From: Rhodothermus marinus
Lineage (GTDB): Bacteria > Bacteroidota > Rhodothermia > Rhodothermales > Rhodothermaceae
Length of the DNA: 64,000 bases
Reading direction: 5' to 3'
NCBI RefSeq assembly: GCF_009936275.1
Contig: NZ_AP019797.1
Location: 1,905,890 to 1,969,889, forward strand
Positions within the stretch are counted from its first letter, which is position 1, and every line of letters starts with the position of its first letter. Both the position numbers and the translations under genes were made by a program. Below the pieces are notes generated by a model. The model had not been told where the DNA came from, did not search any database, and saw nothing but the letters and a program-made list of their open reading frames with translations. Of this stretch, positions 1 to 64,000 are shown in pieces.

Positions 1-467
1 GGCAGATAGACCCGGCGGCGCCGCGTCGTGTAATGCCGGCTGTGCCGATCGGTCACCGTCACCTCCAGCCGGTACCGCCCCGACCGGTACGGCACGAACC
101 GATGCCACAGGTGCAGCGCATGCGCGCGCGTGGCGGCAAAGGTCGGTACCCGTAGCGTGTCGTCGAAGGCCTGCTCGTAACGCACACGGCCCTTTTCGTC
201 CAGCAACCGCACCAGCACTTCGTAGACGGCCTGATAGGCCGTATCGACATGCGTAAAGACGAGCGTGCGCGGCCGAAGCCCCAGGTACAGTTCAAGTCCC
301 GGCTGCGTGTCGCGCAACACCGGAATGGCCTCCAGCACAAACGAAGGTCCCCCTTCCTCGTACCCTTCCACCGCGACCGGACGAGCGCTTCCGCATCCTG
401 TGCCTACCCCTACCAGGATCAATACCCCGATCCATCCGAGCCAGGCCGTCTGTCGTTGCACGGGCAT
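1..467 (-). CDS. Lipoprotein, GWxTD-type N-terminal region (partial, runs off left edge)
   Basis: Reading the minus strand from ATG at 467 gives an open frame to the window edge without a stop, about 155 codons. It begins with a hydrophobic signal peptide ending in the lipobox-like LVGVGTGC, so it is predicted to be an outer- or inner-membrane lipoprotein. The following region (ELYLGLRPRTLVFTHVDTAYQ and onward) resembles the beta-rich first half of GWxTD-domain proteins common in Rhodothermota and other Bacteroidota-related phyla. The GWxTD motif itself would lie outside the window, so the family call is an inference. Function of that family is unknown. It follows tpiA on the same strand after a 269-base gap holding a probable terminator, so it is probably a separate unit. 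Confidence 0.6.
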   Translation of the reverse strand, partial: MPVQRQTAWLGWIGVLILVGVGTGCGSARPVAVEGYEEGGPSFVLEAIPVLRDTQPGLELYLGLRPRTLVFTHVDTAYQAVYEVLVRLLDEKGRVRYEQAFDDTLRVPTFAATRAHALHLWHRFVPYRSGRYRLEVTVTDRHSRHYTTRRRRVYL

Positions 468-673
468 ACCTGCAGCCCCGGCATTCGCGTCTTTTCTGAT
501 CCAAAAGAGGTAACTGGCGTCCGGGCCGGTGTCTTTCACGATCCCGACTGATACCTTCGCGAGGCACTACAAACGCCTTCGCGTTCGTATCAGGCAACGG
601 AAGCCGCTCCGGCTACCGTTTCCGAACGCGTCCTCACGGCATACATGACCCGACAATCTCTCCCGGATCTGCA

Positions 674-712
674 ATAAAAAGACCGGCGTAGCCCGGAAGG
701 ATCCCATCCGGT
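674..712 (-). terminator. Probable rho-independent terminator after tpiA
   Basis: On the minus strand an ACCGG...CCGGT stem (arms 708-712 and 682-686), with a second internal stem option, is followed by CTTTTTATT. It lies just past the tpiA stop codon. The stem is short, so this is a moderate call. Confidence 0.45.
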
Positions 713-736
713 TACAGGCCGTGCGCCAACGTCTAC

Positions 737-1486
737 TCAGCCGTGGGCAGCCCGCACGATTGCCGCGAAGTCGGCGGCCTTCAGGCTGGCGCCACCGATC
801 AGCCCACCATCGACGTCCGGCTGCGCGAACAGATCGGCCGCATTGCCCGGTTTGACGCTCCCCCCGTACAGGATGTGCAGTGCACGGCCGATGGCCTCGC
901 CGTACCGGTCGATCAGCAGGCGACGAATCAGCGCGTGCATCTCCTGCGCCTGCTCCGGCGTGGCCGTGTGGCCCGTTCCGATAGCCCAGACCGGCTCGTA
1001 GGCGATCACCAGCGCCTCGGCCGAGGTCAGCGTAACGCCGTCGAGCGCGGCCCGCACCTGACGCTCCACCACGGCTGCCGCCTGGCCGGCCTGTCGTTCT
1101 TCCAGCGTCTCCCCCACACAGACGATCGGAATCAACTCGTACTGAAGGGCCCGTTTGATCTTGCGGTTGACGCCTTCGTCGGTCTCGCCGAAGTACTGGC
1201 GCCGCTCCGAGTGGCCGAGAATCACGTACCGGCACCCTACCGACTTCAGCATGGGTGCCGACACCTCGCCCGTGTAGGCGCCCACCTCCTCGTAGTGCAT
1301 GTTCTGCGCGCCCAGTCGGATCGGCGTGCCTTCGATGACCTGCCGCACCACTTCCAGGTTGACAAACGGCGGACAGACGGCCACCTGTACCGGACCGGGA
1401 TCGCCCACTTCGGCGACGACGGCTTCGGCCAGCCGAATGGCTTCCTCCCGATCCGTGTGCATTTTCCAGTTACCGGCTACCAGCAT
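737..1486 (-). CDS. tpiA: Triosephosphate isomerase
   Basis: A cytosolic glycolytic and gluconeogenic enzyme interconverting dihydroxyacetone phosphate and glyceraldehyde 3-phosphate. The 249-residue length is standard for the TIM-barrel family. The catalytic set is visible: the AGNWKMH strand with N6 and K8, electrophile H92 in VILGHSERR, and the general base E164 in AYEPVWAIGTG. The phosphate-gripping loop after E164 and the C-terminal YGGSVKPGNA phosphate-binding motif are intact. The ATG at 1486 lies 21 bases after the stop of the thioredoxin-fold lipoprotein gene, so it is probably the last gene of a gatB operon. Nothing unusual. Confidence 0.97.
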   Translation of the reverse strand: MLVAGNWKMHTDREEAIRLAEAVVAEVGDPGPVQVAVCPPFVNLEVVRQVIEGTPIRLGAQNMHYEEVGAYTGEVSAPMLKSVGCRYVILGHSERRQYFGETDEGVNRKIKRALQYELIPIVCVGETLEERQAGQAAAVVERQVRAALDGVTLTSAEALVIAYEPVWAIGTGHTATPEQAQEMHALIRRLLIDRYGEAIGRALHILYGGSVKPGNAADLFAQPDVDGGLIGGASLKAADFAAIVRAAHG

Positions 1487-1507
1487 GGTTTTTCTGTCGA
1501 GGGTTTG

Positions 1508-2878
1508 TCAGGAAGGCGAGGATTCGTGGGTTCCGCTCTGCAACCGGGCCAGCGTCTGCTGCAGGCGGGCCAGCGCTCCGGCGCCTTCGAAGCGTCCCAG
1601 AATGCGTCCGTCCGGCCCGATCAGCCAGCGCACGGGAAGCGTCGTGACGTTGTAGCGCTCGGCGATCGGATCCCGGAGACCCCCGGGAAGGATGACCGCC
1701 TGCCCGGCCTGCACGAAGCGCTCGTGGAAGGCTTCGTTGACGGTCGTGTCGGGCTGCACCGAGAAGGCCAGCACGTTCAGCGGCAACGCGCGGTAGGTTT
1801 CGGCCAGGGCGTTGCGATAGGCCAGTTCGTTCAGGTAGGTCGGATCCTCCGGCCAGAAGAATTCGAGCAGCACGTAGCTCCCCCGCAGGTCGTCGAGCGT
1901 AATGGTGCGCCCGGCCGTCGTGGTAACCACAAAAAACGGTGCTTCCATGCCCGGCCGCAGGTGGTCCAGTTCGTAGCGGACGCGCTCGGCCCAGCGCAGC
2001 CAGGTGCTGTCGGCCGTCATGCGCGCCAGCTCGTCGAGCGCGGCGCGGGCTGCCTCGTCCTGGAGGCTGTCCATGTAGGCCTGCACCAGCTCGGCCTGCA
2101 CGGCCACCCGCAGTTCGGGTCTGCGCAACCGCTCGCGAAGCGCCGTCAGCCAGCGCACGGTGGCCTGCTGGCCGTCACGGCGTGCCAGTGCCTGCCGGAT
2201 GGCCTGCACGGCCTCCAGATAGCGCGGGTTGTCGGGCGAAAGGCTGTCGAAGCGGGCCAGCGCCAGCGTGTCGTTCCACCCGGCCAGGAGCCGGACGGCC
2301 TCGGCCGCCGCCCATTGCGCCCCGAGCGTGTTCGGGTAAGTGCGTTCCACGCTTTCGAGCAGTGCCAGCGTGCGTTCGACGATCTGCGCCAGCGCGGCCG
2401 AGTCGGGCGCCGTCTGGAGTTGCCGGAGCAGGTCCTGATTGTGCTGCGCAATGGCGTTCTGGTAGGCGAGCCAGGCGGCATTTTCGCGGGAGCGCACCAG
2501 CAAGCGTCGCCCTTCCAGCGGGAATTCGGCCCGGAGCGTGGCCGAGTCGCCGTCGGCCACTACCAGCACGCTGCTGGCCAGCGCCGCGCCTCGCCGGCTG
2601 ATACGGAGCGGATAGAGACCGGGTGCCGGCGCCCGGATGGTCATGGCGAAGTGGCCCGTACTGTCGGTCACGGCCAGTCCCAGCGTGTCGGGCTCGCCGG
2701 CCACCTGACGGTAAACCAGCACCTCAAAGTCACGGTAGTCCGGGATGGAATCCACCTCGGCCCGGACGGTCAGCCGCCCCGTCAGCACGCTCTGCACCAT
2801 CGGCTCCGGCGTACGGGTGCGGCAACCCAGCAGCAGACTCAACCCGAGGGCCGCCAGCAAACCTGCGCGGTACTTCAT
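1508..2878 (-). CDS. TlpA-like thioredoxin-fold lipoprotein lacking the CXXC motif
   Basis: A 456-residue protein starting at ATG 2878; an upstream in-frame extension would overlap the end of gatB and place residues before a clear lipoprotein signal (MKYRAGLLAALGLSLLLGC). The middle is a helical, Ala/Leu-rich spacer. The C-terminal 130 residues look like an AhpC/TSA or TlpA domain: the strand GSYVLLEFFWPEDPTYLNE, then the cis-proline loop YNVTTLPVRWLIGPDGRIL. Where TlpA proteins have WCxxC this protein has FWPEDPTY, with no cysteine, so thiol redox chemistry is not expected; a folding or binding role is an inference. It sits 13 bases after gatB and 21 before tpiA. Confidence 0.85.
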   Translation of the reverse strand: MKYRAGLLAALGLSLLLGCRTRTPEPMVQSVLTGRLTVRAEVDSIPDYRDFEVLVYRQVAGEPDTLGLAVTDSTGHFAMTIRAPAPGLYPLRISRRGAALASSVLVVADGDSATLRAEFPLEGRRLLVRSRENAAWLAYQNAIAQHNQDLLRQLQTAPDSAALAQIVERTLALLESVERTYPNTLGAQWAAAEAVRLLAGWNDTLALARFDSLSPDNPRYLEAVQAIRQALARRDGQQATVRWLTALRERLRRPELRVAVQAELVQAYMDSLQDEAARAALDELARMTADSTWLRWAERVRYELDHLRPGMEAPFFVVTTTAGRTITLDDLRGSYVLLEFFWPEDPTYLNELAYRNALAETYRALPLNVLAFSVQPDTTVNEAFHERFVQAGQAVILPGGLRDPIAERYNVTTLPVRWLIGPDGRILGRFEGAGALARLQQTLARLQSGTHESSPS

Positions 2879-2891
2879 TGCGCCGTTCCGG

Positions 2892-4406
2892 TTATTTCGT
2901 TTCCTGGCCGGCCGCACGGGCCGCCTCCAGCCGTTCTTCCAGCAGTCGCCGCACCAGCTTGGGATCCGGCGCTCCCTCGAAGCGCCGCATGACCTGCCCG
3001 ATAAAGAAGCCCAGCAGGCCGGTCTTGCCGTTCAGATAGGTCTGCACCTTGTCCGGATTTTCGGCCAGCACGGCCTCCACTACCGGAATCAGGGCGCTTT
3101 CGTCGGAGACCTGTAGCAGGTTGTGCGCCTCGGCGATTTCCTCAGGCCGACGCGGGTCTTCGAGCATCGTGTTGAAAATCTCCTGGGCGCCGCTCGAGCT
3201 GACGCGGTCTTCCAGTCGTAGCCGGACCAGCTCGGCCAGGCGTTCCGGCTCGATGGGAAATTCGCGGATGTCGATCGAGCGCTCGTTCAGCACCCGGAGC
3301 ACCTCGGTCATCACGAAGTTCGAGACGGCCTTGGCCTGCACCTTCCGGTCGCCCTCGGGCATCAGACGGGCCAGCGCGGCCAGCGTCGCCTCGTAGTAGT
3401 CGGCCACGCCGCGTTCTTCGGTCAGCACGCCCGCGTCGTAGGCCGGCAGGCTCAGCTCCTCCATGAAACGCTGCCGCCGCACCTCGGGCATCTCGGGCAT
3501 TTCGGCCCGGATGCGCTCGAGCATGTCGGCCGTCACTACGACGGGCACCAGGTCCGGGTCCGGGAAGTAGCGGTAGTCGTGCGCCTCCTCCTTGGTGCGC
3601 ATGGGACGCGTCTCCTGGCGCACGGCGTCCCAGAGACGCGTTTCCTGCACCACCTCCCCGCCCCGCTCCAGAATGGCGATCTGGCGTCGGATTTCGTATT
3701 CAAGCGCCCGCTCGACGTTGCGGAACGAGTTCAGGTTCTTGATCTCGGTCTTCGTGCCCAGTTTCGTCTCGCCCCGTCGCCGCACCGACACGTTCGCGTC
3801 GCAGCGCAGCGAGCCTTCCTCCATGTTGCCGTCGGAAATGCCCAGGTAGCGTACGATCTGGCGGATCTTCTGCATGTAGAGCGCCGCCTCGCGGGGCGAG
3901 CGGATGTCGGGCGCCGAGACGATCTCGATCAGCGGCACACCGCAGCGGTTGAAGTCCAGCAGCGTGTGGTACGGGTCCTGGTCGTGCAGCGACTTGCCCG
4001 CATCTTCTTCCATGTGGATTCGAATGATTCCGATCCGCTTGCGCACGGGCTCCTGTCCGTCGCCTTCTGGCTCCAGTTCGATCTCGACCCAGCCGTCGTA
4101 GCAGATGGGCGTCTCGTACTGTGAAATCTGATAGCCCTTGGGCAGGTCCGGATAGAAGTAATGTTTACGAGCAAAGATGGAGCGCTCGGCGATCTTGCAG
4201 TTCGTGGCCAGCCCCATGCGGATCGTGTATTCCACCATGCGTGCGTTCAGCACGGGGAGCGTGCCCGGATGTCCCAGGCTGATCGGATCGACGTTCGTGT
4301 TGGGCGGATCCCCGAACTGGGTGGACTCCGGGCTGAACGCTTTGGAGGCCGTCAGGAGCTGACAGTGCACTTCCAGGCCGATAACCGCTTCGTAGTCGTG
4401 CCGCAT
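2892..4406 (-). CDS. gatB: Asp-tRNA(Asn)/Glu-tRNA(Gln) amidotransferase subunit B
   Basis: The 504-residue GatB subunit of the GatCAB transamidosome binds misacylated Glu-tRNA(Gln) or Asp-tRNA(Asn) and activates the side-chain carboxylate for amidation. The N-terminus YEAVIGLEVHCQL, the SLGHPGTLPVLN segment, the YFYPDLPKGYQISQYE signature and the C-terminal YqeY/tail domain (LEDPRRPEEIAEAHNL ... NPDKVQTYLNGKTGLLGFFIGQVM) are all present. I chose ATG 4406 because homologues begin with this motif; the frame could extend to 4517 but with non-conserved residues. gatA and gatC are not in the window. It heads a gatB, thioredoxin-fold lipoprotein, tpiA operon divergent from the GH35 gene. Confidence 0.96.
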   Translation of the reverse strand: MRHDYEAVIGLEVHCQLLTASKAFSPESTQFGDPPNTNVDPISLGHPGTLPVLNARMVEYTIRMGLATNCKIAERSIFARKHYFYPDLPKGYQISQYETPICYDGWVEIELEPEGDGQEPVRKRIGIIRIHMEEDAGKSLHDQDPYHTLLDFNRCGVPLIEIVSAPDIRSPREAALYMQKIRQIVRYLGISDGNMEEGSLRCDANVSVRRRGETKLGTKTEIKNLNSFRNVERALEYEIRRQIAILERGGEVVQETRLWDAVRQETRPMRTKEEAHDYRYFPDPDLVPVVVTADMLERIRAEMPEMPEVRRQRFMEELSLPAYDAGVLTEERGVADYYEATLAALARLMPEGDRKVQAKAVSNFVMTEVLRVLNERSIDIREFPIEPERLAELVRLRLEDRVSSSGAQEIFNTMLEDPRRPEEIAEAHNLLQVSDESALIPVVEAVLAENPDKVQTYLNGKTGLLGFFIGQVMRRFEGAPDPKLVRRLLEERLEAARAAGQETK

Positions 4407-4614
4407 GGTTTTCGATGGCTCCGGTCCGCGTCGGATGTTGCCGAAACGAACAATCCTCCGTGCAAGATCCTTCAAAGTTAACCCATCCGACGCGCCCCGT
4501 GCCAGCCGACGGTGCATTCTTTTCGATCTTTTGCGAAAGGCCGTACGGGAAAGGCGCCGGTCGTCCGTCTTTACTGGTGAACATCCTGCGCACCATCAAC
4601 CGTCCGGAGCAGTC

Positions 4615-7020
4615 ATGCGTCACGCTTTCTGTCTGCCGGTCATTTCGTTCCTGTTGTCTGTTGCCAGTACGGCCAGTGCGCAACAGATCTACACGCTGGA
4701 CGTGCGTCCGGCTCATGTGGATATCCGCCGCGGCCATTTGCACATGGGCGGCTCCAGTCCACGGGGCGACACGATCGGCGTCAACAGTTTCTACCTGGAA
4801 TACAACGGACGCCCGTGGTTTCCGCTGGTCGGCGAGTTCCACTACGTCCGCTACCCGTCCGCGTCGTGGGACGAGGAACTGCGCAAGATGAAAGCCGGAG
4901 GCATTCAGGTTGTGGCCACCTACGTGTTCTGGATCATCCATGAGGAGACCGAAGGGCATTTCGACTGGACGGGCAACCGCAACCTGCGTCATTTTCTGGA
5001 GCTGGTGGCGAAAAACGGCCTGTGGGCCATCGTGCGGGTGGGACCGTTCATCCACGCGGAAATCCGCAACGGCGGCCTTCCCGACTGGCTCTACGGCCGG
5101 CCTTTCCGGGTGCGTTCGAACGATCCGGAATATCTGGCCTATGTGGCCCGCTACTACCGGGAGGTCGCTCGTCAGCTCGAGGGGCTGTACTTCAAGGACG
5201 GTGGTCCGATCATCGCCATCCAGCTCGAAAACGAATACGAGCATTCGGCGGCGCCCTGGGCTTTCTCGTATCCGGGCCAGCCGCCCGAATGGACCGCCTC
5301 GGCTTCCGATCCCGGCGTGCCGGGTTCGGAGCACATGCTTCGGCTGAAACAACTGGCCCGGGAGGCCGGCATGGACGTACCGCTCTACACGGCCACGGGA
5401 TGGGGCAACGCCGCCATTGCTCCGCTGGAGACGCTGCCCGTCAATTCGGCCTACCCCTATCCCACCTGGGCGCCGATTCAGCCTTCGCCGTTGTATCTGT
5501 TTCGTAACCTGCAGCAGACGCCCGACTATGCACCGGTCAGCTACGATCCTTCGCTGTACCCGGTGCTCGGTGCCGAGCTGTTCGGGGGCATTCAGGTAAC
5601 CTACACCCGACGCCCTACCATTCCACCTCGAAGCCTGGAGGCTCAGATCGTACGACAGCTCGGTAGCGGTGCCAACGGCATCGGCTACTACATGTACCAC
5701 GGCGGCGCCACCCCGCGCGGCCGCTTTTTCTACTTCAGCGACGAAGCGATCGGCGTACCACGCATCAACTACGATTTCCAGGCGCCGATCGGCCAGTACG
5801 GCCAGCTACGTCCTTCCTTCCATTATCTCAAATTGCTACACTTCTTTCTGCAGGACTACGGTGCGCGGCTGGCGCCGATGGCCGTCGTCCTTCCCGAAAC
5901 GGCCACGCAACTGCGTCCGACGACCACCGACACGCTGCGCTATGCGGCCCGCTCGGATGGCACCGGCGGCTTTCTCTTCATGCACAACTTTCAGGATCAC
6001 GTCGCCATGCACGACCTGACCGACCTGCGTCTGATCGTCTACACCCGGCGCGACACGCTCGTCATTCCCCGAGCGGGCACGTTCACGCTGAAGGCGGAAG
6101 CCTCGGCCATTCTGCCTTTCAACCTCCCGATCGGTGATCTCTGGCTGCGGTATGCCACGGCCCAGCCGCTGGCCGTGCTGCACGTGCGCGACACGCTGCA
6201 CCACGCTTTTGTCGCCCTGGAGGGCATTCCACCCGAATTCGCCTTTGCACAGGCCACGCTCCAGGAGCTGAACGCCGGCGACTGCCGGCTCGATACGACA
6301 CCCGGAACGGTCTATGTGCACTGCCCGGCCGACCGTCCGGCCACCTTCACCGCTATCGATCGGAGCGGCCGCCCCATCGTTTTCGCGCTGTTTCCAAAAC
6401 AGATGGCGCTCAGCGCCTGGCGGCTCACGCTGGACGACGGCTCGTACCTGGCCTTTTCGGAAGCTGCCGTGCTGGCGCACGACGCGCTGCACGAACTGCA
6501 ACTTGAAGACACGTCGGCCGTCACGCTGGCACTGTACCCGAAGCGGCTGCGGCCGCCCCGGGTGCGACCGGGCACCGTTTCGGTGACGGCACCGCCCCAT
6601 CCGGCCCTTTCGGCCTACCGGGTCACGGTGCCGGCCGTGCGCCCCGAGGTGCAGGTGGAGCGCGTGCGTCGCGATCGCCTTGTGCTGCGCGTCGGACAGG
6701 AGCGCCTGCCGGAGCCGCTGCACGAAGTGTTCGTCGACATCGACTACGTAGGCGACACGGGCATGGCCTTCATCGACGGCCAGCTCGTGGACGACCACTT
6801 CTACTACGGCCGGCCCTGGCGTATCGGGCTGAAGCGATTCTGGAGCCGGCTTATCCGCCACGAAATGTACTGTTACTTCCGACCGCTGTACCCCGACGCG
6901 CCCTTCCTGGACGATCTACCGCCCGAGGCCATCCCGGATAACCTGCGCGATCCCGAGCAGACGCTGCAGATCCGGGCCATCCGCATCGTGCCGGTCTTTC
7001 GAACTTACGTGGCTTTCTGA
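4615..7020 (+). CDS. Secreted beta-galactosidase, glycoside hydrolase family 35
   Basis: An 801-residue secreted enzyme expected to remove terminal beta-galactose from galactan or arabinogalactan side chains. The signal peptide MRHAFCLPVISFLLSVASTASAQ starts at ATG 4615, with GGAG a few bases upstream; the frame is open further 5' but that extension is not family-like. The GH35 barrel shows WFPLVGEFHYVRYP, the GGPIIAIQLENEYEH signature with proposed acid/base E207, and proposed nucleophile E321 in VLGAELFGG. About 400 residues of beta-rich accessory domains follow. It is oriented toward the GH53/SusCD operon, whose terminator begins directly after its stop. A galactan-degrading role is inferred from family and neighbourhood. 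Confidence 0.93.
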   Translation: MRHAFCLPVISFLLSVASTASAQQIYTLDVRPAHVDIRRGHLHMGGSSPRGDTIGVNSFYLEYNGRPWFPLVGEFHYVRYPSASWDEELRKMKAGGIQVVATYVFWIIHEETEGHFDWTGNRNLRHFLELVAKNGLWAIVRVGPFIHAEIRNGGLPDWLYGRPFRVRSNDPEYLAYVARYYREVARQLEGLYFKDGGPIIAIQLENEYEHSAAPWAFSYPGQPPEWTASASDPGVPGSEHMLRLKQLAREAGMDVPLYTATGWGNAAIAPLETLPVNSAYPYPTWAPIQPSPLYLFRNLQQTPDYAPVSYDPSLYPVLGAELFGGIQVTYTRRPTIPPRSLEAQIVRQLGSGANGIGYYMYHGGATPRGRFFYFSDEAIGVPRINYDFQAPIGQYGQLRPSFHYLKLLHFFLQDYGARLAPMAVVLPETATQLRPTTTDTLRYAARSDGTGGFLFMHNFQDHVAMHDLTDLRLIVYTRRDTLVIPRAGTFTLKAEASAILPFNLPIGDLWLRYATAQPLAVLHVRDTLHHAFVALEGIPPEFAFAQATLQELNAGDCRLDTTPGTVYVHCPADRPATFTAIDRSGRPIVFALFPKQMALSAWRLTLDDGSYLAFSEAAVLAHDALHELQLEDTSAVTLALYPKRLRPPRVRPGTVSVTAPPHPALSAYRVTVPAVRPEVQVERVRRDRLVLRVGQERLPEPLHEVFVDIDYVGDTGMAFIDGQLVDDHFYYGRPWRIGLKRFWSRLIRHEMYCYFRPLYPDAPFLDDLPPEAIPDNLRDPEQTLQIRAIRIVPVFRTYVAF

Positions 7021-7024
7021 AGCA

Positions 7025-7068
7025 AAAACGCGCGGTCCCTCCTCGTCGACCGACGGGGAGGGACCGCG
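7025..7068 (-). terminator. Terminator of the galactan operon (minus strand)
   Basis: A 12-bp perfect stem (7031-7042 with 7057-7068, CGCGGTCCCTCC) extends through a wobble pair into an inner CGTC/GACG stem. On the minus strand it is followed by CGTTTTTGC. It lies between the convergent ends of the GH35 gene and the GH53 gene; the T run supports termination of the GH53 side. Confidence 0.8.
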
Positions 7069-7090
7069 TGTGCACGTCCGGAAGGTGCGG

Positions 7091-8569
7091 CTATTCGGGG
7101 ATGTAAAACAGCCAGCGGCTTTCCGTACGGTCCGACGTCTGCACGCGGAGCAGGTAGCGTCCGGTCGGGAGCGCTGCGGGTTGCCAGAAAAGGCGGTGCA
7201 GGCCGGCCGGTTGCCGCCCCGTGCTCAACGTGGCTACAATGCGTCCCAGTACATCGAGCACCTGTACGGTAACCTGCTGCGGTCGGACCAGCCGATACGT
7301 TACGGTGAGGCGATTTCGAAAGGGTACGGGATAGACGGCTTCCAGCAGCACCGGCGTCTCGGGCGTGATGGCCTCGCCGGTGTTCAGCAGATCGGCGTAC
7401 CACTCGCGGTGCGTCCAGCCGATCCCACCGTTGGCGATCAGGTTGTAGGTGCCCGGCTCGAAGAAGGCCACGTGCTCGAAGGAAGAGCCCTGCCCCCAGG
7501 GCGTGCGGCACGGCGTCGAGACCCAGTCCGGTTCCCAGAATACCACTCCTCTCCCACCTGCCTGGATGACCGTGCGCGTCAGGTCCACCATATAGGTGCG
7601 CTGCATCTCGGGCGAAAACGGATAGTAGTCGGGATCCGGCGTGTTGAGCAGATTGCCCAGTGCGTCATAGTTGCGCGAGGTCCAGGGGTAGGCGGTCTCC
7701 AGCACCATGATCTGGTAATCCGGGAAGCGGTCGACCAGCTCCCGAATCGTAGCGCCCAGCTCGGCAATGCTCCCGCCGTGGAAGGCGTAATAGTACGAAA
7801 GCCCCATGATGTCGAAGTCGGTCACGCCCAGACTGATCAGCCGCTGGAAGTGCTGCACGCTGCCGTTCAGGCCGGCGTAGTGGAGTGCGATCTTTGGCAT
7901 CACCGAGCCCGCGGCCCCGGCATCGCGCACGGCCCGAATGGCCGCATTGAAAAGCTGCGCGTGGCGTGACCAGCGCCAGTCAACGGGATTAATCCCGTTG
8001 TAATTTTCGTCCATGTCGGCGTGAATCAGAATTCCGCTGTTGTTTTCGTTGCCGACCTGGACGATCTCGGGCATGAGTCCTTCCCGGTCCAGTGTGGTCA
8101 GCACCGCGTAGGTGTAGGCATAGACCGAGTCTTTCAGCGCCTCCAGGTTATGGGCTACCGAGCGCCAGCGGGCTGGAATGACCTGTCGGCCGGGATCGGC
8201 CCAGAAGTCGGAGTAGTGAAAGTCCAGCAGCACCTGCATACCTGCCGCTTTCGCGCGGGCGATGGCCTCCCGCACGTCGGCCAGATCGCTGTACTGCGGC
8301 TTGACGCCCGGCGGCTGCTGCAACTGCTGCTGCCAGGTGGGGTCGACCCAGAGGCGGAGCCGGACCAGGTTCGTGCCGTGATCGGCGAAAATCCGATAGA
8401 TGTCTTTTTCGACGCCCCCTTCTTTGAACGTGGCCCCGCAATCCTCCATCTGGTTCGCGTAGGAGAGGTCGTGTCCGAAATAAAAGGCCTGCGCCCGGGC
8501 GGTGCCGTGCCCCACAAGCAGCACCGACACCAGCCCGAGCGCCAGCCACGTACGACGAGGCCGCTGCAT
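7091..8569 (-). CDS. Secreted arabinogalactan endo-beta-1,4-galactanase, GH53, with C-terminal sorting domain
   Basis: A 492-residue secreted endo-galactanase that cuts beta-1,4-galactan, the pectic type I (arabino)galactan backbone. After a signal peptide (cleavage near TARAQA) the GH53 barrel begins FYFGHDLSYANQMED. Catalytic glutamates are proposed at E175 in QVGNENNSG and E291 in VLETAYPWTS. The last 80 residues (LLEAVYPVPFRNRLTVTYRL ... LPTGRYLLRVQT) form a Bacteroidota type IX-like sorting or anchoring domain. The ATG at 8569 overlaps the SusD stop by one base (TGATG), which suggests translational coupling. It is the last gene of the sigma-SusCD operon and is followed by a strong terminator. 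Confidence 0.94.
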   Translation of the reverse strand: MQRPRRTWLALGLVSVLLVGHGTARAQAFYFGHDLSYANQMEDCGATFKEGGVEKDIYRIFADHGTNLVRLRLWVDPTWQQQLQQPPGVKPQYSDLADVREAIARAKAAGMQVLLDFHYSDFWADPGRQVIPARWRSVAHNLEALKDSVYAYTYAVLTTLDREGLMPEIVQVGNENNSGILIHADMDENYNGINPVDWRWSRHAQLFNAAIRAVRDAGAAGSVMPKIALHYAGLNGSVQHFQRLISLGVTDFDIMGLSYYYAFHGGSIAELGATIRELVDRFPDYQIMVLETAYPWTSRNYDALGNLLNTPDPDYYPFSPEMQRTYMVDLTRTVIQAGGRGVVFWEPDWVSTPCRTPWGQGSSFEHVAFFEPGTYNLIANGGIGWTHREWYADLLNTGEAITPETPVLLEAVYPVPFRNRLTVTYRLVRPQQVTVQVLDVLGRIVATLSTGRQPAGLHRLFWQPAALPTGRYLLRVQTSDRTESRWLFYIPE

Positions 8570-10068
8570 CAGTAACCCGGGTTCTGTTCGATGACGCCGC
8601 CGCTCTGGTCGATCACAAACTGCGGGATCGGGAAGAGCACGTGGTGCGGCTGCGCGTTGATGCCGCGACGCTGCGCGTACTCGATGAACTTGCCGTGGCG
8701 GATCAGGTCCTGGCGACGGACTCCCTCGCTGTAGAGTTCACGGCCGCGCTCGACCAGCAGCGAGTCGCGCAATTGTTCTTTCGAGGTAAACTGATCGGGC
8801 GTCCAGGGCGCCACGCCGGCCCGCTCCCGGACCATGTTCACGTACTGAAGGGCCTCGGCTGTGGGGCCGCGCTGCTCGTTGATCGCCTCGGCCAGCGACA
8901 GCAACACCTCGGCATAGCGGAAGACCGGCCAGTCGATCTCAGCTCCGGCCGAGGTGCCCAGATCGCCAATGCACTTGAGTGGAATCGCACCGCGCATCCG
9001 CTGGCGCGTGATGAGCTGCCCGCGCACGTTCGTGTAACTGTCGAGGATCGTATACAGTCGCTTATCGCCGGCTTCATACTGATCGTAGAAGTCCCAGGGC
9101 ATCCAGAAACCACCCCACCCCTGCGGCCCGGTGATCGTCTGATCGCCGACCTGTGCCGAGGCGAAATCGTTGGGGAGGATTTCCATCCAGTACCAGTTGG
9201 GCGACGAGGCGTCGGCCGGCACCGCGTAGATCAGCTCGGGATTGCGCTCCTCACAGATCTGCGTGTACTCGGGCATCAGCGTATAGCCCATGTTCATGAG
9301 CTCACGGGCCACGTTTTCCGCCTCGGCCCAGCGTTTCTCGTGCATGTAAAGCCGAAGCAACAGCATGCGGGCCACGCCCTTGCTCACCCGTCCCCAGTTG
9401 GCGGGATCGTCGTTGTATTTGTCCGGCAGGTTCGGGATGGCCTCCTGGAGATCCCGCTCGATGGCCGCCACGTATTCTTCGCGGGAAGGACGCGGCGTGA
9501 TTTCCGTGCTGTAGAGCGTGGCGGGATCCAGTTTGACGTTGACCGGCCCGAAAAAGTCGTACAGGATGTACATCAGCCAGGCCCGGAGCACCTTGGCCTC
9601 GGCGATGTAGCGGGCCTTGATGTGCTCCGGTACCGGCGCCGTGGATTTTTCGATCTTGTCGATGACGTCCGTAGCGCGGGCCACGTAGCGAATCTTCATG
9701 TAATTGGAGGCTTCCACGCCGGAGAACGTGGCCGGTCCCCAGGAGAACGTGGTGAAGGTCGGGTCCCAGCCGGTGGCGTACTCGTCGGTAGTGATTTCGC
9801 TGCGGGCCCAGTAGGTTTTGCGGTCGTGGTTGTAGAGCGCCGCATACCACTGGCCGTCGCCCAGGTCTGTCGTACCCCAGTCGGTCGAAAAAGCATTGTA
9901 GATGGCGACGACCGCGCTGTTGAAGTCGGCTTCCGACGAGAAGAAGGTCTCCGGTGTCAGTTCGCTGTACACTTCCGGCTCGAGCATATCGGAGCAGCCG
10001 ACCAGCAGCGTGCCGGTCAGTCCGATCCATGCCACGAGCCAGGCGGTCGATAGACGAAAGCGTTTCAT
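8569..10068 (-). CDS. SusD/RagB-family outer-membrane glycan-binding lipoprotein
   Basis: A 499-residue SusD-like surface lipoprotein that should lid the partner SusC transporter and bind galacto-oligosaccharides. The start at ATG 10068 gives a clean lipoprotein signal, GLTGTLLVGC followed by SDMLEPEVYSELTPETFF, the usual SusD N-terminus. The TPR-like helical pairs and the C-terminal block (QTREL-like SLLVERGRELYSEGVRRQDLIRHG, then YAQRRGINAQPHHVLFPIPQF, ending IEQNPGY) are characteristic. It sits 37 bases after susC and overlaps the GH53 start by one base. Ligand identity is inferred from the GH53 and GH35 neighbours. Confidence 0.94.
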   Translation of the reverse strand: MKRFRLSTAWLVAWIGLTGTLLVGCSDMLEPEVYSELTPETFFSSEADFNSAVVAIYNAFSTDWGTTDLGDGQWYAALYNHDRKTYWARSEITTDEYATGWDPTFTTFSWGPATFSGVEASNYMKIRYVARATDVIDKIEKSTAPVPEHIKARYIAEAKVLRAWLMYILYDFFGPVNVKLDPATLYSTEITPRPSREEYVAAIERDLQEAIPNLPDKYNDDPANWGRVSKGVARMLLLRLYMHEKRWAEAENVARELMNMGYTLMPEYTQICEERNPELIYAVPADASSPNWYWMEILPNDFASAQVGDQTITGPQGWGGFWMPWDFYDQYEAGDKRLYTILDSYTNVRGQLITRQRMRGAIPLKCIGDLGTSAGAEIDWPVFRYAEVLLSLAEAINEQRGPTAEALQYVNMVRERAGVAPWTPDQFTSKEQLRDSLLVERGRELYSEGVRRQDLIRHGKFIEYAQRRGINAQPHHVLFPIPQFVIDQSGGVIEQNPGY

Positions 10069-10105
10069 GGCGATCAACTCGTTGTTTTCGCGTTAGCGTG
10101 TCCCT

Positions 10106-13100
10106 TCAGAATCCCAGTTCCACCCCGACGGTCACGGTGGTGTATTTGGGGTAGGGATTGGGCTCGGTGTATTCCGGATCGAACCCCGGATAGTCGGTCA
10201 GCACGCCCAGATTCTGCAGATCCACAAACAGCCGGGCGCGCTGCACGGTAGAAGCCACGCCGCCCAGCCAGCGCCGGGGGATCGTGTAGCCCAGCGTAAT
10301 GCTCTTCAGCCGGAGGAAACTGGCATCGTGCAGGTCGAAATCCGTATTGCCCGTCGGGTTGTTCGTGGCGTAGGGGTTGGCCGCCACCCCCGGCCGCGTG
10401 CCGTCCGGCCGGTCCGTCGACCAGATCTCCCGGGCGTAGATCGTCGTGTTCATTGGCGTGGTAAGCTGCGAGATCGCATCGACATTGGGCGCGAAGTTGT
10501 TGTACCGCTTGAAGCCCAGGTAGCCGTAGACGAACACGTTCAGATCGAAATTTCCGATCGAGATCGTGTTATTCAGGCCCAGTTGCCAGCGCGGCGTGGT
10601 GTTCCCCAGGATGACCACATCCTGCGCATCCAGCACGCCATCGCCGTTCTGGTCGACGAAGATCAGGTTGCCCAGGTTGGCATTGGGCATATAGTCGGGA
10701 CGATCCGCCTCTCTGCGAATGATCCCGGCCGTCTCCCAGCCGTAGATGACGTCCAGCGGATCGTGCTCGCCCACGTAAGGTGGCAGCGGCACCTGCGGGT
10801 TCCGCTCCACCCAGTAGCTCTTGTAGTAGGAGAGCGTCAGGTCGGTATTCCAGCGGAAGCGAGAGCCCGTCAGGTTGTCGGTGTGCAGCGCCAGCTCGAA
10901 GCCCCGGCTGCGCGTGGAGCCCACATTGTCGGCCACGCGCCCCACCGGATTGTTCGCAGGCAATGGGTTGAAATCCAGCAGGTCCCGTGCCGTCTTCACG
11001 AAGAAGTCCAGCGAGCCCCGCACCCGATACTGCCAGAAGGCGAAGTCCAGCCCGACGTTGAAGGTCTGGACCGTCTCCCACTTCAGATTCGGGTTGGCCA
11101 CCTGCGAGACGGCCACGCCGTTGTATTCGGTCGCGCCGATCAGGAACGGATAGCCTGCGCTATAGAGCTGCAGCGTGTTGCCGCTGAGCACGCTTTCGTT
11201 GCCGGCTTCGCCGTAGCTGACGCGCAACTTGAGCTGCGACAGACCGCTCACGTTCTGCATGAAGGGCTCTTCCGAAATCAGCCAGGCGGCCGAAACACCC
11301 GGGAAAAAGCCCCACTTGTGGTTTTCGGAGAAAATGCTCGAGCCGTCGCGACGGGCTACCAGCGTCAGTACGTAGCGGTCATAGAGCGAATAGTTCACGC
11401 GGGCAAACTGCGAGAGCTTCGTGCGCGAGCTTTTCCAGGAGTCTACGATGTTGCGCAGTCGGTCGCTGCTGACCTCCAGGTTGTGGTAGCTGAAGGCGTC
11501 CGTGAAAAAGCCCACGCCCTGCATGAAGCTGCCTTCCGTCCCGCCGCGGTAGTAGCCGGCGCCGGCGACGGCCGTCAGGTCGCCCGGGCCCAGCCGTCCC
11601 GTGTAGGTCAGGTACGACTCGGCGCTGTAGTTCTGAACGCTGTTCGTGCTTTTCTGCGCCATGCCCTCGGGCAACACGTCGTGGTCAGCCCGACGCGGCA
11701 GATAGAAGCCACGCAGCGTGGTCTCCTCCTGAACCTGACCGACGACGGTAAGCTGCAACTGGTCGGTCAGATCCACCTCCAGCGTGGGCGCAGCAAACAG
11801 CGAGGTTACCCGGCTGTCGTCGTCGATGATGAGAAAGGCGGCCGGGTTCATCTGGATGCGATAGTAGGACTTCGTAAAGTTGCCATTCTCGTCATAGACG
11901 GGCACCGTGGGCGCGAACGTCATGGCGTTCTGAATCATGTTGAATTTCTCCGGTCCTCCGGCATTAGCACCCGTCGAGGCGTTGTTGCCTTCCAGCCGCG
12001 TGGCCTGCGTGCGGAGTTTGAGCCGTACGCGGGAAGAGATTGTCTGGTCGACGTTTACCCGAAGACTGTAGCGGTTGAGTGTGGAGTTCTTCAGGACGGC
12101 GTCGTTGAGCTGCACGTTGAAGGACGTGTAGAATTGCGTACCGGGCGAGCCTCCACGCACAGCGATATTGTGTTCGATAATGCGCCCGTTTTCGGAAATC
12201 AGGTCGATCCAGTCGGTGCCTTTACCGGCCGCCTGAATGTCCGCGTCGGTAAAGAGCGGCGTGTAGGGCGTCACACTACCGGGATCGCGCGTGCCGTAGG
12301 GCGGGAGCCCGTTTTCAAAAAGGTAGCGGTCGTACGAAAGCCGCCGCTGCTCCTCCATGAACTGGCGGGCGTTCAGCAGCGGGAAGTAGTCCTGCATGAG
12401 CTGCGCCGAGTAGCTGCCGCGATAGTCGACGCGCACGGCGCCAGCCCGCCCGGATTTCGTCGTGATCAGCACCACGCCGTTGGCAGCCGCCGAACCGTAG
12501 ATAGCTGCCGCCGCGGCGTCCTTCAGCACGGTAATCGATTCGATGTCGGCAGGATTCAGAAATGCCAGTGGATCGCGATCCACGCCCCCGTAGAACCCGA
12601 GGTCCCGGTCATAGAGCCCCGGATCCGACTGGCGGTACTCGGTGATGGGCACACCGTCGATCACGTAGAGCGGCGTGTTGTTGCCGCGTGGCGAGATGGC
12701 GCCGCGCACGTTGACCGAGACGCCGCCGCCGGGCTGCGTGGTACGCACCTGCATGCTCAATCCCGGCACCTTCCCCTGCACCATCTGGTTGATCGAGAGC
12801 GTGGCCAGCGGATTCAGTTCCTCTGCGCTGACCGTGGTGACGGCCCCGGAGACCTCCCGCTGCCGCACCGTTCCGTAGCCGATCACCACCACCTCTTCGC
12901 CGGTGATCACGGCCGGTTGCAGTTGCACGTCGATCACCGAGCGTCCGGCTACCGGAATGCTGACGGTCTCGAAGCCCACAAACGAGAAGACCAGCGTATC
13001 GTTGGGCGAAGGCACCGCCAACGAATAGCGCCCGTCCAGATCGGTAGCCGTGCCAATGGCTGTGCCTTTCACCACGATGTTGACACCGGGCAACGGCTGG

Positions 13101-13261
13101 CCGTCCTCGGCCGAGGTTACCTGGCCGGACACGACCACCTGGGCATAGACACTCCCGACAGTCCCCAGCCAGAGCAGTCCCAACAAAACCAGCACAATCG
13201 TGCCCGGCCGGGCAACGACGGCCGCTTGCCGGACACGTTCCATCAATCGTTGACGACCCAT
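10106..13261 (-). CDS. SusC/RagA-family TonB-linked outer-membrane transporter
   Basis: A 1051-residue outer-membrane oligosaccharide importer. Order of domains: signal peptide (IVLVLLGLLWLGTVGSVYAQ), carboxypeptidase-regulatory-like domain (VSGQVTSAEDGQPLPGVNIV, about 40-115), TonB box and plug (GEEVVVIGYGTVRQREVSGAV, then plug with LNPADIESITVLKDAAAAAIYGS), then a large 22-strand-type barrel ending in the aromatic VTVGVELGF. Energy would come from a TonB/ExbBD complex; tonB and exbBD genes occur elsewhere in this window. A GAGG-type ribosome site precedes ATG 13261. The upstream ECF sigma gene ends 35 bases away, which links its regulation to this operon. Confidence 0.96.
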   Translation of the reverse strand: MGRQRLMERVRQAAVVARPGTIVLVLLGLLWLGTVGSVYAQVVVSGQVTSAEDGQPLPGVNIVVKGTAIGTATDLDGRYSLAVPSPNDTLVFSFVGFETVSIPVAGRSVIDVQLQPAVITGEEVVVIGYGTVRQREVSGAVTTVSAEELNPLATLSINQMVQGKVPGLSMQVRTTQPGGGVSVNVRGAISPRGNNTPLYVIDGVPITEYRQSDPGLYDRDLGFYGGVDRDPLAFLNPADIESITVLKDAAAAAIYGSAAANGVVLITTKSGRAGAVRVDYRGSYSAQLMQDYFPLLNARQFMEEQRRLSYDRYLFENGLPPYGTRDPGSVTPYTPLFTDADIQAAGKGTDWIDLISENGRIIEHNIAVRGGSPGTQFYTSFNVQLNDAVLKNSTLNRYSLRVNVDQTISSRVRLKLRTQATRLEGNNASTGANAGGPEKFNMIQNAMTFAPTVPVYDENGNFTKSYYRIQMNPAAFLIIDDDSRVTSLFAAPTLEVDLTDQLQLTVVGQVQEETTLRGFYLPRRADHDVLPEGMAQKSTNSVQNYSAESYLTYTGRLGPGDLTAVAGAGYYRGGTEGSFMQGVGFFTDAFSYHNLEVSSDRLRNIVDSWKSSRTKLSQFARVNYSLYDRYVLTLVARRDGSSIFSENHKWGFFPGVSAAWLISEEPFMQNVSGLSQLKLRVSYGEAGNESVLSGNTLQLYSAGYPFLIGATEYNGVAVSQVANPNLKWETVQTFNVGLDFAFWQYRVRGSLDFFVKTARDLLDFNPLPANNPVGRVADNVGSTRSRGFELALHTDNLTGSRFRWNTDLTLSYYKSYWVERNPQVPLPPYVGEHDPLDVIYGWETAGIIRREADRPDYMPNANLGNLIFVDQNGDGVLDAQDVVILGNTTPRWQLGLNNTISIGNFDLNVFVYGYLGFKRYNNFAPNVDAISQLTTPMNTTIYAREIWSTDRPDGTRPGVAANPYATNNPTGNTDFDLHDASFLRLKSITLGYTIPRRWLGGVASTVQRARLFVDLQNLGVLTDYPGFDPEYTEPNPYPKYTTVTVGVELGF

Positions 13262-13296
13262 GACCTACCTCTGTTTAGATGGATGACGTACGTTCG

Positions 13297-13869
13297 TTAG
13301 CCGACCGGAGCGTGCGCCCCAGTCGCCTCATGATCTTCCTGCAAGGCCCGTTGCAGGCGACGAAGTGCCCGCCGCACATGCACCTCGACCGTTCGCGGGG
13401 AGATGTGCATCAGGCGGGCAATCTCCGGATGACGATACCCGTACCAGCGCGAAAGCACAAAAGCCGTCCGCATGCGCCGGGGCATGCGTGCCAGCTCGGC
13501 TTCGAGCAGCCGGTAGCGTTCCCGGAGGAGCAACCGGCTTTCCGGACTGCTTCGCCCCATCACGTCATGCCGGGGTTCCAGCGGCACTTCCAGCCCCTTC
13601 CGCAACCGCGCCCGGCGCTGATAGTCGCGCACCCGGTTGCAGACGGCCTGGTGCAGGTAGGCCTCGACGTTCCCGTACACCTTCCAGTGGGCGCGCCGCT
13701 CCCAGAGTTTCAGAAACACGTCCTGCACGACATCCTGCGCCGCCGCCTCTTCGCCCAGCCGGCGCGCGGCCACTCCGAGCAACCGCTCGTAATAAGCCCG
13801 GTACAGCAGACTGAAAGCCCGCGGGCACCCGCGTTGCATGGCCACAATCCAGGACGTCTCGGTTTCCAT
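13297..13869 (-). CDS. ECF-type RNA polymerase sigma-70 factor
   Basis: A 190-residue two-domain sigma factor. Region 2 (AFSLLYRAYYERLL ... VVQDVFLKLWERRAHW ... AYLHQAVCNRVRDYQRR) and region 4 (LARMPRRMRTAFVLSRWYGY, helix-turn-helix EIARLMHISPRTVEVHVRRAL) are intact. ATG 13869 is chosen because the longer frame adds 64 non-conserved residues overlapping the upstream gene. It lies 10 bases after a secreted-protein gene and 35 bases before susC in one transcription unit. In Bacteroides, SusCD-linked ECF sigmas usually come with a FecR-type anti-sigma that senses the transporter; none is encoded nearby, so how this factor is held in check is unknown. Autoregulation of the operon is an inference. 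Confidence 0.92.
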   Translation of the reverse strand: METETSWIVAMQRGCPRAFSLLYRAYYERLLGVAARRLGEEAAAQDVVQDVFLKLWERRAHWKVYGNVEAYLHQAVCNRVRDYQRRARLRKGLEVPLEPRHDVMGRSSPESRLLLRERYRLLEAELARMPRRMRTAFVLSRWYGYRHPEIARLMHISPRTVEVHVRRALRRLQRALQEDHEATGAHAPVG

Positions 13870-13879
13870 TCGCTTTGCT

Positions 13880-14764
13880 TCAGCGCCGGAGCACGATCGG
13901 ACGCGCCTGCACGGATGCGCCGGGCCCCGACAGGCGGGCGAAGTACACACCGGCCGGGAGCAACCGTCCACCTTCATCCCGACCGTCCCATTGCACCACG
14001 TAAGTTCCGGCCGCCTGGAACGACCGGACCAGCGTCCGCACCGGACGCCCCAGCAGATCATACAGCACCAGTTCGACAGGCCCCGCCTGTCGCAACGTGT
14101 ACTGCATCCGCGTAAAGTCCCGGAACGGGTTCGGATAAGCAGGCGCCAGCGTCAGCGCCTCGGGAAGGCGTGCGCCTTCCTCCCGCGCCGTGGCCGTCGA
14201 GCGGAACAGGCGCACGTTGTCGATCTCGATGTAGGTACCATCATCCCCGATGTTGTCAATCGAAACACCCACACGCCGACCGATCGCCTCCGGCACGTCG
14301 CTCGCCGTGAAGCTGACTGAGAACTCCGTCATCAGATCGGCCACTTCCACCGTGTCAGCCGCCGCAATCCGGCGCTCCCCGTCATATTCGTAGATAATGG
14401 CGATCTGAACCTGATAGGCCATCCAGCTATTGCGCAGATCGACGTACATCGTGATCACGTCGTTTTCCTGCAGCACGTAATCCGTAAGCTGCCAGATGGC
14501 CGGATCCTGACTGGCCAGCCAGGCGGCACAGGTGCCGTCCGTGGCATTACCATTTTCCGAGACGCCCGAGTCCTGCGCCGGCGCGTCCATGTTCCAGCCC
14601 GGAATCTGGTCCCAGTCGGTCAATCGAATGCAGGGCGTGCTGCCGTCCGGCGCCTGCTCGAAACTCGGATTTTCCAGCGGAATCGCTTCCTGTGCAAAAA
14701 GCGGGGCAGCGCCGGCCAGCAACAGGGCCAGCGTCAGGATTCCGAATCGTAGCGGCTGTCGCAT
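13880..14764 (-). CDS. Secreted galactose-binding-like protein with C-terminal sorting domain
   Basis: A 294-residue exported protein. Signal peptide to about residue 25 (LLLAGAAPLFAQ). Residues about 28-190 form a beta-rich region beginning IPLENPSFEQ with GWN and WLASQDPAIWQLTDY segments and ending DNVRLF, which resembles galactose-binding or CBM-like jelly rolls. The last 85 residues (LTLAPAYPNPFRDFTRMQYTL ... PAGVYFARLSGPG) form a FlgD/type IX-like sorting domain. A very strong ribosome site, AGGAGGAG, lies 2 bases before ATG 14764. It is the first gene of the operon leading to the ECF sigma and SusCD, so a galactan-binding surface role is plausible but not shown. Confidence 0.8.
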   Translation of the reverse strand: MRQPLRFGILTLALLLAGAAPLFAQEAIPLENPSFEQAPDGSTPCIRLTDWDQIPGWNMDAPAQDSGVSENGNATDGTCAAWLASQDPAIWQLTDYVLQENDVITMYVDLRNSWMAYQVQIAIIYEYDGERRIAAADTVEVADLMTEFSVSFTASDVPEAIGRRVGVSIDNIGDDGTYIEIDNVRLFRSTATAREEGARLPEALTLAPAYPNPFRDFTRMQYTLRQAGPVELVLYDLLGRPVRTLVRSFQAAGTYVVQWDGRDEGGRLLPAGVYFARLSGPGASVQARPIVLRR

Positions 14765-14932
14765 CGCTCCTCCTGGTTGCTATGGTGATGGTGGATTCAA
14801 TTCGGATATATTCGATAGCACACCGATTTCCTTCACGCAAAAACCTTATAAACCGGTTCAACAACAGAATACAACGATCTTGAACAAAAATCAATGGCTC
14901 CGGCCTGTGAAATAAAGGTGAACAGATGTGCG

Positions 14933-15409
14933 CTATGACAGACCGAACCCCTTCAGCACTTCGTCGGCATGCTGCTCGACCTTCGGGCGGCGGATGACCT
15001 GGCGGATCCGGCCGTCTTCGTCGATCAGAAACGTCGTGCGCCGGATGCCCATGAACTTACGGCCGTAGAGCGTGCGCTCGCCCCAGACGCCATAGGCCTG
15101 GCAGATCTTCGCCTCGGGATCGGCAATGAGGGGAAAGGGCAGGCCATACTTTTCGGCAAAGCGCCGGTGGCTGTTCGCGTCGTCGGCCGACACGCCCAGC
15201 ACCACGATGCCGGCCTCCTGCAACCGAGCATAGCCATCGCGCAGGCTGCAGGCCTGCTTCGTGCAGCCCGGCGTGTCGTCCTTCGGATAAAAGTAGAGCG
15301 CCACTTTCCGGCCGCGAAAGTCACGCAGGCGGATCGTGCGCCCGTGCTGGTCGATTCCTTCAAAGTCCGGGGCTTCCTGCCCCACCTCGGGCATGGCGTT
15401 CTCACTCAT
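14933..15409 (-). CDS. bcp: Thioredoxin-dependent peroxiredoxin, Bcp/PrxQ type
   Basis: A 158-residue cytosolic PrxQ-type peroxidase reducing hydroperoxides with electrons from thioredoxin. The peroxidatic cysteine C49 lies in KDDTPGCTKQACSLRD, and the resolving cysteine C54 follows five residues later, the atypical 2-Cys arrangement. Start MSENAMPEVGQEAPDF at 15409 matches the family length; the upstream open frame overlaps the E1 gene and is not used. It is transcribed after the E1 fusion gene with a 74-base gap, so it could be co-transcribed or have its own promoter. Confidence 0.95.
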   Translation of the reverse strand: MSENAMPEVGQEAPDFEGIDQHGRTIRLRDFRGRKVALYFYPKDDTPGCTKQACSLRDGYARLQEAGIVVLGVSADDANSHRRFAEKYGLPFPLIADPEAKICQAYGVWGERTLYGRKFMGIRRTTFLIDEDGRIRQVIRRPKVEQHADEVLKGFGLS

Positions 15410-15483
15410 CGCTCTTTTGACACTGGTTACAGGAAAGCGACGGCAAGATACCGGACCGATGCCGCTCGGGCAATCGAAAAACC

Positions 15484-17487
15484 TCAAAAACGAAGCAGGC
15501 GCACCAAGGCGGGGCGCAGACGCGGCCGGGCCGAAAAGATCTTTTCTTCGAGCGTGCGTGCGAACGGTACGGGCAGGTCTTCGGCCGCCACGCGCACCGG
15601 GGGCGCATCGAGCCACTCGAAGGCCACCTCGGCGATCTCGGCGGCAATCTCGGCCCCGAAGCCGGCCGTCCGGGTCGCTTCGTGCAGCACGAGCAGCCGG
15701 TTCGTCTTCTGCACCGAAGCCAGCACGGCTTCCCGATCCCACGGAATCAGCGTGCGCAGGTCGATCACCTCCAGCGAGACGCCTCGCTCGGCCCACCAGG
15801 CCGCCTCCTCCAGCGCCCAGTGCACGCCCACGCCGTAGGTGACGATCGTCGCGTCGGTGCCAGCGCGGGCGACGCGTGCCTTTCCCAGCGGCACATGGTA
15901 GATGCCCTCGGGGACCGGTCCCCGTACGGAACGGTAGAGCAGCTTGTGCTCGAAGAAAAGCACGGGGTTGGGCTCCTCGATGGCCGTCAGCAGCAATCCT
16001 TTGGCGTCTTCCGGCGTGGCGGGCACTACGATCTTCAGCCCGGGCACGTGACAGAACCAGGCTTCTTTCGACTGGGAATGGAACGGTCCGGCGCCCAGTC
16101 CGCCCCCGAACGGCGCCCGGATCGTCACGTTGACGGGCTGGCCCCAGCGGTAATGCGTCGTGGCCAGGTTGTTTACGATCTGGTTGAAGGCGCAGGAGAT
16201 AAAATCCGCGTACTGGATTTCCACCACCGGTTTGAAGCCTTCGATGGCCAGCCCCAGCGCGGCCCCCACCGCTCCGCTCTCGATGATCGGTGTGTTGCGC
16301 ACCCGTTCTTTGCCGAAGCGTTCGACGAACCCCTCGGTCACCTTGAACACGCCACCGTATTCGGCAATGTCCTGGCCCATAAGCAGCACGCGCTCGTCCT
16401 GCTCCATGGCCAGCCGGAGCGCCTCGGAGATGGCGTCCACGAAGCGCAGCTCCCGCCGGGTGGGCTTCGGCGCACGCAGCGCGAGGAAGGGCGGCGCAAA
16501 CAGATCGGCCCGCTCGGCTTCGGGCGTGCTCTCGACCTCCGGCTGGGCCAGCGCGTATTCGGTGGCCTCCCGCACCTCGGCCTCCAGTTCCGCCTGAATG
16601 GCCTTTCTTTCTGCTGCCGAAAGTACGCCCTCACGCTCCAGGTAGGCCTCGAAGCGATCGACAGGATCGCGTTTGCGCCAGTATTCGAACAATTCTTTCG
16701 GCACGTACTTCGTGCCCGAGGCTTCTTCGTGGCCCCGCATGCGGAAGGTCTTCATCTCCAGCAGCGTGGGTCCCTCGCCGGCCCGGGCCCGCTCGGCCGC
16801 CCGTCGCACCGCGTCGATCACCGCCAGCACGTCGTTGCCGTCCACGACCTCCCCCGGCATGCCGTAGCCGACGGCCGCGTCGGCCACATCCTCGACGGGA
16901 ATCGCCTCGTGCGCCGGTGTCGAAAGCCCGTAGCCGTTGTTTTCCACCACGAAGATCACGGGCAGCTTCCAGACGGCCGCCAGGTTCAACGCCTCGTGGA
17001 AGTCGCCCTCACGGGTCCCGCCTTCACCCGAAAACGCCAGCACGACGAAGTCCTCGCGCTTGAGCCGGGCGGCCAGGCCCAGCCCGCAGGCCACGGGCAG
17101 CATGGCGGCCATGTGCGAGATCATGCCGATGATGCGACGCTCGGGCAGACCAAAGTGGAAGGTGCGATCGCGCCCCTTCGTGAAGCCGCCGGCCCGTCCC
17201 ATAAGCTGGCAGAAAAGCGGCCGCAGCGGCACGCCCCGCGTGGTCCACACCCCCAGATTGCGGTGCATGGGCAGGATGTAGTCGCGCTCTTCCAGCGCCC
17301 AGGTGCATCCTACGGCAATCGCTTCCTGCCCGTAGCCGCTGAACCACTTGGAAAGGCGCCCCTGGCGAATCAGCCGTAGCATACGTTCTTCGATCACCCG
17401 GGGCAGCAACAGCGCCCGGTAGAGCGCCTTCAGATCCGTCGTCGCCGCAACGCCCATACATGTCGCCGATGGTTGCTCCAGGTCCAT
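15484..17487 (-). CDS. 2-oxo acid dehydrogenase E1 component, alpha-beta fusion
   Basis: A 667-residue thiamine-diphosphate enzyme with E1 alpha (about 18-340) fused to E1 beta (about 345-665), the arrangement seen for branched-chain 2-oxo acid or pyruvate dehydrogenase E1 in many Bacteroidota. It decarboxylates the 2-oxo acid and passes the acyl group to E2 lipoyl. Alpha shows YGQEAIAVG and the cofactor motif starting FSGEGGTREGDFHEALN; the usual GDG aspartate is glutamate at residue 155. Beta shows MGQDIAEYGGVFKVTEG and the FGGGLGAGPFHSQ loop. Substrate cannot be decided from sequence. E2 and E3 genes are not in the window. Confidence 0.9.
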   Translation of the reverse strand: MDLEQPSATCMGVAATTDLKALYRALLLPRVIEERMLRLIRQGRLSKWFSGYGQEAIAVGCTWALEERDYILPMHRNLGVWTTRGVPLRPLFCQLMGRAGGFTKGRDRTFHFGLPERRIIGMISHMAAMLPVACGLGLAARLKREDFVVLAFSGEGGTREGDFHEALNLAAVWKLPVIFVVENNGYGLSTPAHEAIPVEDVADAAVGYGMPGEVVDGNDVLAVIDAVRRAAERARAGEGPTLLEMKTFRMRGHEEASGTKYVPKELFEYWRKRDPVDRFEAYLEREGVLSAAERKAIQAELEAEVREATEYALAQPEVESTPEAERADLFAPPFLALRAPKPTRRELRFVDAISEALRLAMEQDERVLLMGQDIAEYGGVFKVTEGFVERFGKERVRNTPIIESGAVGAALGLAIEGFKPVVEIQYADFISCAFNQIVNNLATTHYRWGQPVNVTIRAPFGGGLGAGPFHSQSKEAWFCHVPGLKIVVPATPEDAKGLLLTAIEEPNPVLFFEHKLLYRSVRGPVPEGIYHVPLGKARVARAGTDATIVTYGVGVHWALEEAAWWAERGVSLEVIDLRTLIPWDREAVLASVQKTNRLLVLHEATRTAGFGAEIAAEIAEVAFEWLDAPPVRVAAEDLPVPFARTLEEKIFSARPRLRPALVRLLRF

Positions 17488-17619
17488 ACAGCCTCAAACT
17501 ACGAATCCCATCCATGCAAATGCAGCAGGACGCTACATGGAAGAGCCACGCCGGGATTCGCGGCTTACGACAGCGTCGAAGGAGCACATGTGCCGCTGTG
17601 AACGACACGGAACAGGCCG

Positions 17620-19053
17620 TTACTGACCCTTGCCGGCCAGCATGGTGTAGATGGTCCGGAAGATGATCTTCAGGTCCATGCGCAGGCTCATGTTCTCGAT
17701 GTAGAACAGGTCGAACTTGACCTTCTGGCGCACGTCGTCGAGGCTGCTGTCGTATTTCCAGCGCACCTGCGCCCAGCCGGTAATGCCGGGTTTGACACGA
17801 TGGCGGCGGTTGTAGAGCGGGATTTCGCGGGAGAATCTTTCGACAAAGTAGGGCCGTTCGGGTCGCGGCCCCACCAGGCTCATGTCGCCTTTGAGCACGT
17901 TCCAGAACTGCGGCACTTCGTCCAGGCGCCAGCGACGAAGCCAGCGGCCGATAGGGGTCACACGCGGATCGTCTTTCGTGGCCCAGACGGGCCCGGTACG
18001 CGCCTCGGCATCGACGTACATCGTGCGGAATTTGTACAGCGTAAAGATGCGGCCGTGCTGTCCCACCCGCTGCTGTTTGTAGATGGCCGGGCCGGGCGAC
18101 GTAAGCCGGATCAGCAGGCCGATGGCGAGCCAGAGTGGCATGCCCAGCACCAGCACCAGCAGCGAAACGGTCACGTCCATAACCCGCTTCATGCTCTGCT
18201 CCCAGGCCGGCATGGGCTCGGGCAGCACTTCAATGAGCGGCAGCCCGTACATGTGCTCGGTGCGGGCCATGCCGCCGATGAGCGTGTAGAAGTCGGGCAC
18301 CAGCTTGAGCTTGACCGGCTTGCCGTCGCACAGACGGAGCACTTCGAGCAGTGCGTCGTGGTCGCGCCCGTCCAGTGCGATCAGCACATCCTGCACGCCG
18401 AGTTCGTCGATCAGCCGCGGCAACGCTTCGATCGTATAGGCCGACGTGCCGACCTGCGCAACGGCGACGGCGGCGCCATCCCCTTCGCTTTCGGACACGC
18501 GGGGCTGCTCGCCCGGCCGGGCCAGCCGAATGGCGCCCACGATCTTCAGGCCCGCCTCCGGATAGCGTGCCACTTCGTCATAGAGCTGCTCCACTTTGTC
18601 GCTCCAACCCACGATCAGCGCCTTGTGCACACCATAACCCCGCACCAGCAATGCCTTCTGCACGGTGCGCACGCCCAGCCGGCCCACCGAGACCAGGCCA
18701 TAGACCGATGCCCAGTAGAAAAAGATGGCCTCCCGGCTCGAACTGGGCTCCAGCGTGTCGATGAAAATGGCAAACACCAGGATCAGCACGCCGACCGTGA
18801 CCACCTTGAACAGCGAAACCAGCTCGTCGAAACGGCTTTCGGCGTACCGCTCCCGGTACATGCCCGAAAAGGCGAACAGCAACACCCAGTAGGCCGTCAT
18901 CAGCAGCATGGGCAGCCAGAACATCATCGGGTACAGCTTCGGCTGCCCGAACCACTGCCACTCGAACCGGGCCAGATACAGCAGCGCATAGGCCAGGCTG
19001 AACATCAGGGCGTCGATCGCCAGCAGGGCGATCAGTTCGATGCGGCGCGACAC
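17620..19053 (-). CDS. Undecaprenyl-phosphate sugar phosphotransferase (polyprenyl glycosylphosphotransferase)
   Basis: A 477-residue membrane enzyme that starts exopolysaccharide or O-antigen synthesis by transferring a sugar-1-phosphate to undecaprenyl phosphate. The N-terminus has four membrane segments (within about 5-115), then a CoA-binding-like Rossmann region (KALIVGWSDKVEQLYDEV), and a further membrane helix near 285-310. The C-terminal bacterial sugar transferase domain carries KRVMDVTVSLLVLVLGMP, YKQQRVGQHGRIFTLYKFRTM, LDEVPQFWNVLKGDMSLVGPRPERP and RHRVKPGITGWAQV. It begins with GTG at 19053, and a 14-bp palindrome lies 22 bases upstream. No other polysaccharide genes are adjacent, so the product is unknown. 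Confidence 0.92.
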   Translation of the reverse strand: MSRRIELIALLAIDALMFSLAYALLYLARFEWQWFGQPKLYPMMFWLPMLLMTAYWVLLFAFSGMYRERYAESRFDELVSLFKVVTVGVLILVFAIFIDTLEPSSSREAIFFYWASVYGLVSVGRLGVRTVQKALLVRGYGVHKALIVGWSDKVEQLYDEVARYPEAGLKIVGAIRLARPGEQPRVSESEGDGAAVAVAQVGTSAYTIEALPRLIDELGVQDVLIALDGRDHDALLEVLRLCDGKPVKLKLVPDFYTLIGGMARTEHMYGLPLIEVLPEPMPAWEQSMKRVMDVTVSLLVLVLGMPLWLAIGLLIRLTSPGPAIYKQQRVGQHGRIFTLYKFRTMYVDAEARTGPVWATKDDPRVTPIGRWLRRWRLDEVPQFWNVLKGDMSLVGPRPERPYFVERFSREIPLYNRRHRVKPGITGWAQVRWKYDSSLDDVRQKVKFDLFYIENMSLRMDLKIIFRTIYTMLAGKGQ

Positions 19054-19074
19054 GGGAACGCGCTATGGTTTAAA

Positions 19075-19088
19075 CCATTGATTCAAAA
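19075..19088. promoter_or_regulatory. Perfect 14-bp palindrome ATGGTTTAAACCAT
   Basis: This perfect dyad lies 22 bases before the GTG start of the polyprenyl glycosylphosphotransferase gene, in the divergent gap with the radical SAM gene. It could bind a dimeric regulator; no direct evidence. Confidence 0.35.
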
Positions 19089-19192
19089 AGAGGTGGTAGC
19101 AAACTGCGCGCCGTCGAGAGGCTTCGTTTCGGTTTCGTCTCAGGTTCGTTCCCGTTTTCAATATACAAAAGCCGCGGCAAAAATCCAGCACC

Positions 19193-20164
19193 ATGGCGCG
19201 TCCCTGGCCGTCCTACCTGGCACTGAGCCGTGAAGAATGGCGGCGCCGCGTTGAACAGGCCCGCGCGATGCTGGCCGACTGCCGGGCATGTCCCCGCGAC
19301 TGCGGTGTCAACCGGCTGGAAGACCGCTACGCCGCCTGCAAGACGGGCCGCTATGCACTCGTGAGCAGCTACTTTCCGCACTTCGGCGAAGAAGACTGTC
19401 TGCGAGGCTGGAACGGCTCGGGCACGATCTTCTTTGCCCATTGCAACCTGCGCTGCGTCTTCTGCCAGAACTATGACATCAGCCAGGCCATCAAACCGCA
19501 TAAAGCGCCGCCGGGGCATCCGCCCGAAGCCATTGCAGCCATGATGCTGGAGCTGCAGGAACTCGGTTGCCACAACATCAACCTGGTCACGCCCGAGCAC
19601 GTCGTCCCTCAGATCGTCGAGGCGCTGGCAATTGCCGTCGAGCACGGCCTGCGCCTGCCCATCGTTTACAACACCAGCGCCTACGACCGCCTCGAAAGCC
19701 TGCGCCTGCTCGAAGGCATCGTGGACATCTACATGCCGGACTTCAAGTTCTGGAGCGCGGAACGCAGCCGACGCTACATGAAGGCGGCCGACTATCCCGA
19801 GCATGCCCGCACCGCCATCAAGGAAATGCATCGGCAGGTGGGCGATCTGGAACTGGACGACGAAGGACTGGCACGCCGCGGCCTGCTCATCCGGCACCTG
19901 GTCATGCCCGGCTGCCTGGACGAAACGCGGGCCATTCTGGAGTGGATTGCCCGCGAGCTGGGCCCCAACACCTACATCAACCTGATGGACCAGTACTACC
20001 CGGCCGGACGCGTCAATGGCATGACCTTCCCCGAACTCAACCGTCGCCTGAGCCCTGACGAGTACGCCGAGGCACTGCACATCGCCGCCGAGCTAGGCCT
20101 GCATCGGCTGGACCGCCGCCGCCCCCACCCCCGCCTGCTCATGAAAAGCCCCTGGTTCTATTGA
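19193..20164 (+). CDS. Radical SAM protein, PflA-like (COG1313 type)
   Basis: A 323-residue radical S-adenosylmethionine protein. The 4Fe-4S cluster motif is C84, C88, C91 in CNLRCVFCQNYDIS. Four additional N-terminal cysteines (C30, C33, C37, C49 in CRACPRDCGVN and AACKTG) are typical of this uncharacterised PflA-like group and could hold an auxiliary cluster. The family is often annotated as a putative pyruvate formate-lyase activating enzyme, but no glycyl radical enzyme is seen in the window, so the substrate is unknown. Its stop overlaps the stop of the convergent Uma2 gene by seven bases. Confidence 0.85.
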   Translation: MARPWPSYLALSREEWRRRVEQARAMLADCRACPRDCGVNRLEDRYAACKTGRYALVSSYFPHFGEEDCLRGWNGSGTIFFAHCNLRCVFCQNYDISQAIKPHKAPPGHPPEAIAAMMLELQELGCHNINLVTPEHVVPQIVEALAIAVEHGLRLPIVYNTSAYDRLESLRLLEGIVDIYMPDFKFWSAERSRRYMKAADYPEHARTAIKEMHRQVGDLELDDEGLARRGLLIRHLVMPGCLDETRAILEWIARELGPNTYINLMDQYYPAGRVNGMTFPELNRRLSPDEYAEALHIAAELGLHRLDRRRPHPRLLMKSPWFY

Positions 20165-20772
20165 CCTTTCGGATTTATCTCGGCGAAAATGTCATTCACC
20201 GGCACCTCAAAACCCGGCAACAATGCCGAGCGGGCCGTCTCCTCCGGCCCGAATTTGCCCAGTGGCTCGTAGACGTGCCCTCGTAGCACATACACCTCAA
20301 TGGCGCGACTTTCCGGATCGACGATCCAGTATTCCCGTACGCCGGCCCGAGCGTATTCAAAGAATTTCTCGCCCCGATCCACTTCGCGCGTGTCGGGCGA
20401 AAGCACTTCCGCCACAAGATCCGGCACGCCGCAGACCTGCTCTCCGATCCGATCGGCATGCGCACGGTCGATAAAGAACAGATCTGGCTCCCGAATCTTC
20501 CCCGGCCAAAGGCGCACAGGCAACGGCGCAAAGCGTACGATTCCCAGACCATTGGCTTCGACGAACGCCTGCAGCCGCAGAAATAGCCGCTGCAATACCG
20601 ACTGATGCGTATAGGTAGGATGCGGAGGCATAACAAGACAGCCTTCCGAAAGCTCCACGTAGCGGTTTGTCTCCGGCAGGGCAAAATAATCCGCCTCGGT
20701 CCAGTGCCCCTGCGGCGGAAACAACTCCGCCACCGGTGCCAGCCGATGACCGTGCTGTTCAGCAGTCGCCAT
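20158..20772 (-). CDS. Uma2-family protein (restriction endonuclease-like fold)
   Basis: A 204-residue protein of the Uma2/DUF820 family, abundant in cyanobacteria and Rhodothermota, with a PD-(D/E)XK nuclease-like fold and unknown physiological role. Conserved segments seen are YVELSEGCLVMPPHPTYTHQ, the acidic pair region KIREPDLFFI, LVAEVLSPDTRE and FEYARAGVREYWIVDPE. Start ATG 20772 lies two bases after the tonB stop; a GTG at 20778 would overlap tonB. Being directly downstream of tonB suggests co-transcription, but I see no functional link. Confidence 0.82.
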   Translation of the reverse strand: MATAEQHGHRLAPVAELFPPQGHWTEADYFALPETNRYVELSEGCLVMPPHPTYTHQSVLQRLFLRLQAFVEANGLGIVRFAPLPVRLWPGKIREPDLFFIDRAHADRIGEQVCGVPDLVAEVLSPDTREVDRGEKFFEYARAGVREYWIVDPESRAIEVYVLRGHVYEPLGKFGPEETARSALLPGFEVPVNDIFAEINPKGQ

Positions 20773-20774
20773 GA

Positions 20775-21521
20775 TCACTCCAGCCGGAAGCGGAAGGTGA
20801 TGATGCCGGTCTGGTTTTCCGGCGGAACGCCGGGCGGCAGTGGATTGAAGCGCCAGCGCCGCAGGGCCTCCAGCACGGCACGCTCCAGCGCCGGGTTGCC
20901 TTTGATCAGCGGAATGGCCTGCACCACACGCCCCTGCGGATCGACCACGATGCGCACGCGGATGATGGCGTTGACCTTCTCGGCATAGACGGGCAGCGGC
21001 GCCTGCACCAGCGTGCGATCCAGCCCCTCGATCAGATAGGGTGCGCTGCGCTGATCCTCCTGGCCTTCTCCTTCATTTCCGGTAGCGGCTCCGGCCGTCC
21101 CCTCGGCCTGTCCGCCACCCTGCGGCCGAACGGGTTGTGCAGCTTCGTCGGGCTCGGGCTTTTTGACCTCGGCCGGGTTGTTCTGCGGCTCCGGCGCCAC
21201 ACGCGTTTCTTCGGGCTCGTTGATCCGCTCCTCTTCCTGAACCGGCGGCGTCTCGGGCAGCTCCACCGGACGCGTCTTTTCCGGCAGGGCCGCCGTCTCT
21301 TCCTGTGGGGTTTCCGGTTGCGGCTCCGGAGCCGCCTCGTTCGGCCGCGGCTGCTCGGACTGCTGCACGGGACGCCCTTCGGCCCAGGGGCCCAGCTCCA
21401 CTTCGATGAAGCCCAGCGGGGGCACCTGCGTCAGCTGCACGTGCTTGAAGGCCAGCAACAGCAGCACCAGTGCGTGGATGACCAGGCTGGTCAGCAGTCC
21501 GATCCAGTCGTTGCGTTTCAT
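20775..21521 (-). CDS. TonB-family energy transducer
   Basis: A 248-residue periplasm-spanning protein that would couple inner-membrane proton motive force to TonB-dependent outer-membrane receptors such as the SusC in this window. It has one N-terminal membrane helix (IGLLTSLVIHALVLLLLAF), a Pro/Glu-rich periplasmic spacer (about 40-150), and a TonB C-terminal domain (NAIIRVRIVVDPQGRVVQAI, ALERAVLEALRRWRFNPLPPG). ExbB and ExbD are not adjacent but occur at 54.6-55.7 kb. Six bases separate it from mtnA upstream. Confidence 0.9.
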   Translation of the reverse strand: MKRNDWIGLLTSLVIHALVLLLLAFKHVQLTQVPPLGFIEVELGPWAEGRPVQQSEQPRPNEAAPEPQPETPQEETAALPEKTRPVELPETPPVQEEERINEPEETRVAPEPQNNPAEVKKPEPDEAAQPVRPQGGGQAEGTAGAATGNEGEGQEDQRSAPYLIEGLDRTLVQAPLPVYAEKVNAIIRVRIVVDPQGRVVQAIPLIKGNPALERAVLEALRRWRFNPLPPGVPPENQTGIITFRFRLE

Positions 21522-21527
21522 GGCCGC

Positions 21528-22586
<1,059 letters not shown>

Positions 22587-22623
22587 GGGCAGGGATTAGT
22601 TTCAGGTTAGTTTTATCGGGGAA

Positions 22624-23760
22624 TCAAACGTCCGGGCGGTGCCAGTTTTCCCGGGCCAGCACGAAGCGCACGGCCAGCCGGTGGGCAAAGCCCAGCTCGG
22701 AGGCCAGTCCGGCAAAATCGCCGAAGCTGTAATCGACGGTCAGATGCCGGAGCCGCACGCCCGCGCCCACCGTGGGCGTCAGTTCGAGTCCGAAGCGGTC
22801 GGAGTAGGCCAGGCGGTTGACGCCCGCCCGCAGTGCCACCACGTCCCGGTACCAGAACTCGGCCCCCAGCCGGGGGTGCAGCGAGACGTCGCCCACGTTG
22901 ACCGCATAGGCGCGCTGGCCGTCGAAGGCCACGTCCACGTCGGCGGCCACCACGAGCCGGTGCATGCCCAGCGGCTGCTCGTAGGCCGAGCCCAGCCGGA
23001 GCACCGGCAGCACCAGGTAGGTGCCCCCCTCCGGCAGTTCCTGTCCAAAGGCTTCCTCGAAGGTGTAGGGCCGACCGGTCTCCGGGTTGATCGTCTCCAG
23101 CGCGAACGCATCCGGGTTGATGCTCCAGCTCTGGAGCATCGTCGAAAGGTCCTGCACGTTCACGCCCAGCCAGAAGCGTCCCAGCCGATAACGGGCGCCT
23201 GCGTCCACGCTGTAGCCCCAGGCTTCGGCGAAGTCCCCGATCGCCCGGCGCACCACCTTGGCCGAAAGTCCCACGGCCAGGTTCTCGCCCAGCAGGCGGG
23301 CATAGCTGAAGTAGAACGCGTAGTCGGCCGCCGAGAACGTCTCGATGAACTCCTCGGCGTGCGGCTTCGGGCGGTTGCGCACCGGGTCCCAGGCGTTCAG
23401 CGTGTTTTTGATGTCGTTGACGCCGCTTCTGAAAAATGCAATGCCCAGCGTCGAGGTCGCACTGATCGGCCAGGCCAGCGCCGCGTAGTCGAACGAAACG
23501 ATCCCGGCAAAGCGTTCGGCGTGCATGTAGGCGACCTCCGGGTAGGCCAGCAGGCTCAAACCGGCCGGATTCCAGTAGGTGGCGTCCACGTCGGCCGCCA
23601 GCGCCACGTAGGCGCCGCCCATGCCGAGCGCCCGACCGCCCACGCCGCCAGCCAGAAAGTCGGCGCCGTACTTGGCCACCCGTTGTCCGGCGACCGGTAG
23701 GGCCAGCCCGCTCCACCCGATCAGCAGCCAGAGGGCCGCCTTTTTTCTCGAAACGAACAT
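22624..23760 (-). CDS. PorV/PorQ-family outer-membrane protein
   Basis: A 378-residue FadL-like outer-membrane beta-barrel of the PorV/PorQ family; PorV is the shuttle of the type IX secretion system. Signal peptide ends near ALPVAGQ. The conserved N-terminal region AKYGADFLAGGVGGRALGMGGAYVALAADVDATYWNPAGLS is split here as FLAGGVGGRALGMGGAYVA and DVDATYWNPAGLS. ATG 23760 is chosen at the signal peptide; the longer frame overlaps the promoter of the divergent methyltransferase. Several secreted proteins in this window carry sorting domains, so a secretion role is plausible, but PorV and PorQ cannot be told apart here. Confidence 0.82.
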   Translation of the reverse strand: MFVSRKKAALWLLIGWSGLALPVAGQRVAKYGADFLAGGVGGRALGMGGAYVALAADVDATYWNPAGLSLLAYPEVAYMHAERFAGIVSFDYAALAWPISATSTLGIAFFRSGVNDIKNTLNAWDPVRNRPKPHAEEFIETFSAADYAFYFSYARLLGENLAVGLSAKVVRRAIGDFAEAWGYSVDAGARYRLGRFWLGVNVQDLSTMLQSWSINPDAFALETINPETGRPYTFEEAFGQELPEGGTYLVLPVLRLGSAYEQPLGMHRLVVAADVDVAFDGQRAYAVNVGDVSLHPRLGAEFWYRDVVALRAGVNRLAYSDRFGLELTPTVGAGVRLRHLTVDYSFGDFAGLASELGFAHRLAVRFVLARENWHRPDV

Positions 23761-23902
23761 GCGCAATCGCTTCGCGTTGATTCTGGCTCGCAACGAAAGA
23801 TCGCGTAGCAAACGCTCGTGGCGCCGGCCGGCTGGTTTACAGGGACGAGACTCCAACCGGCAGGCGCCCGGCCCGTTCCCCTGACCTGCCTCGTACCAGA
23901 CC

Positions 23903-25105
23903 ATGCGTGTTGTCCTCAAACCCGGCAAAGACAAACTGCTGCGTCGCGGCTATCCGTGGGTGTTCGCCAATCAGATTCACCGCATCGAAGGACGCCCGCA
24001 GACCGGCGACGTGGTCGAGATCGCCGCGGCCGACGGCACCGTCTATGGACTCGGCTTCTATCACGAGCGCTCCCAGATTGCCGTGCGCTTTCTCACGCCC
24101 GATCCGGAAGCCACCATCGACGCCGAATTCTTCCGCCGTCGACTGGAGCGGGCGCTGGCACTCCGCAAGGCCGCCTTTGGCGACAGCACGCACTACCGCC
24201 TGGTCTTCAGCGAAAGCGACGGCCTGCCCGGCACGATCATCGACCGCTACGGCGAGGTGCTCACCTGGACTTGCCTCTGCTACGGGATGGAGCAGCGCCG
24301 GGACCTGATCCTCGACCTGCTGGAGGAACTGCTGCATCCCCGCGCGATCGTCGAGCGCAACGACAACAACCTCCGCGAGAAGGACGGCCTCCCTCAGCAA
24401 CGGGGCATCCTGCGCGGCCGCTACGACGGACCGGTGGAGATCGTCGAGGATGGCGTGCGTTTCCGCGTGGACGTGCTCGAAGGACTCAAGACGGGCTTCT
24501 TTCTGGATCAGCGATTGCACCGGCCCGTGGTGGCCCGCCTGGCGCGCGACCGTCGCGTGCTCGATGTGTTTTCGGCCGATGGTGGCTTCGGCCTGATGGC
24601 CGCAGCATACGGCGCCGCCCACGTGCACCTGCTCGACATCTCCGAGCCGGCCATGCAACGCGCCCGCGAAAACGCCCGCCTGAACGGCCTCGACCTGTCG
24701 CGCCTGACCTTCGACGTAGCGAATGCCCTCGACCGCCTCGGCGAACTCGTTGCGCAGGGCGCCACGTACGACCTGATCGTGCTCGATCCGCCCGCCTTCG
24801 CCAAAAGCAAGCGGCATCTGGACGACGCGCGCCGGGCCTACCAGCGCATCAACATCAGCGCGCTGCGCCTGCTACCGCCCGGTGGCCTGCTGGCCACGGC
24901 TTCGTGCTCGCAGGCGCTCGACGAAGACGAGTTTCTGAAAATCATTCACTACAGCGCCCGCCGTGTCGGGTGCGGCCTGCGCCTGCTCTACCGGGGCACC
25001 CAGCCGCCCGATCATCCCGTTCTCGAAGCCATGCCCGAAACGCATTACCTCAAGTTCTTCCTCTTCCAGAAGATGGCCGACGAAGTGCCACCGGTCCGGC
25101 AGTGA
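23903..25105 (+). CDS. Class I SAM-dependent rRNA methyltransferase, RlmI-like
   Basis: A 400-residue methyltransferase of the RlmI family, which in E. coli makes 5-methylcytosine 1962 in 23S rRNA. An N-terminal PUA domain (VVLKPGKDKLLRRGYPWVFANQI) is followed by the EEHUD-like region and a Rossmann methyltransferase: LKTGFFLDQR, SAM loop VLDVFSADGGFGLMAA, and LDPPAFAKSK. A cysteine in ATASCSQALDEDEF fits the catalytic or release position. The target base is inferred. It ends with a shared bidirectional terminator against the CBM48 gene. Confidence 0.9.
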   Translation: MRVVLKPGKDKLLRRGYPWVFANQIHRIEGRPQTGDVVEIAAADGTVYGLGFYHERSQIAVRFLTPDPEATIDAEFFRRRLERALALRKAAFGDSTHYRLVFSESDGLPGTIIDRYGEVLTWTCLCYGMEQRRDLILDLLEELLHPRAIVERNDNNLREKDGLPQQRGILRGRYDGPVEIVEDGVRFRVDVLEGLKTGFFLDQRLHRPVVARLARDRRVLDVFSADGGFGLMAAAYGAAHVHLLDISEPAMQRARENARLNGLDLSRLTFDVANALDRLGELVAQGATYDLIVLDPPAFAKSKRHLDDARRAYQRINISALRLLPPGGLLATASCSQALDEDEFLKIIHYSARRVGCGLRLLYRGTQPPDHPVLEAMPETHYLKFFLFQKMADEVPPVRQ

Positions 25106-25113
25106 TCATCCAT

Positions 25114-25146
25114 AAAAAACGGCGCCTACGAGGGACGCCGCTTTTG
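25114..25146. terminator. Bidirectional terminator between rlmI-like and CBM48 genes
   Basis: A CGGCG/CGCCG stem (25120-25124 with 25136-25140) is flanked by an A run on the left and CTTTT on the right, so it can terminate transcripts from both convergent genes. Confidence 0.7.
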
Positions 25147-25153
25147 CACGGGA

Positions 25154-25447
25154 TCATTCCACGTGCAGCAGGCAGTTCTCGCTGAAGAACGGGCTGGCGG
25201 TGTAGCCGTCGGCCTGATCGTCGTTCACCCAGCGCTCACCATCGACAAAGTAGCGGAACTGATAGGTACCGGGCTTGAGCACGATCGACTTGCTCCAGTA
25301 GCCTTTGTTTTTGTAGAGGCGCATGGGATGGGCCGACGGATCCCAGTTGTTGAAGTCGCCCACGACGGACACGCTTTCATGCGCCACGTCGGCCGGCAAC
25401 TTGAAGGTAACACTGATACCCCGACTCGTCTTTTTCTTCTCGATCAT
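25154..25447 (-). CDS. Stand-alone CBM48 / isoamylase early-set glycogen-binding protein
   Basis: A 97-residue protein consisting almost only of a CBM48 (AMPK-beta-type) domain: VSVVGDFNNWDPSAHPM, KSIVLKPGTYQFRYFVDG and the closing WVNDDQADGY strand. The aromatic residues expected to contact alpha-glucan (W in FNNWD, and Y/W in KGYWSKS) are present. No signal peptide, so it is cytosolic. It probably binds glycogen or starch-like polymer; no enzyme domain is attached and no glycogen gene is adjacent. A palindrome-rich, AT-rich stretch of 173 bases lies upstream. Confidence 0.88.
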   Translation of the reverse strand: MIEKKKTSRGISVTFKLPADVAHESVSVVGDFNNWDPSAHPMRLYKNKGYWSKSIVLKPGTYQFRYFVDGERWVNDDQADGYTASPFFSENCLLHVE

Positions 25448-25554
25448 AGGGCCTCGAACAGGGATTGGTGAACAGGGATCGCCTTCGCATGAATTGGAAA
25501 CGCACGCAAAAGTTGCCCGGCAACTGTTGAAAAAACAACTATCCCTGCCGCGAC

Positions 25555-25618
25555 AAGCGCTTTTCTAATGAAAAGCTAAAAAAGCAGCGCTTGCTTTGAT
25601 TTTGAGAAAGCGCTTTCT
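25555..25618. promoter_or_regulatory. Three AGCGCT dyads upstream of the CBM48 gene
   Basis: AGCGCT cores occur at 25556-25561, 25586-25591 and 25609-25614. The last is centred in a perfect 14-bp palindrome AGAAAGCGCTTTCT (25605-25618), similar in form to LacI/CcpA-family operators. The middle one also forms an AAAGCA/TGCTTT stem followed by a T run on the minus strand, so part of this region may instead terminate the gene ending at 25621. Confidence 0.4.
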
Positions 25619-25620
25619 AT

Positions 25621-26793
25621 TTACCTGCCCATCCCGGTAGCCTGCGCAAGGGGTGCTGTCGTGTGCAGGCGTCCACGGGCCTGTTCGAAGAAAGCGTCGT
25701 CCCCCAGCAGTTGCAGCACCAGTCCCTGTTCGAGGCGTGTCTGGGCCAGGTGGTAGAGCACGGCCATGGGCACGGCGTCCATCAACAGCACCGCCACGCG
25801 CACCCCGGGCCGATCGTGCCGTCGGGCATAGGCGGCCACACTGACCAGCCCCGGAAACAACCCGCTTTCGACGGCCAGCACCTTCAGGCTGGTCTGCAAC
25901 GTGTCGGGTAGCGTACGCTCCAGGTAGCCACGCATGGTGCGTCCCCAGGCCGAGCTGTCGGTCGCAATACGCCGGAGCAATGCGGCATAGCCCTGCGCCG
26001 TACCACGGGGGTAGGTAGCCTGCGCCCGATCGCGCTGGTCCCACAGACTCAGGCCAGAGCCCTGCTGCTCCAGATGGGTTGCCAGCGCGTCATGCAAACG
26101 TGCATCGCGCACGACGGCCTGCGTCAGTGCAAAAGGTTCGGTACGGCGACCCTCCAGCGCCGGGATGGCATGCCAGCTCAGAAAAAGCCCCAGGAGCGGC
26201 CGCGGCGATTCCAGCAACGGGACACCGAGTCGCTCCGGCAGCGTGGCCACTGAAGCCTGCCCCAGGCGCAGCAGCAGGTAGTCGTGCGCGGCCGGATCGT
26301 TGCCTTCCAGCAGGAGCTGCACGACCTGCCGCAGGGGGAGCGTATCGCCGGTGTCCGGCAGCAGCGAGAGGGCATGCGTGTGCACCTGCGCGCCCAGCGA
26401 TGGCAACACGTACCGGTCGAGCGTCTGGCGGGCGATTGGTTCGTCCGGGTTCAGCCTGCCCTGCGCAACCGCTTCGGCATAGCCGGCCAGCAGCAGCAGT
26501 CGGGGCAGTCCGGCCACCGGCCGCGCCACCTCCGGCTGGAAGTAGAGCCCGGAGTCCGGCGCCGTGACGTCAAAGACCACCAGCGAAGCCTGCCTCGGGT
26601 GATCCAGCAGATAGGCGAGCAGGTCCTGCGGGCTGCGCAACGTTTCGGCCAGCGCACGACCCTCTCGCATGGCCCGCAGGTTGTCCAGCATCACGCCGAA
26701 GGTGTCCCGATAGCGCAGGACGACGACCACGATCGCCACTACCAGCAATCCGGTGGCGATCAGCAGATGGCGTTTCAGGTTGATCCCCGCCAT
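25621..26793 (-). CDS. Membrane-anchored beta-lactamase-fold protein with altered catalytic motifs
   Basis: A 390-residue protein with one N-terminal membrane helix (about 8-26) and a predicted periplasmic domain. The layout resembles class A serine beta-lactamases or penicillin-binding hydrolases, but each motif is changed. The SxxK position reads GLPR (95-98, in RPVAGLPRLLLLAGYAEAV). The SDN position reads GND (164-166, in LLEGNDPAAHDYLL). The KTG position reads ESG (309-311, in LAVESGLFPGLVSVAAY). The fold call is my alignment by eye. If right, this is a non-catalytic relative, perhaps a binding protein. It lies downstream of the acetate symporter but after a strong terminator, so it likely has its own promoter. 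Confidence 0.6.
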   Translation of the reverse strand: MAGINLKRHLLIATGLLVVAIVVVVLRYRDTFGVMLDNLRAMREGRALAETLRSPQDLLAYLLDHPRQASLVVFDVTAPDSGLYFQPEVARPVAGLPRLLLLAGYAEAVAQGRLNPDEPIARQTLDRYVLPSLGAQVHTHALSLLPDTGDTLPLRQVVQLLLEGNDPAAHDYLLLRLGQASVATLPERLGVPLLESPRPLLGLFLSWHAIPALEGRRTEPFALTQAVVRDARLHDALATHLEQQGSGLSLWDQRDRAQATYPRGTAQGYAALLRRIATDSSAWGRTMRGYLERTLPDTLQTSLKVLAVESGLFPGLVSVAAYARRHDRPGVRVAVLLMDAVPMAVLYHLAQTRLEQGLVLQLLGDDAFFEQARGRLHTTAPLAQATGMGR

Positions 26794-26823
26794 GGTTGCA
26801 ACCGCTCCGTAGTTTTTTGCTCA

Positions 26824-26866
26824 CAAAATAAAAAAGGGCGGCGGCACCCGAAGGCACCGCCGCCCC
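26824..26866 (-). terminator. Strong terminator of the acetate-transport operon
   Basis: On the minus strand a stem with nine perfect GC pairs plus wobble pairs is capped by a TTCG tetraloop and followed by TTTTTTATTTTG. It directly follows the symporter gene. Confidence 0.9.
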
Positions 26867-26877
26867 GGGGGTCCCGA

Positions 26878-28554
26878 TCAGGCCGACTCCAGCTCTTCGG
26901 CGCGCAGCACGCGCGGATAACGGATCTGCTCCACGAGCGTCTGCACCTCCTTCGGAGGCGGCGGCGTGCGGAGCGAGACCAGAATCGTCACGATGAAGTT
27001 CAGGATCATACCGATCGTGCCCACGCCCTGCGCGTTGATGCCCAGGAAGCTGCTCAGGATCGGCTCCTCGAGGCCGAGCACGCGGTCGGCCCGCATCAGC
27101 ACGATCAGCGTAAACGTAAAGAGCAGGCCGGTCAGCATGCCGGCGATGGCCCCTTCCTTGGTGCACCGCTTCCAGAACACGCCCAGTACGATGACCGGGA
27201 AGAAGCTGGAGCAGGCCAGGCCGAAGGCAAAGGCCACCACCTCAGCCACGAAGCCCGGCGGGAAGATGCCCAGCAACCCGGCAATGATCACACCAAGGAA
27301 AATCATCACGCGGGCCACCGTCAGCTTCACATGATCGGGGGCGCTCGGGTTGATGATCTGGCCGTAGATGTCGTGCGCCATGGCCGAGCCGATCACCAGC
27401 AGCAGGCCCGAGGCCGTCGATAGCGCTGCGGCCAGACCACCGGCCGCCACCAGCCCGACCACCCAGGCCGACAGGTTGGCGATCTCCGGCGTGGCCAGCA
27501 CGATAATGTCGCGGTCGATCGTGCTGAGCAACGCAGCCGCCGTCATGCCCTCGCTCCACTCGCTCGTGCGGATCAGGCCGGTCTGCGCCCAGTTCTGGAC
27601 CCAGCTCAGATCGAGCATGCCCGTCGGCCCCAGCTCACTGAACGCGTTCAGGATATAGTAGCGGGCGAACATGGCCACAGCCGGCGCCGTCAGGTACAGC
27701 AATCCGATGAAGAACAGCGCCCAGAAGGCCGACCAGCGGGCATCCACCACGCGCCGCACCGTGTAGAAGCGCACGATCACGTGCGGCAGGCCGGCCGTTC
27801 CGGCCATCAGGGCGAACGTCACGCAGAAGACGTTCAACATGTCCCAGCTCCCCTTGAAGGGCTGGCTGTAGAAGTTGCCCAGCAGCTCGTACTGAAGCTG
27901 GTCCAGCCGCGGCAGCACTTTGCCCAGCGCCAGCTGCGGCAGCGGAATACCCGTCAGCGTGTAGGCAATGGCGAAGGCCGGGATCAGGTAGGCGATGATC
28001 AGCACGGTGTACTGGGCCACCTGCGTCCAGGTGATCCCTTTCATACCGCCCAGCACGGCGTAGAGCGAGACGATCGCCATACCGATGATCACGCCCCAGA
28101 CGATGTCCACCTGTAGAAAGCGGCTGAAGACGACGCCCACGCCGCGCATCTGCCCGGCCACGTAGGTAAAGGAGACGAACAGGGCCGCGATGGCCGCCAC
28201 CACACGGGCCGCATTGGAGTAGTAGCGTTCGCCCACAAAGTCGGGCACCGTGAACTTCCCGAACTTGCGCAGGAACGGCGCCAGCAGCACGGCCAGCAGC
28301 ACGTAACCGCCCGTCCATCCCATCAGGTAGACGGCCCCGTCATAGCCCATGAAAGAGATCAGCCCCGCCATCGAGATGAAGCTGGCCGCACTCATCCAGT
28401 CGGCGGCCACGGCCGCGCCGTTGGCAACGCTCGGAATGCCCTGCCCGGCCACGTAGAACCCGGCCGTGTCCTTCACGCGACTCCAGATGGCGATTCCGAT
28501 GTAGACGGCGAACGTAATCGCCACCCAGAAGAAAGTCCAACCAATGATGCTCAT
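26878..28554 (-). CDS. Sodium:solute symporter, acetate permease (ActP-like)
   Basis: A 558-residue SLC5-family symporter with about 13 membrane helices, expected to import acetate or other short monocarboxylates with sodium. Family segments include the N-terminal FYVAGQGIPSVANGAAVAADWMSAASFI, seen here in the pieces FYVAGQGIPSVANGAA and ADWMSAASFISMAG, then TVPDFVGERYY and VAAGGLAAALSTASGLLLV. The gene follows the DUF4212 small partner by 36 bases, the usual pairing, and a porin gene and acs lie upstream on the same strand. GGAGG lies nine bases before ATG 28554. Confidence 0.9.
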   Translation of the reverse strand: MSIIGWTFFWVAITFAVYIGIAIWSRVKDTAGFYVAGQGIPSVANGAAVAADWMSAASFISMAGLISFMGYDGAVYLMGWTGGYVLLAVLLAPFLRKFGKFTVPDFVGERYYSNAARVVAAIAALFVSFTYVAGQMRGVGVVFSRFLQVDIVWGVIIGMAIVSLYAVLGGMKGITWTQVAQYTVLIIAYLIPAFAIAYTLTGIPLPQLALGKVLPRLDQLQYELLGNFYSQPFKGSWDMLNVFCVTFALMAGTAGLPHVIVRFYTVRRVVDARWSAFWALFFIGLLYLTAPAVAMFARYYILNAFSELGPTGMLDLSWVQNWAQTGLIRTSEWSEGMTAAALLSTIDRDIIVLATPEIANLSAWVVGLVAAGGLAAALSTASGLLLVIGSAMAHDIYGQIINPSAPDHVKLTVARVMIFLGVIIAGLLGIFPPGFVAEVVAFAFGLACSSFFPVIVLGVFWKRCTKEGAIAGMLTGLLFTFTLIVLMRADRVLGLEEPILSSFLGINAQGVGTIGMILNFIVTILVSLRTPPPPKEVQTLVEQIRYPRVLRAEELESA

Positions 28555-28590
28555 GGCTCGTGCCTCCAGATTGGTTCAACGGGAGCCTCC

Positions 28591-28881
28591 TCAGTGCGCC
28601 TGCGAGGGGGGTGCCGTCGTGCCGGCGTCTTCCTCGACACCGGCCGCCCGGTCCAGCTTACCCATCATGATGGCGTAAGCCAGAATCAGCAGGATGAAGA
28701 TCATAATGCTGCCCTGCTGGGCCATCCAGAACCCCATCGGGACGCCGGCGATCTTCAGCGTGTTGAGCGGTTCGACCAGAAAGATGCTCAGCACGTACCC
28801 GACGATGAACCAGATGACCAGCAGCCAGGCGGTACGCTTGCGCACTTCCCGCCAGTACGTTTTGCGGTCCATTTGCGCCAT
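28591..28881 (-). CDS. DUF4212 small membrane subunit of sodium symporter
   Basis: A 96-residue protein with two membrane helices (AWLLVIWFIVGYVLSIFLV and GSIMIFILLILAYAIMMG) of the DUF4212 family, regularly encoded next to acetate-type SLC5 symporters and thought to be a small subunit. ATG 28881 is preferred over 28893 because GGAGG is spaced properly upstream of it. It lies between the porin gene and actP in one operon. Confidence 0.9.
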   Translation of the reverse strand: MAQMDRKTYWREVRKRTAWLLVIWFIVGYVLSIFLVEPLNTLKIAGVPMGFWMAQQGSIMIFILLILAYAIMMGKLDRAAGVEEDAGTTAPPSQAH

Positions 28882-28902
28882 GGCTTCCTCCATAGATGGT
28901 TG

Positions 28903-30132
28903 TTAGAAAAACAGAAACACGGTGAAATTCCCCCGAACGTTGGTGGCCGTCTCCGTGTCGCCGATCGGTTTGTAGCGGTCGTCGAAGCGGCTGGCATAGG
29001 CCGCCGAGGTCACTTCCAGTTCGAAGGCGAAGCGAACCGGTCCGTGGTTCAGATTCAGGCGCGGTGCCAGCCGCCAGAGCTGCTTGATGTTCGGTGCGCG
29101 GGCGGCCGTGGCCACGACCGGCCCGTCCAGGTCGCCGCTGGCCCCCTGGTTGACCAGGTAGCCCACAAACAGACCGGGAGCCACGCGCCCCGCGCCGTCG
29201 ATGTCCACCCAGCCGGAAAGCAGTTGCAGTGGCTTGAAGGCCCCGGCGTAGTAGTCCCCCTGGCGATCGGCGCTGGGCGCATAGACGTAGCCGCCCGTCA
29301 TCAGGTGATCGGTCAGATCCCCGCCGTAGGTGACCTTACCCCGCAGCGTCGCGCCCTTGCCGGCCAGCGTGAAGTAGCCCTGCACGGCCCAGGCAAAGAA
29401 ACGGTCGCCCGTGACCACCGGTCGCAGCGACTTCAGATAGGCCCCGGCCCCTACTACGCTACCGCCCTGGCTGAAGAGCTGCAGGTGCGTGTGCAGCGCC
29501 GGAAGCGCCGAAAGTTGTTGTTGCTTGATCCCCGAAACACCGTTGAAGCTGATGTCCTGAAAGGCGTCGCGCTGCCAGGCCAGCGCTCCGATGAAACGGA
29601 CGCCCTGGCCTTTCAGCGTGGCGCGAATTTGCGGCTGGCGGGCAAACGGCTGGAACGGCGCACCGGTCGTCGTCGCTACGGTACGCGGAAAAGCCGCCAG
29701 GGTAAACAGCGGCGACCACTCCTGACCGAAGAGCAATTCGGCCTGATCCCAGATCAGCCGCACAAAAGCGCGCCGCAGGCGGAAGCTGCTCTCCAGGCCA
29801 TTCTGCGGCCCGAAGAAGTCTGATTCAAAATACCCTGTCACCTGCGCCCCGAGGGCCTCCGGCAGATCGCCGATCGTCAGGCTCAGCCGCGAGAAGAACA
29901 CAAACGCCCCGAGGTTATCCGTCTCCGTGGCTTCAGATTTGGGCAACGGGAACAGGTGAAACTCCCCGTCGCGTGCAGCGGCAACCTGGCGCGTGTCGTA
30001 CAGGTACTCTGCTTTGATGAAGCCGCTGACCTTGAACGACTGAGCCCAGAGCGTCAGCGGCGCAGCCAGGAAGAGCAGCAGCAGGCCGAAACCCCGGCCC
30101 ATACCCGGCGTACGACGTAACGTGTGCTTCAT
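28903..30132 (-). CDS. Outer-membrane porin-like protein
   Basis: A 409-residue exported beta-barrel. After a signal peptide (LLLLFLAAPLTLWAQ) the sequence has alternating amphipathic strands, FKVSGFIKAEYLYDTRQ at the N-terminus, LRRAFVRLIWDQAELLFGQEW, and a terminal aromatic strand (NFTVFLFF) suited to BAM recognition. Similar proteins are seen beside acetate transport genes and probably pass small solutes across the outer membrane. A strong AGGAGGTGA ribosome site precedes ATG 30132. It heads the porin, DUF4212, actP operon. Substrate is inferred from context. Confidence 0.8.
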   Translation of the reverse strand: MKHTLRRTPGMGRGFGLLLLFLAAPLTLWAQSFKVSGFIKAEYLYDTRQVAAARDGEFHLFPLPKSEATETDNLGAFVFFSRLSLTIGDLPEALGAQVTGYFESDFFGPQNGLESSFRLRRAFVRLIWDQAELLFGQEWSPLFTLAAFPRTVATTTGAPFQPFARQPQIRATLKGQGVRFIGALAWQRDAFQDISFNGVSGIKQQQLSALPALHTHLQLFSQGGSVVGAGAYLKSLRPVVTGDRFFAWAVQGYFTLAGKGATLRGKVTYGGDLTDHLMTGGYVYAPSADRQGDYYAGAFKPLQLLSGWVDIDGAGRVAPGLFVGYLVNQGASGDLDGPVVATAARAPNIKQLWRLAPRLNLNHGPVRFAFELEVTSAAYASRFDDRYKPIGDTETATNVRGNFTVFLFF

Positions 30133-30187
30133 GAGTCACCTCCTTGGTTTGGTTCACCCGGGGAGGGACTCTCCAAAAGGCACGGGG

Positions 30188-30239
30188 CTCCGCAGGTGGC
30201 CGCCCCCCTCCCCCACAGGGCGGCCACCCGGATGCGGAG
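30188..30239. promoter_or_regulatory. Two-tier hairpin in the acs-porin gap
   Basis: An 11-bp perfect inner stem (30195-30205 with 30218-30228) is enclosed by a 6-bp outer stem (30188-30193 with 30234-30239). It lies 56 to 107 bases before the porin start, with no T run on either strand, so it looks more like a leader or mRNA-stability element than a terminator. Confidence 0.5.
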
Positions 30240-30255
30240 ACCGTGCACCCACCAG

Positions 30256-30304
30256 ACGGCGCCCGGTTCGATGGTTGGCGGCCTCGCAACCGGGCGCCGT
30301 TTTG
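30256..30304. terminator. 13-bp hairpin directly after acs
   Basis: ACGGCGCCCGGTT (30256-30268) pairs perfectly with 30288-30300. The T run (TTTT) is on the plus strand, whereas acs is on minus, so it may act as a processing or 3'-end stability structure for acs rather than a standard terminator. Confidence 0.5.
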
Positions 30305-30313
30305 TGTGCGGTG

Positions 30314-32299
30314 TCAGCGGTTGAGTCGGTTCTGCACCAGCTCTTCGACGACCGACGGATCGGCCAGCGTCGAAATATCCCCCAGGTCCTGATATTCGTT
30401 GGCCGCGATCTTGCGCAGAATGCGGCGCATGATCTTGCCAGAACGCGTCTTGGGCAGCGCCGGCGTAAACTGCAACAGGTCGATCGTGAAGATCGGCCCC
30501 AGCAAGTTTCGCACGTGCTGGATCAATTCCTTGCGGAGTTCGTCGCTGGGCTCGAAGCCCGCCTTCAGCGTCACGAAGGCGTAGATGCCCTGCCCTTTGA
30601 TCTCGTGCGGATAGCCCACCACGGCCGCCTCGGCCACCGCCTCATGCTGCACCAGCGCGCTTTCGATTTCGGCCGTGCCCAGACGGTGACCGGAGACGTT
30701 GATCACGTCGTCGACGCGGCCCACGATCCAGTAATAGCCGTCCTCGTCCCGACGCGCGCCGTCCCCGGTGAAGTACTTGCCCGGAAAACGGGTGAAGTAG
30801 GTCTCTACGAAGCGATCATGCGCCTTGTAGACCGTGCGCATCTGGCCGGGCCACGAATCGAGAATGACCAGCATGCCGTCGGCCGGCCCTTCCAGGATGT
30901 TCCCGTCGTTGTCCACGATGGCCGGCTGGATGCCGAAGAACGGCAGCGTGGCCGAGCCCGGCTTGAGCGGCGTGGCGCCCGGCAGCGGCGTAATCATGAT
31001 ACCGCCCGTTTCGGTCTGCCACCAGGTGTCCACGATCGGGCAGCGTTCTTCGCCCACCACCCGGTAGTACCAGAGCCAGGCTTCCGGATTGATCGGCTCC
31101 CCGACCGTGCCCAGCAGCCGGAGCGACTTGCGGCTCGTCTTCTTCACCCACTCGTCGCCTTCGCGCATCAACGCCCGAATGGCCGTGGGTGAGGTGTACA
31201 GGATATTCACCTGGTATTTGTCGACCACCTGCCAGATACGCGACGGATCCGGGTAGTTCGGTGTGCCCTCGAAAAGCACTTCGGTCACGCCGTTGGCCAG
31301 CGGCCCGTAGACGATGTAGCTGTGGCCTGTCACCCAGCCGATGTCGGCCGCGCACCAGTAGACGTCGCCGTCGTGATAGTCGAAGACGAGCTGGTGCGTG
31401 AGCGAGGTGTAGACCAGATAGCCGCCGGTCGTATGCACCACGCCCTTGGGCTTGCCGGTCGAGCCCGAAGTGTAGAGGAAAAAGAGCGGATCTTCGGCAT
31501 CCATCACCTCGGGCGGGCACTCGGCCGAAACGGTCTGGATTTCCTCATGATACCAGCGGTCGCGGCCTTCCACCCACGGGATGTCGCCGCCCGTGCGACG
31601 CACGACCAGCACGGTCTTCACGTCCGGGCAACGTTCGAGCGCCTTATCGGCATTCCGTTTGAGCGGCACGCGACGCCCGGCCCGGAGCCCCTCGTCGGCC
31701 GTGATCAGGTAGGTCGCCTCGCCGTCCAGAATACGATCGGCCAGCGAGTCGGGCGAAAAGCCCGCAAAGACCACCGAGTGGATCGCCCCGATCCGTGCGC
31801 AGGCCAGCATGGCGTAGATGGCTTCCGGGATCATGGGCAGGTAGATCGTCACCCGGTCGCCTTTCTTCACGCCGTGCTTTTTGAGCACATTGGCCAGCCG
31901 GCAGACCTCTTCGTAGAGCTGGCGGTAGGTGATCGCCTTGCTCTCTTCGTTCGGATCGTCCGGCTCCCAGTAGAAGGCCACCTGGTCGGCCCGCTTTGCC
32001 AGATGGCGGTCGATGCAGTTGTAGGCCGCGTTCAGTTTGCCGCCCTCGAACCAGCGGATGTAGAGCTTCGAGGGGTCGTACGACGTGTTTTTAACCGTAT
32101 GGAACGGCTCGAACCAGGTGATGCGCTGGGCCTGCTCGCGCCAGAAGCCTTCCGGATCTTTGATGGAGCGCTCGTAGAGCTCACGATATTGCTCCATCGA
32201 GCTAATGAAAGCCCTTTTGCGAAACGCTTCCGGAGGATCGAAGACCAGTCCGCGTCCCGAGAAGGCCGCCGTTTCTCTGATCGTTTCCTGAACACCCAT
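30314..32299 (-). CDS. acs: Acetyl-CoA synthetase (acetate-CoA ligase)
   Basis: A 661-residue AMP-forming enzyme activating acetate through acetyl-AMP to acetyl-CoA. The P-loop [20 protein letters not shown], here in its [12 protein letters not shown] core, the core motif [26 protein letters not shown], and the C-terminal catalytic lysine segment [11 protein letters not shown] are all present; that lysine is the usual target of regulatory acetylation. GAGGAG precedes ATG 32299. Upstream is an AT-rich promoter region with a TATAAT and a 20-bp palindrome. The gene is followed by the porin and symporter operon and preceded by a sensor operon, which together form an acetate module. Confidence 0.97.
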
Positions 32300-32421
32300 G
32301 GCTCCTCTTTATTTATTCCTACTTAAGAATAAGTTGATTCTCTGGCTTTCCGCTCCGCTTTTTTACCTGTGAAAGATTTATTTAATGTTATAAAAAATTT
32401 TCGCAAGAGATGCAAGAGGGG

Positions 32422-32447
32422 ATTATAATATTCCTGTACAGGAATAT
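32422..32447 (-). promoter_or_regulatory. 20-bp perfect palindrome abutting a TATAAT, upstream of acs
   Basis: The perfect dyad ATATTCCTGTACAGGAATAT spans 32428-32447. On the minus strand it is followed at once by TATAAT (32427-32422). It lies about 130 bases before the acs start and just after the stop of the degenerate kinase gene. A weaker dyad with arms TTATTC and GAATAA is at 32313-32332, nearer the acs start. The position suggests an operator for acs. Confidence 0.6.
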
Positions 32448-32454
32448 CTTTTTC

Positions 32455-33402
32455 TCAGGAAAAGATTGGCAGTACCAGACGCAAGCGTGCGCCCCGGGCG
32501 TCACGCTGCACCCAGAGATCGGCTTCGTGCCAGGCCAGCACTTCCGAAAGCGTCAGCGACAGCCCCTGTTCATCCAGCGTCAGCGTCTGCGTCAGCCAGC
32601 GCTGCAGGCGCTCCGGAGGCAGTCCCCGCCCCTGCCAGCACAGATCGATCCAGAGCAGCCTTTCGTCGCTTTCGGCCAGCAGCACCCATTCTCTGCCCCG
32701 GGGTAACGCCTGGTGAAGTTGCCGCCCCAGTAGCTCCCAGAGCCGGGACCAGAGCCGCCGGTCTGCCTGCACGATACCGGCGGGACACGCGGCCGCTATC
32801 CGCACGCGCCGGGCGTCCTGCTGCAGCGCCGCGGCCATCAGTTGCAGCAACGCGGCGGCCGGCATACGCTCCAGCGGCCAGTGAGCCTGCAGGTACCGGG
32901 TGTAGGCCGAAACCGTTTGCTCCAGCAGCCGGGCCAGCGCTTCCGTCTGGTCCAGAATGATGTGCCGAAACTGCGCCGCCAGGTCTGGCGCCATATCGGG
33001 ATAGGAGGCGAGCGTCTCGATCGCGGCCCGGATGTTGGCGACCGGCCGCCGCAGCCCTTCCAGCAACTGCTGTAACAGCAGCGGCTGCCACTCGTCGGAT
33101 CGGCTGGAAGCCGGCCGAACCTGCAGCACGAACTCCTCCCCACCGGCCAGCGGCCAGGCCTGCACCGACAGCAGTCGGCCTTCCGGGCTGCGCACATGGC
33201 CGGTGGCTTCCGTCGGCGGCCAGGGCAATCCGGGCAAAACGGCCGGCAATCTGGCTTCGGTCCCTTCGTCGGCGGGCAGCGCCAGCCACTTCCGGGCCCG
33301 CCGATTGGCCCACAGGACACGTCCTGCCGCATCGCAGAGGATCACTCCGTCCGGCAGCACCTCCAGTGCGGCCGCCAGTTTACTTGCGTTCGGCGTCTTC
33401 AA
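32455..33402 (-). CDS. PAS/histidine-kinase-like protein lacking the phospho-acceptor histidine
   Basis: A 315-residue soluble protein. No ATG fits; I take TTG 33402, which overlaps the receiver-gene stop as TTGA. Residues about 10-105 are a PAS-like fold (LEVLPDGVILCDAAGRVLWANRRARK). Residues 108-170 mimic a DHp dimerisation helix, but the H-box position HELRTPL reads EGLRRPV, so glutamate 115 replaces the histidine. The C-terminal region ends GLSLTLSEVLAWHEADLWV ... GARLRLVLP, like an HATPase domain with the glycine-rich lid largely lost and the DxGxG box reduced to WQGRG. It is therefore a likely pseudokinase. It is last in the arsR-crbS-like operon, just upstream of acs. Confidence 0.75.
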   Translation of the reverse strand: MKTPNASKLAAALEVLPDGVILCDAAGRVLWANRRARKWLALPADEGTEARLPAVLPGLPWPPTEATGHVRSPEGRLLSVQAWPLAGGEEFVLQVRPASSRSDEWQPLLLQQLLEGLRRPVANIRAAIETLASYPDMAPDLAAQFRHIILDQTEALARLLEQTVSAYTRYLQAHWPLERMPAAALLQLMAAALQQDARRVRIAAACPAGIVQADRRLWSRLWELLGRQLHQALPRGREWVLLAESDERLLWIDLCWQGRGLPPERLQRWLTQTLTLDEQGLSLTLSEVLAWHEADLWVQRDARGARLRLVLPIFS

Positions 33403-33797
33403 GGCTGCTCCGCTTCTCCAGACCGGTTCAGCAGAGTGCGCACGGTCTCCATCACTTCGCGAATGGCAAACGGCTTGACGATGTAGGCGTCGGCCCCGAC
33501 GGCCCGGCCTTTTTCCAGGTCGGTCTCCCGCCCGCGCGCCGTCACCAGCACCACCTTGATGGCCTGTCCGTCCGGACCCGCCTTGAGCTGCCGGCACACC
33601 TCAAACCCGCTCATTCCCGGCAGCATGACGTCGAGCAAGACCAGGTCGGGCGGCACATTCCGGCAGGCCTCCAGCGCCGCCTCGCCGTCTTCCACAACAT
33701 GGGCTTCATATCCCTCCTGCTCCATCAGAAAGCGCAGCGACAGCGCAATACTGGGTTCGTCTTCAACGATCAATACGCGGGGTGTCTGGCCGGTCAT
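33399..33797 (-). CDS. Receiver-only response regulator
   Basis: A 132-residue protein that is a single REC domain: acidic pocket E12-D13, phospho-acceptor D56 in LVLLDVMLPGMSGF, the conserved T in VVLVTARG, and the lysine in DAYIVKPF. There is no DNA-binding output domain. It lies six bases after the SLC5-histidine kinase gene and overlaps the degenerate kinase gene by four bases, so the kinase probably phosphorylates it, and the signal must pass on by protein contact. In Vibrio and Pseudomonas the CrbS kinase instead works with CrbR, which has a LuxR-type DNA-binding domain. Confidence 0.93.
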   Translation of the reverse strand: MTGQTPRVLIVEDEPSIALSLRFLMEQEGYEAHVVEDGEAALEACRNVPPDLVLLDVMLPGMSGFEVCRQLKAGPDGQAIKVVLVTARGRETDLEKGRAVGADAYIVKPFAIREVMETVRTLLNRSGEAEQP

Positions 33798-33803
33798 TGC
33801 ATT

Positions 33804-36563
33804 TTACAGATTCAGCCGTGAAGTGTCGCGCATAGGTTGGGGCATACCATCAGACGCCGGCAGGCGTGGCAGCGTGAACGAAAAGGTAGCCCCGTGACCG
33901 GGATCGCTCTCGACCCAGATACGGCCGTGGTGATGCTGCACGATGCGCTGGGCGATGGCCAGTCCCAGCCCGGTGCCCGGCGGCCGCCTGCCAGTGCTCG
34001 TGTGCACCTGCCGGAATTTATCGAAAATCGTAGCCTGATCCTCGGGGGCAATGCCCGGACCGTTGTCCTCCACGTCCACACGCACCCGGTCGGGCTCCAC
34101 CAGCAGCCGCACGGCAATGCGCCCGTCCTCCGGGTTGCAGAACTTGACGGCGTTCGAGAGCAGGTTCAACAGCACCTGCACCAGCTGATCGCGGTCGCCC
34201 AGCACGTAGCAGGGCGTCTCGGGGACAGAAACCGTCAGCGTGATTTCGTTGAACTGAACATGCGGCTGAATGGCCTCGACGGCCTCTTCGATCACTTCCT
34301 GCATGCGCACCGGCTCCAGGTTCAATTCCACGGTGCCCGACTCCAGCTTCTGGAGCGTCAGTACCTGGTTGATCAGCCGGGTCAACCGCTCGGCCTCTTT
34401 GATGATGATGCCCAGAAACTCCTGGCGTTGCGCTTCGGGCAGATTCGGATTGGCGTGCATGATCTCGCTGAAAGCCCGGATCGAAGTCAGCGGCGTGCGC
34501 AGCTCGTGGGTGATCGTCGAGATGAACTCGTCTTTGAGCCGGTCCAGTTCTTTGAGGCGCTCGTTGGCCGCCTGCAGCTCGCGCGTGGCCCGTTCCAGCT
34601 CGGCCGACTTCCGTTCCAGTTCGTGGCTGTAGGCGATCACCTGCTGCGTCTCGTCTAGAATGTCCATGACCTCACGCAGGCTCAGCGGCTCCTCCTTGAC
34701 CACCGAAGCGATCAGCACCCGGGCCGAGGCCGATCCGATGGCACCGGCCAGTAGTCGCTCGGCGTGCTGCACCACCTCGGCCGTTGCGGTCACCGTACCC
34801 CCACCCTGCGCCAGTACCGGACGCAGCGCTTCGTCCGCCTGCTTTTTGCCCAGAAACCGCCGCAACAGCTGTTGCAGATCCGACACGTAGGCGGTCCCGC
34901 GCCAGGTGGCCTCGCCCGGCCGCCCCGACAGGCGAAACACGTCCACGAACGCCCGCGCCTGCAGCAGCTCCTCCACGCGCTGCTGCGTGAACAGCGACAC
35001 GCCCACGTACAGCCCCGCATTGAACAGCAGGCTCCAGAAGAGCGCATGCGAGATCGGATCGAAGCCTTCCAGTCCGAACAATTGGTACGGACGCAGCCAG
35101 CCGACGCCCCATGGACCGTTTTCGATGAACGAGACCGGCAACAGGCCGGCGTCGACCAGCGACGGCAGCGGGAGCGTGTAGCCCCAGATCAAAAAGCCGG
35201 CGATCAGCCCGCAGAGCGCGCCGGCCCGCGTGCCACGCCGCCAGTACATCCCTCCCAGTATCGCCGGCGCAAACTGCGCGACCGCGGCAAAGGAAATCAG
35301 CCCGATCGAAACCAGCGCATAGGCATGCGCAATGGCGTGGAAGTACAGATAGCTCAGCAACAGCACCAGGACTATCCCTCCCCGACGAATGCCCAGCAGC
35401 AGCCCGGTGAGCCGTCCACGTTGCGCCAGCCTCAGAAAGCGAATGCGCAGCAGGATGGGCATGATCAGATCGTTGCTGATCATAGTGCTGAGCGCCACGG
35501 TGGCCACGATGACCATGCTGGTGGCCGCCGAAAAGCCGCCGATGAAGGCCAGCAGCGCCAGCAGCTCCTGCCCGTGCGCCAGGGGAATCGCCAGCACGAA
35601 CATGTCGGCATCGACCTGACCGCCCGGAAAGGCCATCAATCCGGCCAGCGCAATGGGCAACACGAACAGGTTGATCAGCCACAGATACAGCGGGAACAGC
35701 CAGATCGCCTTGCGCAGGTGGCGCTCGTCCACGTTCTCGACGACGGCCACCTGGAACTGGCGGGGCAGAAATAGAATGGCCAGCATGGCCAGCAGCGTCA
35801 TCCAGAACCACTGACCGTAGGCGCCCGGCCCGAGCGCCTCTTCCATGGTCAGCAGCCGGCGGAACTCCGGGCGGGCCAGCGCGCGGCCAAACAGATCGGC
35901 CGGTCCGTCGTAGAGCCCGAACGTCACAAACAGACCGACCGCCACAAATGCCGGGAGCTTCACCAGCGACTCGAAGGCGATGGCCGCTACCAGCCCTTCG
36001 TGACGCTCGGTGGCGTCCAGATGGCGCGTCCCGAACAGAATCGAAAACAAGGCCAGCGCCAGCGTCACGTACAGTGCCGTGTCGTCCAGCAGGCTTTCGG
36101 TCGGAGTCGGGGTGGGACGCCCGCTGAGCACTTGAAAGCTGACGGAAATGGCCTTGAGCTGAAGCGCGATGTAGGGCACGCCGCCGGTGACGGCGATCAC
36201 GGTCACCAGGGCGGCCAGACCGCTGCTTTTGCCGTAGCGCGAGGCCACAAAGTCGGCGATCGAAGTGATCCGGTACACCTTGCTGATCCGGATCATCTTT
36301 CGCAGCACCATCCACCAGAGCACGGCCGTCAGCGTGGGCCCCAGATAGATGGGCAGATACCCCACACCACTGCTGGCCGCCCGTCCCACGCTCCCGTAAA
36401 ACGTCCATGCCGTGCAGTAGACGGCCAGCGAGAGCGCATAGATGTACGGGCTGCTGATGATGCTTCGGCCCTGCTCGGCCCGCCGATCGCCATACGTGGC
36501 AATGGCGAACAGCAGGCCGATGTACAGCAGCGCGATGAGGAAGATGAAGCCGCCCTGGAGCAT
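33804..36563 (-). CDS. SLC5 symporter-STAC-histidine kinase (CrbS-like acetate sensor)
   Basis: A 919-residue membrane sensor. Residues 1-530 form a 12 to 13-helix sodium:solute symporter domain (ALSLAVYCTAWTFYGSVG, then IGGFSAATSMVIVATVALST). Residues about 555-620 match a STAC linker domain. A coiled coil (645-680) leads to the DHp domain with H686 in ITHELRTPLTSIRAFSE and an intact HATPase (NLLSNAVKF, DVEDNGPGIAPED, GTGLGLAIAQRIVQHHHG). The architecture is that of CrbS, which senses acetate or couples its transport to signalling and controls acs. It lies three bases after a small membrane protein gene and six before the receiver gene. Acetate as ligand is inferred. Confidence 0.93.
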   Translation of the reverse strand: MLQGGFIFLIALLYIGLLFAIATYGDRRAEQGRSIISSPYIYALSLAVYCTAWTFYGSVGRAASSGVGYLPIYLGPTLTAVLWWMVLRKMIRISKVYRITSIADFVASRYGKSSGLAALVTVIAVTGGVPYIALQLKAISVSFQVLSGRPTPTPTESLLDDTALYVTLALALFSILFGTRHLDATERHEGLVAAIAFESLVKLPAFVAVGLFVTFGLYDGPADLFGRALARPEFRRLLTMEEALGPGAYGQWFWMTLLAMLAILFLPRQFQVAVVENVDERHLRKAIWLFPLYLWLINLFVLPIALAGLMAFPGGQVDADMFVLAIPLAHGQELLALLAFIGGFSAATSMVIVATVALSTMISNDLIMPILLRIRFLRLAQRGRLTGLLLGIRRGGIVLVLLLSYLYFHAIAHAYALVSIGLISFAAVAQFAPAILGGMYWRRGTRAGALCGLIAGFLIWGYTLPLPSLVDAGLLPVSFIENGPWGVGWLRPYQLFGLEGFDPISHALFWSLLFNAGLYVGVSLFTQQRVEELLQARAFVDVFRLSGRPGEATWRGTAYVSDLQQLLRRFLGKKQADEALRPVLAQGGGTVTATAEVVQHAERLLAGAIGSASARVLIASVVKEEPLSLREVMDILDETQQVIAYSHELERKSAELERATRELQAANERLKELDRLKDEFISTITHELRTPLTSIRAFSEIMHANPNLPEAQRQEFLGIIIKEAERLTRLINQVLTLQKLESGTVELNLEPVRMQEVIEEAVEAIQPHVQFNEITLTVSVPETPCYVLGDRDQLVQVLLNLLSNAVKFCNPEDGRIAVRLLVEPDRVRVDVEDNGPGIAPEDQATIFDKFRQVHTSTGRRPPGTGLGLAIAQRIVQHHHGRIWVESDPGHGATFSFTLPRLPASDGMPQPMRDTSRLNL

Positions 36564-36566
36564 GGC

Positions 36567-36773
36567 TCAGGGATTTTCCTCCGGCGGGGTCGTCCGACGT
36601 CGCTCCATCAGCCAGATGAGCAGGCCGATCACCAGGGCCCACACGCCGTAAAGGTACACGTACAGCACGGGCATCCCCAGCAGCAGACGCTCCCGGCTGA
36701 AGAGGGACAGCAGCGGAAAGTTCATCAGCAGCAGGCCCAGCACAAAGAGGGCCACGAGGCGCGCGCGTGTCAT
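36567..36773 (-). CDS. Small two-helix membrane protein in CrbS-like operon
   Basis: A 68-residue protein beginning MTRARLVALFVLGLLLMNF, with two hydrophobic helices (about 5-25 and 30-55, the second GMPVLYVYLYGVWALVIGLL) and a charged tail. ATG 36773 overlaps the arsR stop as ATGA, and only three bases separate its stop from the sensor kinase start. Small proteins of this kind are commonly seen in front of SLC5-kinase genes and may assist the transporter domain; function is not established. Confidence 0.8.
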   Translation of the reverse strand: MTRARLVALFVLGLLLMNFPLLSLFSRERLLLGMPVLYVYLYGVWALVIGLLIWLMERRRTTPPEENP

Positions 36774-37102
36774 GGCGGTGTTCCGTCCGGTGGAGCTTCC
36801 AGGCTCCGGCACAGCAGCAGGAACAGTCCGGCCAGCGAAGGATCGGCCAGCCGGTAGCGCACATGCACTCCGTCACGGCGCCGCTGCACCAGTCCTTCGC
36901 GGGCCAGCTGGTTCAGGTGCTTGCTCACGTTCGGCTGCCGCAGGCCCAGCGCATCGACCATCTCCTGGACGCTCAGCTCGCCGTGCGTGCGCAGCAGATT
37001 CAGCAGTCGCAACCGTACCGGATCGCCCAGCACCCGTAACCGGCGTGCGGCCGGTTCCAGCAGGGTTTCGGGCACCAGCGGTGCCTGTTCGACCACGCCC
37101 AT
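36770..37102 (-). CDS. ArsR-type winged-helix transcriptional regulator
   Basis: A 110-residue regulator with the ArsR winged helix: RRLRVLGDPVRLRLLNLLR, recognition region VQEMVDALGLRQPNVSKHLNQLAREGLV, and wing RRDGVHVRYRLAD. The metal-binding ELCVCDL-type cysteines are absent, so a non-metal signal is likely. ATG 37102 matches the family N-terminus; the frame extends to 37168 without family likeness. It is the first gene of the sensor operon (arsR, small membrane protein, kinase, receiver, pseudokinase) and divergent from the exonuclease gene. It may control this locus or acs, which would fit the palindrome upstream of acs. Confidence 0.9.
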   Translation of the reverse strand: MGVVEQAPLVPETLLEPAARRLRVLGDPVRLRLLNLLRTHGELSVQEMVDALGLRQPNVSKHLNQLAREGLVQRRRDGVHVRYRLADPSLAGLFLLLCRSLEAPPDGTPP

Positions 37103-37182
37103 CCCGGATTGCCTTTCAGGATTCTGCTGTTTTGTTTCTATCTTACAGCGTAACGCGCCGAAAATCAAATGCCCACGGCTTT

Positions 37183-39033
37183 ATGCCGCTGTCGGCTCGC
37201 TTCTGGAAAACCTACGCCGTGCTGGCGCTGCTGGGCCTGCTGCTGCTGGCCGCGCCCAACCTGATCTGGTGGCTGAGCGCTTCGCCCTCGGAACGGGCCT
37301 GGCTGCTGGCACGCTATCCGTTTCTGCTGGTGCTCATCGTGCTGGTGCTGGGCGGCATCTATGCGCTCTGGCTGCATGTGTACCAGACGCACGTGCGCCC
37401 GATCGCTCAGCTCACCGATGCGATCCATCAGGTACTGGATGGCCACACGCTGCCGCCCCTCCCGCAGGCCAGCACCCGCGAACTCCGAAAACTGCAGGAA
37501 GCGGTGACCGAACTGGCCCGCCGCCATCGCCTCCAGTCCATAACCCCGGCTGCCGCTCCCCTTCATCGCGAGCGCAACCTGCTGGCCACGCTGCTGGGCG
37601 AGTTGCCCGAAGCCGTGCTCGTATGTCGAACCTCCGGCCAGATCCTGCTCTATAACGAAACGGCCCGCCGCCTGCTCGAGACGCCCGAGCATCCGGGCGC
37701 CATTGGCCTGGGCCGCTCCATCTTTCACAGCCTGGATCGGGACCTGATCGTCTTCGCCCTGGACGAACTGGCCTATCGGTTGCGCCAGCAACATCCCCGT
37801 CCCACCGTCCATTTCGCCACCTGCCTGCCTTCAGGGCAACTTGTGCGCGTGCAGGCCGCCCCGATCCGCGACGAAGCGGACCGCCTGGAAACCTTCATGC
37901 TGCTCCTGCAGCCGCTCCGCTCAGAAGCCGAACCGTTCGAGATCATCCGAGGGGCCGATCTGCTGCAGGCCCTGGACCTGCAGCTCCGGGAAGCTGGCGT
38001 TTCGCTCCAGCTCGAAGGCGTCACGGGCACCCTCTGGCTCCGGGTTCGCCTGCCTGAGGCCTTCGAAGCGCTCCGGCGACTGGCCTTCGAGTTACGTCAG
38101 GAAACTTCCTGCACGCAACTACTGGCTCGCACCACCTCGGAAAATGGCCGCGTGCATCTGTGGCTTCGTCCGCTCGATGGTCACCCGCAAGCACTCGAAC
38201 GGCTGCAACCCTATGTGCAGGAACCCTCTCTGCAGGCGCTCCTTCAGGAACATCAGGCCACCCTGCAGCTCGACGGCGAGGCCCTGCGCCTGACGCTTCC
38301 GGCCTCGCCGCCCCCGCACTCGGGTGCCGCGCGGGCCTTTCTGCCCGGACCCTCGGCCGCGCGTCGTCCGATTTATGCCGATCTATCCCTGCTGGAAACC
38401 TCCGAGGCCACGCCGCTCGACGATCGCCCGCTGCGCAGCCTGATCTACACGGTCTTCGATACCGAAACCACCGGCCTGCATCCTGAGCAGGGCGACGAAA
38501 TCATCGCCATCGGTGCCGTCCGCATCGTCGGCGGCCGCATCCGCCCCGAGGAAACCTTCGACCAACTCGTCAATCCTCGTCGACCGATCTCGCTCGATTC
38601 GGTGCGCGTGCACGGCATTCAGCCCGTCCTGCTTCAGGACAAGCCACCGATCGAAGAAGTGCTCCCGCGCTTCTATCGCTTTGCCCGGGATACCGTGCTG
38701 GTGGGCCACAACGTGGCTTTCGATCTGAAATTCATCCGTCAAAAAGAAAAAGCACTGGGCCTGCACTTCGACCAGCCGGTGCTCGATACGATGTTGCTGG
38801 CGGCCGTGGTCGATCCGGAACGTCAGCATTACGGATTGGATGAGCTGGCTGCGGCTTTCGGAATCGAACCGGTGGGGCGACACTCGGCCCTGGGCGACGC
38901 GCTGATTACGGCCGAGCTGCTCCTGCGTCTGCTGCCCCTGCTTGAGCAGCGCGGCATCCACACCCTGCGCCAGGCCCGCGAGGCGATCCAGCAGTCCCGA
39001 CCGGCCCGCAACCGCTACGGGCGCATCTCCTGA
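37183..39033 (+). CDS. Membrane PAS/kinase-like protein fused to DnaQ-type 3'-5' exonuclease
   Basis: A 616-residue fusion. Two membrane helices (about 11-30 and 43-63) lead to a HAMP-like linker and a PAS-like domain (LPEAVLVCRTSGQILLYNETARRLLE, seen from about 141). Residues 250-375 are weakly like a degraded kinase ATPase region. The C-terminal 190 residues are a DEDDh exonuclease of the DnaQ/PolC type: D426 and E428 in VFDTETTG, D514 in GHNVAFDLKF, H567 and D572 in RHSALGDA. Similar exonucleases occur beside CrbS-type kinases and acetate genes in proteobacteria; their role is unknown. It is divergent from arsR and overlaps the parA-like gene tail by 19 bases. Confidence 0.85.
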   Translation: MPLSARFWKTYAVLALLGLLLLAAPNLIWWLSASPSERAWLLARYPFLLVLIVLVLGGIYALWLHVYQTHVRPIAQLTDAIHQVLDGHTLPPLPQASTRELRKLQEAVTELARRHRLQSITPAAAPLHRERNLLATLLGELPEAVLVCRTSGQILLYNETARRLLETPEHPGAIGLGRSIFHSLDRDLIVFALDELAYRLRQQHPRPTVHFATCLPSGQLVRVQAAPIRDEADRLETFMLLLQPLRSEAEPFEIIRGADLLQALDLQLREAGVSLQLEGVTGTLWLRVRLPEAFEALRRLAFELRQETSCTQLLARTTSENGRVHLWLRPLDGHPQALERLQPYVQEPSLQALLQEHQATLQLDGEALRLTLPASPPPHSGAARAFLPGPSAARRPIYADLSLLETSEATPLDDRPLRSLIYTVFDTETTGLHPEQGDEIIAIGAVRIVGGRIRPEETFDQLVNPRRPISLDSVRVHGIQPVLLQDKPPIEEVLPRFYRFARDTVLVGHNVAFDLKFIRQKEKALGLHFDQPVLDTMLLAAVVDPERQHYGLDELAAAFGIEPVGRHSALGDALITAELLLRLLPLLEQRGIHTLRQAREAIQQSRPARNRYGRIS

Positions 39034-39839
39034 AGCGGCGGGGCCGGTGCGCTCCAGTTCGGCACCGCGCCCGCTTCCCGATCCTGCAAAATGCGGCGCA
39101 TCAGTTCATCCGTGACGTTTGCGTAGTCCCGGGCTCCACGTGAGTAGGGTTCGCGCGTGAATACGGTGGACCCGTCCTCGTAGGAGCGGGCCAGCGAGGC
39201 GCTGGTGCGGATGACCGCTTCCAGGACGCGATCGCCATAACGGCGGCGCATGTAACGACGGTAGAGCTGATGGGCACGTTTGCGGGCATCCACCTGGGTA
39301 AACAGGAAAAGCGGGGGGAAAAGCGTCGGGTTGAGTTTCTCACGTACTAGGTGCACCGTCTGGGCCGTCTGCTCGGCACCGAGCACCGGCTGATACTCGG
39401 GCGTCACGGGCACGAGCACGTGTTGGCTGGCCACCAGCGCATTCAGACTGTAGACGGTAATGGCGGCGGCTGTATCGAAAATAACCACGTCATAGTCCAG
39501 CCCGCTCTGCTCGAGCGCCTCCTTGGCCCAGAGCACATCCGTGGGGCGATTGAGCTGGCGCATCACACGCGTCATCGCCGTCGAGGAAGGCAGCAGATCG
39601 AATCCCCCCACTGTATGCCGGCGTACCTCGCGCAGCGAACGCGCTGGATCGAACAGGGCCAGCACCGAATGCTCCTCAGGGGGCTCGGGCACGCCCATAA
39701 CCCGGGTCAGAAACCCCTGCGGATCCAGATCGATAACCAGCACCCGGTGGCCACTGAGCCCGAGTGCCGCTGCGATGTGGATGGCCGTCGTGGTCTTACC
39801 GGTGCCGCCCTTGTGGTTGCAGACGGTCAGAGTAATCAT
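39015..39839 (-). CDS. ParA-family ATPase (orphan)
   Basis: A 274-residue deviant Walker-type ATPase. The Walker A reads NHKGGTGKTTTAIH with the signature lysine, followed by VLVIDLDPQG and VVIFDTAAAITVY. The length and the C-terminal helices fit ParA/Soj relatives that move cargo on the nucleoid or membrane. No parB or centromere-like repeats are adjacent. I start at ATG 39839 (MITLTVCNHKGG); ATG 39845 adds two residues. Only about 30 bases separate it from the divergent lnt start. Cargo is unknown. Confidence 0.88.
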   Translation of the reverse strand: MITLTVCNHKGGTGKTTTAIHIAAALGLSGHRVLVIDLDPQGFLTRVMGVPEPPEEHSVLALFDPARSLREVRRHTVGGFDLLPSSTAMTRVMRQLNRPTDVLWAKEALEQSGLDYDVVIFDTAAAITVYSLNALVASQHVLVPVTPEYQPVLGAEQTAQTVHLVREKLNPTLFPPLFLFTQVDARKRAHQLYRRYMRRRYGDRVLEAVIRTSASLARSYEDGSTVFTREPYSRGARDYANVTDELMRRILQDREAGAVPNWSAPAPPLQEMRP

Positions 39840-39870
39840 GCGCAACCGGTTTGCTGACCTCGTTTAAGGT

Positions 39871-41376
39871 ATGCAAGTTAGCTTGCAGGCCCGCCCCTGT
39901 CAAATCCTGCGCCACCATTTCTGGACGCCGGCCGTGCTGAGCGGCCTGCTGCTGGGCCTGAGCTTTCCACCGGTGCCGCTACCGGGGCTGGTTCTGACCG
40001 CGCTGGTGCCCCTGTTGCTTGCGCTGGAGCAGACGCACACCCCGCTGCAGGCCCTGCTGGCCGGCGTGGCGGCCACGCTGCTCTGGGTCGGGCTGACGCT
40101 GCACTGGGCGCTGCGCCACGCGGTGCCCACGGCAGCTTTTGCCTCGTCGGTGGGCCTGCTGTGCCTGACGCTGCTCATGGCGGTGCCGGCGGTCATCGCC
40201 AGGGCGGTGCAGCTTCGCCGGGGACGGGCAGCCGCGCTGGCCGCGTTTGTGCTGAGCTGGATGGCACTCGAAGCGCTGCTCACCTACGGCCCGCTCCCCT
40301 TTCCCTGGTTGCAACTCGGCTATGCTACGCTGCCGCTGTCGTTCTTTCGGGGACTGATCGCTACGCTGGGCGCACCGGGCCTCTCGCTCTGGGTGCTGGG
40401 CACCAACGTACTGACCTATGCGCTACTCCGCCAGCGCAATCTAATGACAAGCCTGCTGCTGGCGAGCTGGCTGTTGCTACCGCTCGGCTTTCCCGAACCG
40501 GCATCAGATCCAGAACTCCGCACAGTACCCGTGCTGGTCGTGCAACATGGCGTACCGGCCGCCACGTGGGACCGCATGGACGGCCTGGAGCGCCTCGCGC
40601 ACCTGTTGACGTTGACCGAGACGGCGCTGGACACGGCCCGTCTGCGCCCAGCCCTGATCCTATGGCCCGAAACGGCCCTGCCCGACACCTCGGTGCTTTT
40701 TCGCCTCCGCGCGTGGGTCGCTCACCGGCGGATTCCCCTGCTGACGGGAGCCGTCGTACCCGCCGACGGTCCGGGATCTACGCGCTTTGCCTACACGAAC
40801 AGTGCATTGCTGCTGCAACCGGACCGTCCCCTCGGCCGATACGACAAGCAACGGCTGGTGCCCTTTGCCGAACAGGTCCCGCTCGTCGAGACTTTTCCGG
40901 CGCTGCAGGTGCTGGCCGTACCGGCCGGAGGGGTGGCCGGCTACCGCTCCGGCCGAACCCCCGCCCGCTTTGCGGTCGGCCCCCTGCGCCCCGGCGTACT
41001 CATCTGCTTCGAGAGCTTTTTCGGGAACCTGGCCCGACGCTCGGCCGAAGAAGGGGCGAACCTGCTGGTGGTGCTCACGCAGGACGGCTGGTGGGGACGC
41101 GGCCCGGTCTATCGACAGCACCTGCAGGCCGCGCGTCTGCGCGCCATCGAAACGGGCCGCGCCGTCGTGCAGGTCGGCGCCGACGGACTGTCGGCCCTGG
41201 TGCTGCCCTCCGGACGGATCGCTCAGGAGCTGCCGCCCCGGCGGGCCGCGATGCGCCTGTTCCTGGCACCGTTACACGAAGCGCCTACGCCCGCCGTGCG
41301 GCTCGGCGACCTCCTGACACCCACCGTCCTGCTGAGTCTTCTCCTGCTGCTGGGCTGGACCTTCCTGAAACGATGA
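39871..41376 (+). CDS. lnt: Apolipoprotein N-acyltransferase
   Basis: A 501-residue inner-membrane enzyme that adds the third acyl chain to outer-membrane lipoproteins. Six or more N-terminal membrane helices (about 18-205) precede a nitrilase-type periplasmic domain, followed by a final helix (about 482-498). The catalytic triad is E267 in LWPETALP, K326 in GRYDKQRLVPFAE and C379 in GVLICFESFFG. The stop overlaps the maf start as ATGA, so the two are translationally coupled. The window contains several lipoproteins that would be substrates. Confidence 0.94.
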   Translation: MQVSLQARPCQILRHHFWTPAVLSGLLLGLSFPPVPLPGLVLTALVPLLLALEQTHTPLQALLAGVAATLLWVGLTLHWALRHAVPTAAFASSVGLLCLTLLMAVPAVIARAVQLRRGRAAALAAFVLSWMALEALLTYGPLPFPWLQLGYATLPLSFFRGLIATLGAPGLSLWVLGTNVLTYALLRQRNLMTSLLLASWLLLPLGFPEPASDPELRTVPVLVVQHGVPAATWDRMDGLERLAHLLTLTETALDTARLRPALILWPETALPDTSVLFRLRAWVAHRRIPLLTGAVVPADGPGSTRFAYTNSALLLQPDRPLGRYDKQRLVPFAEQVPLVETFPALQVLAVPAGGVAGYRSGRTPARFAVGPLRPGVLICFESFFGNLARRSAEEGANLLVVLTQDGWWGRGPVYRQHLQAARLRAIETGRAVVQVGADGLSALVLPSGRIAQELPPRRAAMRLFLAPLHEAPTPAVRLGDLLTPTVLLSLLLLLGWTFLKR

Positions 41377-41966
41377 AACTGCGCGTACCGCTGATTCTGG
41401 CCTCCCGCTCGCCCCGGCGCCGCAAGCTGCTGGCGCAGCTCGGGCTGGACTTCGAAGTGCATCCGAGCGATCTCGACGAGAACGCCACGAACCACCGGTT
41501 GCCGGAGCAACTGGTCGAGCAACTGGCGCTGGAAAAGGCACGCGCCGTGGCCGCCCGCTTTCCCGAGGCGCTCACGCTGGGCGCCGATACGATTGTCGTG
41601 CTCGACGGCGACGTGCTCAATAAACCCGCCGACGAAGCCGAAGCCCGCGCCATGCTGCGCCGCCTGAGCGGCCGCACGCACACGGTCTACACCGGCGTGG
41701 CGCTGGTGCATCCGGCCAGCCAGCGCGAAGTCGTCGACTACGAGGCCACGCAGGTCACCTTCGCCCCGCTGACCGACGCCGAAATCGACGCCTACGTCGC
41801 CACCGGCTCACCGCTCGACAAGGCCGGCGCCTACGGCATCCAGGACGACTACGGCGCTGTCTTCATCCGCCGCATCGAGGGCGACTACTACAACGTGGTG
41901 GGGCTCCCGCTGCACCGCCTCTACCGCATGCTTCGCAACCATTTTGCCGACCTGATCGAGGACTGA
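41373..41966 (+). CDS. maf: Maf-like nucleotide pyrophosphatase
   Basis: A 197-residue Maf/Ham1-fold pyrophosphatase hydrolysing dTTP, UTP or modified nucleotides. It shows the N-terminal ILASRSPRRRKLLAQLG, catalytic LGADTIVVLDG, RLSGRTHTVYTGVAL and the C-terminal KAGAYGIQDDYGAVFI block followed by GDYYNVVGLPL. ATG 41373 overlaps the lnt stop by four bases; the longer open frame reading through lnt is an overlap artefact. Confidence 0.95.
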   Translation: MKLRVPLILASRSPRRRKLLAQLGLDFEVHPSDLDENATNHRLPEQLVEQLALEKARAVAARFPEALTLGADTIVVLDGDVLNKPADEAEARAMLRRLSGRTHTVYTGVALVHPASQREVVDYEATQVTFAPLTDAEIDAYVATGSPLDKAGAYGIQDDYGAVFIRRIEGDYYNVVGLPLHRLYRMLRNHFADLIED

Positions 41967-41969
41967 CAC

Positions 41970-42695
41970 ATGCCCTCAGCGATCCGGGTGCTTCTGATTC
42001 AGGCCCGCCGCCTTCCGGAAATCGAGCGGCAAGAACAGCAATGCTTTCTGGAATGCGGCCGCCTGCGCCCCGACCAGCTCCGCTGCGTGAACGTCACGCG
42101 CGACGCGCTCCAGCCGAATTTGCTCGACGGCATCGACGCGGTGCTGCTCGGCGGCTCCGGCGAGTTTTCCGCCACCGAGCGCTATCCCTGGACCGAATCG
42201 CTTCAGACGCTCCTTCTGGGAGCGGCCGATCGCAACCTGCCGATGTTCGGCTCCTGCTGGGGCCATCAAACGTTGGCCGTCACCTTCGGCAGCGAAGTGC
42301 GACGCGACCCGGACCAGGCCGAATTCGGCTCCGGTGAAGTGACGCTGACCGAAGCCGGTCGTCACGATCCCGTCTTTCGATACCTGCCCGCCCGCTTCCG
42401 CGTCAACATGGGCCATCGCGACCGCGTCGTGGCCCTGCCGCCCGGTGGCATCGAACTGGCCCGCAACGCCCAGCCCTTTCAGGCCTTCCGGCTGGCCGAT
42501 CGCCCGATCTACGGCACGCAGTTTCACAGCGAACTGAACGCCCGTCGCCTGCGCGAGCGCCTGCAGGCCTACCGGGATCTCTACATCGATGTGCTGGGCC
42601 CGGAAGGTTTTCGCCAGGCCATGCAGGCGGCGACCACGCCCGAGGCCGACGAACTGGTCTATCGCTTCCTGTGCACCTACACCGCCCATCGATGA
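41970..42695 (+). CDS. Class I glutamine amidotransferase-like protein
   Basis: A 241-residue GATase1-domain protein. The nucleophile elbow GSCWGHQTLAV carries the cysteine, preceded by the oxyanion strand VLLGGSGEFS, and the histidine of the triad lies in GTQFHSELNA with the glutamate two residues on. These stand-alone proteins resemble the amidotransferase half of GMP synthase but their acceptor is unknown. A further 40 residues form a C-terminal helix. It follows maf by three bases in the lnt-maf unit. Confidence 0.87.
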   Translation: MPSAIRVLLIQARRLPEIERQEQQCFLECGRLRPDQLRCVNVTRDALQPNLLDGIDAVLLGGSGEFSATERYPWTESLQTLLLGAADRNLPMFGSCWGHQTLAVTFGSEVRRDPDQAEFGSGEVTLTEAGRHDPVFRYLPARFRVNMGHRDRVVALPPGGIELARNAQPFQAFRLADRPIYGTQFHSELNARRLRERLQAYRDLYIDVLGPEGFRQAMQAATTPEADELVYRFLCTYTAHR

Positions 42696-42767
42696 AAATG
42701 CTGCAGAACGAAACTCCAGGCCCGATCTGGCATTGAGCAGCCCGCACGCTCACCCGTCGGTCGCACC

Positions 42768-43667
42768 ATGCCGGAAACGCTGAAGGTCGGACTCGTTCAG
42801 ATGCGCTGTGGCGACGATCCCGCCCGGAACCTGGAGCGGGCCGTCGCGGGCATTCGCGAAGCGGCCCGCCAGGGCGCCCGGATCGTCTGCCTGCCCGAGC
42901 TGTTTCGCACCCCTTATTTCTGCAAGCACGAAGACCCGCGCCACTTTCAGCTGGCCGAACCCGTGCCGGGTCCGACTACCGAAGAACTGGCCCGGCTGGC
43001 CGCCGAACTGAACGTCTCGATTCTGGCCAGTCTGTTCGAGAAACGCGCCGACGGACTCTACCACAACACGCTGGCCGTCCTCGACCCAGAGCGGGGCTAC
43101 CTGGGCAAATACCGCAAAATGCACATCCCGCACGATCCCCTCTTCGAAGAAAAGTACTATTTCGCGCCCGGTGATCTGGGCTTCCGTGTGTTCGACACGG
43201 CCGGCGTGCGCATCGGCACGCTCATCTGCTGGGATCAGTGGTTTCCCGAAGCGGCCCGCCTGACGGCCCTGCAGGGCGCACAGATTCTCTTCTACCCCAC
43301 GGCCATCGGCTGGCTGCCCGAGGAAGAAGCGTCCGAAGGCGCCGCCCAGCACGAGGCCTGGGAGCTGGTACAGCGGGCGCACGCCATCACGAACGGCTGC
43401 TATGTGGTGGCCGTCAATCGGACAGGCTTCGAGCCGGCGCCGCCGGGCGCGGCCTACCGGGGCATCCGTTTCTGGGGACAGAGCTTCGTGGCCGCGCCGG
43501 ACGGGACCGTACTGGCCCGCGCCCCCGTCGACGAGGAGGCCGTGCTCGTGGTCGAACTGGATCTGTCGTTCATCGACCGCTTCCGCACCACCTGGCCGTT
43601 TTTCCGGGATCGACGCATCGACGCCTATGCCGAGCTTACCCGCCGCTTCCTCGACGCCCGCGACTGA
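42768..43667 (+). CDS. aguB: N-carbamoylputrescine amidase
   Basis: A 299-residue nitrilase-fold hydrolase converting N-carbamoylputrescine to putrescine, carbon dioxide and ammonia. The E-K-C triad lies in IVCLPELFRTPYF, LGKYRKMHIPHDP and GTLICWDQWFPEAARL. The FFCKHED-type region (YFCKHEDPRHFQLAEP) and the long FEEKYYFAPGDLGF stretch are typical of AguB. It lies immediately before agmatine deiminase, the preceding step. Confidence 0.94.
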   Translation: MPETLKVGLVQMRCGDDPARNLERAVAGIREAARQGARIVCLPELFRTPYFCKHEDPRHFQLAEPVPGPTTEELARLAAELNVSILASLFEKRADGLYHNTLAVLDPERGYLGKYRKMHIPHDPLFEEKYYFAPGDLGFRVFDTAGVRIGTLICWDQWFPEAARLTALQGAQILFYPTAIGWLPEEEASEGAAQHEAWELVQRAHAITNGCYVVAVNRTGFEPAPPGAAYRGIRFWGQSFVAAPDGTVLARAPVDEEAVLVVELDLSFIDRFRTTWPFFRDRRIDAYAELTRRFLDARD

Positions 43668-43668
43668 G

Positions 43669-44700
43669 GTGGTACCCGCCGCACAGGGCTTTCGCATGCC
43701 GCCGGAGTGGGCCCCACACCGGGCCACCTGGCTTTCCTGGCCGCACAACCGGGAAACGTGGCCCGACGAACTGGCGCAGGTCGAGCGCACCATGGCCGAG
43801 GTCGTGCGCCTGCTCAGCCACAGCGAAGCGGTTTACATCAACGTCAACGACGCGGCGCACGAGCGGCACGTCCGGCAATTGCTCGACGAGGCCGGCGTGA
43901 GCGGCCCGGTGCGTTTCTTTCACATTCCGACCGATGACGCCTGGATCCGCGACCACGGCGCCATCTTCGTGGTGCACCCGCAGCGGCGTGTGCTGGCGGC
44001 CACCGTGTGGGGCTTCAACAGCTGGGGCGGCAAATACCCCCCCTGGGATCGGGATGCGCAGGTGGCCCGGCGTATGGCCGAAGCCCTTCAGGTGCCGATC
44101 TTCGACGGCGGCATGATCCTCGAAGGGGGATCCATCGACACGAACGGCGCCGGCACACTGCTGACCACCGAGCAGTGCCTGCTCAACCCCAATCGCAACC
44201 CCCATCTCGACCGCGCGGCCATCGAGCAGCGGCTCAAGGACTTTCTCGGCGTCCGCCAGGTGCTCTGGCTGGGACGCGGCCTGGAAGGCGACGATACCGA
44301 CGGGCACGTGGACGATCTGACGCGCTTCGTGGCCGAAGACGTGGTGGTCACCGCCGTCGAAACGAACCCGCACGACCCGAACTACGACGTGCTGCAGGAA
44401 AATCTGGAGCGCCTGCGGGCGTTTCGGCTCCCGGACGGCCGTCCGCTGCAGATCATTGAATTGCCCATGCCGGAGCCGCTGGAGATTGCCGGCGAGCGCG
44501 TGCCGGCCACCTATGCGAACTTCTACATCGCCAACGGCCTGATACTCATGCCGGCCTACGGCGATGCCCGCGACGAAACGGCCCGGGAGATCCTGCAGCG
44601 GTGTTTTCCGGAGCGGACGGTCGTGCCCGTGGACTGCCGCGCCATTATCCGTGGGCTGGGCGCCCTGCACTGTCTGACGCAGCAGGTACCACTTGTCTGA
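43669..44700 (+). CDS. aguA: Agmatine deiminase
   Basis: A 343-residue guanidino-group-modifying enzyme converting agmatine to N-carbamoylputrescine. Family motifs are GFRMPPEWAPHRATWLSWPHN, DDAWIRDHGAIFVV, WGFNSWGGKYPPWDRD, the EGGSIDTNGAGTLLTTEQCL strand, GDDTDGHVDDLTRF and the catalytic cysteine in GLGALHCLTQQ. The start is uncertain: GTG 43669 lies two bases after the aguB stop and gives the usual N-terminus; ATG 43627 would overlap aguB by 41 bases. With aguB it makes putrescine, the precursor of the long or branched polyamines common in thermophiles. Confidence 0.93.
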   Translation: MVPAAQGFRMPPEWAPHRATWLSWPHNRETWPDELAQVERTMAEVVRLLSHSEAVYINVNDAAHERHVRQLLDEAGVSGPVRFFHIPTDDAWIRDHGAIFVVHPQRRVLAATVWGFNSWGGKYPPWDRDAQVARRMAEALQVPIFDGGMILEGGSIDTNGAGTLLTTEQCLLNPNRNPHLDRAAIEQRLKDFLGVRQVLWLGRGLEGDDTDGHVDDLTRFVAEDVVVTAVETNPHDPNYDVLQENLERLRAFRLPDGRPLQIIELPMPEPLEIAGERVPATYANFYIANGLILMPAYGDARDETAREILQRCFPERTVVPVDCRAIIRGLGALHCLTQQVPLV

Positions 44701-44929
44701 CTCAAGCCTGCTCGAACTTATCCGGAAAACAAAGGGAGGTCTGGTAAGCCGGCGCTTCGCGCTGCGTGTCAGAAGCACGTGTTTGTAGTAAGCCACGCAG
44801 GCGCCAGCCGAAGTGGCGTTACCCGAGACGGCACTTCGCTTCGCTCCGTGCCTGACTACGAGCGCGTTGGTTGTGCCTCAAAGCTCAGCGAAACGCCATG
44901 CAAGATCGAAATCGCGAACTCCCTGGAAA
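44701..44929. other. 229-base gene-free gap with imperfect repeat
   Basis: Between the convergent aguA and HDOD genes. Two stretches resemble each other: CGGCGCTTCGCGCTGCGTG near 44750-44768 and CGGCACTTCGCTTCGCTCCGTG near 44829-44850. The second can fold as GGCAC...GTGCC. No gene or mobile element is supported. Confidence 0.3.
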
Positions 44930-45820
44930 TTATTTTTCGAATGCCTTCTCGTTCAGTTCGCGAAGATCCCGAACCAGTTGAAACAGCGTGGCTTCCTCCA
45001 GTCCCAGATAGGCCAGCACCGATTGTCCCACGGCCTGCCATTCGGCTGCGGGCGGCTGCTCGGCGTAAAGCCGCAGCACGTGCTGCGCCGTCAGCAGCAG
45101 GGCGAGTTTATCGACGGTCGGATCAGGCTCCTCGCGCCGGTAATAGTCGAGCGCGTCGTGGTGGCGCAGAATGGCCTGACAGAGATCGGCGGGGAGCTTC
45201 CAGGTACGCGCCAGCAGAAAGCCGGCCGCCGCATGATCGGTGCGCAGGCGCTCGTGTTCGAGCTCGATAAACGGCCGCAGGTGGGCCTCCCGTTCGGCCG
45301 CTTCATAGACGCCCGGATAGGCCGGAAATTGCTGCAGCAAGAGCGGCACACCACAGTCACAGAAAAGCCCCAGCGCATAGGCTTCCTCGCGGGGGACGCG
45401 GGGGCACCAGCGCGCAATCAGCGCGGTGGTGCGGGCCATGACTTCGGCCCGGCGCCAGAAACGTTCCATGAAGGCACCCCGCAGGTTGCGAAACGCCTGA
45501 TGCAGCAGCAGGCCGGTGATCAGACCGGAGATATTCTTCAGGCCGAGCATCCGCACGGCGTGCCGGATGTCCACTACCGGACGCGCCAGCCCGAAAAGCG
45601 GCGAATTCACCAGCTTGAGCGTGCTGGCGGCCAGCGCCACGTCTTCACTGATCAGTTCGGCAATGCGATCCAGGTCGGGATCCGGCTTGCCCTGCTCTTC
45701 CAGCACGGCCACCAGCAGCGTCGGACGCGGCGGGATCAACACGCTGCGCAGCAACGCCTCGGTCTCCGCCACATCCAGCGCCCGTTGTCCTTCCAGCGTC
45801 AACGTCGTTTCCATGGTCAT
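44930..45820 (-). CDS. HDOD-domain protein
   Basis: A 296-residue protein of the HDOD family, HD-related domains that often lack catalytic metal ligands and act in signalling or stress output. Characteristic segments are ALAASTLKLVNSPLFGLARPVVDIRHAVRMLGL, here seen as STLKLVNSPLFG and IRHAVRMLGLKNI, then AYALGLFCDCGVPLLL and LPADLCQAILRHHDALDYY. ATG 45820 is chosen so as not to overlap folB; 45814 and 45847 are also possible. No output or sensor domain is fused. It follows folB by 11 bases. Confidence 0.85.
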   Translation of the reverse strand: MTMETTLTLEGQRALDVAETEALLRSVLIPPRPTLLVAVLEEQGKPDPDLDRIAELISEDVALAASTLKLVNSPLFGLARPVVDIRHAVRMLGLKNISGLITGLLLHQAFRNLRGAFMERFWRRAEVMARTTALIARWCPRVPREEAYALGLFCDCGVPLLLQQFPAYPGVYEAAEREAHLRPFIELEHERLRTDHAAAGFLLARTWKLPADLCQAILRHHDALDYYRREEPDPTVDKLALLLTAQHVLRLYAEQPPAAEWQAVGQSVLAYLGLEEATLFQLVRDLRELNEKAFEK

Positions 45821-45831
45821 AATTTTTCGGA

Positions 45832-46248
45832 TCAGGCCCGCCGACAACTGTAGGTCACTTCGGCCCGATCGCAGGCCCCGCCGACCGGGGGGTTCGGCTT
45901 GCGCACCGTCACCTCGACGGCCTCGACGATCGGGTAGGCCTCCAGGATCTGATGCGCAATCCTGTAGGCCAACCGTTCGATCAGATAGAACTTGTTCCCG
46001 GTAACCACCTCGCGCACTAAGCGATAGACGCCCTCGTAGTCTACGGTCTTCTCCAGCGCATCGGTCCGGGCCGCCTCCTCCACGTTCAACTCCATGGCCA
46101 CATCCACCTCGTAGCGCCCGCCGATGCGGTGCTCTTCTTGCGTGACCCCGTGGTGCGCGTAGAAAACGGCGTTGACCAGGCGCACAATACCGCGCGACTG
46201 GCCCGGCGCTACCGGTATGATGGAAGTCGAAGCCTGGTCAGGTTGCAT
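45832..46248 (-). CDS. folB: Dihydroneopterin aldolase
   Basis: A 138-residue folate-pathway enzyme cleaving dihydroneopterin to hydroxymethyl-dihydropterin and glycolaldehyde. The FolB core is clear: IVRLVNAVFYAHHGVTQEEH, the VDYEGVYRLVREVV helix, KFYLIERLAYRIA with the catalytic glutamate and arginine region, and EAVEVTVRKPNPPVGG with the proposed lysine. The first 18 residues are extra. The start overlaps the PfkB-family gene by 11 bases, so the genes are coupled. Confidence 0.93.
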   Translation of the reverse strand: MQPDQASTSIIPVAPGQSRGIVRLVNAVFYAHHGVTQEEHRIGGRYEVDVAMELNVEEAARTDALEKTVDYEGVYRLVREVVTGNKFYLIERLAYRIAHQILEAYPIVEAVEVTVRKPNPPVGGACDRAEVTYSCRRA

Positions 46249-47194
46249 GGTTCAGTCCCGGCAACGCAAGCGTCTGCAGGTCCACTTCCGGAAACATGGT
46301 AAGCCGTCGGAAGGCCGTCACGCGCCGGGCGATCTCCTCCGGTGTGAGCGCCAGCAATCGTTCCGGTCCGAAGCGTTCGACGACGAACGAGGCCAGCGCG
46401 CTTCCGTAGATAACCGCCTGCCGCAACGCCGCCTCGTCGAAACACTGCTGCGTGGCCAGAAAGCCCGCCATCGCTCCGGCGAACGTATCCCCTGCTCCGG
46501 TGGGATCGAACACGTCTTCGAGCGGATAGGCCGGCGCGCTGAAGATTTCTTCTTCGAAAAACAAAAGCGCGCCGTGCTCACCTTTTTTGATAATGACAAT
46601 CCGCGGGCCCATCGCCTGGATCTTGCGGGCGGCCCGGATCAGGTTGGGCTCGGCAGCCAGCTGGCGCGCCTCGGCGTCGTTGACCACCAGGCAATCGACG
46701 CGACGCAGCACGGCCCGAAGCGCCTCGGGCGTATGCTCGATCCAGTAATTCATCGTATCACAGATCACAAACGCGGGCGCTTTGACCTGATCGAGCACGC
46801 GCTGCTGCAGCCGCGGATCGAGATTGCCCAGGCAGACGATCTGGCTATCACGATAAGAATCGGGCAAAACGGGATCGAACGTGGCCAGTGCGTTCAGGTG
46901 CGTGTAGAGCGTGTCGCGTTCGTTCAGATCGTAATGATAGCGTCCGCCCCAGGCAAAGGTGTCTTCCTGCGCATTGACGACAAGCCCTTCCAGATCGACC
47001 CCGGCCTGCTGGAGCACCTGCCGGTAGGCTTCGGGGAAATCGCGGCCGACGACGGCCACCAGGCGCACCTCAGGCCAGAAGTAGCGCGCGGCCAGCGCCA
47101 GATACGTGGCGCTTCCGCCCAGCAATCGGTGTGCGGCGCCAAAGGGCGTTTCGACCGAATCGAGCGCGACGGTTCCGACGACCAGAATGCTCAC
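46238..47194 (-). CDS. PfkB-family carbohydrate kinase
   Basis: A 318-residue ribokinase-fold kinase. The N-terminus MSILVVGTVALDSVETPFG (from GTG 47194) and the GGSATYLALAARYF phosphate loop are typical of a Bacteroidota group of PfkB kinases, and the C-terminal signature DPTGAGDTFAGAMAGFLA carries the catalytic aspartate. Substrate is unknown; sugars or nucleosides are possible. An ATG at 47227 is in frame, but it abuts a terminator hairpin (47227-47256) and adds 11 non-family residues, so GTG is preferred. It is followed by folB and the HDOD gene. Confidence 0.87.
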   Translation of the reverse strand: MSILVVGTVALDSVETPFGAAHRLLGGSATYLALAARYFWPEVRLVAVVGRDFPEAYRQVLQQAGVDLEGLVVNAQEDTFAWGGRYHYDLNERDTLYTHLNALATFDPVLPDSYRDSQIVCLGNLDPRLQQRVLDQVKAPAFVICDTMNYWIEHTPEALRAVLRRVDCLVVNDAEARQLAAEPNLIRAARKIQAMGPRIVIIKKGEHGALLFFEEEIFSAPAYPLEDVFDPTGAGDTFAGAMAGFLATQQCFDEAALRQAVIYGSALASFVVERFGPERLLALTPEEIARRVTAFRRLTMFPEVDLQTLALPGLNHAT

Positions 47195-47216
47195 CGTTTC
47201 ACCAGTAGCTGCGTGC

Positions 47217-47256
47217 GACAAAAGCATGCGAGGACAACGCGTCGGTTGTCCTCGCA
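47217..47256 (-). terminator. Terminator after the DUF883-like gene
   Basis: A 12-bp perfect stem (47227-47238 with 47245-47256, loop of six) is followed on the minus strand by GCTTTTG. It separates the small envelope-protein unit from the PfkB-folB-HDOD unit. Confidence 0.8.
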
Positions 47257-47319
47257 CGCTACGCAAAGATACAGTAATTGTGCCGGTGGCACGCACACCG
47301 GACCGATTTTTTCGGCAAA

Positions 47320-48018
47320 TTAGCGAAGGCGCCGCATCCAGTCGTTCAGCTTCTTGAGCGTCGCGGCGGCCACGGCCGTTGCCGCGGCCCCCAGCAGCGT
47401 CTCGGCCGCGTCCAGTCCGCGGCGCGCCTCCCGTTTGACGCGTTTCGACGTGTGGCGGGCGGTTTCTTCAAGCGATTCGGCGGCTTCCGAGGCCTGCTCG
47501 GCCAGCATCTTGCTGAGCGCCTCGGCCTGCGCCCGGATGCGCTCGCTCAGTTCGGCCGCCTGTTCGGGCAATTCTTTCCGCAACGCGCGTGCCCGCTCGG
47601 CCACCGTTTCGCCCAGTTCATCCACCTGCTCGGCGAGTTCGCGGCTGAGACGGCGTGCCTGCTTACGGGCCTGGCGGGCCAGCCGCTCGGCCTGGCGCCG
47701 CGCCCGCTCGGTCAGCGGTGGCGGCGAAGGCTGCAGCGCCATAGCCACCAGGCGCCCGGCCAGCACGCCGGCCCCCAGCGCCAGCAGCAGCGCCAGCGTG
47801 GGGTTCTCGCTCACCCAGTCGCGGGCCCGCTGCGCGGCCGCCCGCGCATCCAGACGCGCCAGTTGCTCCCGCAACCGCTGCAGCGCCTCGTTCAGCTCCT
47901 GGCGCGTCTTCTCGTAGGCATCGACCAGCTCCTGACGCGCCTTTTCATACGTATCGCCCAACCCGCCACCCGTCGCTTCGGTCTGCGCTTCCTGCGTTTG
48001 TTTTTTCTCTTCTGCCAC
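47320..48018 (-). CDS. DUF883/ElaB-like helical membrane protein
   Basis: A 232-residue, strongly Ala/Arg/Glu-rich protein. The first 75 residues and residues 110-220 are long coiled-coil helices (ELNEALQRLREQLARLDA; AEQVDELGETVAERARAL). A single membrane helix (about 80-100) starts WVSENPTLALLLALGAGVLAG, the pattern of ElaB/YqjD/DUF883 proteins that tether ribosomes in E. coli. The start is GTG 48018 because GGAGGAG lies exactly five bases upstream; the ATG at 48045 has no such site. A related short gene lies directly upstream. Confidence 0.78.
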   Translation of the reverse strand: MAEEKKQTQEAQTEATGGGLGDTYEKARQELVDAYEKTRQELNEALQRLREQLARLDARAAAQRARDWVSENPTLALLLALGAGVLAGRLVAMALQPSPPPLTERARRQAERLARQARKQARRLSRELAEQVDELGETVAERARALRKELPEQAAELSERIRAQAEALSKMLAEQASEAAESLEETARHTSKRVKREARRGLDAAETLLGAAATAVAAATLKKLNDWMRRLR

Positions 48019-48054
48019 GGCTACTCCTCCGGTTTTGGCGTTCAATGCTTCCGA

Positions 48055-48261
48055 TTATCGCCGCCAGAGTGCTCCCAGGAACACCCCCACCGCAAAGGCG
48101 GCCACCATGGCCACCACCTGATTCTCCCGCACCCACGTCTTCACCGATTCCAGTCCGGAAGCGGTCGTCTGCTCCAGCGTTTCCAGCGGAGTGGGCTGCT
48201 CCTGCGCAGCGCCCGACGCTTTCGTTTCAGGCTCCTGCACCTTGTCGGCCGGTTCCACCAT
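48055..48261 (-). CDS. Short DUF883-like membrane protein
   Basis: A 68-residue protein: a charged, polar N-terminal half (MVEPADKVQEPETKASGAAQ) then LESVKTWVRENQVVAMVAAF and a C-terminal hydrophobic helix ending FLGALWRR, the terminal anchor pattern of ElaB/YqjD proteins. GGAGGAAGC lies just before ATG 48261, which supports a real gene. Its stop is 36 bases before the start of the longer DUF883-like gene, so the two are likely co-expressed. Function unknown. Confidence 0.75.
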   Translation of the reverse strand: MVEPADKVQEPETKASGAAQEQPTPLETLEQTTASGLESVKTWVRENQVVAMVAAFAVGVFLGALWRR

Positions 48262-48456
48262 TGCTTCCTCCGATTTTAGGGGTTGAATTGAGTTTTTATA
48301 GCCGCTTTGCTGTATTTTTCCGGCGAGCTGGACCGTACGTTCCGCGGCTCCCGCGACAATTACAACATTGTTAACAGTGGCGCGTTTGCCCGGAAGCATA
48401 ATTTCGAAGGCACGTGCTGCGTTTGCTAATCGTCCCTGCCACCAACCGGACTTACC

Positions 48457-51400
48457 ATGCTGCGCATCATCGGGCGGCTCTGCACGCTGAGTATGCTGTT
48501 CCTCGGCCCCGTGGCGCTGCAGGCGCAGCCTGCGCCGCCGGGTCCGGCCGTTTCGTTCGCCCATGCCCTGGCGCTGCACAGCGACGGGTTCTACACGCTC
48601 TCGGCCCAGACGTTCGCGCAGTTTCGGAGCACGTACCCGGACGATCCGCGGGTCCCCGAAGCGCTGTTTTACGAAGCCGAGGCGCGGCTGGCCCTGGGAC
48701 AGACCGACGAGGCGGCCGCCCTGCTCCGCGTCTTCGCCGCCCGCTACCCGACCCATCCGCTGGTCTACGAGGCTCAGCTTGCCCTGGGCAAGTACTTTTT
48801 CGACACGGGCCGCTATGAGGAAGCCCGCCAGGCCTTCAGCCAGGCCCTGCGCCCCGGCGTGCCCGCCGCACAGGCTGCCCGGGCGTTGTTCTGGATGGCC
48901 GAGTCGGCACAGCGGCTGGGACGTCCGGCCGAGGCCATCGGGTACTATCGACGGCTGGCCGACACGTACCCGAACACGCGGCTGGCCCCGCAGGCGCTGC
49001 TGGCAATGGCCTACACGCAGGTGGAGATCGGCGCCTACGACGAGGCCGTCCGCACTTTCGAGGTGCTGGCTGCACGCTATCCCAATGCACCGGAAGCCCG
49101 AGGGCTGGGCCTGGCACTGGCACAGGTTTACTACGAGCTGGGCGATTACCGCCGCGCCATCGACGAAGTACAACGCCGCCTGCCCGACCTGAAAGGCGAG
49201 GCGCAGCAACAGGCCTGGCTGCTGCTGGCCGAGTCCTACAACCAGCTCCGCGACAGCGAAAACGCCATCGTCTACTACCGCCGCGTGCTGGAAGACCCCG
49301 ACAGCCCCTACTACCGCCGGGCGCTCTACGGTCTGGCCTGGAATTACTACTTCGAGGGCGTTTACCAGTGGGCGGCCGACCACTTCCGCCAGGTGCGCGA
49401 AGGCCGGCGCGACACGCTCGCCATGAAGGCCACCTACTACGAGGCGGTCTGTCGCAAGCTGGCCCGCGAGCCACAACAGGCGCTGGAGCTGTTCCGAACC
49501 GTCGTGCTCGAATGGCCCGACAGTCCGCTGGCGCCACATGCGCAGTATGAGTTGGCCCTGCTGCTCTACGAGATGCGCCGGTGGGAGGAAGCACACGACG
49601 CGTTCGACTTTCTCGTGCGCACCTACCCCGACAGCGAGCTGCTCGGTGACGCGCTCCGGATGCGCGGCTACACGGCCATCGCGCTCGGTCGCTTCGATGA
49701 AGCCTACGAGAGCTTCGACCGAGCCGTTGCCCTGCAGGCCGCCTCGCCGCAACTCCGCACCGAGATTGCTTTTCAGAAAGCCTGGCTTCAGTACCGCCAG
49801 CAGAACTACGCCGCCGCCAGCGAGGCCTTTCTGGAACTGTACCGTCAGGATCCCCGAGGCCCTAAAGCCGGCGATGCCCTTTTCTGGGCGGCCGAAAGCT
49901 TCTACCAGCTGGGCCGGCTCGACCGCGCCGAAGCGCTCTTCCGCGACTACCTTCGAAGTTTTCCTGACGGCGCCCACGTCGAAGCCGCCCACTACGCGCT
50001 GGGCTGGGTCTACTTCCGCCAGCAGCGCTACGAAGCAGCCATTCAGGCCTTCCAGCAGTTTTTGCGAGCCTATCGCCGCACGGAAGAGGCCGTCCCCTAC
50101 CGGCTCGACGCGCTGCTCCGGCTGGCCGACAGCTACTACGCGCTCAAGCGCTATCCCGAAGCCATCCGCTACTATCGCCAGGCGGCCGCCGAAGGCGAAA
50201 GCGACTATGCGCTCTACCAGATCGGCCAGGCCTACTACAACGCGGGCAACTACGAGGAAGCCCTGCGCACCTTCAACCGATTGCTGGACGAACACCCCGA
50301 AAGCACCTGGCGCGAGGAGGCGCTTTACCAGATCGGCTACATCCATTTTCTGAACCAGGAATACGATCAGGCCATTGCGGCCTACCGACGGCTGCTCGAA
50401 CTGGCCCCGAACGATCCGCTGGCCGCCAAGGCGCAGTACGGGATCGGCGATGCACTCTTCAACGCGGGACGACTGGAAGCGGCCGTCAACGCCTACAAAC
50501 GCGTGCTGGAACGTTATCCGCAGAGTCCGTTCGTGGCCGACGCCGCCACCAGCATCCACTTCGCGCTGATCGCCGCCGGCAACGAAGCGCGCGCCCAGGC
50601 GCTGATCGATTCGTTCGCCACGGCCTACCCGGATTCGCGTATCGTCGACGAACTGCGCTTCCGGCGGGCCGAGGCGCTCTACCGCAGCGGCCGCTCCGAG
50701 GAGGCCATCCGGACGCTTGAAGCCTTCGTGCGCGGAAGCCATGCGCCGGACCTGATGGGCGAGGCGCTCTACTACCTGGCCACGCTCTACGCGGAACAGG
50801 AGCGGTACGACGAGGCCGAGCGTACGCTGCAACAGCTGCTGGCCGCCTATGCCGAGCATCGAAGGGTGCCCGAGGCGCTGCTCCTGCTGGGCAATGTGCA
50901 ATTGAAGCAGGAGCGCTACGAAGCCGCGCTGGTGAGCTTTCGACGGCTGGCCTCGCTGGCGTCGGAGCGCTCCGATCTGCTGGCCCGCGCCCTTTACGGC
51001 CAGAGCGTCGCGCTGCTGGAGCTGGGCCGCTTCTCCGAGGCGCGACAAACGCTGGCGCAGGCCCGGAGCCGCTTTCCAGAAGACGGTCAGCCCGCCATCC
51101 TGCTGCTCGGTCAGGCACGGCTGGCCGAAGCCGAGGGCCGTCCGGACGAAGCGGAGCGCCTCTACCGGGCGGTGGTCGGCCGCGCCCAGGACGAAGCCGG
51201 CGCCGAGGCGCTCTATCGCCTCGGGGAACTACTGCTGCGCCGGGGCGACCCGCATCGGGCCATCGAAGAGCTGAGCCGCCTGCCCACCCTCTTCCCGGGC
51301 TATCCGGAATGGCTGGCCCGTGGCTATCTGGCCCAGGCGCGGGCCTTCCTTGCGCTCGGACAGCGCGGCGAAGCTACCCGCCTCTACGATCTGGTCATCA

Positions 51401-51459
51401 GTGAATTTCCCAACACGTCGTTTGCACGCATTGCCGCCCAGGAAAAAGCCCGGTTGTAA
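48457..51459 (+). CDS. Large exported tetratricopeptide-repeat protein
   Basis: A 1000-residue protein with a signal peptide (LCTLSMLFLGPVALQAQ) followed by more than 20 helix-turn-helix repeats of TPR or Sel1-like spacing over the whole length; many begin with the AxxxYPDxxxAxxALxxLA pattern (for example FRSTYPDDPRVPEALFYEA, FLRAYRRTEEAVPYRLDAL). It resembles YbgF/BamD-type periplasmic scaffolds but is far longer. It lies three bases before an outer-membrane barrel gene and upstream of SPOR and ExbBD genes, which suggests a role in envelope assembly or envelope energetics. Confidence 0.85.
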   Translation: MLRIIGRLCTLSMLFLGPVALQAQPAPPGPAVSFAHALALHSDGFYTLSAQTFAQFRSTYPDDPRVPEALFYEAEARLALGQTDEAAALLRVFAARYPTHPLVYEAQLALGKYFFDTGRYEEARQAFSQALRPGVPAAQAARALFWMAESAQRLGRPAEAIGYYRRLADTYPNTRLAPQALLAMAYTQVEIGAYDEAVRTFEVLAARYPNAPEARGLGLALAQVYYELGDYRRAIDEVQRRLPDLKGEAQQQAWLLLAESYNQLRDSENAIVYYRRVLEDPDSPYYRRALYGLAWNYYFEGVYQWAADHFRQVREGRRDTLAMKATYYEAVCRKLAREPQQALELFRTVVLEWPDSPLAPHAQYELALLLYEMRRWEEAHDAFDFLVRTYPDSELLGDALRMRGYTAIALGRFDEAYESFDRAVALQAASPQLRTEIAFQKAWLQYRQQNYAAASEAFLELYRQDPRGPKAGDALFWAAESFYQLGRLDRAEALFRDYLRSFPDGAHVEAAHYALGWVYFRQQRYEAAIQAFQQFLRAYRRTEEAVPYRLDALLRLADSYYALKRYPEAIRYYRQAAAEGESDYALYQIGQAYYNAGNYEEALRTFNRLLDEHPESTWREEALYQIGYIHFLNQEYDQAIAAYRRLLELAPNDPLAAKAQYGIGDALFNAGRLEAAVNAYKRVLERYPQSPFVADAATSIHFALIAAGNEARAQALIDSFATAYPDSRIVDELRFRRAEALYRSGRSEEAIRTLEAFVRGSHAPDLMGEALYYLATLYAEQERYDEAERTLQQLLAAYAEHRRVPEALLLLGNVQLKQERYEAALVSFRRLASLASERSDLLARALYGQSVALLELGRFSEARQTLAQARSRFPEDGQPAILLLGQARLAEAEGRPDEAERLYRAVVGRAQDEAGAEALYRLGELLLRRGDPHRAIEELSRLPTLFPGYPEWLARGYLAQARAFLALGQRGEATRLYDLVISEFPNTSFARIAAQEKARL

Positions 51460-51462
51460 GCC

Positions 51463-53196
51463 ATGCCGCGATTTTTCAGGATTTTTCTGCTTCTGAGCTG
51501 GGCGATCGCCGTTCCGGCACTGGCTCAGGTGCGCGATACGGCGCAGGTCATCCTGCCGGACCTGGCCCCCCGTGAGGTGGAGATCCGGGGCACGCTGGAG
51601 ATTTCGTTTCCTTCGTTGCAGCGCCAGCCGCTCATCGGCTTCAATCCGCCGCCGCTGGTGCCCCAGATTCCTCCGGATCGCCAGCCGTACGTGGAACCCT
51701 ATCGCCAGGCGGCCGCCACTCTGGCACCGGTTTCCCTGAAGCGGCCGGAACCGCCTGCGATTGCCACGATCGGCCGCGGCAACCCGGCCAACGGCCTGTT
51801 CGAAAGCACCCTGGGGCGCTACCTGACCCGCTCGTTCAACGGCTATCTGGAGTATCCGCTGGCCGGAGGCCTCACGCCCTATGCCGCGCTCATCTACACG
51901 GGAAGCAGCGGCTTTCAGCCGTTTGCTGACCGCTCCGACCTGGAAGCCCCGTACGATCTGCTCGACGCCCGAACCGGCCTGGCCTACTCCGGCCGCCTGC
52001 AGGCGGGTCTGGAGCTGGGAGGCTTTGCCCACCGCTACCGCCTCTACAGCCTGGTGCGTGACCTGACCTACAGCGCGCCGCGCCGCGAAGGTCAGGGCGG
52101 TTACGTGCAACTCCGGGTAGCCCCTTCGGCCCAGGACGATCTGGAAGGCTTCTTTCAGGTACGGCTGAGCTCTATTCGCTATGCGACCACCTACCCGGCC
52201 GGTTTCTTCGGCAGCCAGAACCCTGTAGAACGGGCCCTGTTGGAGCGTCGGCTGGACCTGAGCGGAGCGCTCAGCTATCCGTTTGCCGCCGGCACGCTTT
52301 CGTTCGACGTGCAGGGGCACGTGGCCGGCATCGATCCACAGGCTTTTCTGGAGTCCGACGTGCGCTCACTGGCCGTCGGGGCCACCTGGCAATTTGCCTT
52401 CGGACCCACGCTGCAACTGACGGTAGGCGGCCGCCTGCTGGGCCTGAAGGCCGCGCCTACGAATACGCGGGCGCTTTACCTGTCGCCCGTGCTGGAACTG
52501 GCGCTGTTTCCGGCTTCCGGCACGCGGCTGTACGTGCGCCAGCAGCCATCGCTTGAGGCCTACCGGCTCGACGAGCTCCTGCAGGAAACGCCCGTGCTGG
52601 ACCAGCCGCTCATTCCTCAGCCTGCGCTGCGTAGCGTCGATCTGGAAGCCGGCGGAGACTTCTTCCTGGGGGCGCTTCGTCTGCAGACGGCCGCGGGCTT
52701 CACGCAGGCCCCCTTAGAACGCTATCGCTACCAGATCCGCCGGTCCTTCCCGCCGGTCGTCTCGGTCACCCGCCTGAACTATGCCGAGCAGCGCCGTCTG
52801 TACCTTCGCACCGAGGCCACGCTGACCCTGTCCGCCGGCCTGCAGGGCACGCTGGGCCTGACGTTCCAGCAGGTCAATCTTCAGGAGACCAATCAACGCG
52901 TTCCCTACGAGCCGACCTGGCTGGCCCACCTGCTGCTGAGCTATCGGTTTGCGCAGCAGCGCGGCTTTGTTCAGTTACTGGGCCGCTACGAGGGCGTCCG
53001 CTATGCCGCGTTCAACCGCCAGTATCGACTATCGCCTTATCTGGACCTGGACCTGCAGGCCACCTATCAGCTCACACAGGCCATCGGCGTAGTTGCTCGG
53101 CTGGAGAACCTGGCACCGGCCCGTTACCGCACCCGCTGGCTTTATTACCCGGAGCCTTCGGCCATCTTCGGCGCGGGCATGAGAATTCGCTGGTAG
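51463..53196 (+). CDS. Outer-membrane beta-barrel protein
   Basis: A 577-residue exported protein. After a signal peptide (FLLLSWAIAVPALAQ) and a proline-rich N-terminal stretch (IGFNPPPLVPQIPPDRQPY), the sequence alternates amphipathic strands with an aromatic C-terminus (ARYRTRWLYYPEPSAIFGAGMRIRW), as in TonB-dependent receptors and related barrels. There is no recognisable plug or TonB box, so it may be a plug-less barrel partner of the TPR protein encoded three bases upstream. Confidence 0.75.
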   Translation: MPRFFRIFLLLSWAIAVPALAQVRDTAQVILPDLAPREVEIRGTLEISFPSLQRQPLIGFNPPPLVPQIPPDRQPYVEPYRQAAATLAPVSLKRPEPPAIATIGRGNPANGLFESTLGRYLTRSFNGYLEYPLAGGLTPYAALIYTGSSGFQPFADRSDLEAPYDLLDARTGLAYSGRLQAGLELGGFAHRYRLYSLVRDLTYSAPRREGQGGYVQLRVAPSAQDDLEGFFQVRLSSIRYATTYPAGFFGSQNPVERALLERRLDLSGALSYPFAAGTLSFDVQGHVAGIDPQAFLESDVRSLAVGATWQFAFGPTLQLTVGGRLLGLKAAPTNTRALYLSPVLELALFPASGTRLYVRQQPSLEAYRLDELLQETPVLDQPLIPQPALRSVDLEAGGDFFLGALRLQTAAGFTQAPLERYRYQIRRSFPPVVSVTRLNYAEQRRLYLRTEATLTLSAGLQGTLGLTFQQVNLQETNQRVPYEPTWLAHLLLSYRFAQQRGFVQLLGRYEGVRYAAFNRQYRLSPYLDLDLQATYQLTQAIGVVARLENLAPARYRTRWLYYPEPSAIFGAGMRIRW

Positions 53197-53198
53197 GC

Positions 53199-53230
53199 TT
53201 GGATTCTATTCATTTTTCGTTGTAGTTTTA
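53199..53230 (+). promoter_or_regulatory. Candidate promoter for the HU-SPOR-ExbBD genes
   Basis: TTG at 53199-53201 is followed after 21 bases by TAGTTTTA (53223-53230), close to the Bacteroidota TTTG / TAnnTTTG pattern, 28 bases before the HU-like start. GGAGG lies just before that ATG. Confidence 0.4.
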
Positions 53231-53258
53231 GGTAACCTGCCGTTAACACGGAGGCCCC

Positions 53259-53465
53259 ATGGAAACGCCCACTCCTGAACAGGTAGCCCAGGCACTGGCC
53301 GAACTGGTGCAGGAGGCCCTGATGCGTGGCGAGTCGGTGCACGTGCCCGGTCTCGGGACGTTCTACGTGGACCACCGCGGCAGCACGACCGAACGGCTGC
53401 CGGACGGCCGCGTGGTGCTACACCCGCCCCGCGATCTCCCCGCCTTTACGCCGGAAGCTTCCTGA
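53259..53465 (+). CDS. Small HU/IHF-like protein
   Basis: A 68-residue protein matching the beta-arm half of HU/IHF DNA-binding proteins: LAELVQEALMRGESVHVPGLGTFYVDHRG, here seen from LVQEALMRGESVHVPGLG, and LPDGRVVLHPPRDLPAFTPE. The N-terminal helix-turn-helix of full HU is missing, and it ends soon after the FKP-like element. It lies 24 bases before a gene whose protein also starts with an HU-like region, so it probably belongs to the CCDC81-like HU group seen in Bacteroidota envelope proteins. DNA binding is uncertain. Confidence 0.75.
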   Translation: METPTPEQVAQALAELVQEALMRGESVHVPGLGTFYVDHRGSTTERLPDGRVVLHPPRDLPAFTPEAS

Positions 53466-53489
53466 CCCGCCACCAACCGGAACTGTCGC

Positions 53490-54593
53490 ATGCCCGCGTC
53501 GCTGATTCAACAGCTGGCCGAACGACTCGGCTGTACCCCTGAAGCCGCCGAGGCGGCGTTTCGCGCGTACGTTGCCAGCCTCCAGGAGCAACTGGAACGG
53601 GAGGGTCGGGCCAGTCTGCCCGGCCTGGGCCATCTGGTCCGCAGCGAAGAAGGTCTGCGGTTCGAGCCGGACGCATCCCTGGTGCAAGCCGTCAACCATC
53701 GCTTCGCCGGCCTGGAGCCTGTCGTTGTAGAGCCGCCCTCGGCGCAGGCGTATCGCAAAACGGAAGTTGTTCCTCCGGAGGGTGAGGAAACGGAAGCAAG
53801 CAAAGAACTAGAAACAGCGGAAGAGGTCTCCACCTCCCCTTTCTACGAGGTGGAGCCTGAGACGCCCCGTGTCGAGGTGCCTCCTCCTGAAGCAGAAAGC
53901 CCGGAAGAAGTCGAAGAGGCGGCATCGGCCGTGGAAGAAGCGCCGGCAGCGCCGACTCCCGAACCCGAACCTGAGCCGGAACCGGAAGCCCCGGCCGAGT
54001 CGGAAGAGCCAACGCCACCGCCCTCGCCAGAACCCTCGCTGAGACCCCCACGGCCTCCTCGTTTTCGCGTCGAAGAGGAGCGGCGTCGCGGGTTGCCCGT
54101 CTGGGTTCCGGCTGCATTACTTATTGTGGTGCTCGGCGCCGTGGCCGTCTGGTTCCTGCTGTTTTCGCGTCCCTCGGAGCCGGAGGTCGTTCCTCCTGCA
54201 CCGTCTCAGGCCGAAGTGCAGCCGACCACCCCGCCGGAAACGACCGCTGCCGCCGCCCCACCTGCCGCCGATACCGCTGTCGAAACGTCCACCCCGACCG
54301 CTGAAGCCCCACCACCGCCTGCTCCGCCGGCTCCCGGCGACTATGCGCTGATTGTCGGCTCAGTGACCAGCCAGACGGCCGCCGAGCGCATTGCGGAGCG
54401 TTTTCGCCGCGCGCTGGCCGAACGGGGCCTGCCGGTCACTATCGTAGCCACCACGACAGGCGGAACCACCCGATACCGGGTGGCGGTTGGACGGTATGGT
54501 TCACCGGAGGAAGCGCTGGCCGCCAAACGCCAACTCGGCAACGTGCTGCCTCCGGATGCCTGGGTGTTTCGGGTACCTTCCACCACGCAATAA
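53490..54593 (+). CDS. HU-like / transmembrane / SPOR-domain protein
   Basis: A 367-residue bitopic membrane protein. Residues 1-75 resemble an HU/CCDC81-like domain (LIQQLAERLGCTPEAAEAAFRAYVASL, here through AAFRAYVASLQEQLE and LPGLGHLVRSEEGL). Residues 90-195 are a Glu/Pro-rich spacer, then a membrane helix (VWVPAALLIVVLGAVAVWFLL) and a second Pro-rich stretch. The C-terminal 75 residues are a SPOR domain (YALIVGSVTSQTAAERIAE ... TRYRVAVGRYGSPEEAL), which binds denuded peptidoglycan at division sites. The HU-like part is cytosolic and the SPOR domain periplasmic. It lies 12 bases before exbB. Confidence 0.87.
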   Translation: MPASLIQQLAERLGCTPEAAEAAFRAYVASLQEQLEREGRASLPGLGHLVRSEEGLRFEPDASLVQAVNHRFAGLEPVVVEPPSAQAYRKTEVVPPEGEETEASKELETAEEVSTSPFYEVEPETPRVEVPPPEAESPEEVEEAASAVEEAPAAPTPEPEPEPEPEAPAESEEPTPPPSPEPSLRPPRPPRFRVEEERRRGLPVWVPAALLIVVLGAVAVWFLLFSRPSEPEVVPPAPSQAEVQPTTPPETTAAAAPPAADTAVETSTPTAEAPPPPAPPAPGDYALIVGSVTSQTAAERIAERFRRALAERGLPVTIVATTTGGTTRYRVAVGRYGSPEEALAAKRQLGNVLPPDAWVFRVPSTTQ

Positions 54594-54605
54594 TCTGACC
54601 CCGAC

Positions 54606-55322
54606 ATGGTGCTGCTGCAAGCCGTCTCGTTGCCGACCGACACGTTGAGCGCAATGGCGCCGCCCGCCACTTCCATGTCGCTGCTCGACATCCTGGTGCA
54701 GGGCGGGTGGATCATGATTCCCATCGGGCTGCTCTCGCTGCTTACCATCTACCTGATCGTCGAGCGCCTCATCACCGTGCAGCGCGCCAAAATCGATCCC
54801 CGTCAGATCATGGACCGCGTGCGCGACTACGTGGAGGCCGGCGACATCCGGGGCGCGCTGGCCTACTGCGAGGCGCAGGACAAGCCCATCACGCGCATCC
54901 TCCGCCGGGGCCTGGAGCGGCTGGGTCGCCCGATCGCAGAGATCCGCGATGCCGTCGAGGCGGCCGGCAAGTACGAGGCATTCGAACTGGAAAAGCGCAT
55001 GGACATCCTGGCCAGCATCGCGGGCATTGCTCCCATGCTGGGGTTTCTCGGTACGGTAACCGGGATGATCGAAGCTTTCCAGCAGATCCAGAACCTGCAG
55101 GGCAACGTAAATCCCAGCGTGCTGGCCGGCGGCATCTGGGAGGCGCTGCTCACCACGGCATTCGGTCTGGTGGTGGGTATCCTGGCGTTGTTCGGGCACA
55201 ACTTTCTACTGACGCGCATCAACCGGCTCGTCAACGACATGGAGCGGTCCGCCACGGACTTCATCGACCTGCTCCAGGAGCCGGTGCCGCGCCCGCGCCG
55301 TCAACCTGAAACCCTGCTCTGA
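54606..55322 (+). CDS. exbB: MotA/TolQ/ExbB proton channel subunit
   Basis: A 238-residue inner-membrane channel subunit with three helices: GGWIMIPIGLLSLLTIYLIVERL after a periplasmic N-terminus, the conserved IAGIAPMLGFLGTVTGMIEAF, and the ALLTTAFGLVVGILALFGHNFL helix. It forms a proton-driven complex with ExbD for TonB- or Tol-dependent work across the envelope. ExbB versus TolQ is not decidable from sequence alone; the partner TonB gene is elsewhere in the window. It follows the SPOR gene by 12 bases. Confidence 0.9.
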   Translation: MVLLQAVSLPTDTLSAMAPPATSMSLLDILVQGGWIMIPIGLLSLLTIYLIVERLITVQRAKIDPRQIMDRVRDYVEAGDIRGALAYCEAQDKPITRILRRGLERLGRPIAEIRDAVEAAGKYEAFELEKRMDILASIAGIAPMLGFLGTVTGMIEAFQQIQNLQGNVNPSVLAGGIWEALLTTAFGLVVGILALFGHNFLLTRINRLVNDMERSATDFIDLLQEPVPRPRRQPETLL

Positions 55323-55333
55323 CACTGGAAGCC

Positions 55334-55747
55334 ATGCCGCTGAATTTTTCCACCTCGCGCAAGCCGCTGACCACGTTCGCGCTGGCCGGACTGGCCGACA
55401 TCGTGCTGTTGCTGCTGATTTTCTTCCTGCTCACCTCCAGCTTCATTCCCCAGTTCGGCATTCGCGTCAACCTGCCGCGCGTCGAAGCCGGAGCGCCCAC
55501 GCAGGCCCGATATGTCACCGTCGTGATCACCGAGGACGGCCGCTTTTATGTCGAGCAGCAGCAGGTGGCCCGTGAGGACCTGCTCAGCACGCTGCGGGCC
55601 GTCAGGGGCGACCGGAATACGCTCGTGCTTCGCGCCGACCGCAAGGCGACCGTTGATCAGTTCGCCTACGTGGCCAGCGCGGCCAAAGCGCTCGGTATGA
55701 CGATCCTGATGGCCACCGAGCGCGCCGATGTGAGCCCGCGGCGCTGA
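55334..55747 (+). CDS. exbD: ExbD/TolR-type biopolymer transport protein
   Basis: A 137-residue single-helix protein. The membrane helix holds the conserved proton-carrying aspartate, LAGLADIVLLLLIFFLLTSSF, and is followed by the periplasmic fold VNLPRVEAG, VTVVITEDGRFYVEQ and VLRADRKATVDQFAYV. It partners the channel subunit encoded 11 bases upstream. Its stop lies three bases from the stop of the convergent yifB gene. Confidence 0.92.
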   Translation: MPLNFSTSRKPLTTFALAGLADIVLLLLIFFLLTSSFIPQFGIRVNLPRVEAGAPTQARYVTVVITEDGRFYVEQQQVAREDLLSTLRAVRGDRNTLVLRADRKATVDQFAYVASAAKALGMTILMATERADVSPRR

Positions 55748-55750
55748 GTC

Positions 55751-57292
55751 TCAGCGCAGGAACCAGGACTCTCGGTCCAGCGAGCGATACTGGATCGCCT
55801 CCGAAAGGTGCTCGGGCCGGATCTCCTCACTGCCTGCCAGATCGGCAATCGTGCGCGCCACCTTCAGGATCCGATCATAGGCACGGGCACTCAGCCCCAG
55901 TCGGTGAATGGCCAGTTTCATGAGCTGCTGTCCCTCGGCGTCCAGTGTGCAATAACGGCGTACCAGGCGCGCCGGCATCTGCGCATTACAGTAGACGCCC
56001 GGCACGTCCCGAAACCGCTCGGCCTGTCGCTCCCGCGCCGCCACCACCCGCGCCCGAATCGCCGCCGACGGCTCGCCCTCCTGCCTGCGGCTCAATTCCT
56101 CGAAAGGCACCGGCGTCACCTCGATATGCAGATCGATCCGGTCCAGCAACGGCCCGCTGATCTTCGACAGGTAACGCTGCACCTGCGGCGGCGTGCACAC
56201 ACACGTGCGCCGTGGATCGTTCAGATGTCCGCACGGACAGGGGTTCATGCTGGCCACCAGCATGAAGCGCGCCGGATATTCGATGGAAAAACGCGCCCGA
56301 CTGATCGTGATGCGGCCCGACTCGAGCGGCTGCCGTAGCACCTCGAGCACCTGCCGCTTGAACTCCGGAAGCTCGTCCAGAAACAGCACGCCATTGTGCG
56401 CCAGCGAGATCTCGCCGGGCATGGGATGCGCACCCCCTCCGCAGAGTCCGGCATCCGAGATCGTGTGATGCGGCGCCCGGAAAGGCCGCCGCGCGATCAA
56501 TCCGACCCCGTTCAGCTTGCCCCCCACCGAATGAATCTTGGTAGTCTCCAGCGCCTCCTCGGGCGTCAGCGGCGGCAGAATCGTGGGAAGTCGCCGGGCC
56601 AGCATCGTCTTGCCGGCCCCGGGCGGTCCTACCATCAGCACGTTGTGTCCGCCGGCGGCCGCCACCTCCAGCGCCCGTTTGACGTTCTCCTGCCCGCGCA
56701 CGTCGGCAAAATCCACGTCGTAGGTCTGCGCCTCGGCAAAAAGCGCTTTGAGATCCCGCCGGAACGGCTCACGCGACACTGCACCCGTCAATAACCCTAC
56801 CGCTTCCTGCAACGACGCCACAGGGTACACCTCCAACCCCTCCACCAGCGCGGCCTCCTCCGCATTGTCCAGCGGCACGATCACCCCTTTGCGCCCGTCG
56901 CGTCGCGCCTGAATGGCAATGGGCAGCACGCCCCGCACCGGCCGCACCTTGCCGTCGAGCGCCAGCTCCCCCACGATGACGAACGGCGCCAGCGCCTCCG
57001 GACTCGGACTTCCTTCGCTGGCGGCCAGCAATCCCAGCGCCATGGGCAGATCGAACGCTGCGCCCTCCTTGCGCAGATCGGCCGGCGCCAGGTTCACCGT
57101 GATGGCCCCGCGCGGTAACGGCAACCCGCTGTTGCGCAGCGCCGCCCAGATGCGATCGCGGCTTTCGCGCACGGCCCCGTCGGGCAACCCGACCACCGTG
57201 TAGCGCGGCATGCCCGATTCGATGTGCGTCTCGATCTCCACCGGAATGGCCTCGATGCCCAGCGTCGTGCTGCTCCAGACCCGGCTCAGCAT
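55751..57292 (-). CDS. YifB-family Mg-chelatase-like AAA+ ATPase
   Basis: A 513-residue protein of the YifB/ComM group. ComM is a helicase aiding integration of transformed DNA in Haemophilus. The N-terminal Lon-like fold ([31 protein letters not shown], here in its [15 protein letters not shown] core) leads to a AAA+ module with Walker [14 protein letters not shown], Walker [11 protein letters not shown], and the [19 protein letters not shown] zinc-type cysteine block with C and H ligands, including CVCTP. ATG 57292 is chosen since the frame extension adds ten residues only. A natural-transformation role is inferred from the family. Confidence 0.92.
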
Positions 57293-57414
57293 GGACGGGA
57301 ACGTTTTTTCTGAAAAAGACACCGAAGCGTTCCCGGTGTAACCTGCAACACGCGTTCGTATTTTTCCGGAGCTGATTTGATCTACCGTTTTGACCGGATA
57401 ACCCTCGCTGAAAG

Positions 57415-58581
57415 ATGCGCCGCCTGCTGTTCTTTGTGCTCCTGCTCCAACCGATGGGCCTCCATGCTCAGTTTATCGATACATTTGATCATTCCGACCT
57501 GGACGGCTGGATCTATTTCACCGGCGATGGCAACGCCCACATGGAGTTCCGTCCGGGCCCCGGCTACGCCACCATCTACGTCGATGCGCGCCAGGACCGG
57601 CGCAACATCTGGTGGGCGCTGATCAAACGCGACGTGACCTCCGGCCTGGATCTGGCGTTGCTACAGCATCCCGACTACGAACTCCGCATCGAAGCACGCA
57701 TCCGCGTCAGCCATGCGCCCCGCCGGGTCAACCTGCACCTGAACACGCAGCGCACCACCGACTTTCACACCCACCTGATGGAGTTCGACATCCCCGACAC
57801 GACGAACTGGCATACGATCAGCATGACCACCCGGGGCTTCGATGCCGTACCCGGCGATACCGTCTACGGTCAGCTGGCGCTGATGGACTGGGGGCTGGGT
57901 GTCTATCGCGTCGATATCGACTATTTCAAGGTTTCGGTGGTACACGTTCCGACGGCCGGCCCCGATCAGGGCGAAGCCGTGTCTTATCACCCGCCCATTC
58001 CGCCGGTTTCAGCTTTTGCCCACCACGTGTCGGTCGCGCACGACGCCACCATCGATCTGGCCTATCCCGAACTGAACTTCAACGGCTGGTATGCCGTCAC
58101 CGACACCATGCGCGTGCCGGTCCTGGCCGTTGGCGCCTCACAGTACGCGATTCTGCGCTGGGATCTGCGGGCGTTTGCCGGACGGCGCGTGGCCGACCAC
58201 GGCCTGCTGGAACTGACCACCTGGAGCGTGGAACGCCAGGATACCGACCTGGAGGAATTCGGAAAGCTCCGGATTGTCGAAATCCTGGGAGGTGATCCGA
58301 ACTGGGATCAACAGACCGTTACGTTCCAGACACTCTGCCAGGGCCAGCCTCTGGAGGAAGTTTTCAACACCCAGATGATCATCGACGTAGACGTGACCGA
58401 GCGGCGCGGCGGAAAGGTCTTTGCCACCATCTCGCGTCCTGTACTCCAGCGGTTGATCGACGGCCGCACCCTTGGAATCATGCTGCTGCCGCTGGGTGCG
58501 CTGCATGCTACGTTTCTGGCGGGGGAGGCCTTCGACGGCCGCCATGCGGCCACGTTGCATTTCACAACGACCGATCGATAA
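57415..58581 (+). CDS. Secreted protein with carbohydrate-binding-like domains
   Basis: A 388-residue exported protein with signal peptide ending [11 protein letters not shown]. Residues about 20-185 form a beta-sandwich ([32 protein letters not shown]) typical of laminin-G or CBM-like folds. Residues 210-388 ([63 protein letters not shown]) resemble the DNRLRE/CBM96-type alginate or polysaccharide-binding domain. No catalytic motif is evident. A carbohydrate-binding role is an inference. A possible terminator follows the stop codon. Confidence 0.7.
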
Positions 58582-58630
58582 GCGGCCGTTTCTTCAAAAA
58601 GTCCCGAAAAGCAGTAGTTGCCGCTTTTTC
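58580..58630 (+). terminator. Possible terminator after the secreted protein gene
   Basis: AAGCGGC at 58580-58586 pairs with 58620-58626, followed by more T residues. The 33-base loop is long, so the call is weak. Confidence 0.35.
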
Positions 58631-58681
58631 GCGCCGCCTGTATCGTACTTTTCCGAAGACAGGGCGCATCGGTATCCGGTC

Positions 58682-59554
58682 ATGATCTACGGCATCACGG
58701 GCAACACGCAGAAGGAGCAACTCTGGGAGCCGGTCAGCGAACTGATTCGCTGGATGGCCCGTCAGGGACTGGAAGTGCGTCTGCACCCGGACGTAGCACG
58801 GGGCCTGGTCGCCCGCGGCCTGCTTTCGGAAGACGAGGCGGCCGCGCTCACGGCGCACGATCTGGCGGCCGAAGTGGACCTGCTGCTTTCATTCGGGGGC
58901 GACGGCACACTCCTGCAGAGTGCCCACCTGGCCGGTCGCCGGGGTACCCCTGTGCTGGGGGTCAACATCGGCCGTATGGGCTTTCTGGCCGATGTGGAAG
59001 TGGAACAGGTGCGCGAGGCGATCCGCACGATCGAAGCGGGCGACTACCACCTCGAAGCCCGCATGGTGCTCGAGGCCGAACTGGAAGACGGGCCCGTGCC
59101 GGAGTTGCCCTGGGCCCTGAACGAGTTCGTGATCGACCGCAGCGGGCTGGCTGGTCTGATCACGATCGATGTGACGGTCGACGGCGTATCGCTGACCCGC
59201 TACTGGGCCGACGGGCTCATCTTCTCCACACCGACCGGCTCCACGGCCTATTCGCTATCGGCCGGCGGCCCGATCGTCTCGCCCGAATGCGAGGTGGTAA
59301 TCCTGACCCCCATCGCTCCGCACACGCTGACGCTGCGTCCCATCGTGCTGCCTGCTTCCGTCGAAATCGAAGCCCGCGTCTACACAGGCGGCCAGCCCTA
59401 TGTGCTGGCGGCCGACGGCCGCAGCCAGCTCATCCATCGCGAAGGCCAGCGCATCACCATCCGTCGGGCCGAGCATACGGTCAACCTCGTCAAACTGCCC
59501 GGCCAGCATTATTTCCAGACGCTGCGCTCCAAGCTGATGTGGGGCGTTCGTTAG
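58682..59554 (+). CDS. nadK: NAD kinase
   Basis: A 290-residue ATP- or polyphosphate-dependent kinase making NADP from NAD. The catalytic GGDGT loop is at residues 72-76 (LLSFGGDGTLLQSAH). The NIGRMGFLAD segment, LNEFVIDR and the ADGLIFSTPTGSTAYSLSAGGPIVSPE signature, here seen as LIFSTPTGSTAYSLSAGGP, are intact. ATG 58682 matches the family start; the open frame upstream covers the previous gene's terminator region. It ends four bases into the end of the convergent LacI gene. Confidence 0.95.
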   Translation: MIYGITGNTQKEQLWEPVSELIRWMARQGLEVRLHPDVARGLVARGLLSEDEAAALTAHDLAAEVDLLLSFGGDGTLLQSAHLAGRRGTPVLGVNIGRMGFLADVEVEQVREAIRTIEAGDYHLEARMVLEAELEDGPVPELPWALNEFVIDRSGLAGLITIDVTVDGVSLTRYWADGLIFSTPTGSTAYSLSAGGPIVSPECEVVILTPIAPHTLTLRPIVLPASVEIEARVYTGGQPYVLAADGRSQLIHREGQRITIRRAEHTVNLVKLPGQHYFQTLRSKLMWGVR

Positions 59555-60612
59555 TCGGCCGCCAGCGAGCGCTCGGTGGCCATCCGCACGGCGAATCGTC
59601 GGAGGTAGTCTTCCGGCGTGATCAACTCGGTCTTGAGCACGACCTGGCGCGGCTGAATGCCATCCTCGCGTTCAATCTCTTCGATCAGCATTTCCACAGC
59701 CCGACGGCCGATCTCTCGGGCCGGCTGCCGGACGCAGATGTGCGGGTAGACGTAGAATTCGTTCAGACCGCCTTCGCTGAACGAAATGAGCTGAATGCGC
59801 TCCAGCAGTGACGGATCGGTCTCGCGCATGGCTGCGCGAATGCCCAGCTCGACCGGAAACGTAACGGCAAAGATCACCTCAGGCAATTCTTTGCCCTGCA
59901 GCAGGCGCTTGAAGGCATAGTAACCATGCCATTCATCGAATCCGCCTTCGATGATCCACTCCGGCCGGATCGGGATACCGGCATCCCGGAGGGCGGCTTC
60001 GTAGCCGGCCCGCCGCTCACGGCCGATAAGCACCTCCGAAGTGCCCGCCACGTGTGCAATCTTCCGGTACCCCTTGCGGATCACGTATTCGATGGCCCGG
60101 TAGGCCCCTTCCCGGTCATCCACGATCACACTGCTGAAGCCCAGCCCCTCGATCGCACGGTCAAAAAACACGAGCGGCACGCCCATCTGCCGCACCCGCT
60201 CGTACACTTCGAGATGAGGCTCCTGCTGCGAGACGGACACGAGGAGTCCATCGACGCGCATGGCCAGCAGTCGTTCGATGTGCTGCCGTTCCAGATCGGC
60301 CCGCTCCTGCGAGACGGCCAGCACAATGCCGTAGCCTCGCTGCGTGGCCGTCTCCTGAATGGCATCGACCACCGTGGCCATGAACGCGTGCGCGATCTTC
60401 GGCACGACCACACCCAGCGTGTAGGAACGCCGGGACGAAAGCGAACGGGCCAGTAGATTGGGCAGGTAGCCCATCTCGGCGGCCGTCTTCTTGACCAGCT
60501 CGCGTGTTTCCTTGGAAATGTCCGGGTGATCGCGGAGTGCTTTCGAGACGCTGACCTTGCTCAGATTCAGCCGCTCGGCAATGTCGGCCAGTCGCACCCG
60601 TTTCTTTGCCAT
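59551..60612 (-). CDS. LacI-family transcriptional regulator
   Basis: A 353-residue regulator. The N-terminal helix-turn-helix (RLADIAERLNLSKVSVSKALRDH) and hinge helix (LPNLLARSLSSRRSYTLGVV) are followed by a periplasmic-binding-protein-like effector domain (LDGLLVSVSQ-like VDGLLVSVSQQEPHLEVY, PLVFFDRAIEGLGFSSVIVDD). It is divergent from the SDR/epimerase operon, so it probably represses that operon and responds to a hexuronate or its oxidised form; the ligand is inferred. The intervening 191 bases hold candidate operators. Confidence 0.93.
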   Translation of the reverse strand: MAKKRVRLADIAERLNLSKVSVSKALRDHPDISKETRELVKKTAAEMGYLPNLLARSLSSRRSYTLGVVVPKIAHAFMATVVDAIQETATQRGYGIVLAVSQERADLERQHIERLLAMRVDGLLVSVSQQEPHLEVYERVRQMGVPLVFFDRAIEGLGFSSVIVDDREGAYRAIEYVIRKGYRKIAHVAGTSEVLIGRERRAGYEAALRDAGIPIRPEWIIEGGFDEWHGYYAFKRLLQGKELPEVIFAVTFPVELGIRAAMRETDPSLLERIQLISFSEGGLNEFYVYPHICVRQPAREIGRRAVEMLIEEIEREDGIQPRQVVLKTELITPEDYLRRFAVRMATERSLAAD

Positions 60613-60706
60613 GAGCCTCAGCCGGTTAATCCTCCAGATTTTGCAAAATTACGGCAAACACAACATCCGTGCCTGTTCTCGTTCAAAAATTTTATGCAGA
60701 TTGCGT

Positions 60707-60780
60707 GTTGCTTACGCGTTCGTCCTGATGCAGGTTTTGCGCGGCGTGATTATTTTGTTTTACTCGGTTGCGTAACCGTT
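60707..60780. promoter_or_regulatory. Repeated GTTGC-N-TA-NN-CGTT motif, candidate LacI sites
   Basis: GTTGCTTACGCGTT at 60707-60720 and GTTGCGTAACCGTT at 60767-60780 share 11 of 14 bases and are exactly 60 bases apart. The second lies within the dyad CGGTT-GCGT-AACCG (60765-60778). They are candidate operators for the divergent LacI-type regulator. Confidence 0.45.
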
Positions 60781-60787
60781 AACTTTT
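60754..60787 (+). promoter_or_regulatory. Candidate promoter of the hexuronate operon
   Basis: TTTG (60754-60757) is followed after 22 bases by TAACTTTT (60780-60787), one base off the Bacteroidota TAnnTTTG element. The start codon is 17 bases further on. The candidate LacI dyad lies between the two elements, which would fit repression by blocking polymerase. Confidence 0.5.
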
Positions 60788-60803
60788 TCCGATCTTTTGA
60801 GTC

Positions 60804-61637
60804 ATGAGCATGCATGCAGACCTCGTGCAGCAGTTCGATCTGAGCGGCCGGGTGGCGCTCGTCACCGGCGGAAGCGGCGCGCTCGGGCGCGCCATGGCGC
60901 GCGGCCTGGCCATGGCCGGTGCCCGGGTGGCCCTGCTGGCCCGCCGACCGGAGCGCCTGCAGGAAGCCGTGGCCGAAATCAAGCAACTCGGCGGTGAAGC
61001 ACTGGCCCTTCCGGGCGACGTGCTGGATCGCGCTTCGCTCGAAAAGGCCCGGGAAACGCTGCTGCGCCGCTGGGATCGGCTCGACATCCTGGTCAACGGC
61101 GCCGGCGGCAACGTCCGGGAAGCCACGCTCGAACCCGGCCACGCCGTCTTCGAGCTGACCGAGGAGGCCTTCCGCAAGGTCATCGACCTGAACCTGATGG
61201 GCACCATCCTTCCCACCCTGATCTTCGGGGAGGTGATGGCCCGGCAGCGACGCGGCGTGATCGTCAACGTCTCGTCCATGGCCGCCACCCGCATCCTCAC
61301 CCGCGTGGTGGGCTACAGTGCAGCCAAAGCCGCCGTGGAGAATTTCACGCGCTGGATGGCCGTGGAACTGGCCCGTACCTACGGCGAAGGGCTCCGTGTC
61401 AACGCGATCGCGCCGGGCTTCTTTCTGGGCGAGCAGAACCGGCATCTGCTGCTACGCGAGGATGGATCGCTGACCGAGCGTGGCCAGGCGATCATCGCGC
61501 ATACCCCTATGGGACGCTTCGGCGAGGCCGACGATCTGATCGGCACACTCGTCTGGCTGTGCAGCGACGCTTCGCGCTTCGTGACGGGCGTCGTGGTTCC
61601 TGTTGACGGAGGATTTTCCATCTTTACCGGGATCTGA
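60804..61637 (+). CDS. SDR-family oxidoreductase, D-mannonate (fructuronate) type
   Basis: A 277-residue short-chain dehydrogenase. The NAD(P) motif VALVTGGSGALGRAMARGLA, the NGAGGN segment, the catalytic S in VNVSSMAA and Y-x-x-x-K in YSAAKAAVENFTRW, and the C-terminal VVVPVDGGFSIFTGI match the UxuB-type D-mannonate oxidoreductases of Bacteroidota, which interconvert D-fructuronate and D-mannonate. The assignment rests on these segments and on the UxaE-type epimerase gene one base downstream. It is divergent from a LacI-type gene. Confidence 0.85.
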   Translation: MSMHADLVQQFDLSGRVALVTGGSGALGRAMARGLAMAGARVALLARRPERLQEAVAEIKQLGGEALALPGDVLDRASLEKARETLLRRWDRLDILVNGAGGNVREATLEPGHAVFELTEEAFRKVIDLNLMGTILPTLIFGEVMARQRRGVIVNVSSMAATRILTRVVGYSAAKAAVENFTRWMAVELARTYGEGLRVNAIAPGFFLGEQNRHLLLREDGSLTERGQAIIAHTPMGRFGEADDLIGTLVWLCSDASRFVTGVVVPVDGGFSIFTGI

Positions 61638-61638
61638 G

Positions 61639-63198
61639 ATGGTAACGGTACTGCAAACGCTCCTGCAGCGCCCTCGGCCTCTGGCCGAAATCGACCGTAC
61701 GTCGCTGGCGCGCTTCCTGACCGACGTGATTCGCCAGCAGGTGTATCCGACTTCTCTGGAGCCTACCTCGGAGGGTGTGTTTTTCCTGGCCCGCGATGGC
61801 CGGGAAAAGCGTCTGGGCATTCTCTCGGAAGCGGGCCTGCACGATTTCGAGGGCGTGCGGCACCAGCTCTCGCTCGACGGCCGCACACTGATCTTTCAGT
61901 CGTGTCCGCTTACGGCCGCCAATGCCCGGGCACTGCGTCGGCACATTCCCTGGACGGCACCTCGTCCGCTCGGGCTACGCGCCTCGGTGGGCTGCGGCGA
62001 TCGCCTGGGCCTGGCCACCCCGGGCCATGTACGGGCCGTGCGCAAGCATAAGCTGGCCCCTGTCTTCGCTCAGCAGTCCATTCGCGAAATGACGCGCACC
62101 GGCCGCACCCCCCAGCAGGTGCTCGACGAGGCCATGTGGGGCGTCTTCCAGGAAGGCTGGCGCCAGGGCTACGGCGCCGACGCCGACCACCTGAAGACCG
62201 AAGAAGACGCCGATCGCTGCATCGAGGCCGGCTTCACCTTCTTCACGATCGACCCGAGCGCCTTCGTCGATAACGAGGTGGACACGGCCGATGCGGCCAC
62301 GCTCGAAGCCAAAGTGGCCGCCCTCCCCTGGGAGTCCCTCGAAACGACGCTCGCCGATCTGCGCCGGGCCTACCTCGGCCAGCATTTCCAGGTGGGTCCC
62401 TACGAACTGTCGTTCGAGGAGCGCACGCTGATGCAGGCGCTGGCCAAGTACGGCGGCGCCATCGCCCACACGGCCCGCATGTATCGCCATATTGCCAACC
62501 GCATGGGCAACCGCCCCTTCGAACTGGAAATGTCCGTCGACGAAACCGAAGTGCCCACCTCCCCGGCGGAGCACTTCTTCGTGGCGCGCGAGCTACAGCG
62601 GCTGGGCGTACGCTGGATCAGCCTGGCGCCCCGCTTCGTGGGGCGCCTGGAAAAGGGCGTCGATTACATCGGTGATCTGGAAGAGTTCGAGGCCCACCTG
62701 AAGCTCCACGTGGCGATCGCCCGCACCCTGGGCCCCTATAAGCTGAGCCTGCATTCCGGATCCGACAAGTTTGCGCTCTATCCGCTGTTTGCCCGCCATG
62801 CAGGCGAACTCTTCCACCTGAAGACGGCCGGCACTTCCTATCTGGAGGCGCTGCGGGCTGTGGCCGAGCTGGATCCGCCGCTGTTTCGGGAGATTCTGGA
62901 CTTTGCCCGGGCCCGCTACGAAACCGACCGCGCCACCTACCACGTATCGGCGCTGCTGGAGCGGGTCCCGAAGGCTTCCGACGTGCCCGACGACGCCTTG
63001 CCGGCACTGCTGGAGCAGTTCGATGCCCGGCAGGTGCTGCACGTCACCTTCGGTTCGGTCCTGACGGCCACCGACGCAGACGGCCGCCCGCGCTTCCGGG
63101 ACCGACTGCTGGCAGTCCTTCAGGAAAACGAAGAGACCTACTACCGACTGCTGGAAGCGCACTTCGACCGCCACCTGGCCCCGTTCGACGCAGCTTGA
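61639..63198 (+). CDS. uxaE: Tagaturonate epimerase (UxaE family)
   Basis: A 519-residue metal-dependent epimerase, expected to convert D-tagaturonate to D-fructuronate in the galacturonate pathway, a route first described in Thermotoga. Segments of the UxaE family are GCGDRLGLATPGH, the metal region ADADHLKTEEDADRCIEAGFTFFTIDPSAF, here ADADHLKTEEDADRC and FTIDPSAFVDNEVD, then GNRPFELEMSVDETE and LHSGSDKFALYP. ATG 61639 lies one base after the SDR stop. With the SDR it links galacturonate to mannonate, which fits pectin use. Confidence 0.9.
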   Translation: MVTVLQTLLQRPRPLAEIDRTSLARFLTDVIRQQVYPTSLEPTSEGVFFLARDGREKRLGILSEAGLHDFEGVRHQLSLDGRTLIFQSCPLTAANARALRRHIPWTAPRPLGLRASVGCGDRLGLATPGHVRAVRKHKLAPVFAQQSIREMTRTGRTPQQVLDEAMWGVFQEGWRQGYGADADHLKTEEDADRCIEAGFTFFTIDPSAFVDNEVDTADAATLEAKVAALPWESLETTLADLRRAYLGQHFQVGPYELSFEERTLMQALAKYGGAIAHTARMYRHIANRMGNRPFELEMSVDETEVPTSPAEHFFVARELQRLGVRWISLAPRFVGRLEKGVDYIGDLEEFEAHLKLHVAIARTLGPYKLSLHSGSDKFALYPLFARHAGELFHLKTAGTSYLEALRAVAELDPPLFREILDFARARYETDRATYHVSALLERVPKASDVPDDALPALLEQFDARQVLHVTFGSVLTATDADGRPRFRDRLLAVLQENEETYYRLLEAHFDRHLAPFDAA

Positions 63199-63251
63199 GC
63201 GGTGCAACCCGCACCTTCAATCCTTCATGAAACCCGCCCGACGGCGCGACG

Positions 63252-63287
63252 TTTGTTGCCTCTGGCAGCGCAATCGGTGTATATTTG
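63252..63287 (+). promoter_or_regulatory. Bacteroidota-type promoter of tRNA-Phe
   Basis: TTTGTTG (63252-63258) is followed after 21 bases (from the second TTG) by TATATTTG (63280-63287), an exact match to TAnnTTTG. The tRNA begins 13 bases downstream. Confidence 0.75.
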
Positions 63288-63299
63288 AGCGCTGCGGAT

Positions 63300-63372
63300 G
63301 GTCAGGTAGCTCAGTTGGTAGAGCACGGGACTGAAAATCCCGGTGTCGGCGGTTCGATTCCGCCCCTGACCA
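63300..63372 (+). tRNA. tRNA-Phe (anticodon GAA)
   Basis: A standard cloverleaf with a 7-bp acceptor (GGTCAGG/CCTGACC), D arm GCTCAGTTGGTAGAGC, anticodon stem CGGGA/TCCCG with loop CTGAAAA (anticodon GAA), and T arm GGCGG-TTCGATT-CCGCC. Discriminator A at 63372; CCA is not encoded (ACTG follows). It has its own promoter and a clear terminator. Confidence 0.97.
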
Positions 63373-63382
63373 CTGAGGCATC

Positions 63383-63421
63383 AAAAAACCCCGCGATTCG
63401 GCTCGGAATCGCGGGGTTTTA
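63383..63421 (+). terminator. Terminator of tRNA-Phe
   Basis: An 11-bp perfect stem (63389-63399 with 63406-63416, CCCCGCGATTC) with a 6-base loop is followed by TTTTATTTATT; an A run precedes it. Confidence 0.9.
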
Positions 63422-63593
63422 TTTATTAGCGTGTACGACACGGGTAAATAAACTCCGCTGCACGCCGAGTTGTGTGTTCTACAGGACCGCTACCCACCCT
63501 TTCCGCGCTTCCGGTTGCTGCTCCACCAGAAAGCCGAGAGACACACAGACACACGGGCTGCGGCTCGCTTATCATCCACGCCCCCCTTTCCCC

Positions 63594-64000
63594 TTACGGC
63601 CCCGGGGACACGTAGGGATTGTCGCGCACGAAGAAGCGCCAGAGGCGGTCGGTTCCGCGGGAAAGGCCGATTCGGGGTGAGGTGGCGACTTCGGCGTCCG
63701 ACACCGGCTTCCCGGGTGCAAAGTAAAGCGGCGGCGCTGTGAGTGGCTTTCGATGGTAACGACCGTCGATGTCGAAGGCCATGGTGAGCCGTCCCGGTCC
63801 GCCGGTCAGTTCGCAGGGCCGGCGAGCCTTCGGGCGACGCGCCCGCAGAAAGTCGAGCCCGGCAATCGGCTCCACCGCTCGGATGAGCACGGCTCCGCCC
63901 ACGCCTTCCGGCTCGGTCACCACGTTCAATAGCCAGTACATGCCGTAGTTCAGATACACGTAGGCCGTACCAGGCGGCGCAAACAGGTCGTAGGCGCGCC
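63594..64000 (-). CDS. DNA-3-methyladenine glycosylase (partial, runs off right edge)
   Basis: The C-terminal 135 residues of an AAG/MPG-type alkyl-base DNA glycosylase; the frame is open beyond the window edge, so the N-terminus is missing. The segment FAPPGTAYVYLNYGMYWLLNVV carries the tyrosine of the base-binding pocket, followed by VGGAVLIRAVEPIAGL, the ELTGGPGRLTMAFDID region and the PRIGLSRGTDRLWRFFVRDNPYVS end. The catalytic glutamate lies outside the window. The enzyme removes 3-methyladenine and related bases in base excision repair, which is useful for a hot habitat. Confidence 0.93.
   Translation of the reverse strand, partial: RAYDLFAPPGTAYVYLNYGMYWLLNVVTEPEGVGGAVLIRAVEPIAGLDFLRARRPKARRPCELTGGPGRLTMAFDIDGRYHRKPLTAPPLYFAPGKPVSDAEVATSPRIGLSRGTDRLWRFFVRDNPYVSPGP

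What the first reader, a model, noticed from the sequence alone, without database searches (positions are those of the whole stretch)
26878..39033. Acetate module joining transport, activation and an SLC5-kinase signalling set
On one strand lie arsR, a small membrane protein, a CrbS-like SLC5-STAC-histidine kinase, a receiver-only protein, a degenerate kinase, acs, a porin, DUF4212 and ActP, with a membrane PAS-DnaQ exonuclease divergent. CrbS systems normally use CrbR, which binds DNA. Here the regulator has no output domain and the next gene is a kinase-like protein without its histidine. This suggests a rewired acetate signalling pathway, perhaps acting through ArsR or through the kinase-like protein.
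Basis: partly seen in the sequence, partly recalled or inferred. Interest (0 to 1): 0.76.

Follow-up and report, generated by a model that had tools for sequence, protein, structure and literature searches.

The report
Acetate sensor, receiver and pseudokinase module
Next to a bacterium's acetate-use genes sits a membrane sensor kinase, a bare receiver protein and a dead copy of the kinase that in other bacteria is fused to a nuclease or a nucleotidyltransferase, which suggests an unrecognised way of passing the acetate signal to an enzyme.

Summary
In detail: all ten genes lie where stated, and the set is conserved in Rhodothermus and relatives. A receiver without an output domain is the rule, not a local accident, for this non-hybrid class of SLC5-type kinases (18 of 20 gammaproteobacterial loci, 22 of 22 other loci tested). 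The 'degenerate kinase' is a real family: PAS plus a pseudokinase resembling the receiver-docking helices of its own partner kinase. None of 44 distinct members has the phospho-accepting His (mostly Glu or Lys). Elsewhere the same protein is fused to a DnaQ-type exonuclease or to a DUF294 nucleotidyltransferase. In Rhodothermus the docking part and the exonuclease sit in two genes, and the divergent membrane exonuclease has lost the docking helices. The likeliest scheme is DivK/DivL-like: kinase, receiver~P, pseudokinase, enzyme. Independently, an inverted repeat, usually paired, precedes acs in 15 of 15 Rhodothermia genomes with the kinase but 2 of 41 without it. So acs transcription is tied to the module, by a DNA-binding protein not identified; ArsR is not the general answer.

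The parts
37183..39033 (+). Membrane PAS-DnaQ exonuclease: 2 TM (by eye), HAMP-like, PAS, degenerate kinase C-domain, DEDDh exonuclease; lacks the DHp helices
   Evidence: RNase_T 3.2e-38; DEDDh residues invariant; profile positions 122-193 missing
36770..37102 (-). ArsR-type winged-helix protein without conserved Cys
   Evidence: crbS-locus clade with moderate support, 94/91
36567..36773 (-). Small two-helix membrane protein, ends 3 bp before the kinase gene; a similar ORF lies near the kinase in most relatives' loci
33804..36563 (-). CrbS-like SLC5-(STAC)-histidine kinase, non-hybrid, catalytic residues intact
   Evidence: His in 41 of 41 aligned homologues (40 distinct)
33399..33797 (-). 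Single-domain receiver, phospho-acceptor Asp and Lys intact
   Evidence: Asp and Lys in 35 of 35 receivers (34 distinct)
32455..33402 (-). PAS-pseudokinase; His replaced by Glu, ATP-binding boxes lost; overlaps the receiver stop codon
32429..32446 (.). Operator A, TATTCCTGTACAGGAATA, upstream of the acs promoter
32387..32415 (-). Predicted acs promoter TTGCAT-17-TATAAC (conserved in the genus by eye)
32314..32331 (.). Operator B, 115 bp from operator A
30314..32299 (-). acs, acetyl-CoA synthetase
   Evidence: TIGR02188 1043.6 bits, cut-off 724.95
28903..30132 (-). Porin-like outer-membrane protein (by eye; no family hit)
   Evidence: no hit; conserved neighbour
28591..28893 (-). DUF4212 small symporter subunit
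   Evidence: TIGR03647 91.9 bits, cut-off 26.05
26878..28554 (-). VC_2705-family sodium:solute symporter
   Evidence: TIGR03648 750.8 bits, cut-off 320.75

Best explanation
The locus encodes a conserved three-step signal path bolted onto acetate uptake and activation. Step 1 (inferred from intact motifs): the SLC5-type kinase senses a carboxylate or its transport and autophosphorylates. Step 2 (inferred): it phosphorylates the adjacent single-domain receiver. Step 3 (inferred; the central claim): receiver~P docks on the pseudokinase, whose DHp helices resemble the kinase's own docking helices but cannot accept or donate phosphate, as DivK~P docks on DivL in Caulobacter. The PAS-pseudokinase then changes the activity of a nucleotide-handling enzyme: a DEDDh exonuclease or a DUF294 nucleotidyltransferase on the same chain in other bacteria, and in Rhodothermus probably the divergent membrane exonuclease in trans. 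In parallel, acs transcription is controlled through an inverted-repeat operator, usually paired, that in Rhodothermia is nearly confined to genomes with the module; the protein that binds it is unknown. Shown by sequence: homology, loss of His, intact kinase, receiver and nuclease residues, co-occurrence, operator co-inheritance. Not shown: every biochemical step, the enzyme's substrate, acetate as the signal.
For: Pseudokinase aligns to the catalytic part of its neighbour kinase with probability 99.4, E 3.4e-21, Glu opposite His. No His at that column in 45 of 45 rows with the region (44 distinct: E 29, K 9, T 2, G, V, N, Q 1 each). Its DHp profile scores 33-52 bits on 45 of 45 non-hybrid kinase ORFs with both parts, 0 on 10 of 10 hybrid CrbS. 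Receivers keep Asp and Lys in 35 of 35, kinases His in 41 of 41. Fusions to intact DEDDh exonuclease or to DUF294+DUF294_C. In 369 sampled genomes of one proteobacterial class the fusion is in 15 of 20 with a non-hybrid kinase, 0 of 21 with only a hybrid-type kinase, 7 of the other 328; in 14 of those 15 it lies in the same fetched locus as the kinase. Complementary loss: 6 of 6 Rhodothermia exonucleases examined have no detectable DHp; it is deleted in four and replaced by a linker in L041 and L052. Precedent for receiver-to-pseudokinase flow: DivK/DivL, PMC5361649 (passages read). A plain exonuclease, PP_0353, belongs to the P. putida MxtR/ErdR (CrbS/CrbR) targets and its loss slows growth on pyruvate, PMC9927547 (passages and two sections read).
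Against: 5 of 20 non-hybrid genomes have no detected fusion, and 7 of 369 genomes have a match without a kinase at the threshold used; one of these, G385, looks like an ordinary kinase. In the 60-genome sample of the order the divergent exonuclease was found only in the genus Rhodothermus (5 of 60), and otherwise in L041 and L052, so other Rhodothermia pseudokinases have no obvious enzyme partner. Six of the 45 DHp rows have unusual helices there. P. putida PP_0353 deletion had no acetate phenotype. Five Planctomycete kinases also score 26-34 bits with the DHp profile, though they were fetched by the same motif.
Confidence: 0.5

Rival explanations
1. The module works mainly by transcription: the kinase (through its receiver or an unlinked CrbR-like regulator) controls a protein that binds the operator at acs, and the pseudokinase is only a phosphate sink, phosphatase cofactor or scaffold that tunes the kinase.
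For: Operator upstream of acs in 15 of 15 kinase-bearing Rhodothermia genomes (two sites in 12) against 2 of 41 without it, p 8e-12; 7 against 27 lineages, p 7e-6. Sites 115-116 bp apart in five Rhodothermus genomes. The own genome encodes at least five REC-GerE regulators, two of them with no kinase gene seen in the short fetched locus. CrbR controls acs in Pseudomonas (PMC5715377, passages).
Against: Does not explain fusions of the pseudokinase to nuclease or nucleotidyltransferase, nor why its docking helices are conserved while catalytic residues are lost. No CrbR-like gene among the genes of the locus.
Confidence: 0.3
2. ArsR is the output: it represses acs by binding the two operators, and the signal releases it, perhaps through receiver or pseudokinase contact.
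For: ArsR heads the operon and is conserved in Rhodothermia loci with the operators, except those of the f3 family and the contig-edge locus L040; it forms its own clade (94/91); its recognition region differs between Rhodothermus (TATTCC half-sites) and the others (TATTAC), by eye.
Against: Genomes G008, G022, G032 have kinase, receiver, pseudokinase and acs operators, but their single ArsR hits (E about 1e-19 to 1e-20) fall outside this clade and are unlinked. No operator match at the arsR promoter. No ArsR match in the fetched stretches of 20 of 20 gammaproteobacterial loci.
Confidence: 0.2
3. Ordinary neighbours: a CrbS-like two-component system beside acetate genes, the kinase-like gene decaying and the exonuclease unrelated.
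For: The kinase-like gene is less conserved within the genus than its operon neighbours (63-66% identity in L012-L014 against 80-95% for crbS, rec and acs).
Against: Family with a conserved docking motif across phyla, 10 of 10 co-occurrence, fusions, complementary domain loss.
Confidence: 0.05

Closest known systems
CrbS/CrbR (MxtR/ErdR) of Vibrio and Pseudomonas
   Same: SLC5-type sensor kinase in control of, or next to, acs and a solute symporter; exonuclease and CBS-domain genes among the Pseudomonas targets (PMC9927547)
   Different: Kinase here is non-hybrid (919 aa, no receiver domain), has a separate receiver without output, no CrbR-like gene in the locus, and a pseudokinase; the two kinase classes separate
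DivK/DivL of Caulobacter
   Same: Single-domain receiver and a kinase-fold protein with PAS whose His is replaced (PMC5361649)
   Different: No sequence membership tested; there the partner is another kinase (CckA), here a nuclease or nucleotidyltransferase; substitution Tyr there, mostly Glu or Lys here
PP_0353/PP_0354 of P. putida (exonuclease and CBS-domain protein)
   Same: An exonuclease and a CBS-domain gene linked to CrbS/R-controlled acetate genes; CBS-DUF294 genes also occur beside the kinases here (L049, L139)
   Different: There under transcriptional control of ErdR; in the fusions here the enzymes carry the PAS-pseudokinase on the same chain. That PP_0354 is a DUF294 protein is recalled, not read
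VC_2705-type symporter with DUF4212 subunit
   Same: Members by curated cut-off
   Different: Nothing notable

Membership tests
CrbS/CrbR system | SLC5 symporter domain fused to histidine kinase with catalytic residues | tested here: met
   SSF, HisKA, HATPase_c; His 41 of 41
CrbS/CrbR system | STAC domain between them | not testable with these tools
   no STAC model rang in Pfam or NCBIfam; position and length fit
CrbS/CrbR system | Hybrid kinase with C-terminal receiver | tested here: not met
   non-hybrid class separates from hybrid-type
CrbS/CrbR system | LuxR-type CrbR binding an ACTU motif at acs | tested here: inconclusive
   none in the locus; GerE proteins exist elsewhere; operator differs in spacing from the ACTU sequences listed in PMC5715377
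Histidine kinase (the kinase-like gene) | Phospho-accepting His | tested here: not met
   0 of 44 distinct family members
Histidine kinase (the kinase-like gene) | ATP-binding N and G boxes | tested here: not met
   Trp in place of the G1 Asp, GxGLGL absent, in the alignment to the partner kinase
DivL-type receiver-binding pseudokinase | Kinase fold with PAS and retained DHp, His lost | tested here: met
   by sequence profiles only
DivL-type receiver-binding pseudokinase | Preferential binding of phosphorylated single-domain receiver | not testable with these tools
   needs binding assay
DEDDh (DnaQ-type) exonuclease | Exo I, II, III motifs with D-E-D-D and H | tested here: met
   invariant in the 12 sequences; PDB hits to PolC and epsilon
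ArsR/SmtB metalloregulator | Conserved metal-binding Cys | tested here: not met
   no Cys conserved across the 11 aligned sequences; other metal ligands not tested

The most novel reading that the evidence does not exclude
A two-component system whose output is an enzyme that acts on nucleic acid or nucleotides: the transport-coupled kinase phosphorylates a bare receiver, which switches a PAS-pseudokinase derived from that same kinase and thereby a membrane 3'-5' exonuclease (or, in Desulfobacteraceae, a nucleotidyltransferase), giving post-transcriptional or post-translational control of carboxylate uptake and use. In Rhodothermus the receptor and the enzyme have been split into two genes that work in trans.
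Probability: 0.4. Interest if true: 0.85.

Novelty: new variant of a known kind. Interest (0 to 1): 0.66.

Why it matters
It gives the exonuclease and DUF294 genes that appear beside acetate transporters a testable job, and it offers a second case of a signal flowing from receiver to pseudokinase, here ending on an enzyme instead of another kinase. The pseudokinase resembling the partner kinase's docking surface makes the interaction directly testable. The operator at acs, present or absent with the module in otherwise similar genomes, is a ready natural experiment for finding the missing DNA-binding protein.

Tried and rejected
Operator binder: ArsR looked attractive but fails for G008, G022 and G032. 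Of eight hits away from acs whose surroundings I read, six lie inside ORFs of at least 90 aa; the two outside are L291 (own genome, one mismatch) and L296. No N6-spaced operator was seen upstream of acs in the six proteobacterial loci read; L048 has one N3-spaced repeat, L049 had no upstream sequence, L038 no acs match, and the acs starts are uncertain.

Plasmid tblastn with the pseudokinase found nothing. Apparent receiver fusions in L130, L131 and L179 look like over-long ORFs around stand-alone receivers. Planctomycete loci L060-L064 look like ordinary kinases fetched by motif. The DUF294 gene of the own genome sits beside unrelated genes, so it was not made part of the scheme. My own note that PP_0353 deletion affects acetate growth was wrong; the paper reports pyruvate only. 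My note put the third operator match in a 1524-aa ORF; it is in a 766-aa ORF.

Counts mended: one search used 42 kinase-less genomes; the rows are 41. Of 43 kinase-less genomes with acs I did not fetch upstream DNA for G030 and G054; the p-value was redone. L019 and L050 are the same gene, and L056 and L170 the same locus; distinct counts are given.
Full report
What is there. The window lies in a 3.43 Mb single-contig genome of the genus Rhodothermus: a same-genus genome, G006, carries the 41,078-base contig that the public record titles 'Rhodothermus sp.'. Two labels need care: the symporter is a VC_2705-family member, not the ActP equivalog, and the porin has no family hit.

Conservation. 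In 60 relatives of the same order (own genome included) the CrbS-like kinase is found in 10, the kinase-like gene beside it in those same 10 (an eleventh hit, G010, is a weak 51-residue match), and the divergent PAS-DnaQ protein in the 5 kinase-bearing Rhodothermus genomes only. Two Rhodothermus genomes, G001 and G005, have none of the three. In G005 the site reads lnt-parA-acs-cbm48-rlmI: the module genes on both sides of acs are absent there and acs remains. The run arsR to symporter recurs in Longimonas halophila (L046) and Rhodothermaceae Tc-Br11 (L052, with the divergent exonuclease), and as far as acs in a Bacteroidetes MAG (L041, contig ends). In G035 the pseudokinase has moved to head the divergent acs-porin-DUF4212-symporter run. 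In G043 and the three f3 genomes the kinase set is not linked to acs.

The receiver without output is the rule. Testing each locus for a receiver that ends 117-132 codons after its start, within about 3 kb of the kinase, gave 9 of 9 relatives' loci, 14 of 14 loci from named contigs (one of which, L056, is the same locus as L170), and 18 of 20 gammaproteobacterial loci with a non-hybrid kinase; the two misses, L134 and L147, are on contigs under 10 kb. Aligned receivers keep the acceptor Asp and the Lys in 35 of 35 (34 distinct).

Two classes of kinase. The sample was 369 genomes from the class of G071, a Burkholderiales MAG (Gammaproteobacteria in GTDB, recalled); 41 have a match at 1e-100. 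In 20 genomes the match is (nearly) full length and the frame 893-1045 aa (non-hybrid). In the other 21 it stops between residues 627 and 670 and most frames are 1133-1342 aa (hybrid type, three are 984-1009). Three of the 20 have both.

What the kinase-like gene is. A scan of named genome contigs with its profile gave 28 loci. Five (L060-L064) look like ordinary Planctomycete kinases. Outside Rhodothermia the relatives are long proteins (665-816 aa where not cut by a contig end): PAS, pseudokinase, then either a DnaQ-type exonuclease with its DEDDh motifs (L038, L039, L047, L048, L055, L056, L058, and one protein of L049) or, in the Desulfobacteraceae proteins, DUF294 plus DUF294_C, confirmed by Pfam for the two tested, L044 and L049. 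In the 369-genome sample the fusion query matched 22 genomes: 15 of the 20 with a non-hybrid kinase, 0 of the 21 with only a hybrid-type one, 7 of the other 328, of which G385 looks like an ordinary kinase. Fisher gives 2e-7 for the first contrast; genomes are related, so this overstates independence. In 14 of the 15 the fusion lies in the same fetched locus as the kinase; in G378 it is on another contig, beside a receiver. L049 has both fusion types with DUF4212 and the symporter between them.

Why it is a pseudokinase resembling this kinase. Profile comparison with the neighbouring kinase's catalytic part gives probability 99.4 and E 3.4e-21, with Glu opposite the His, Trp opposite the G1 Asp and no G2 box. 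Of 57 aligned segments 45 have the His column and none has His: 44 distinct sequences, E 29, K 9, T 2, G 1, V 1, N 1, Q 1. The best-conserved stretch is the H-box and what follows, R.PLA.IRAAIE: Arg 44 of 45, Ala 43 and 44 of 45, Glu 43 of 45. A profile of only the two helices scores 33-52 bits on 45 of 45 non-hybrid kinase ORFs that hold both parts (some genes occur in two loci; one partial ORF, L027, scored 17) and nothing on 10 of 10 hybrid ones. Ten other kinase ORFs in the fetched loci score 0-9, while the five Planctomycete kinases fetched by the same motif score 26-34. In a protein that has lost the phosphate-handling residues, conservation of the surface that receivers dock on points to docking (inference). 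PDB relatives by sequence are mostly ordinary kinases and their PAS domains.

The exonuclease partner. The window's divergent membrane protein aligns with the pseudokinase over PAS and the degenerate C-domain (probability 98.0, E 1.6e-13), and its DnaQ domain keeps the catalytic residues. In four of four Rhodothermus proteins (window, L012-L014) the DHp stretch, from about profile position 117-121 to 193-196, is deleted outright. In L041 and L052 a stretch of similar length remains, but it is a low-complexity linker with no hit to the DHp profile even with filters off. So one protein has the docking helices and no enzyme, the other the enzyme and no docking helices; elsewhere one chain has both. 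I read this as a split of an ancestral one-chain protein whose halves may act in trans (inference).

Control of acs. Two inverted repeats, TATTC-N8-GAATA, lie 115 bp apart between the pseudokinase gene and acs, with a TTGCAT-17-TATAAC promoter between them (by eye). This exact pattern occurs three times in the 3.43 Mb genome; the third is inside a 766-aa ORF. Spacing is 115, 116, 115, 115, 115 in five Rhodothermus genomes although the bases between half-sites differ (the first two as sums of listed steps). Using TATT(A/C)C-N6-G(T/G)AATA with at most 2 of 12 mismatches from 280 bp upstream to 30 bp inside acs, 15 of 15 kinase-bearing Rhodothermia genomes have a site (12 have two) against 2 of 41 kinase-less ones, both with 2 mismatches; expectation from shuffles was 0.00-0.07 per sequence. 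The half-sites were chosen after seeing eleven of these promoters; G008, G022, G032 and G043 and the kinase-less genomes were read afterwards. Fisher 8e-12, or 7e-6 when collapsed to 7 and 27 lineages, the 7 being my own grouping. The contrast holds inside the genus Rhodothermus (G001, G005) and between G035 and G014 of one genus. What binds the site is open. ArsR of this operon is the tempting candidate, but three genomes with sites lack that clade, whose support is moderate. The site also differs in spacing from the CrbR ACTU sequences listed in PMC5715377. The own genome has REC-GerE regulators without an evident adjacent kinase.

Literature. V. cholerae CrbS is a hybrid kinase whose receiver domain is not needed for acsA transcription (PMC5436829, passages including part of the abstract). 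In P. putida, PP_0354 (CBS domain) and PP_0353 (exonuclease) form an operon; PP_0354's promoter is bound by ErdR; PP_0353 deletion slows growth on pyruvate, not acetate, and the authors speculate on mRNA degradation (PMC9927547, sections 7 and 8 read). DivL binds DivK~P and signal flows from receiver to pseudokinase (PMC5361649, passages). CbrX, a small protein translated just ahead of the SLC5 kinase CbrA, is needed for CbrA translation by coupling (PMC6591292, passages); the small membrane gene here sits in the same place, but homology was not tested. In the listings of my searches (25 of 120 shown; 27: 16 of 16; 79: 12 of 67; 93: 10 of 6,014; 94: 4 of 4) I saw no title or abstract start describing a pseudokinase-nuclease fusion in a CrbS-like system. 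These lists are capped and the library lacks most subscription papers; I did not read the paper that first described the STAC domain.

Verdict. Real, conserved and more interesting than described: not a rewired CrbS/R in one organism but a widespread non-hybrid branch with its own receiver and, often, a pseudokinase wired to nucleotide enzymes. The mechanism is inferred throughout.

Noticed in passing
window 25530-25620, and L040, L041, L046, L051, L052 upstream of acs: GAAAGCGCTTTC-type palindromes upstream of the cbm48 gene and similar AAGCGCTTCC sequences downstream of the predicted acs promoter in other Rhodothermia; they resemble LacI/CcpA-family sites (resemblance recalled).
   Followed up: no
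L165 (own genome 2646654) and G002, G003, G004, G006: A DUF294 protein (best E 2.5e-42 to 1.3e-43) is present in the same five Rhodothermus genomes that have the kinase, not linked to it; G001 has only weaker hits and G005 none. In the own genome two nearby ORFs are a chorismate-binding/aminotransferase protein and an SNF symporter. Orthology not tested.
   Followed up: partly
L017, L018, L019: In the three f3 genomes the kinase set lies next to two genes that look like PTS HPr and enzyme I (by eye from ORF starts), not next to acs.
   Followed up: no
L168 and L169: G043 and G012 carry a DUF294-like gene beside a short plain DnaQ-like gene, recalling PP_0354/PP_0353, away from the kinase locus.
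   Followed up: no
L291, about 8040-9700: ORFs made of repeated 'IPAGAG...DYPRGCGGT'-like units, perhaps a translated CRISPR array.
   Followed up: no
L139: A gammaproteobacterial locus reads kinase, receiver, CBS-DUF294 nucleotidyltransferase, with no pseudokinase in between.
   Followed up: no
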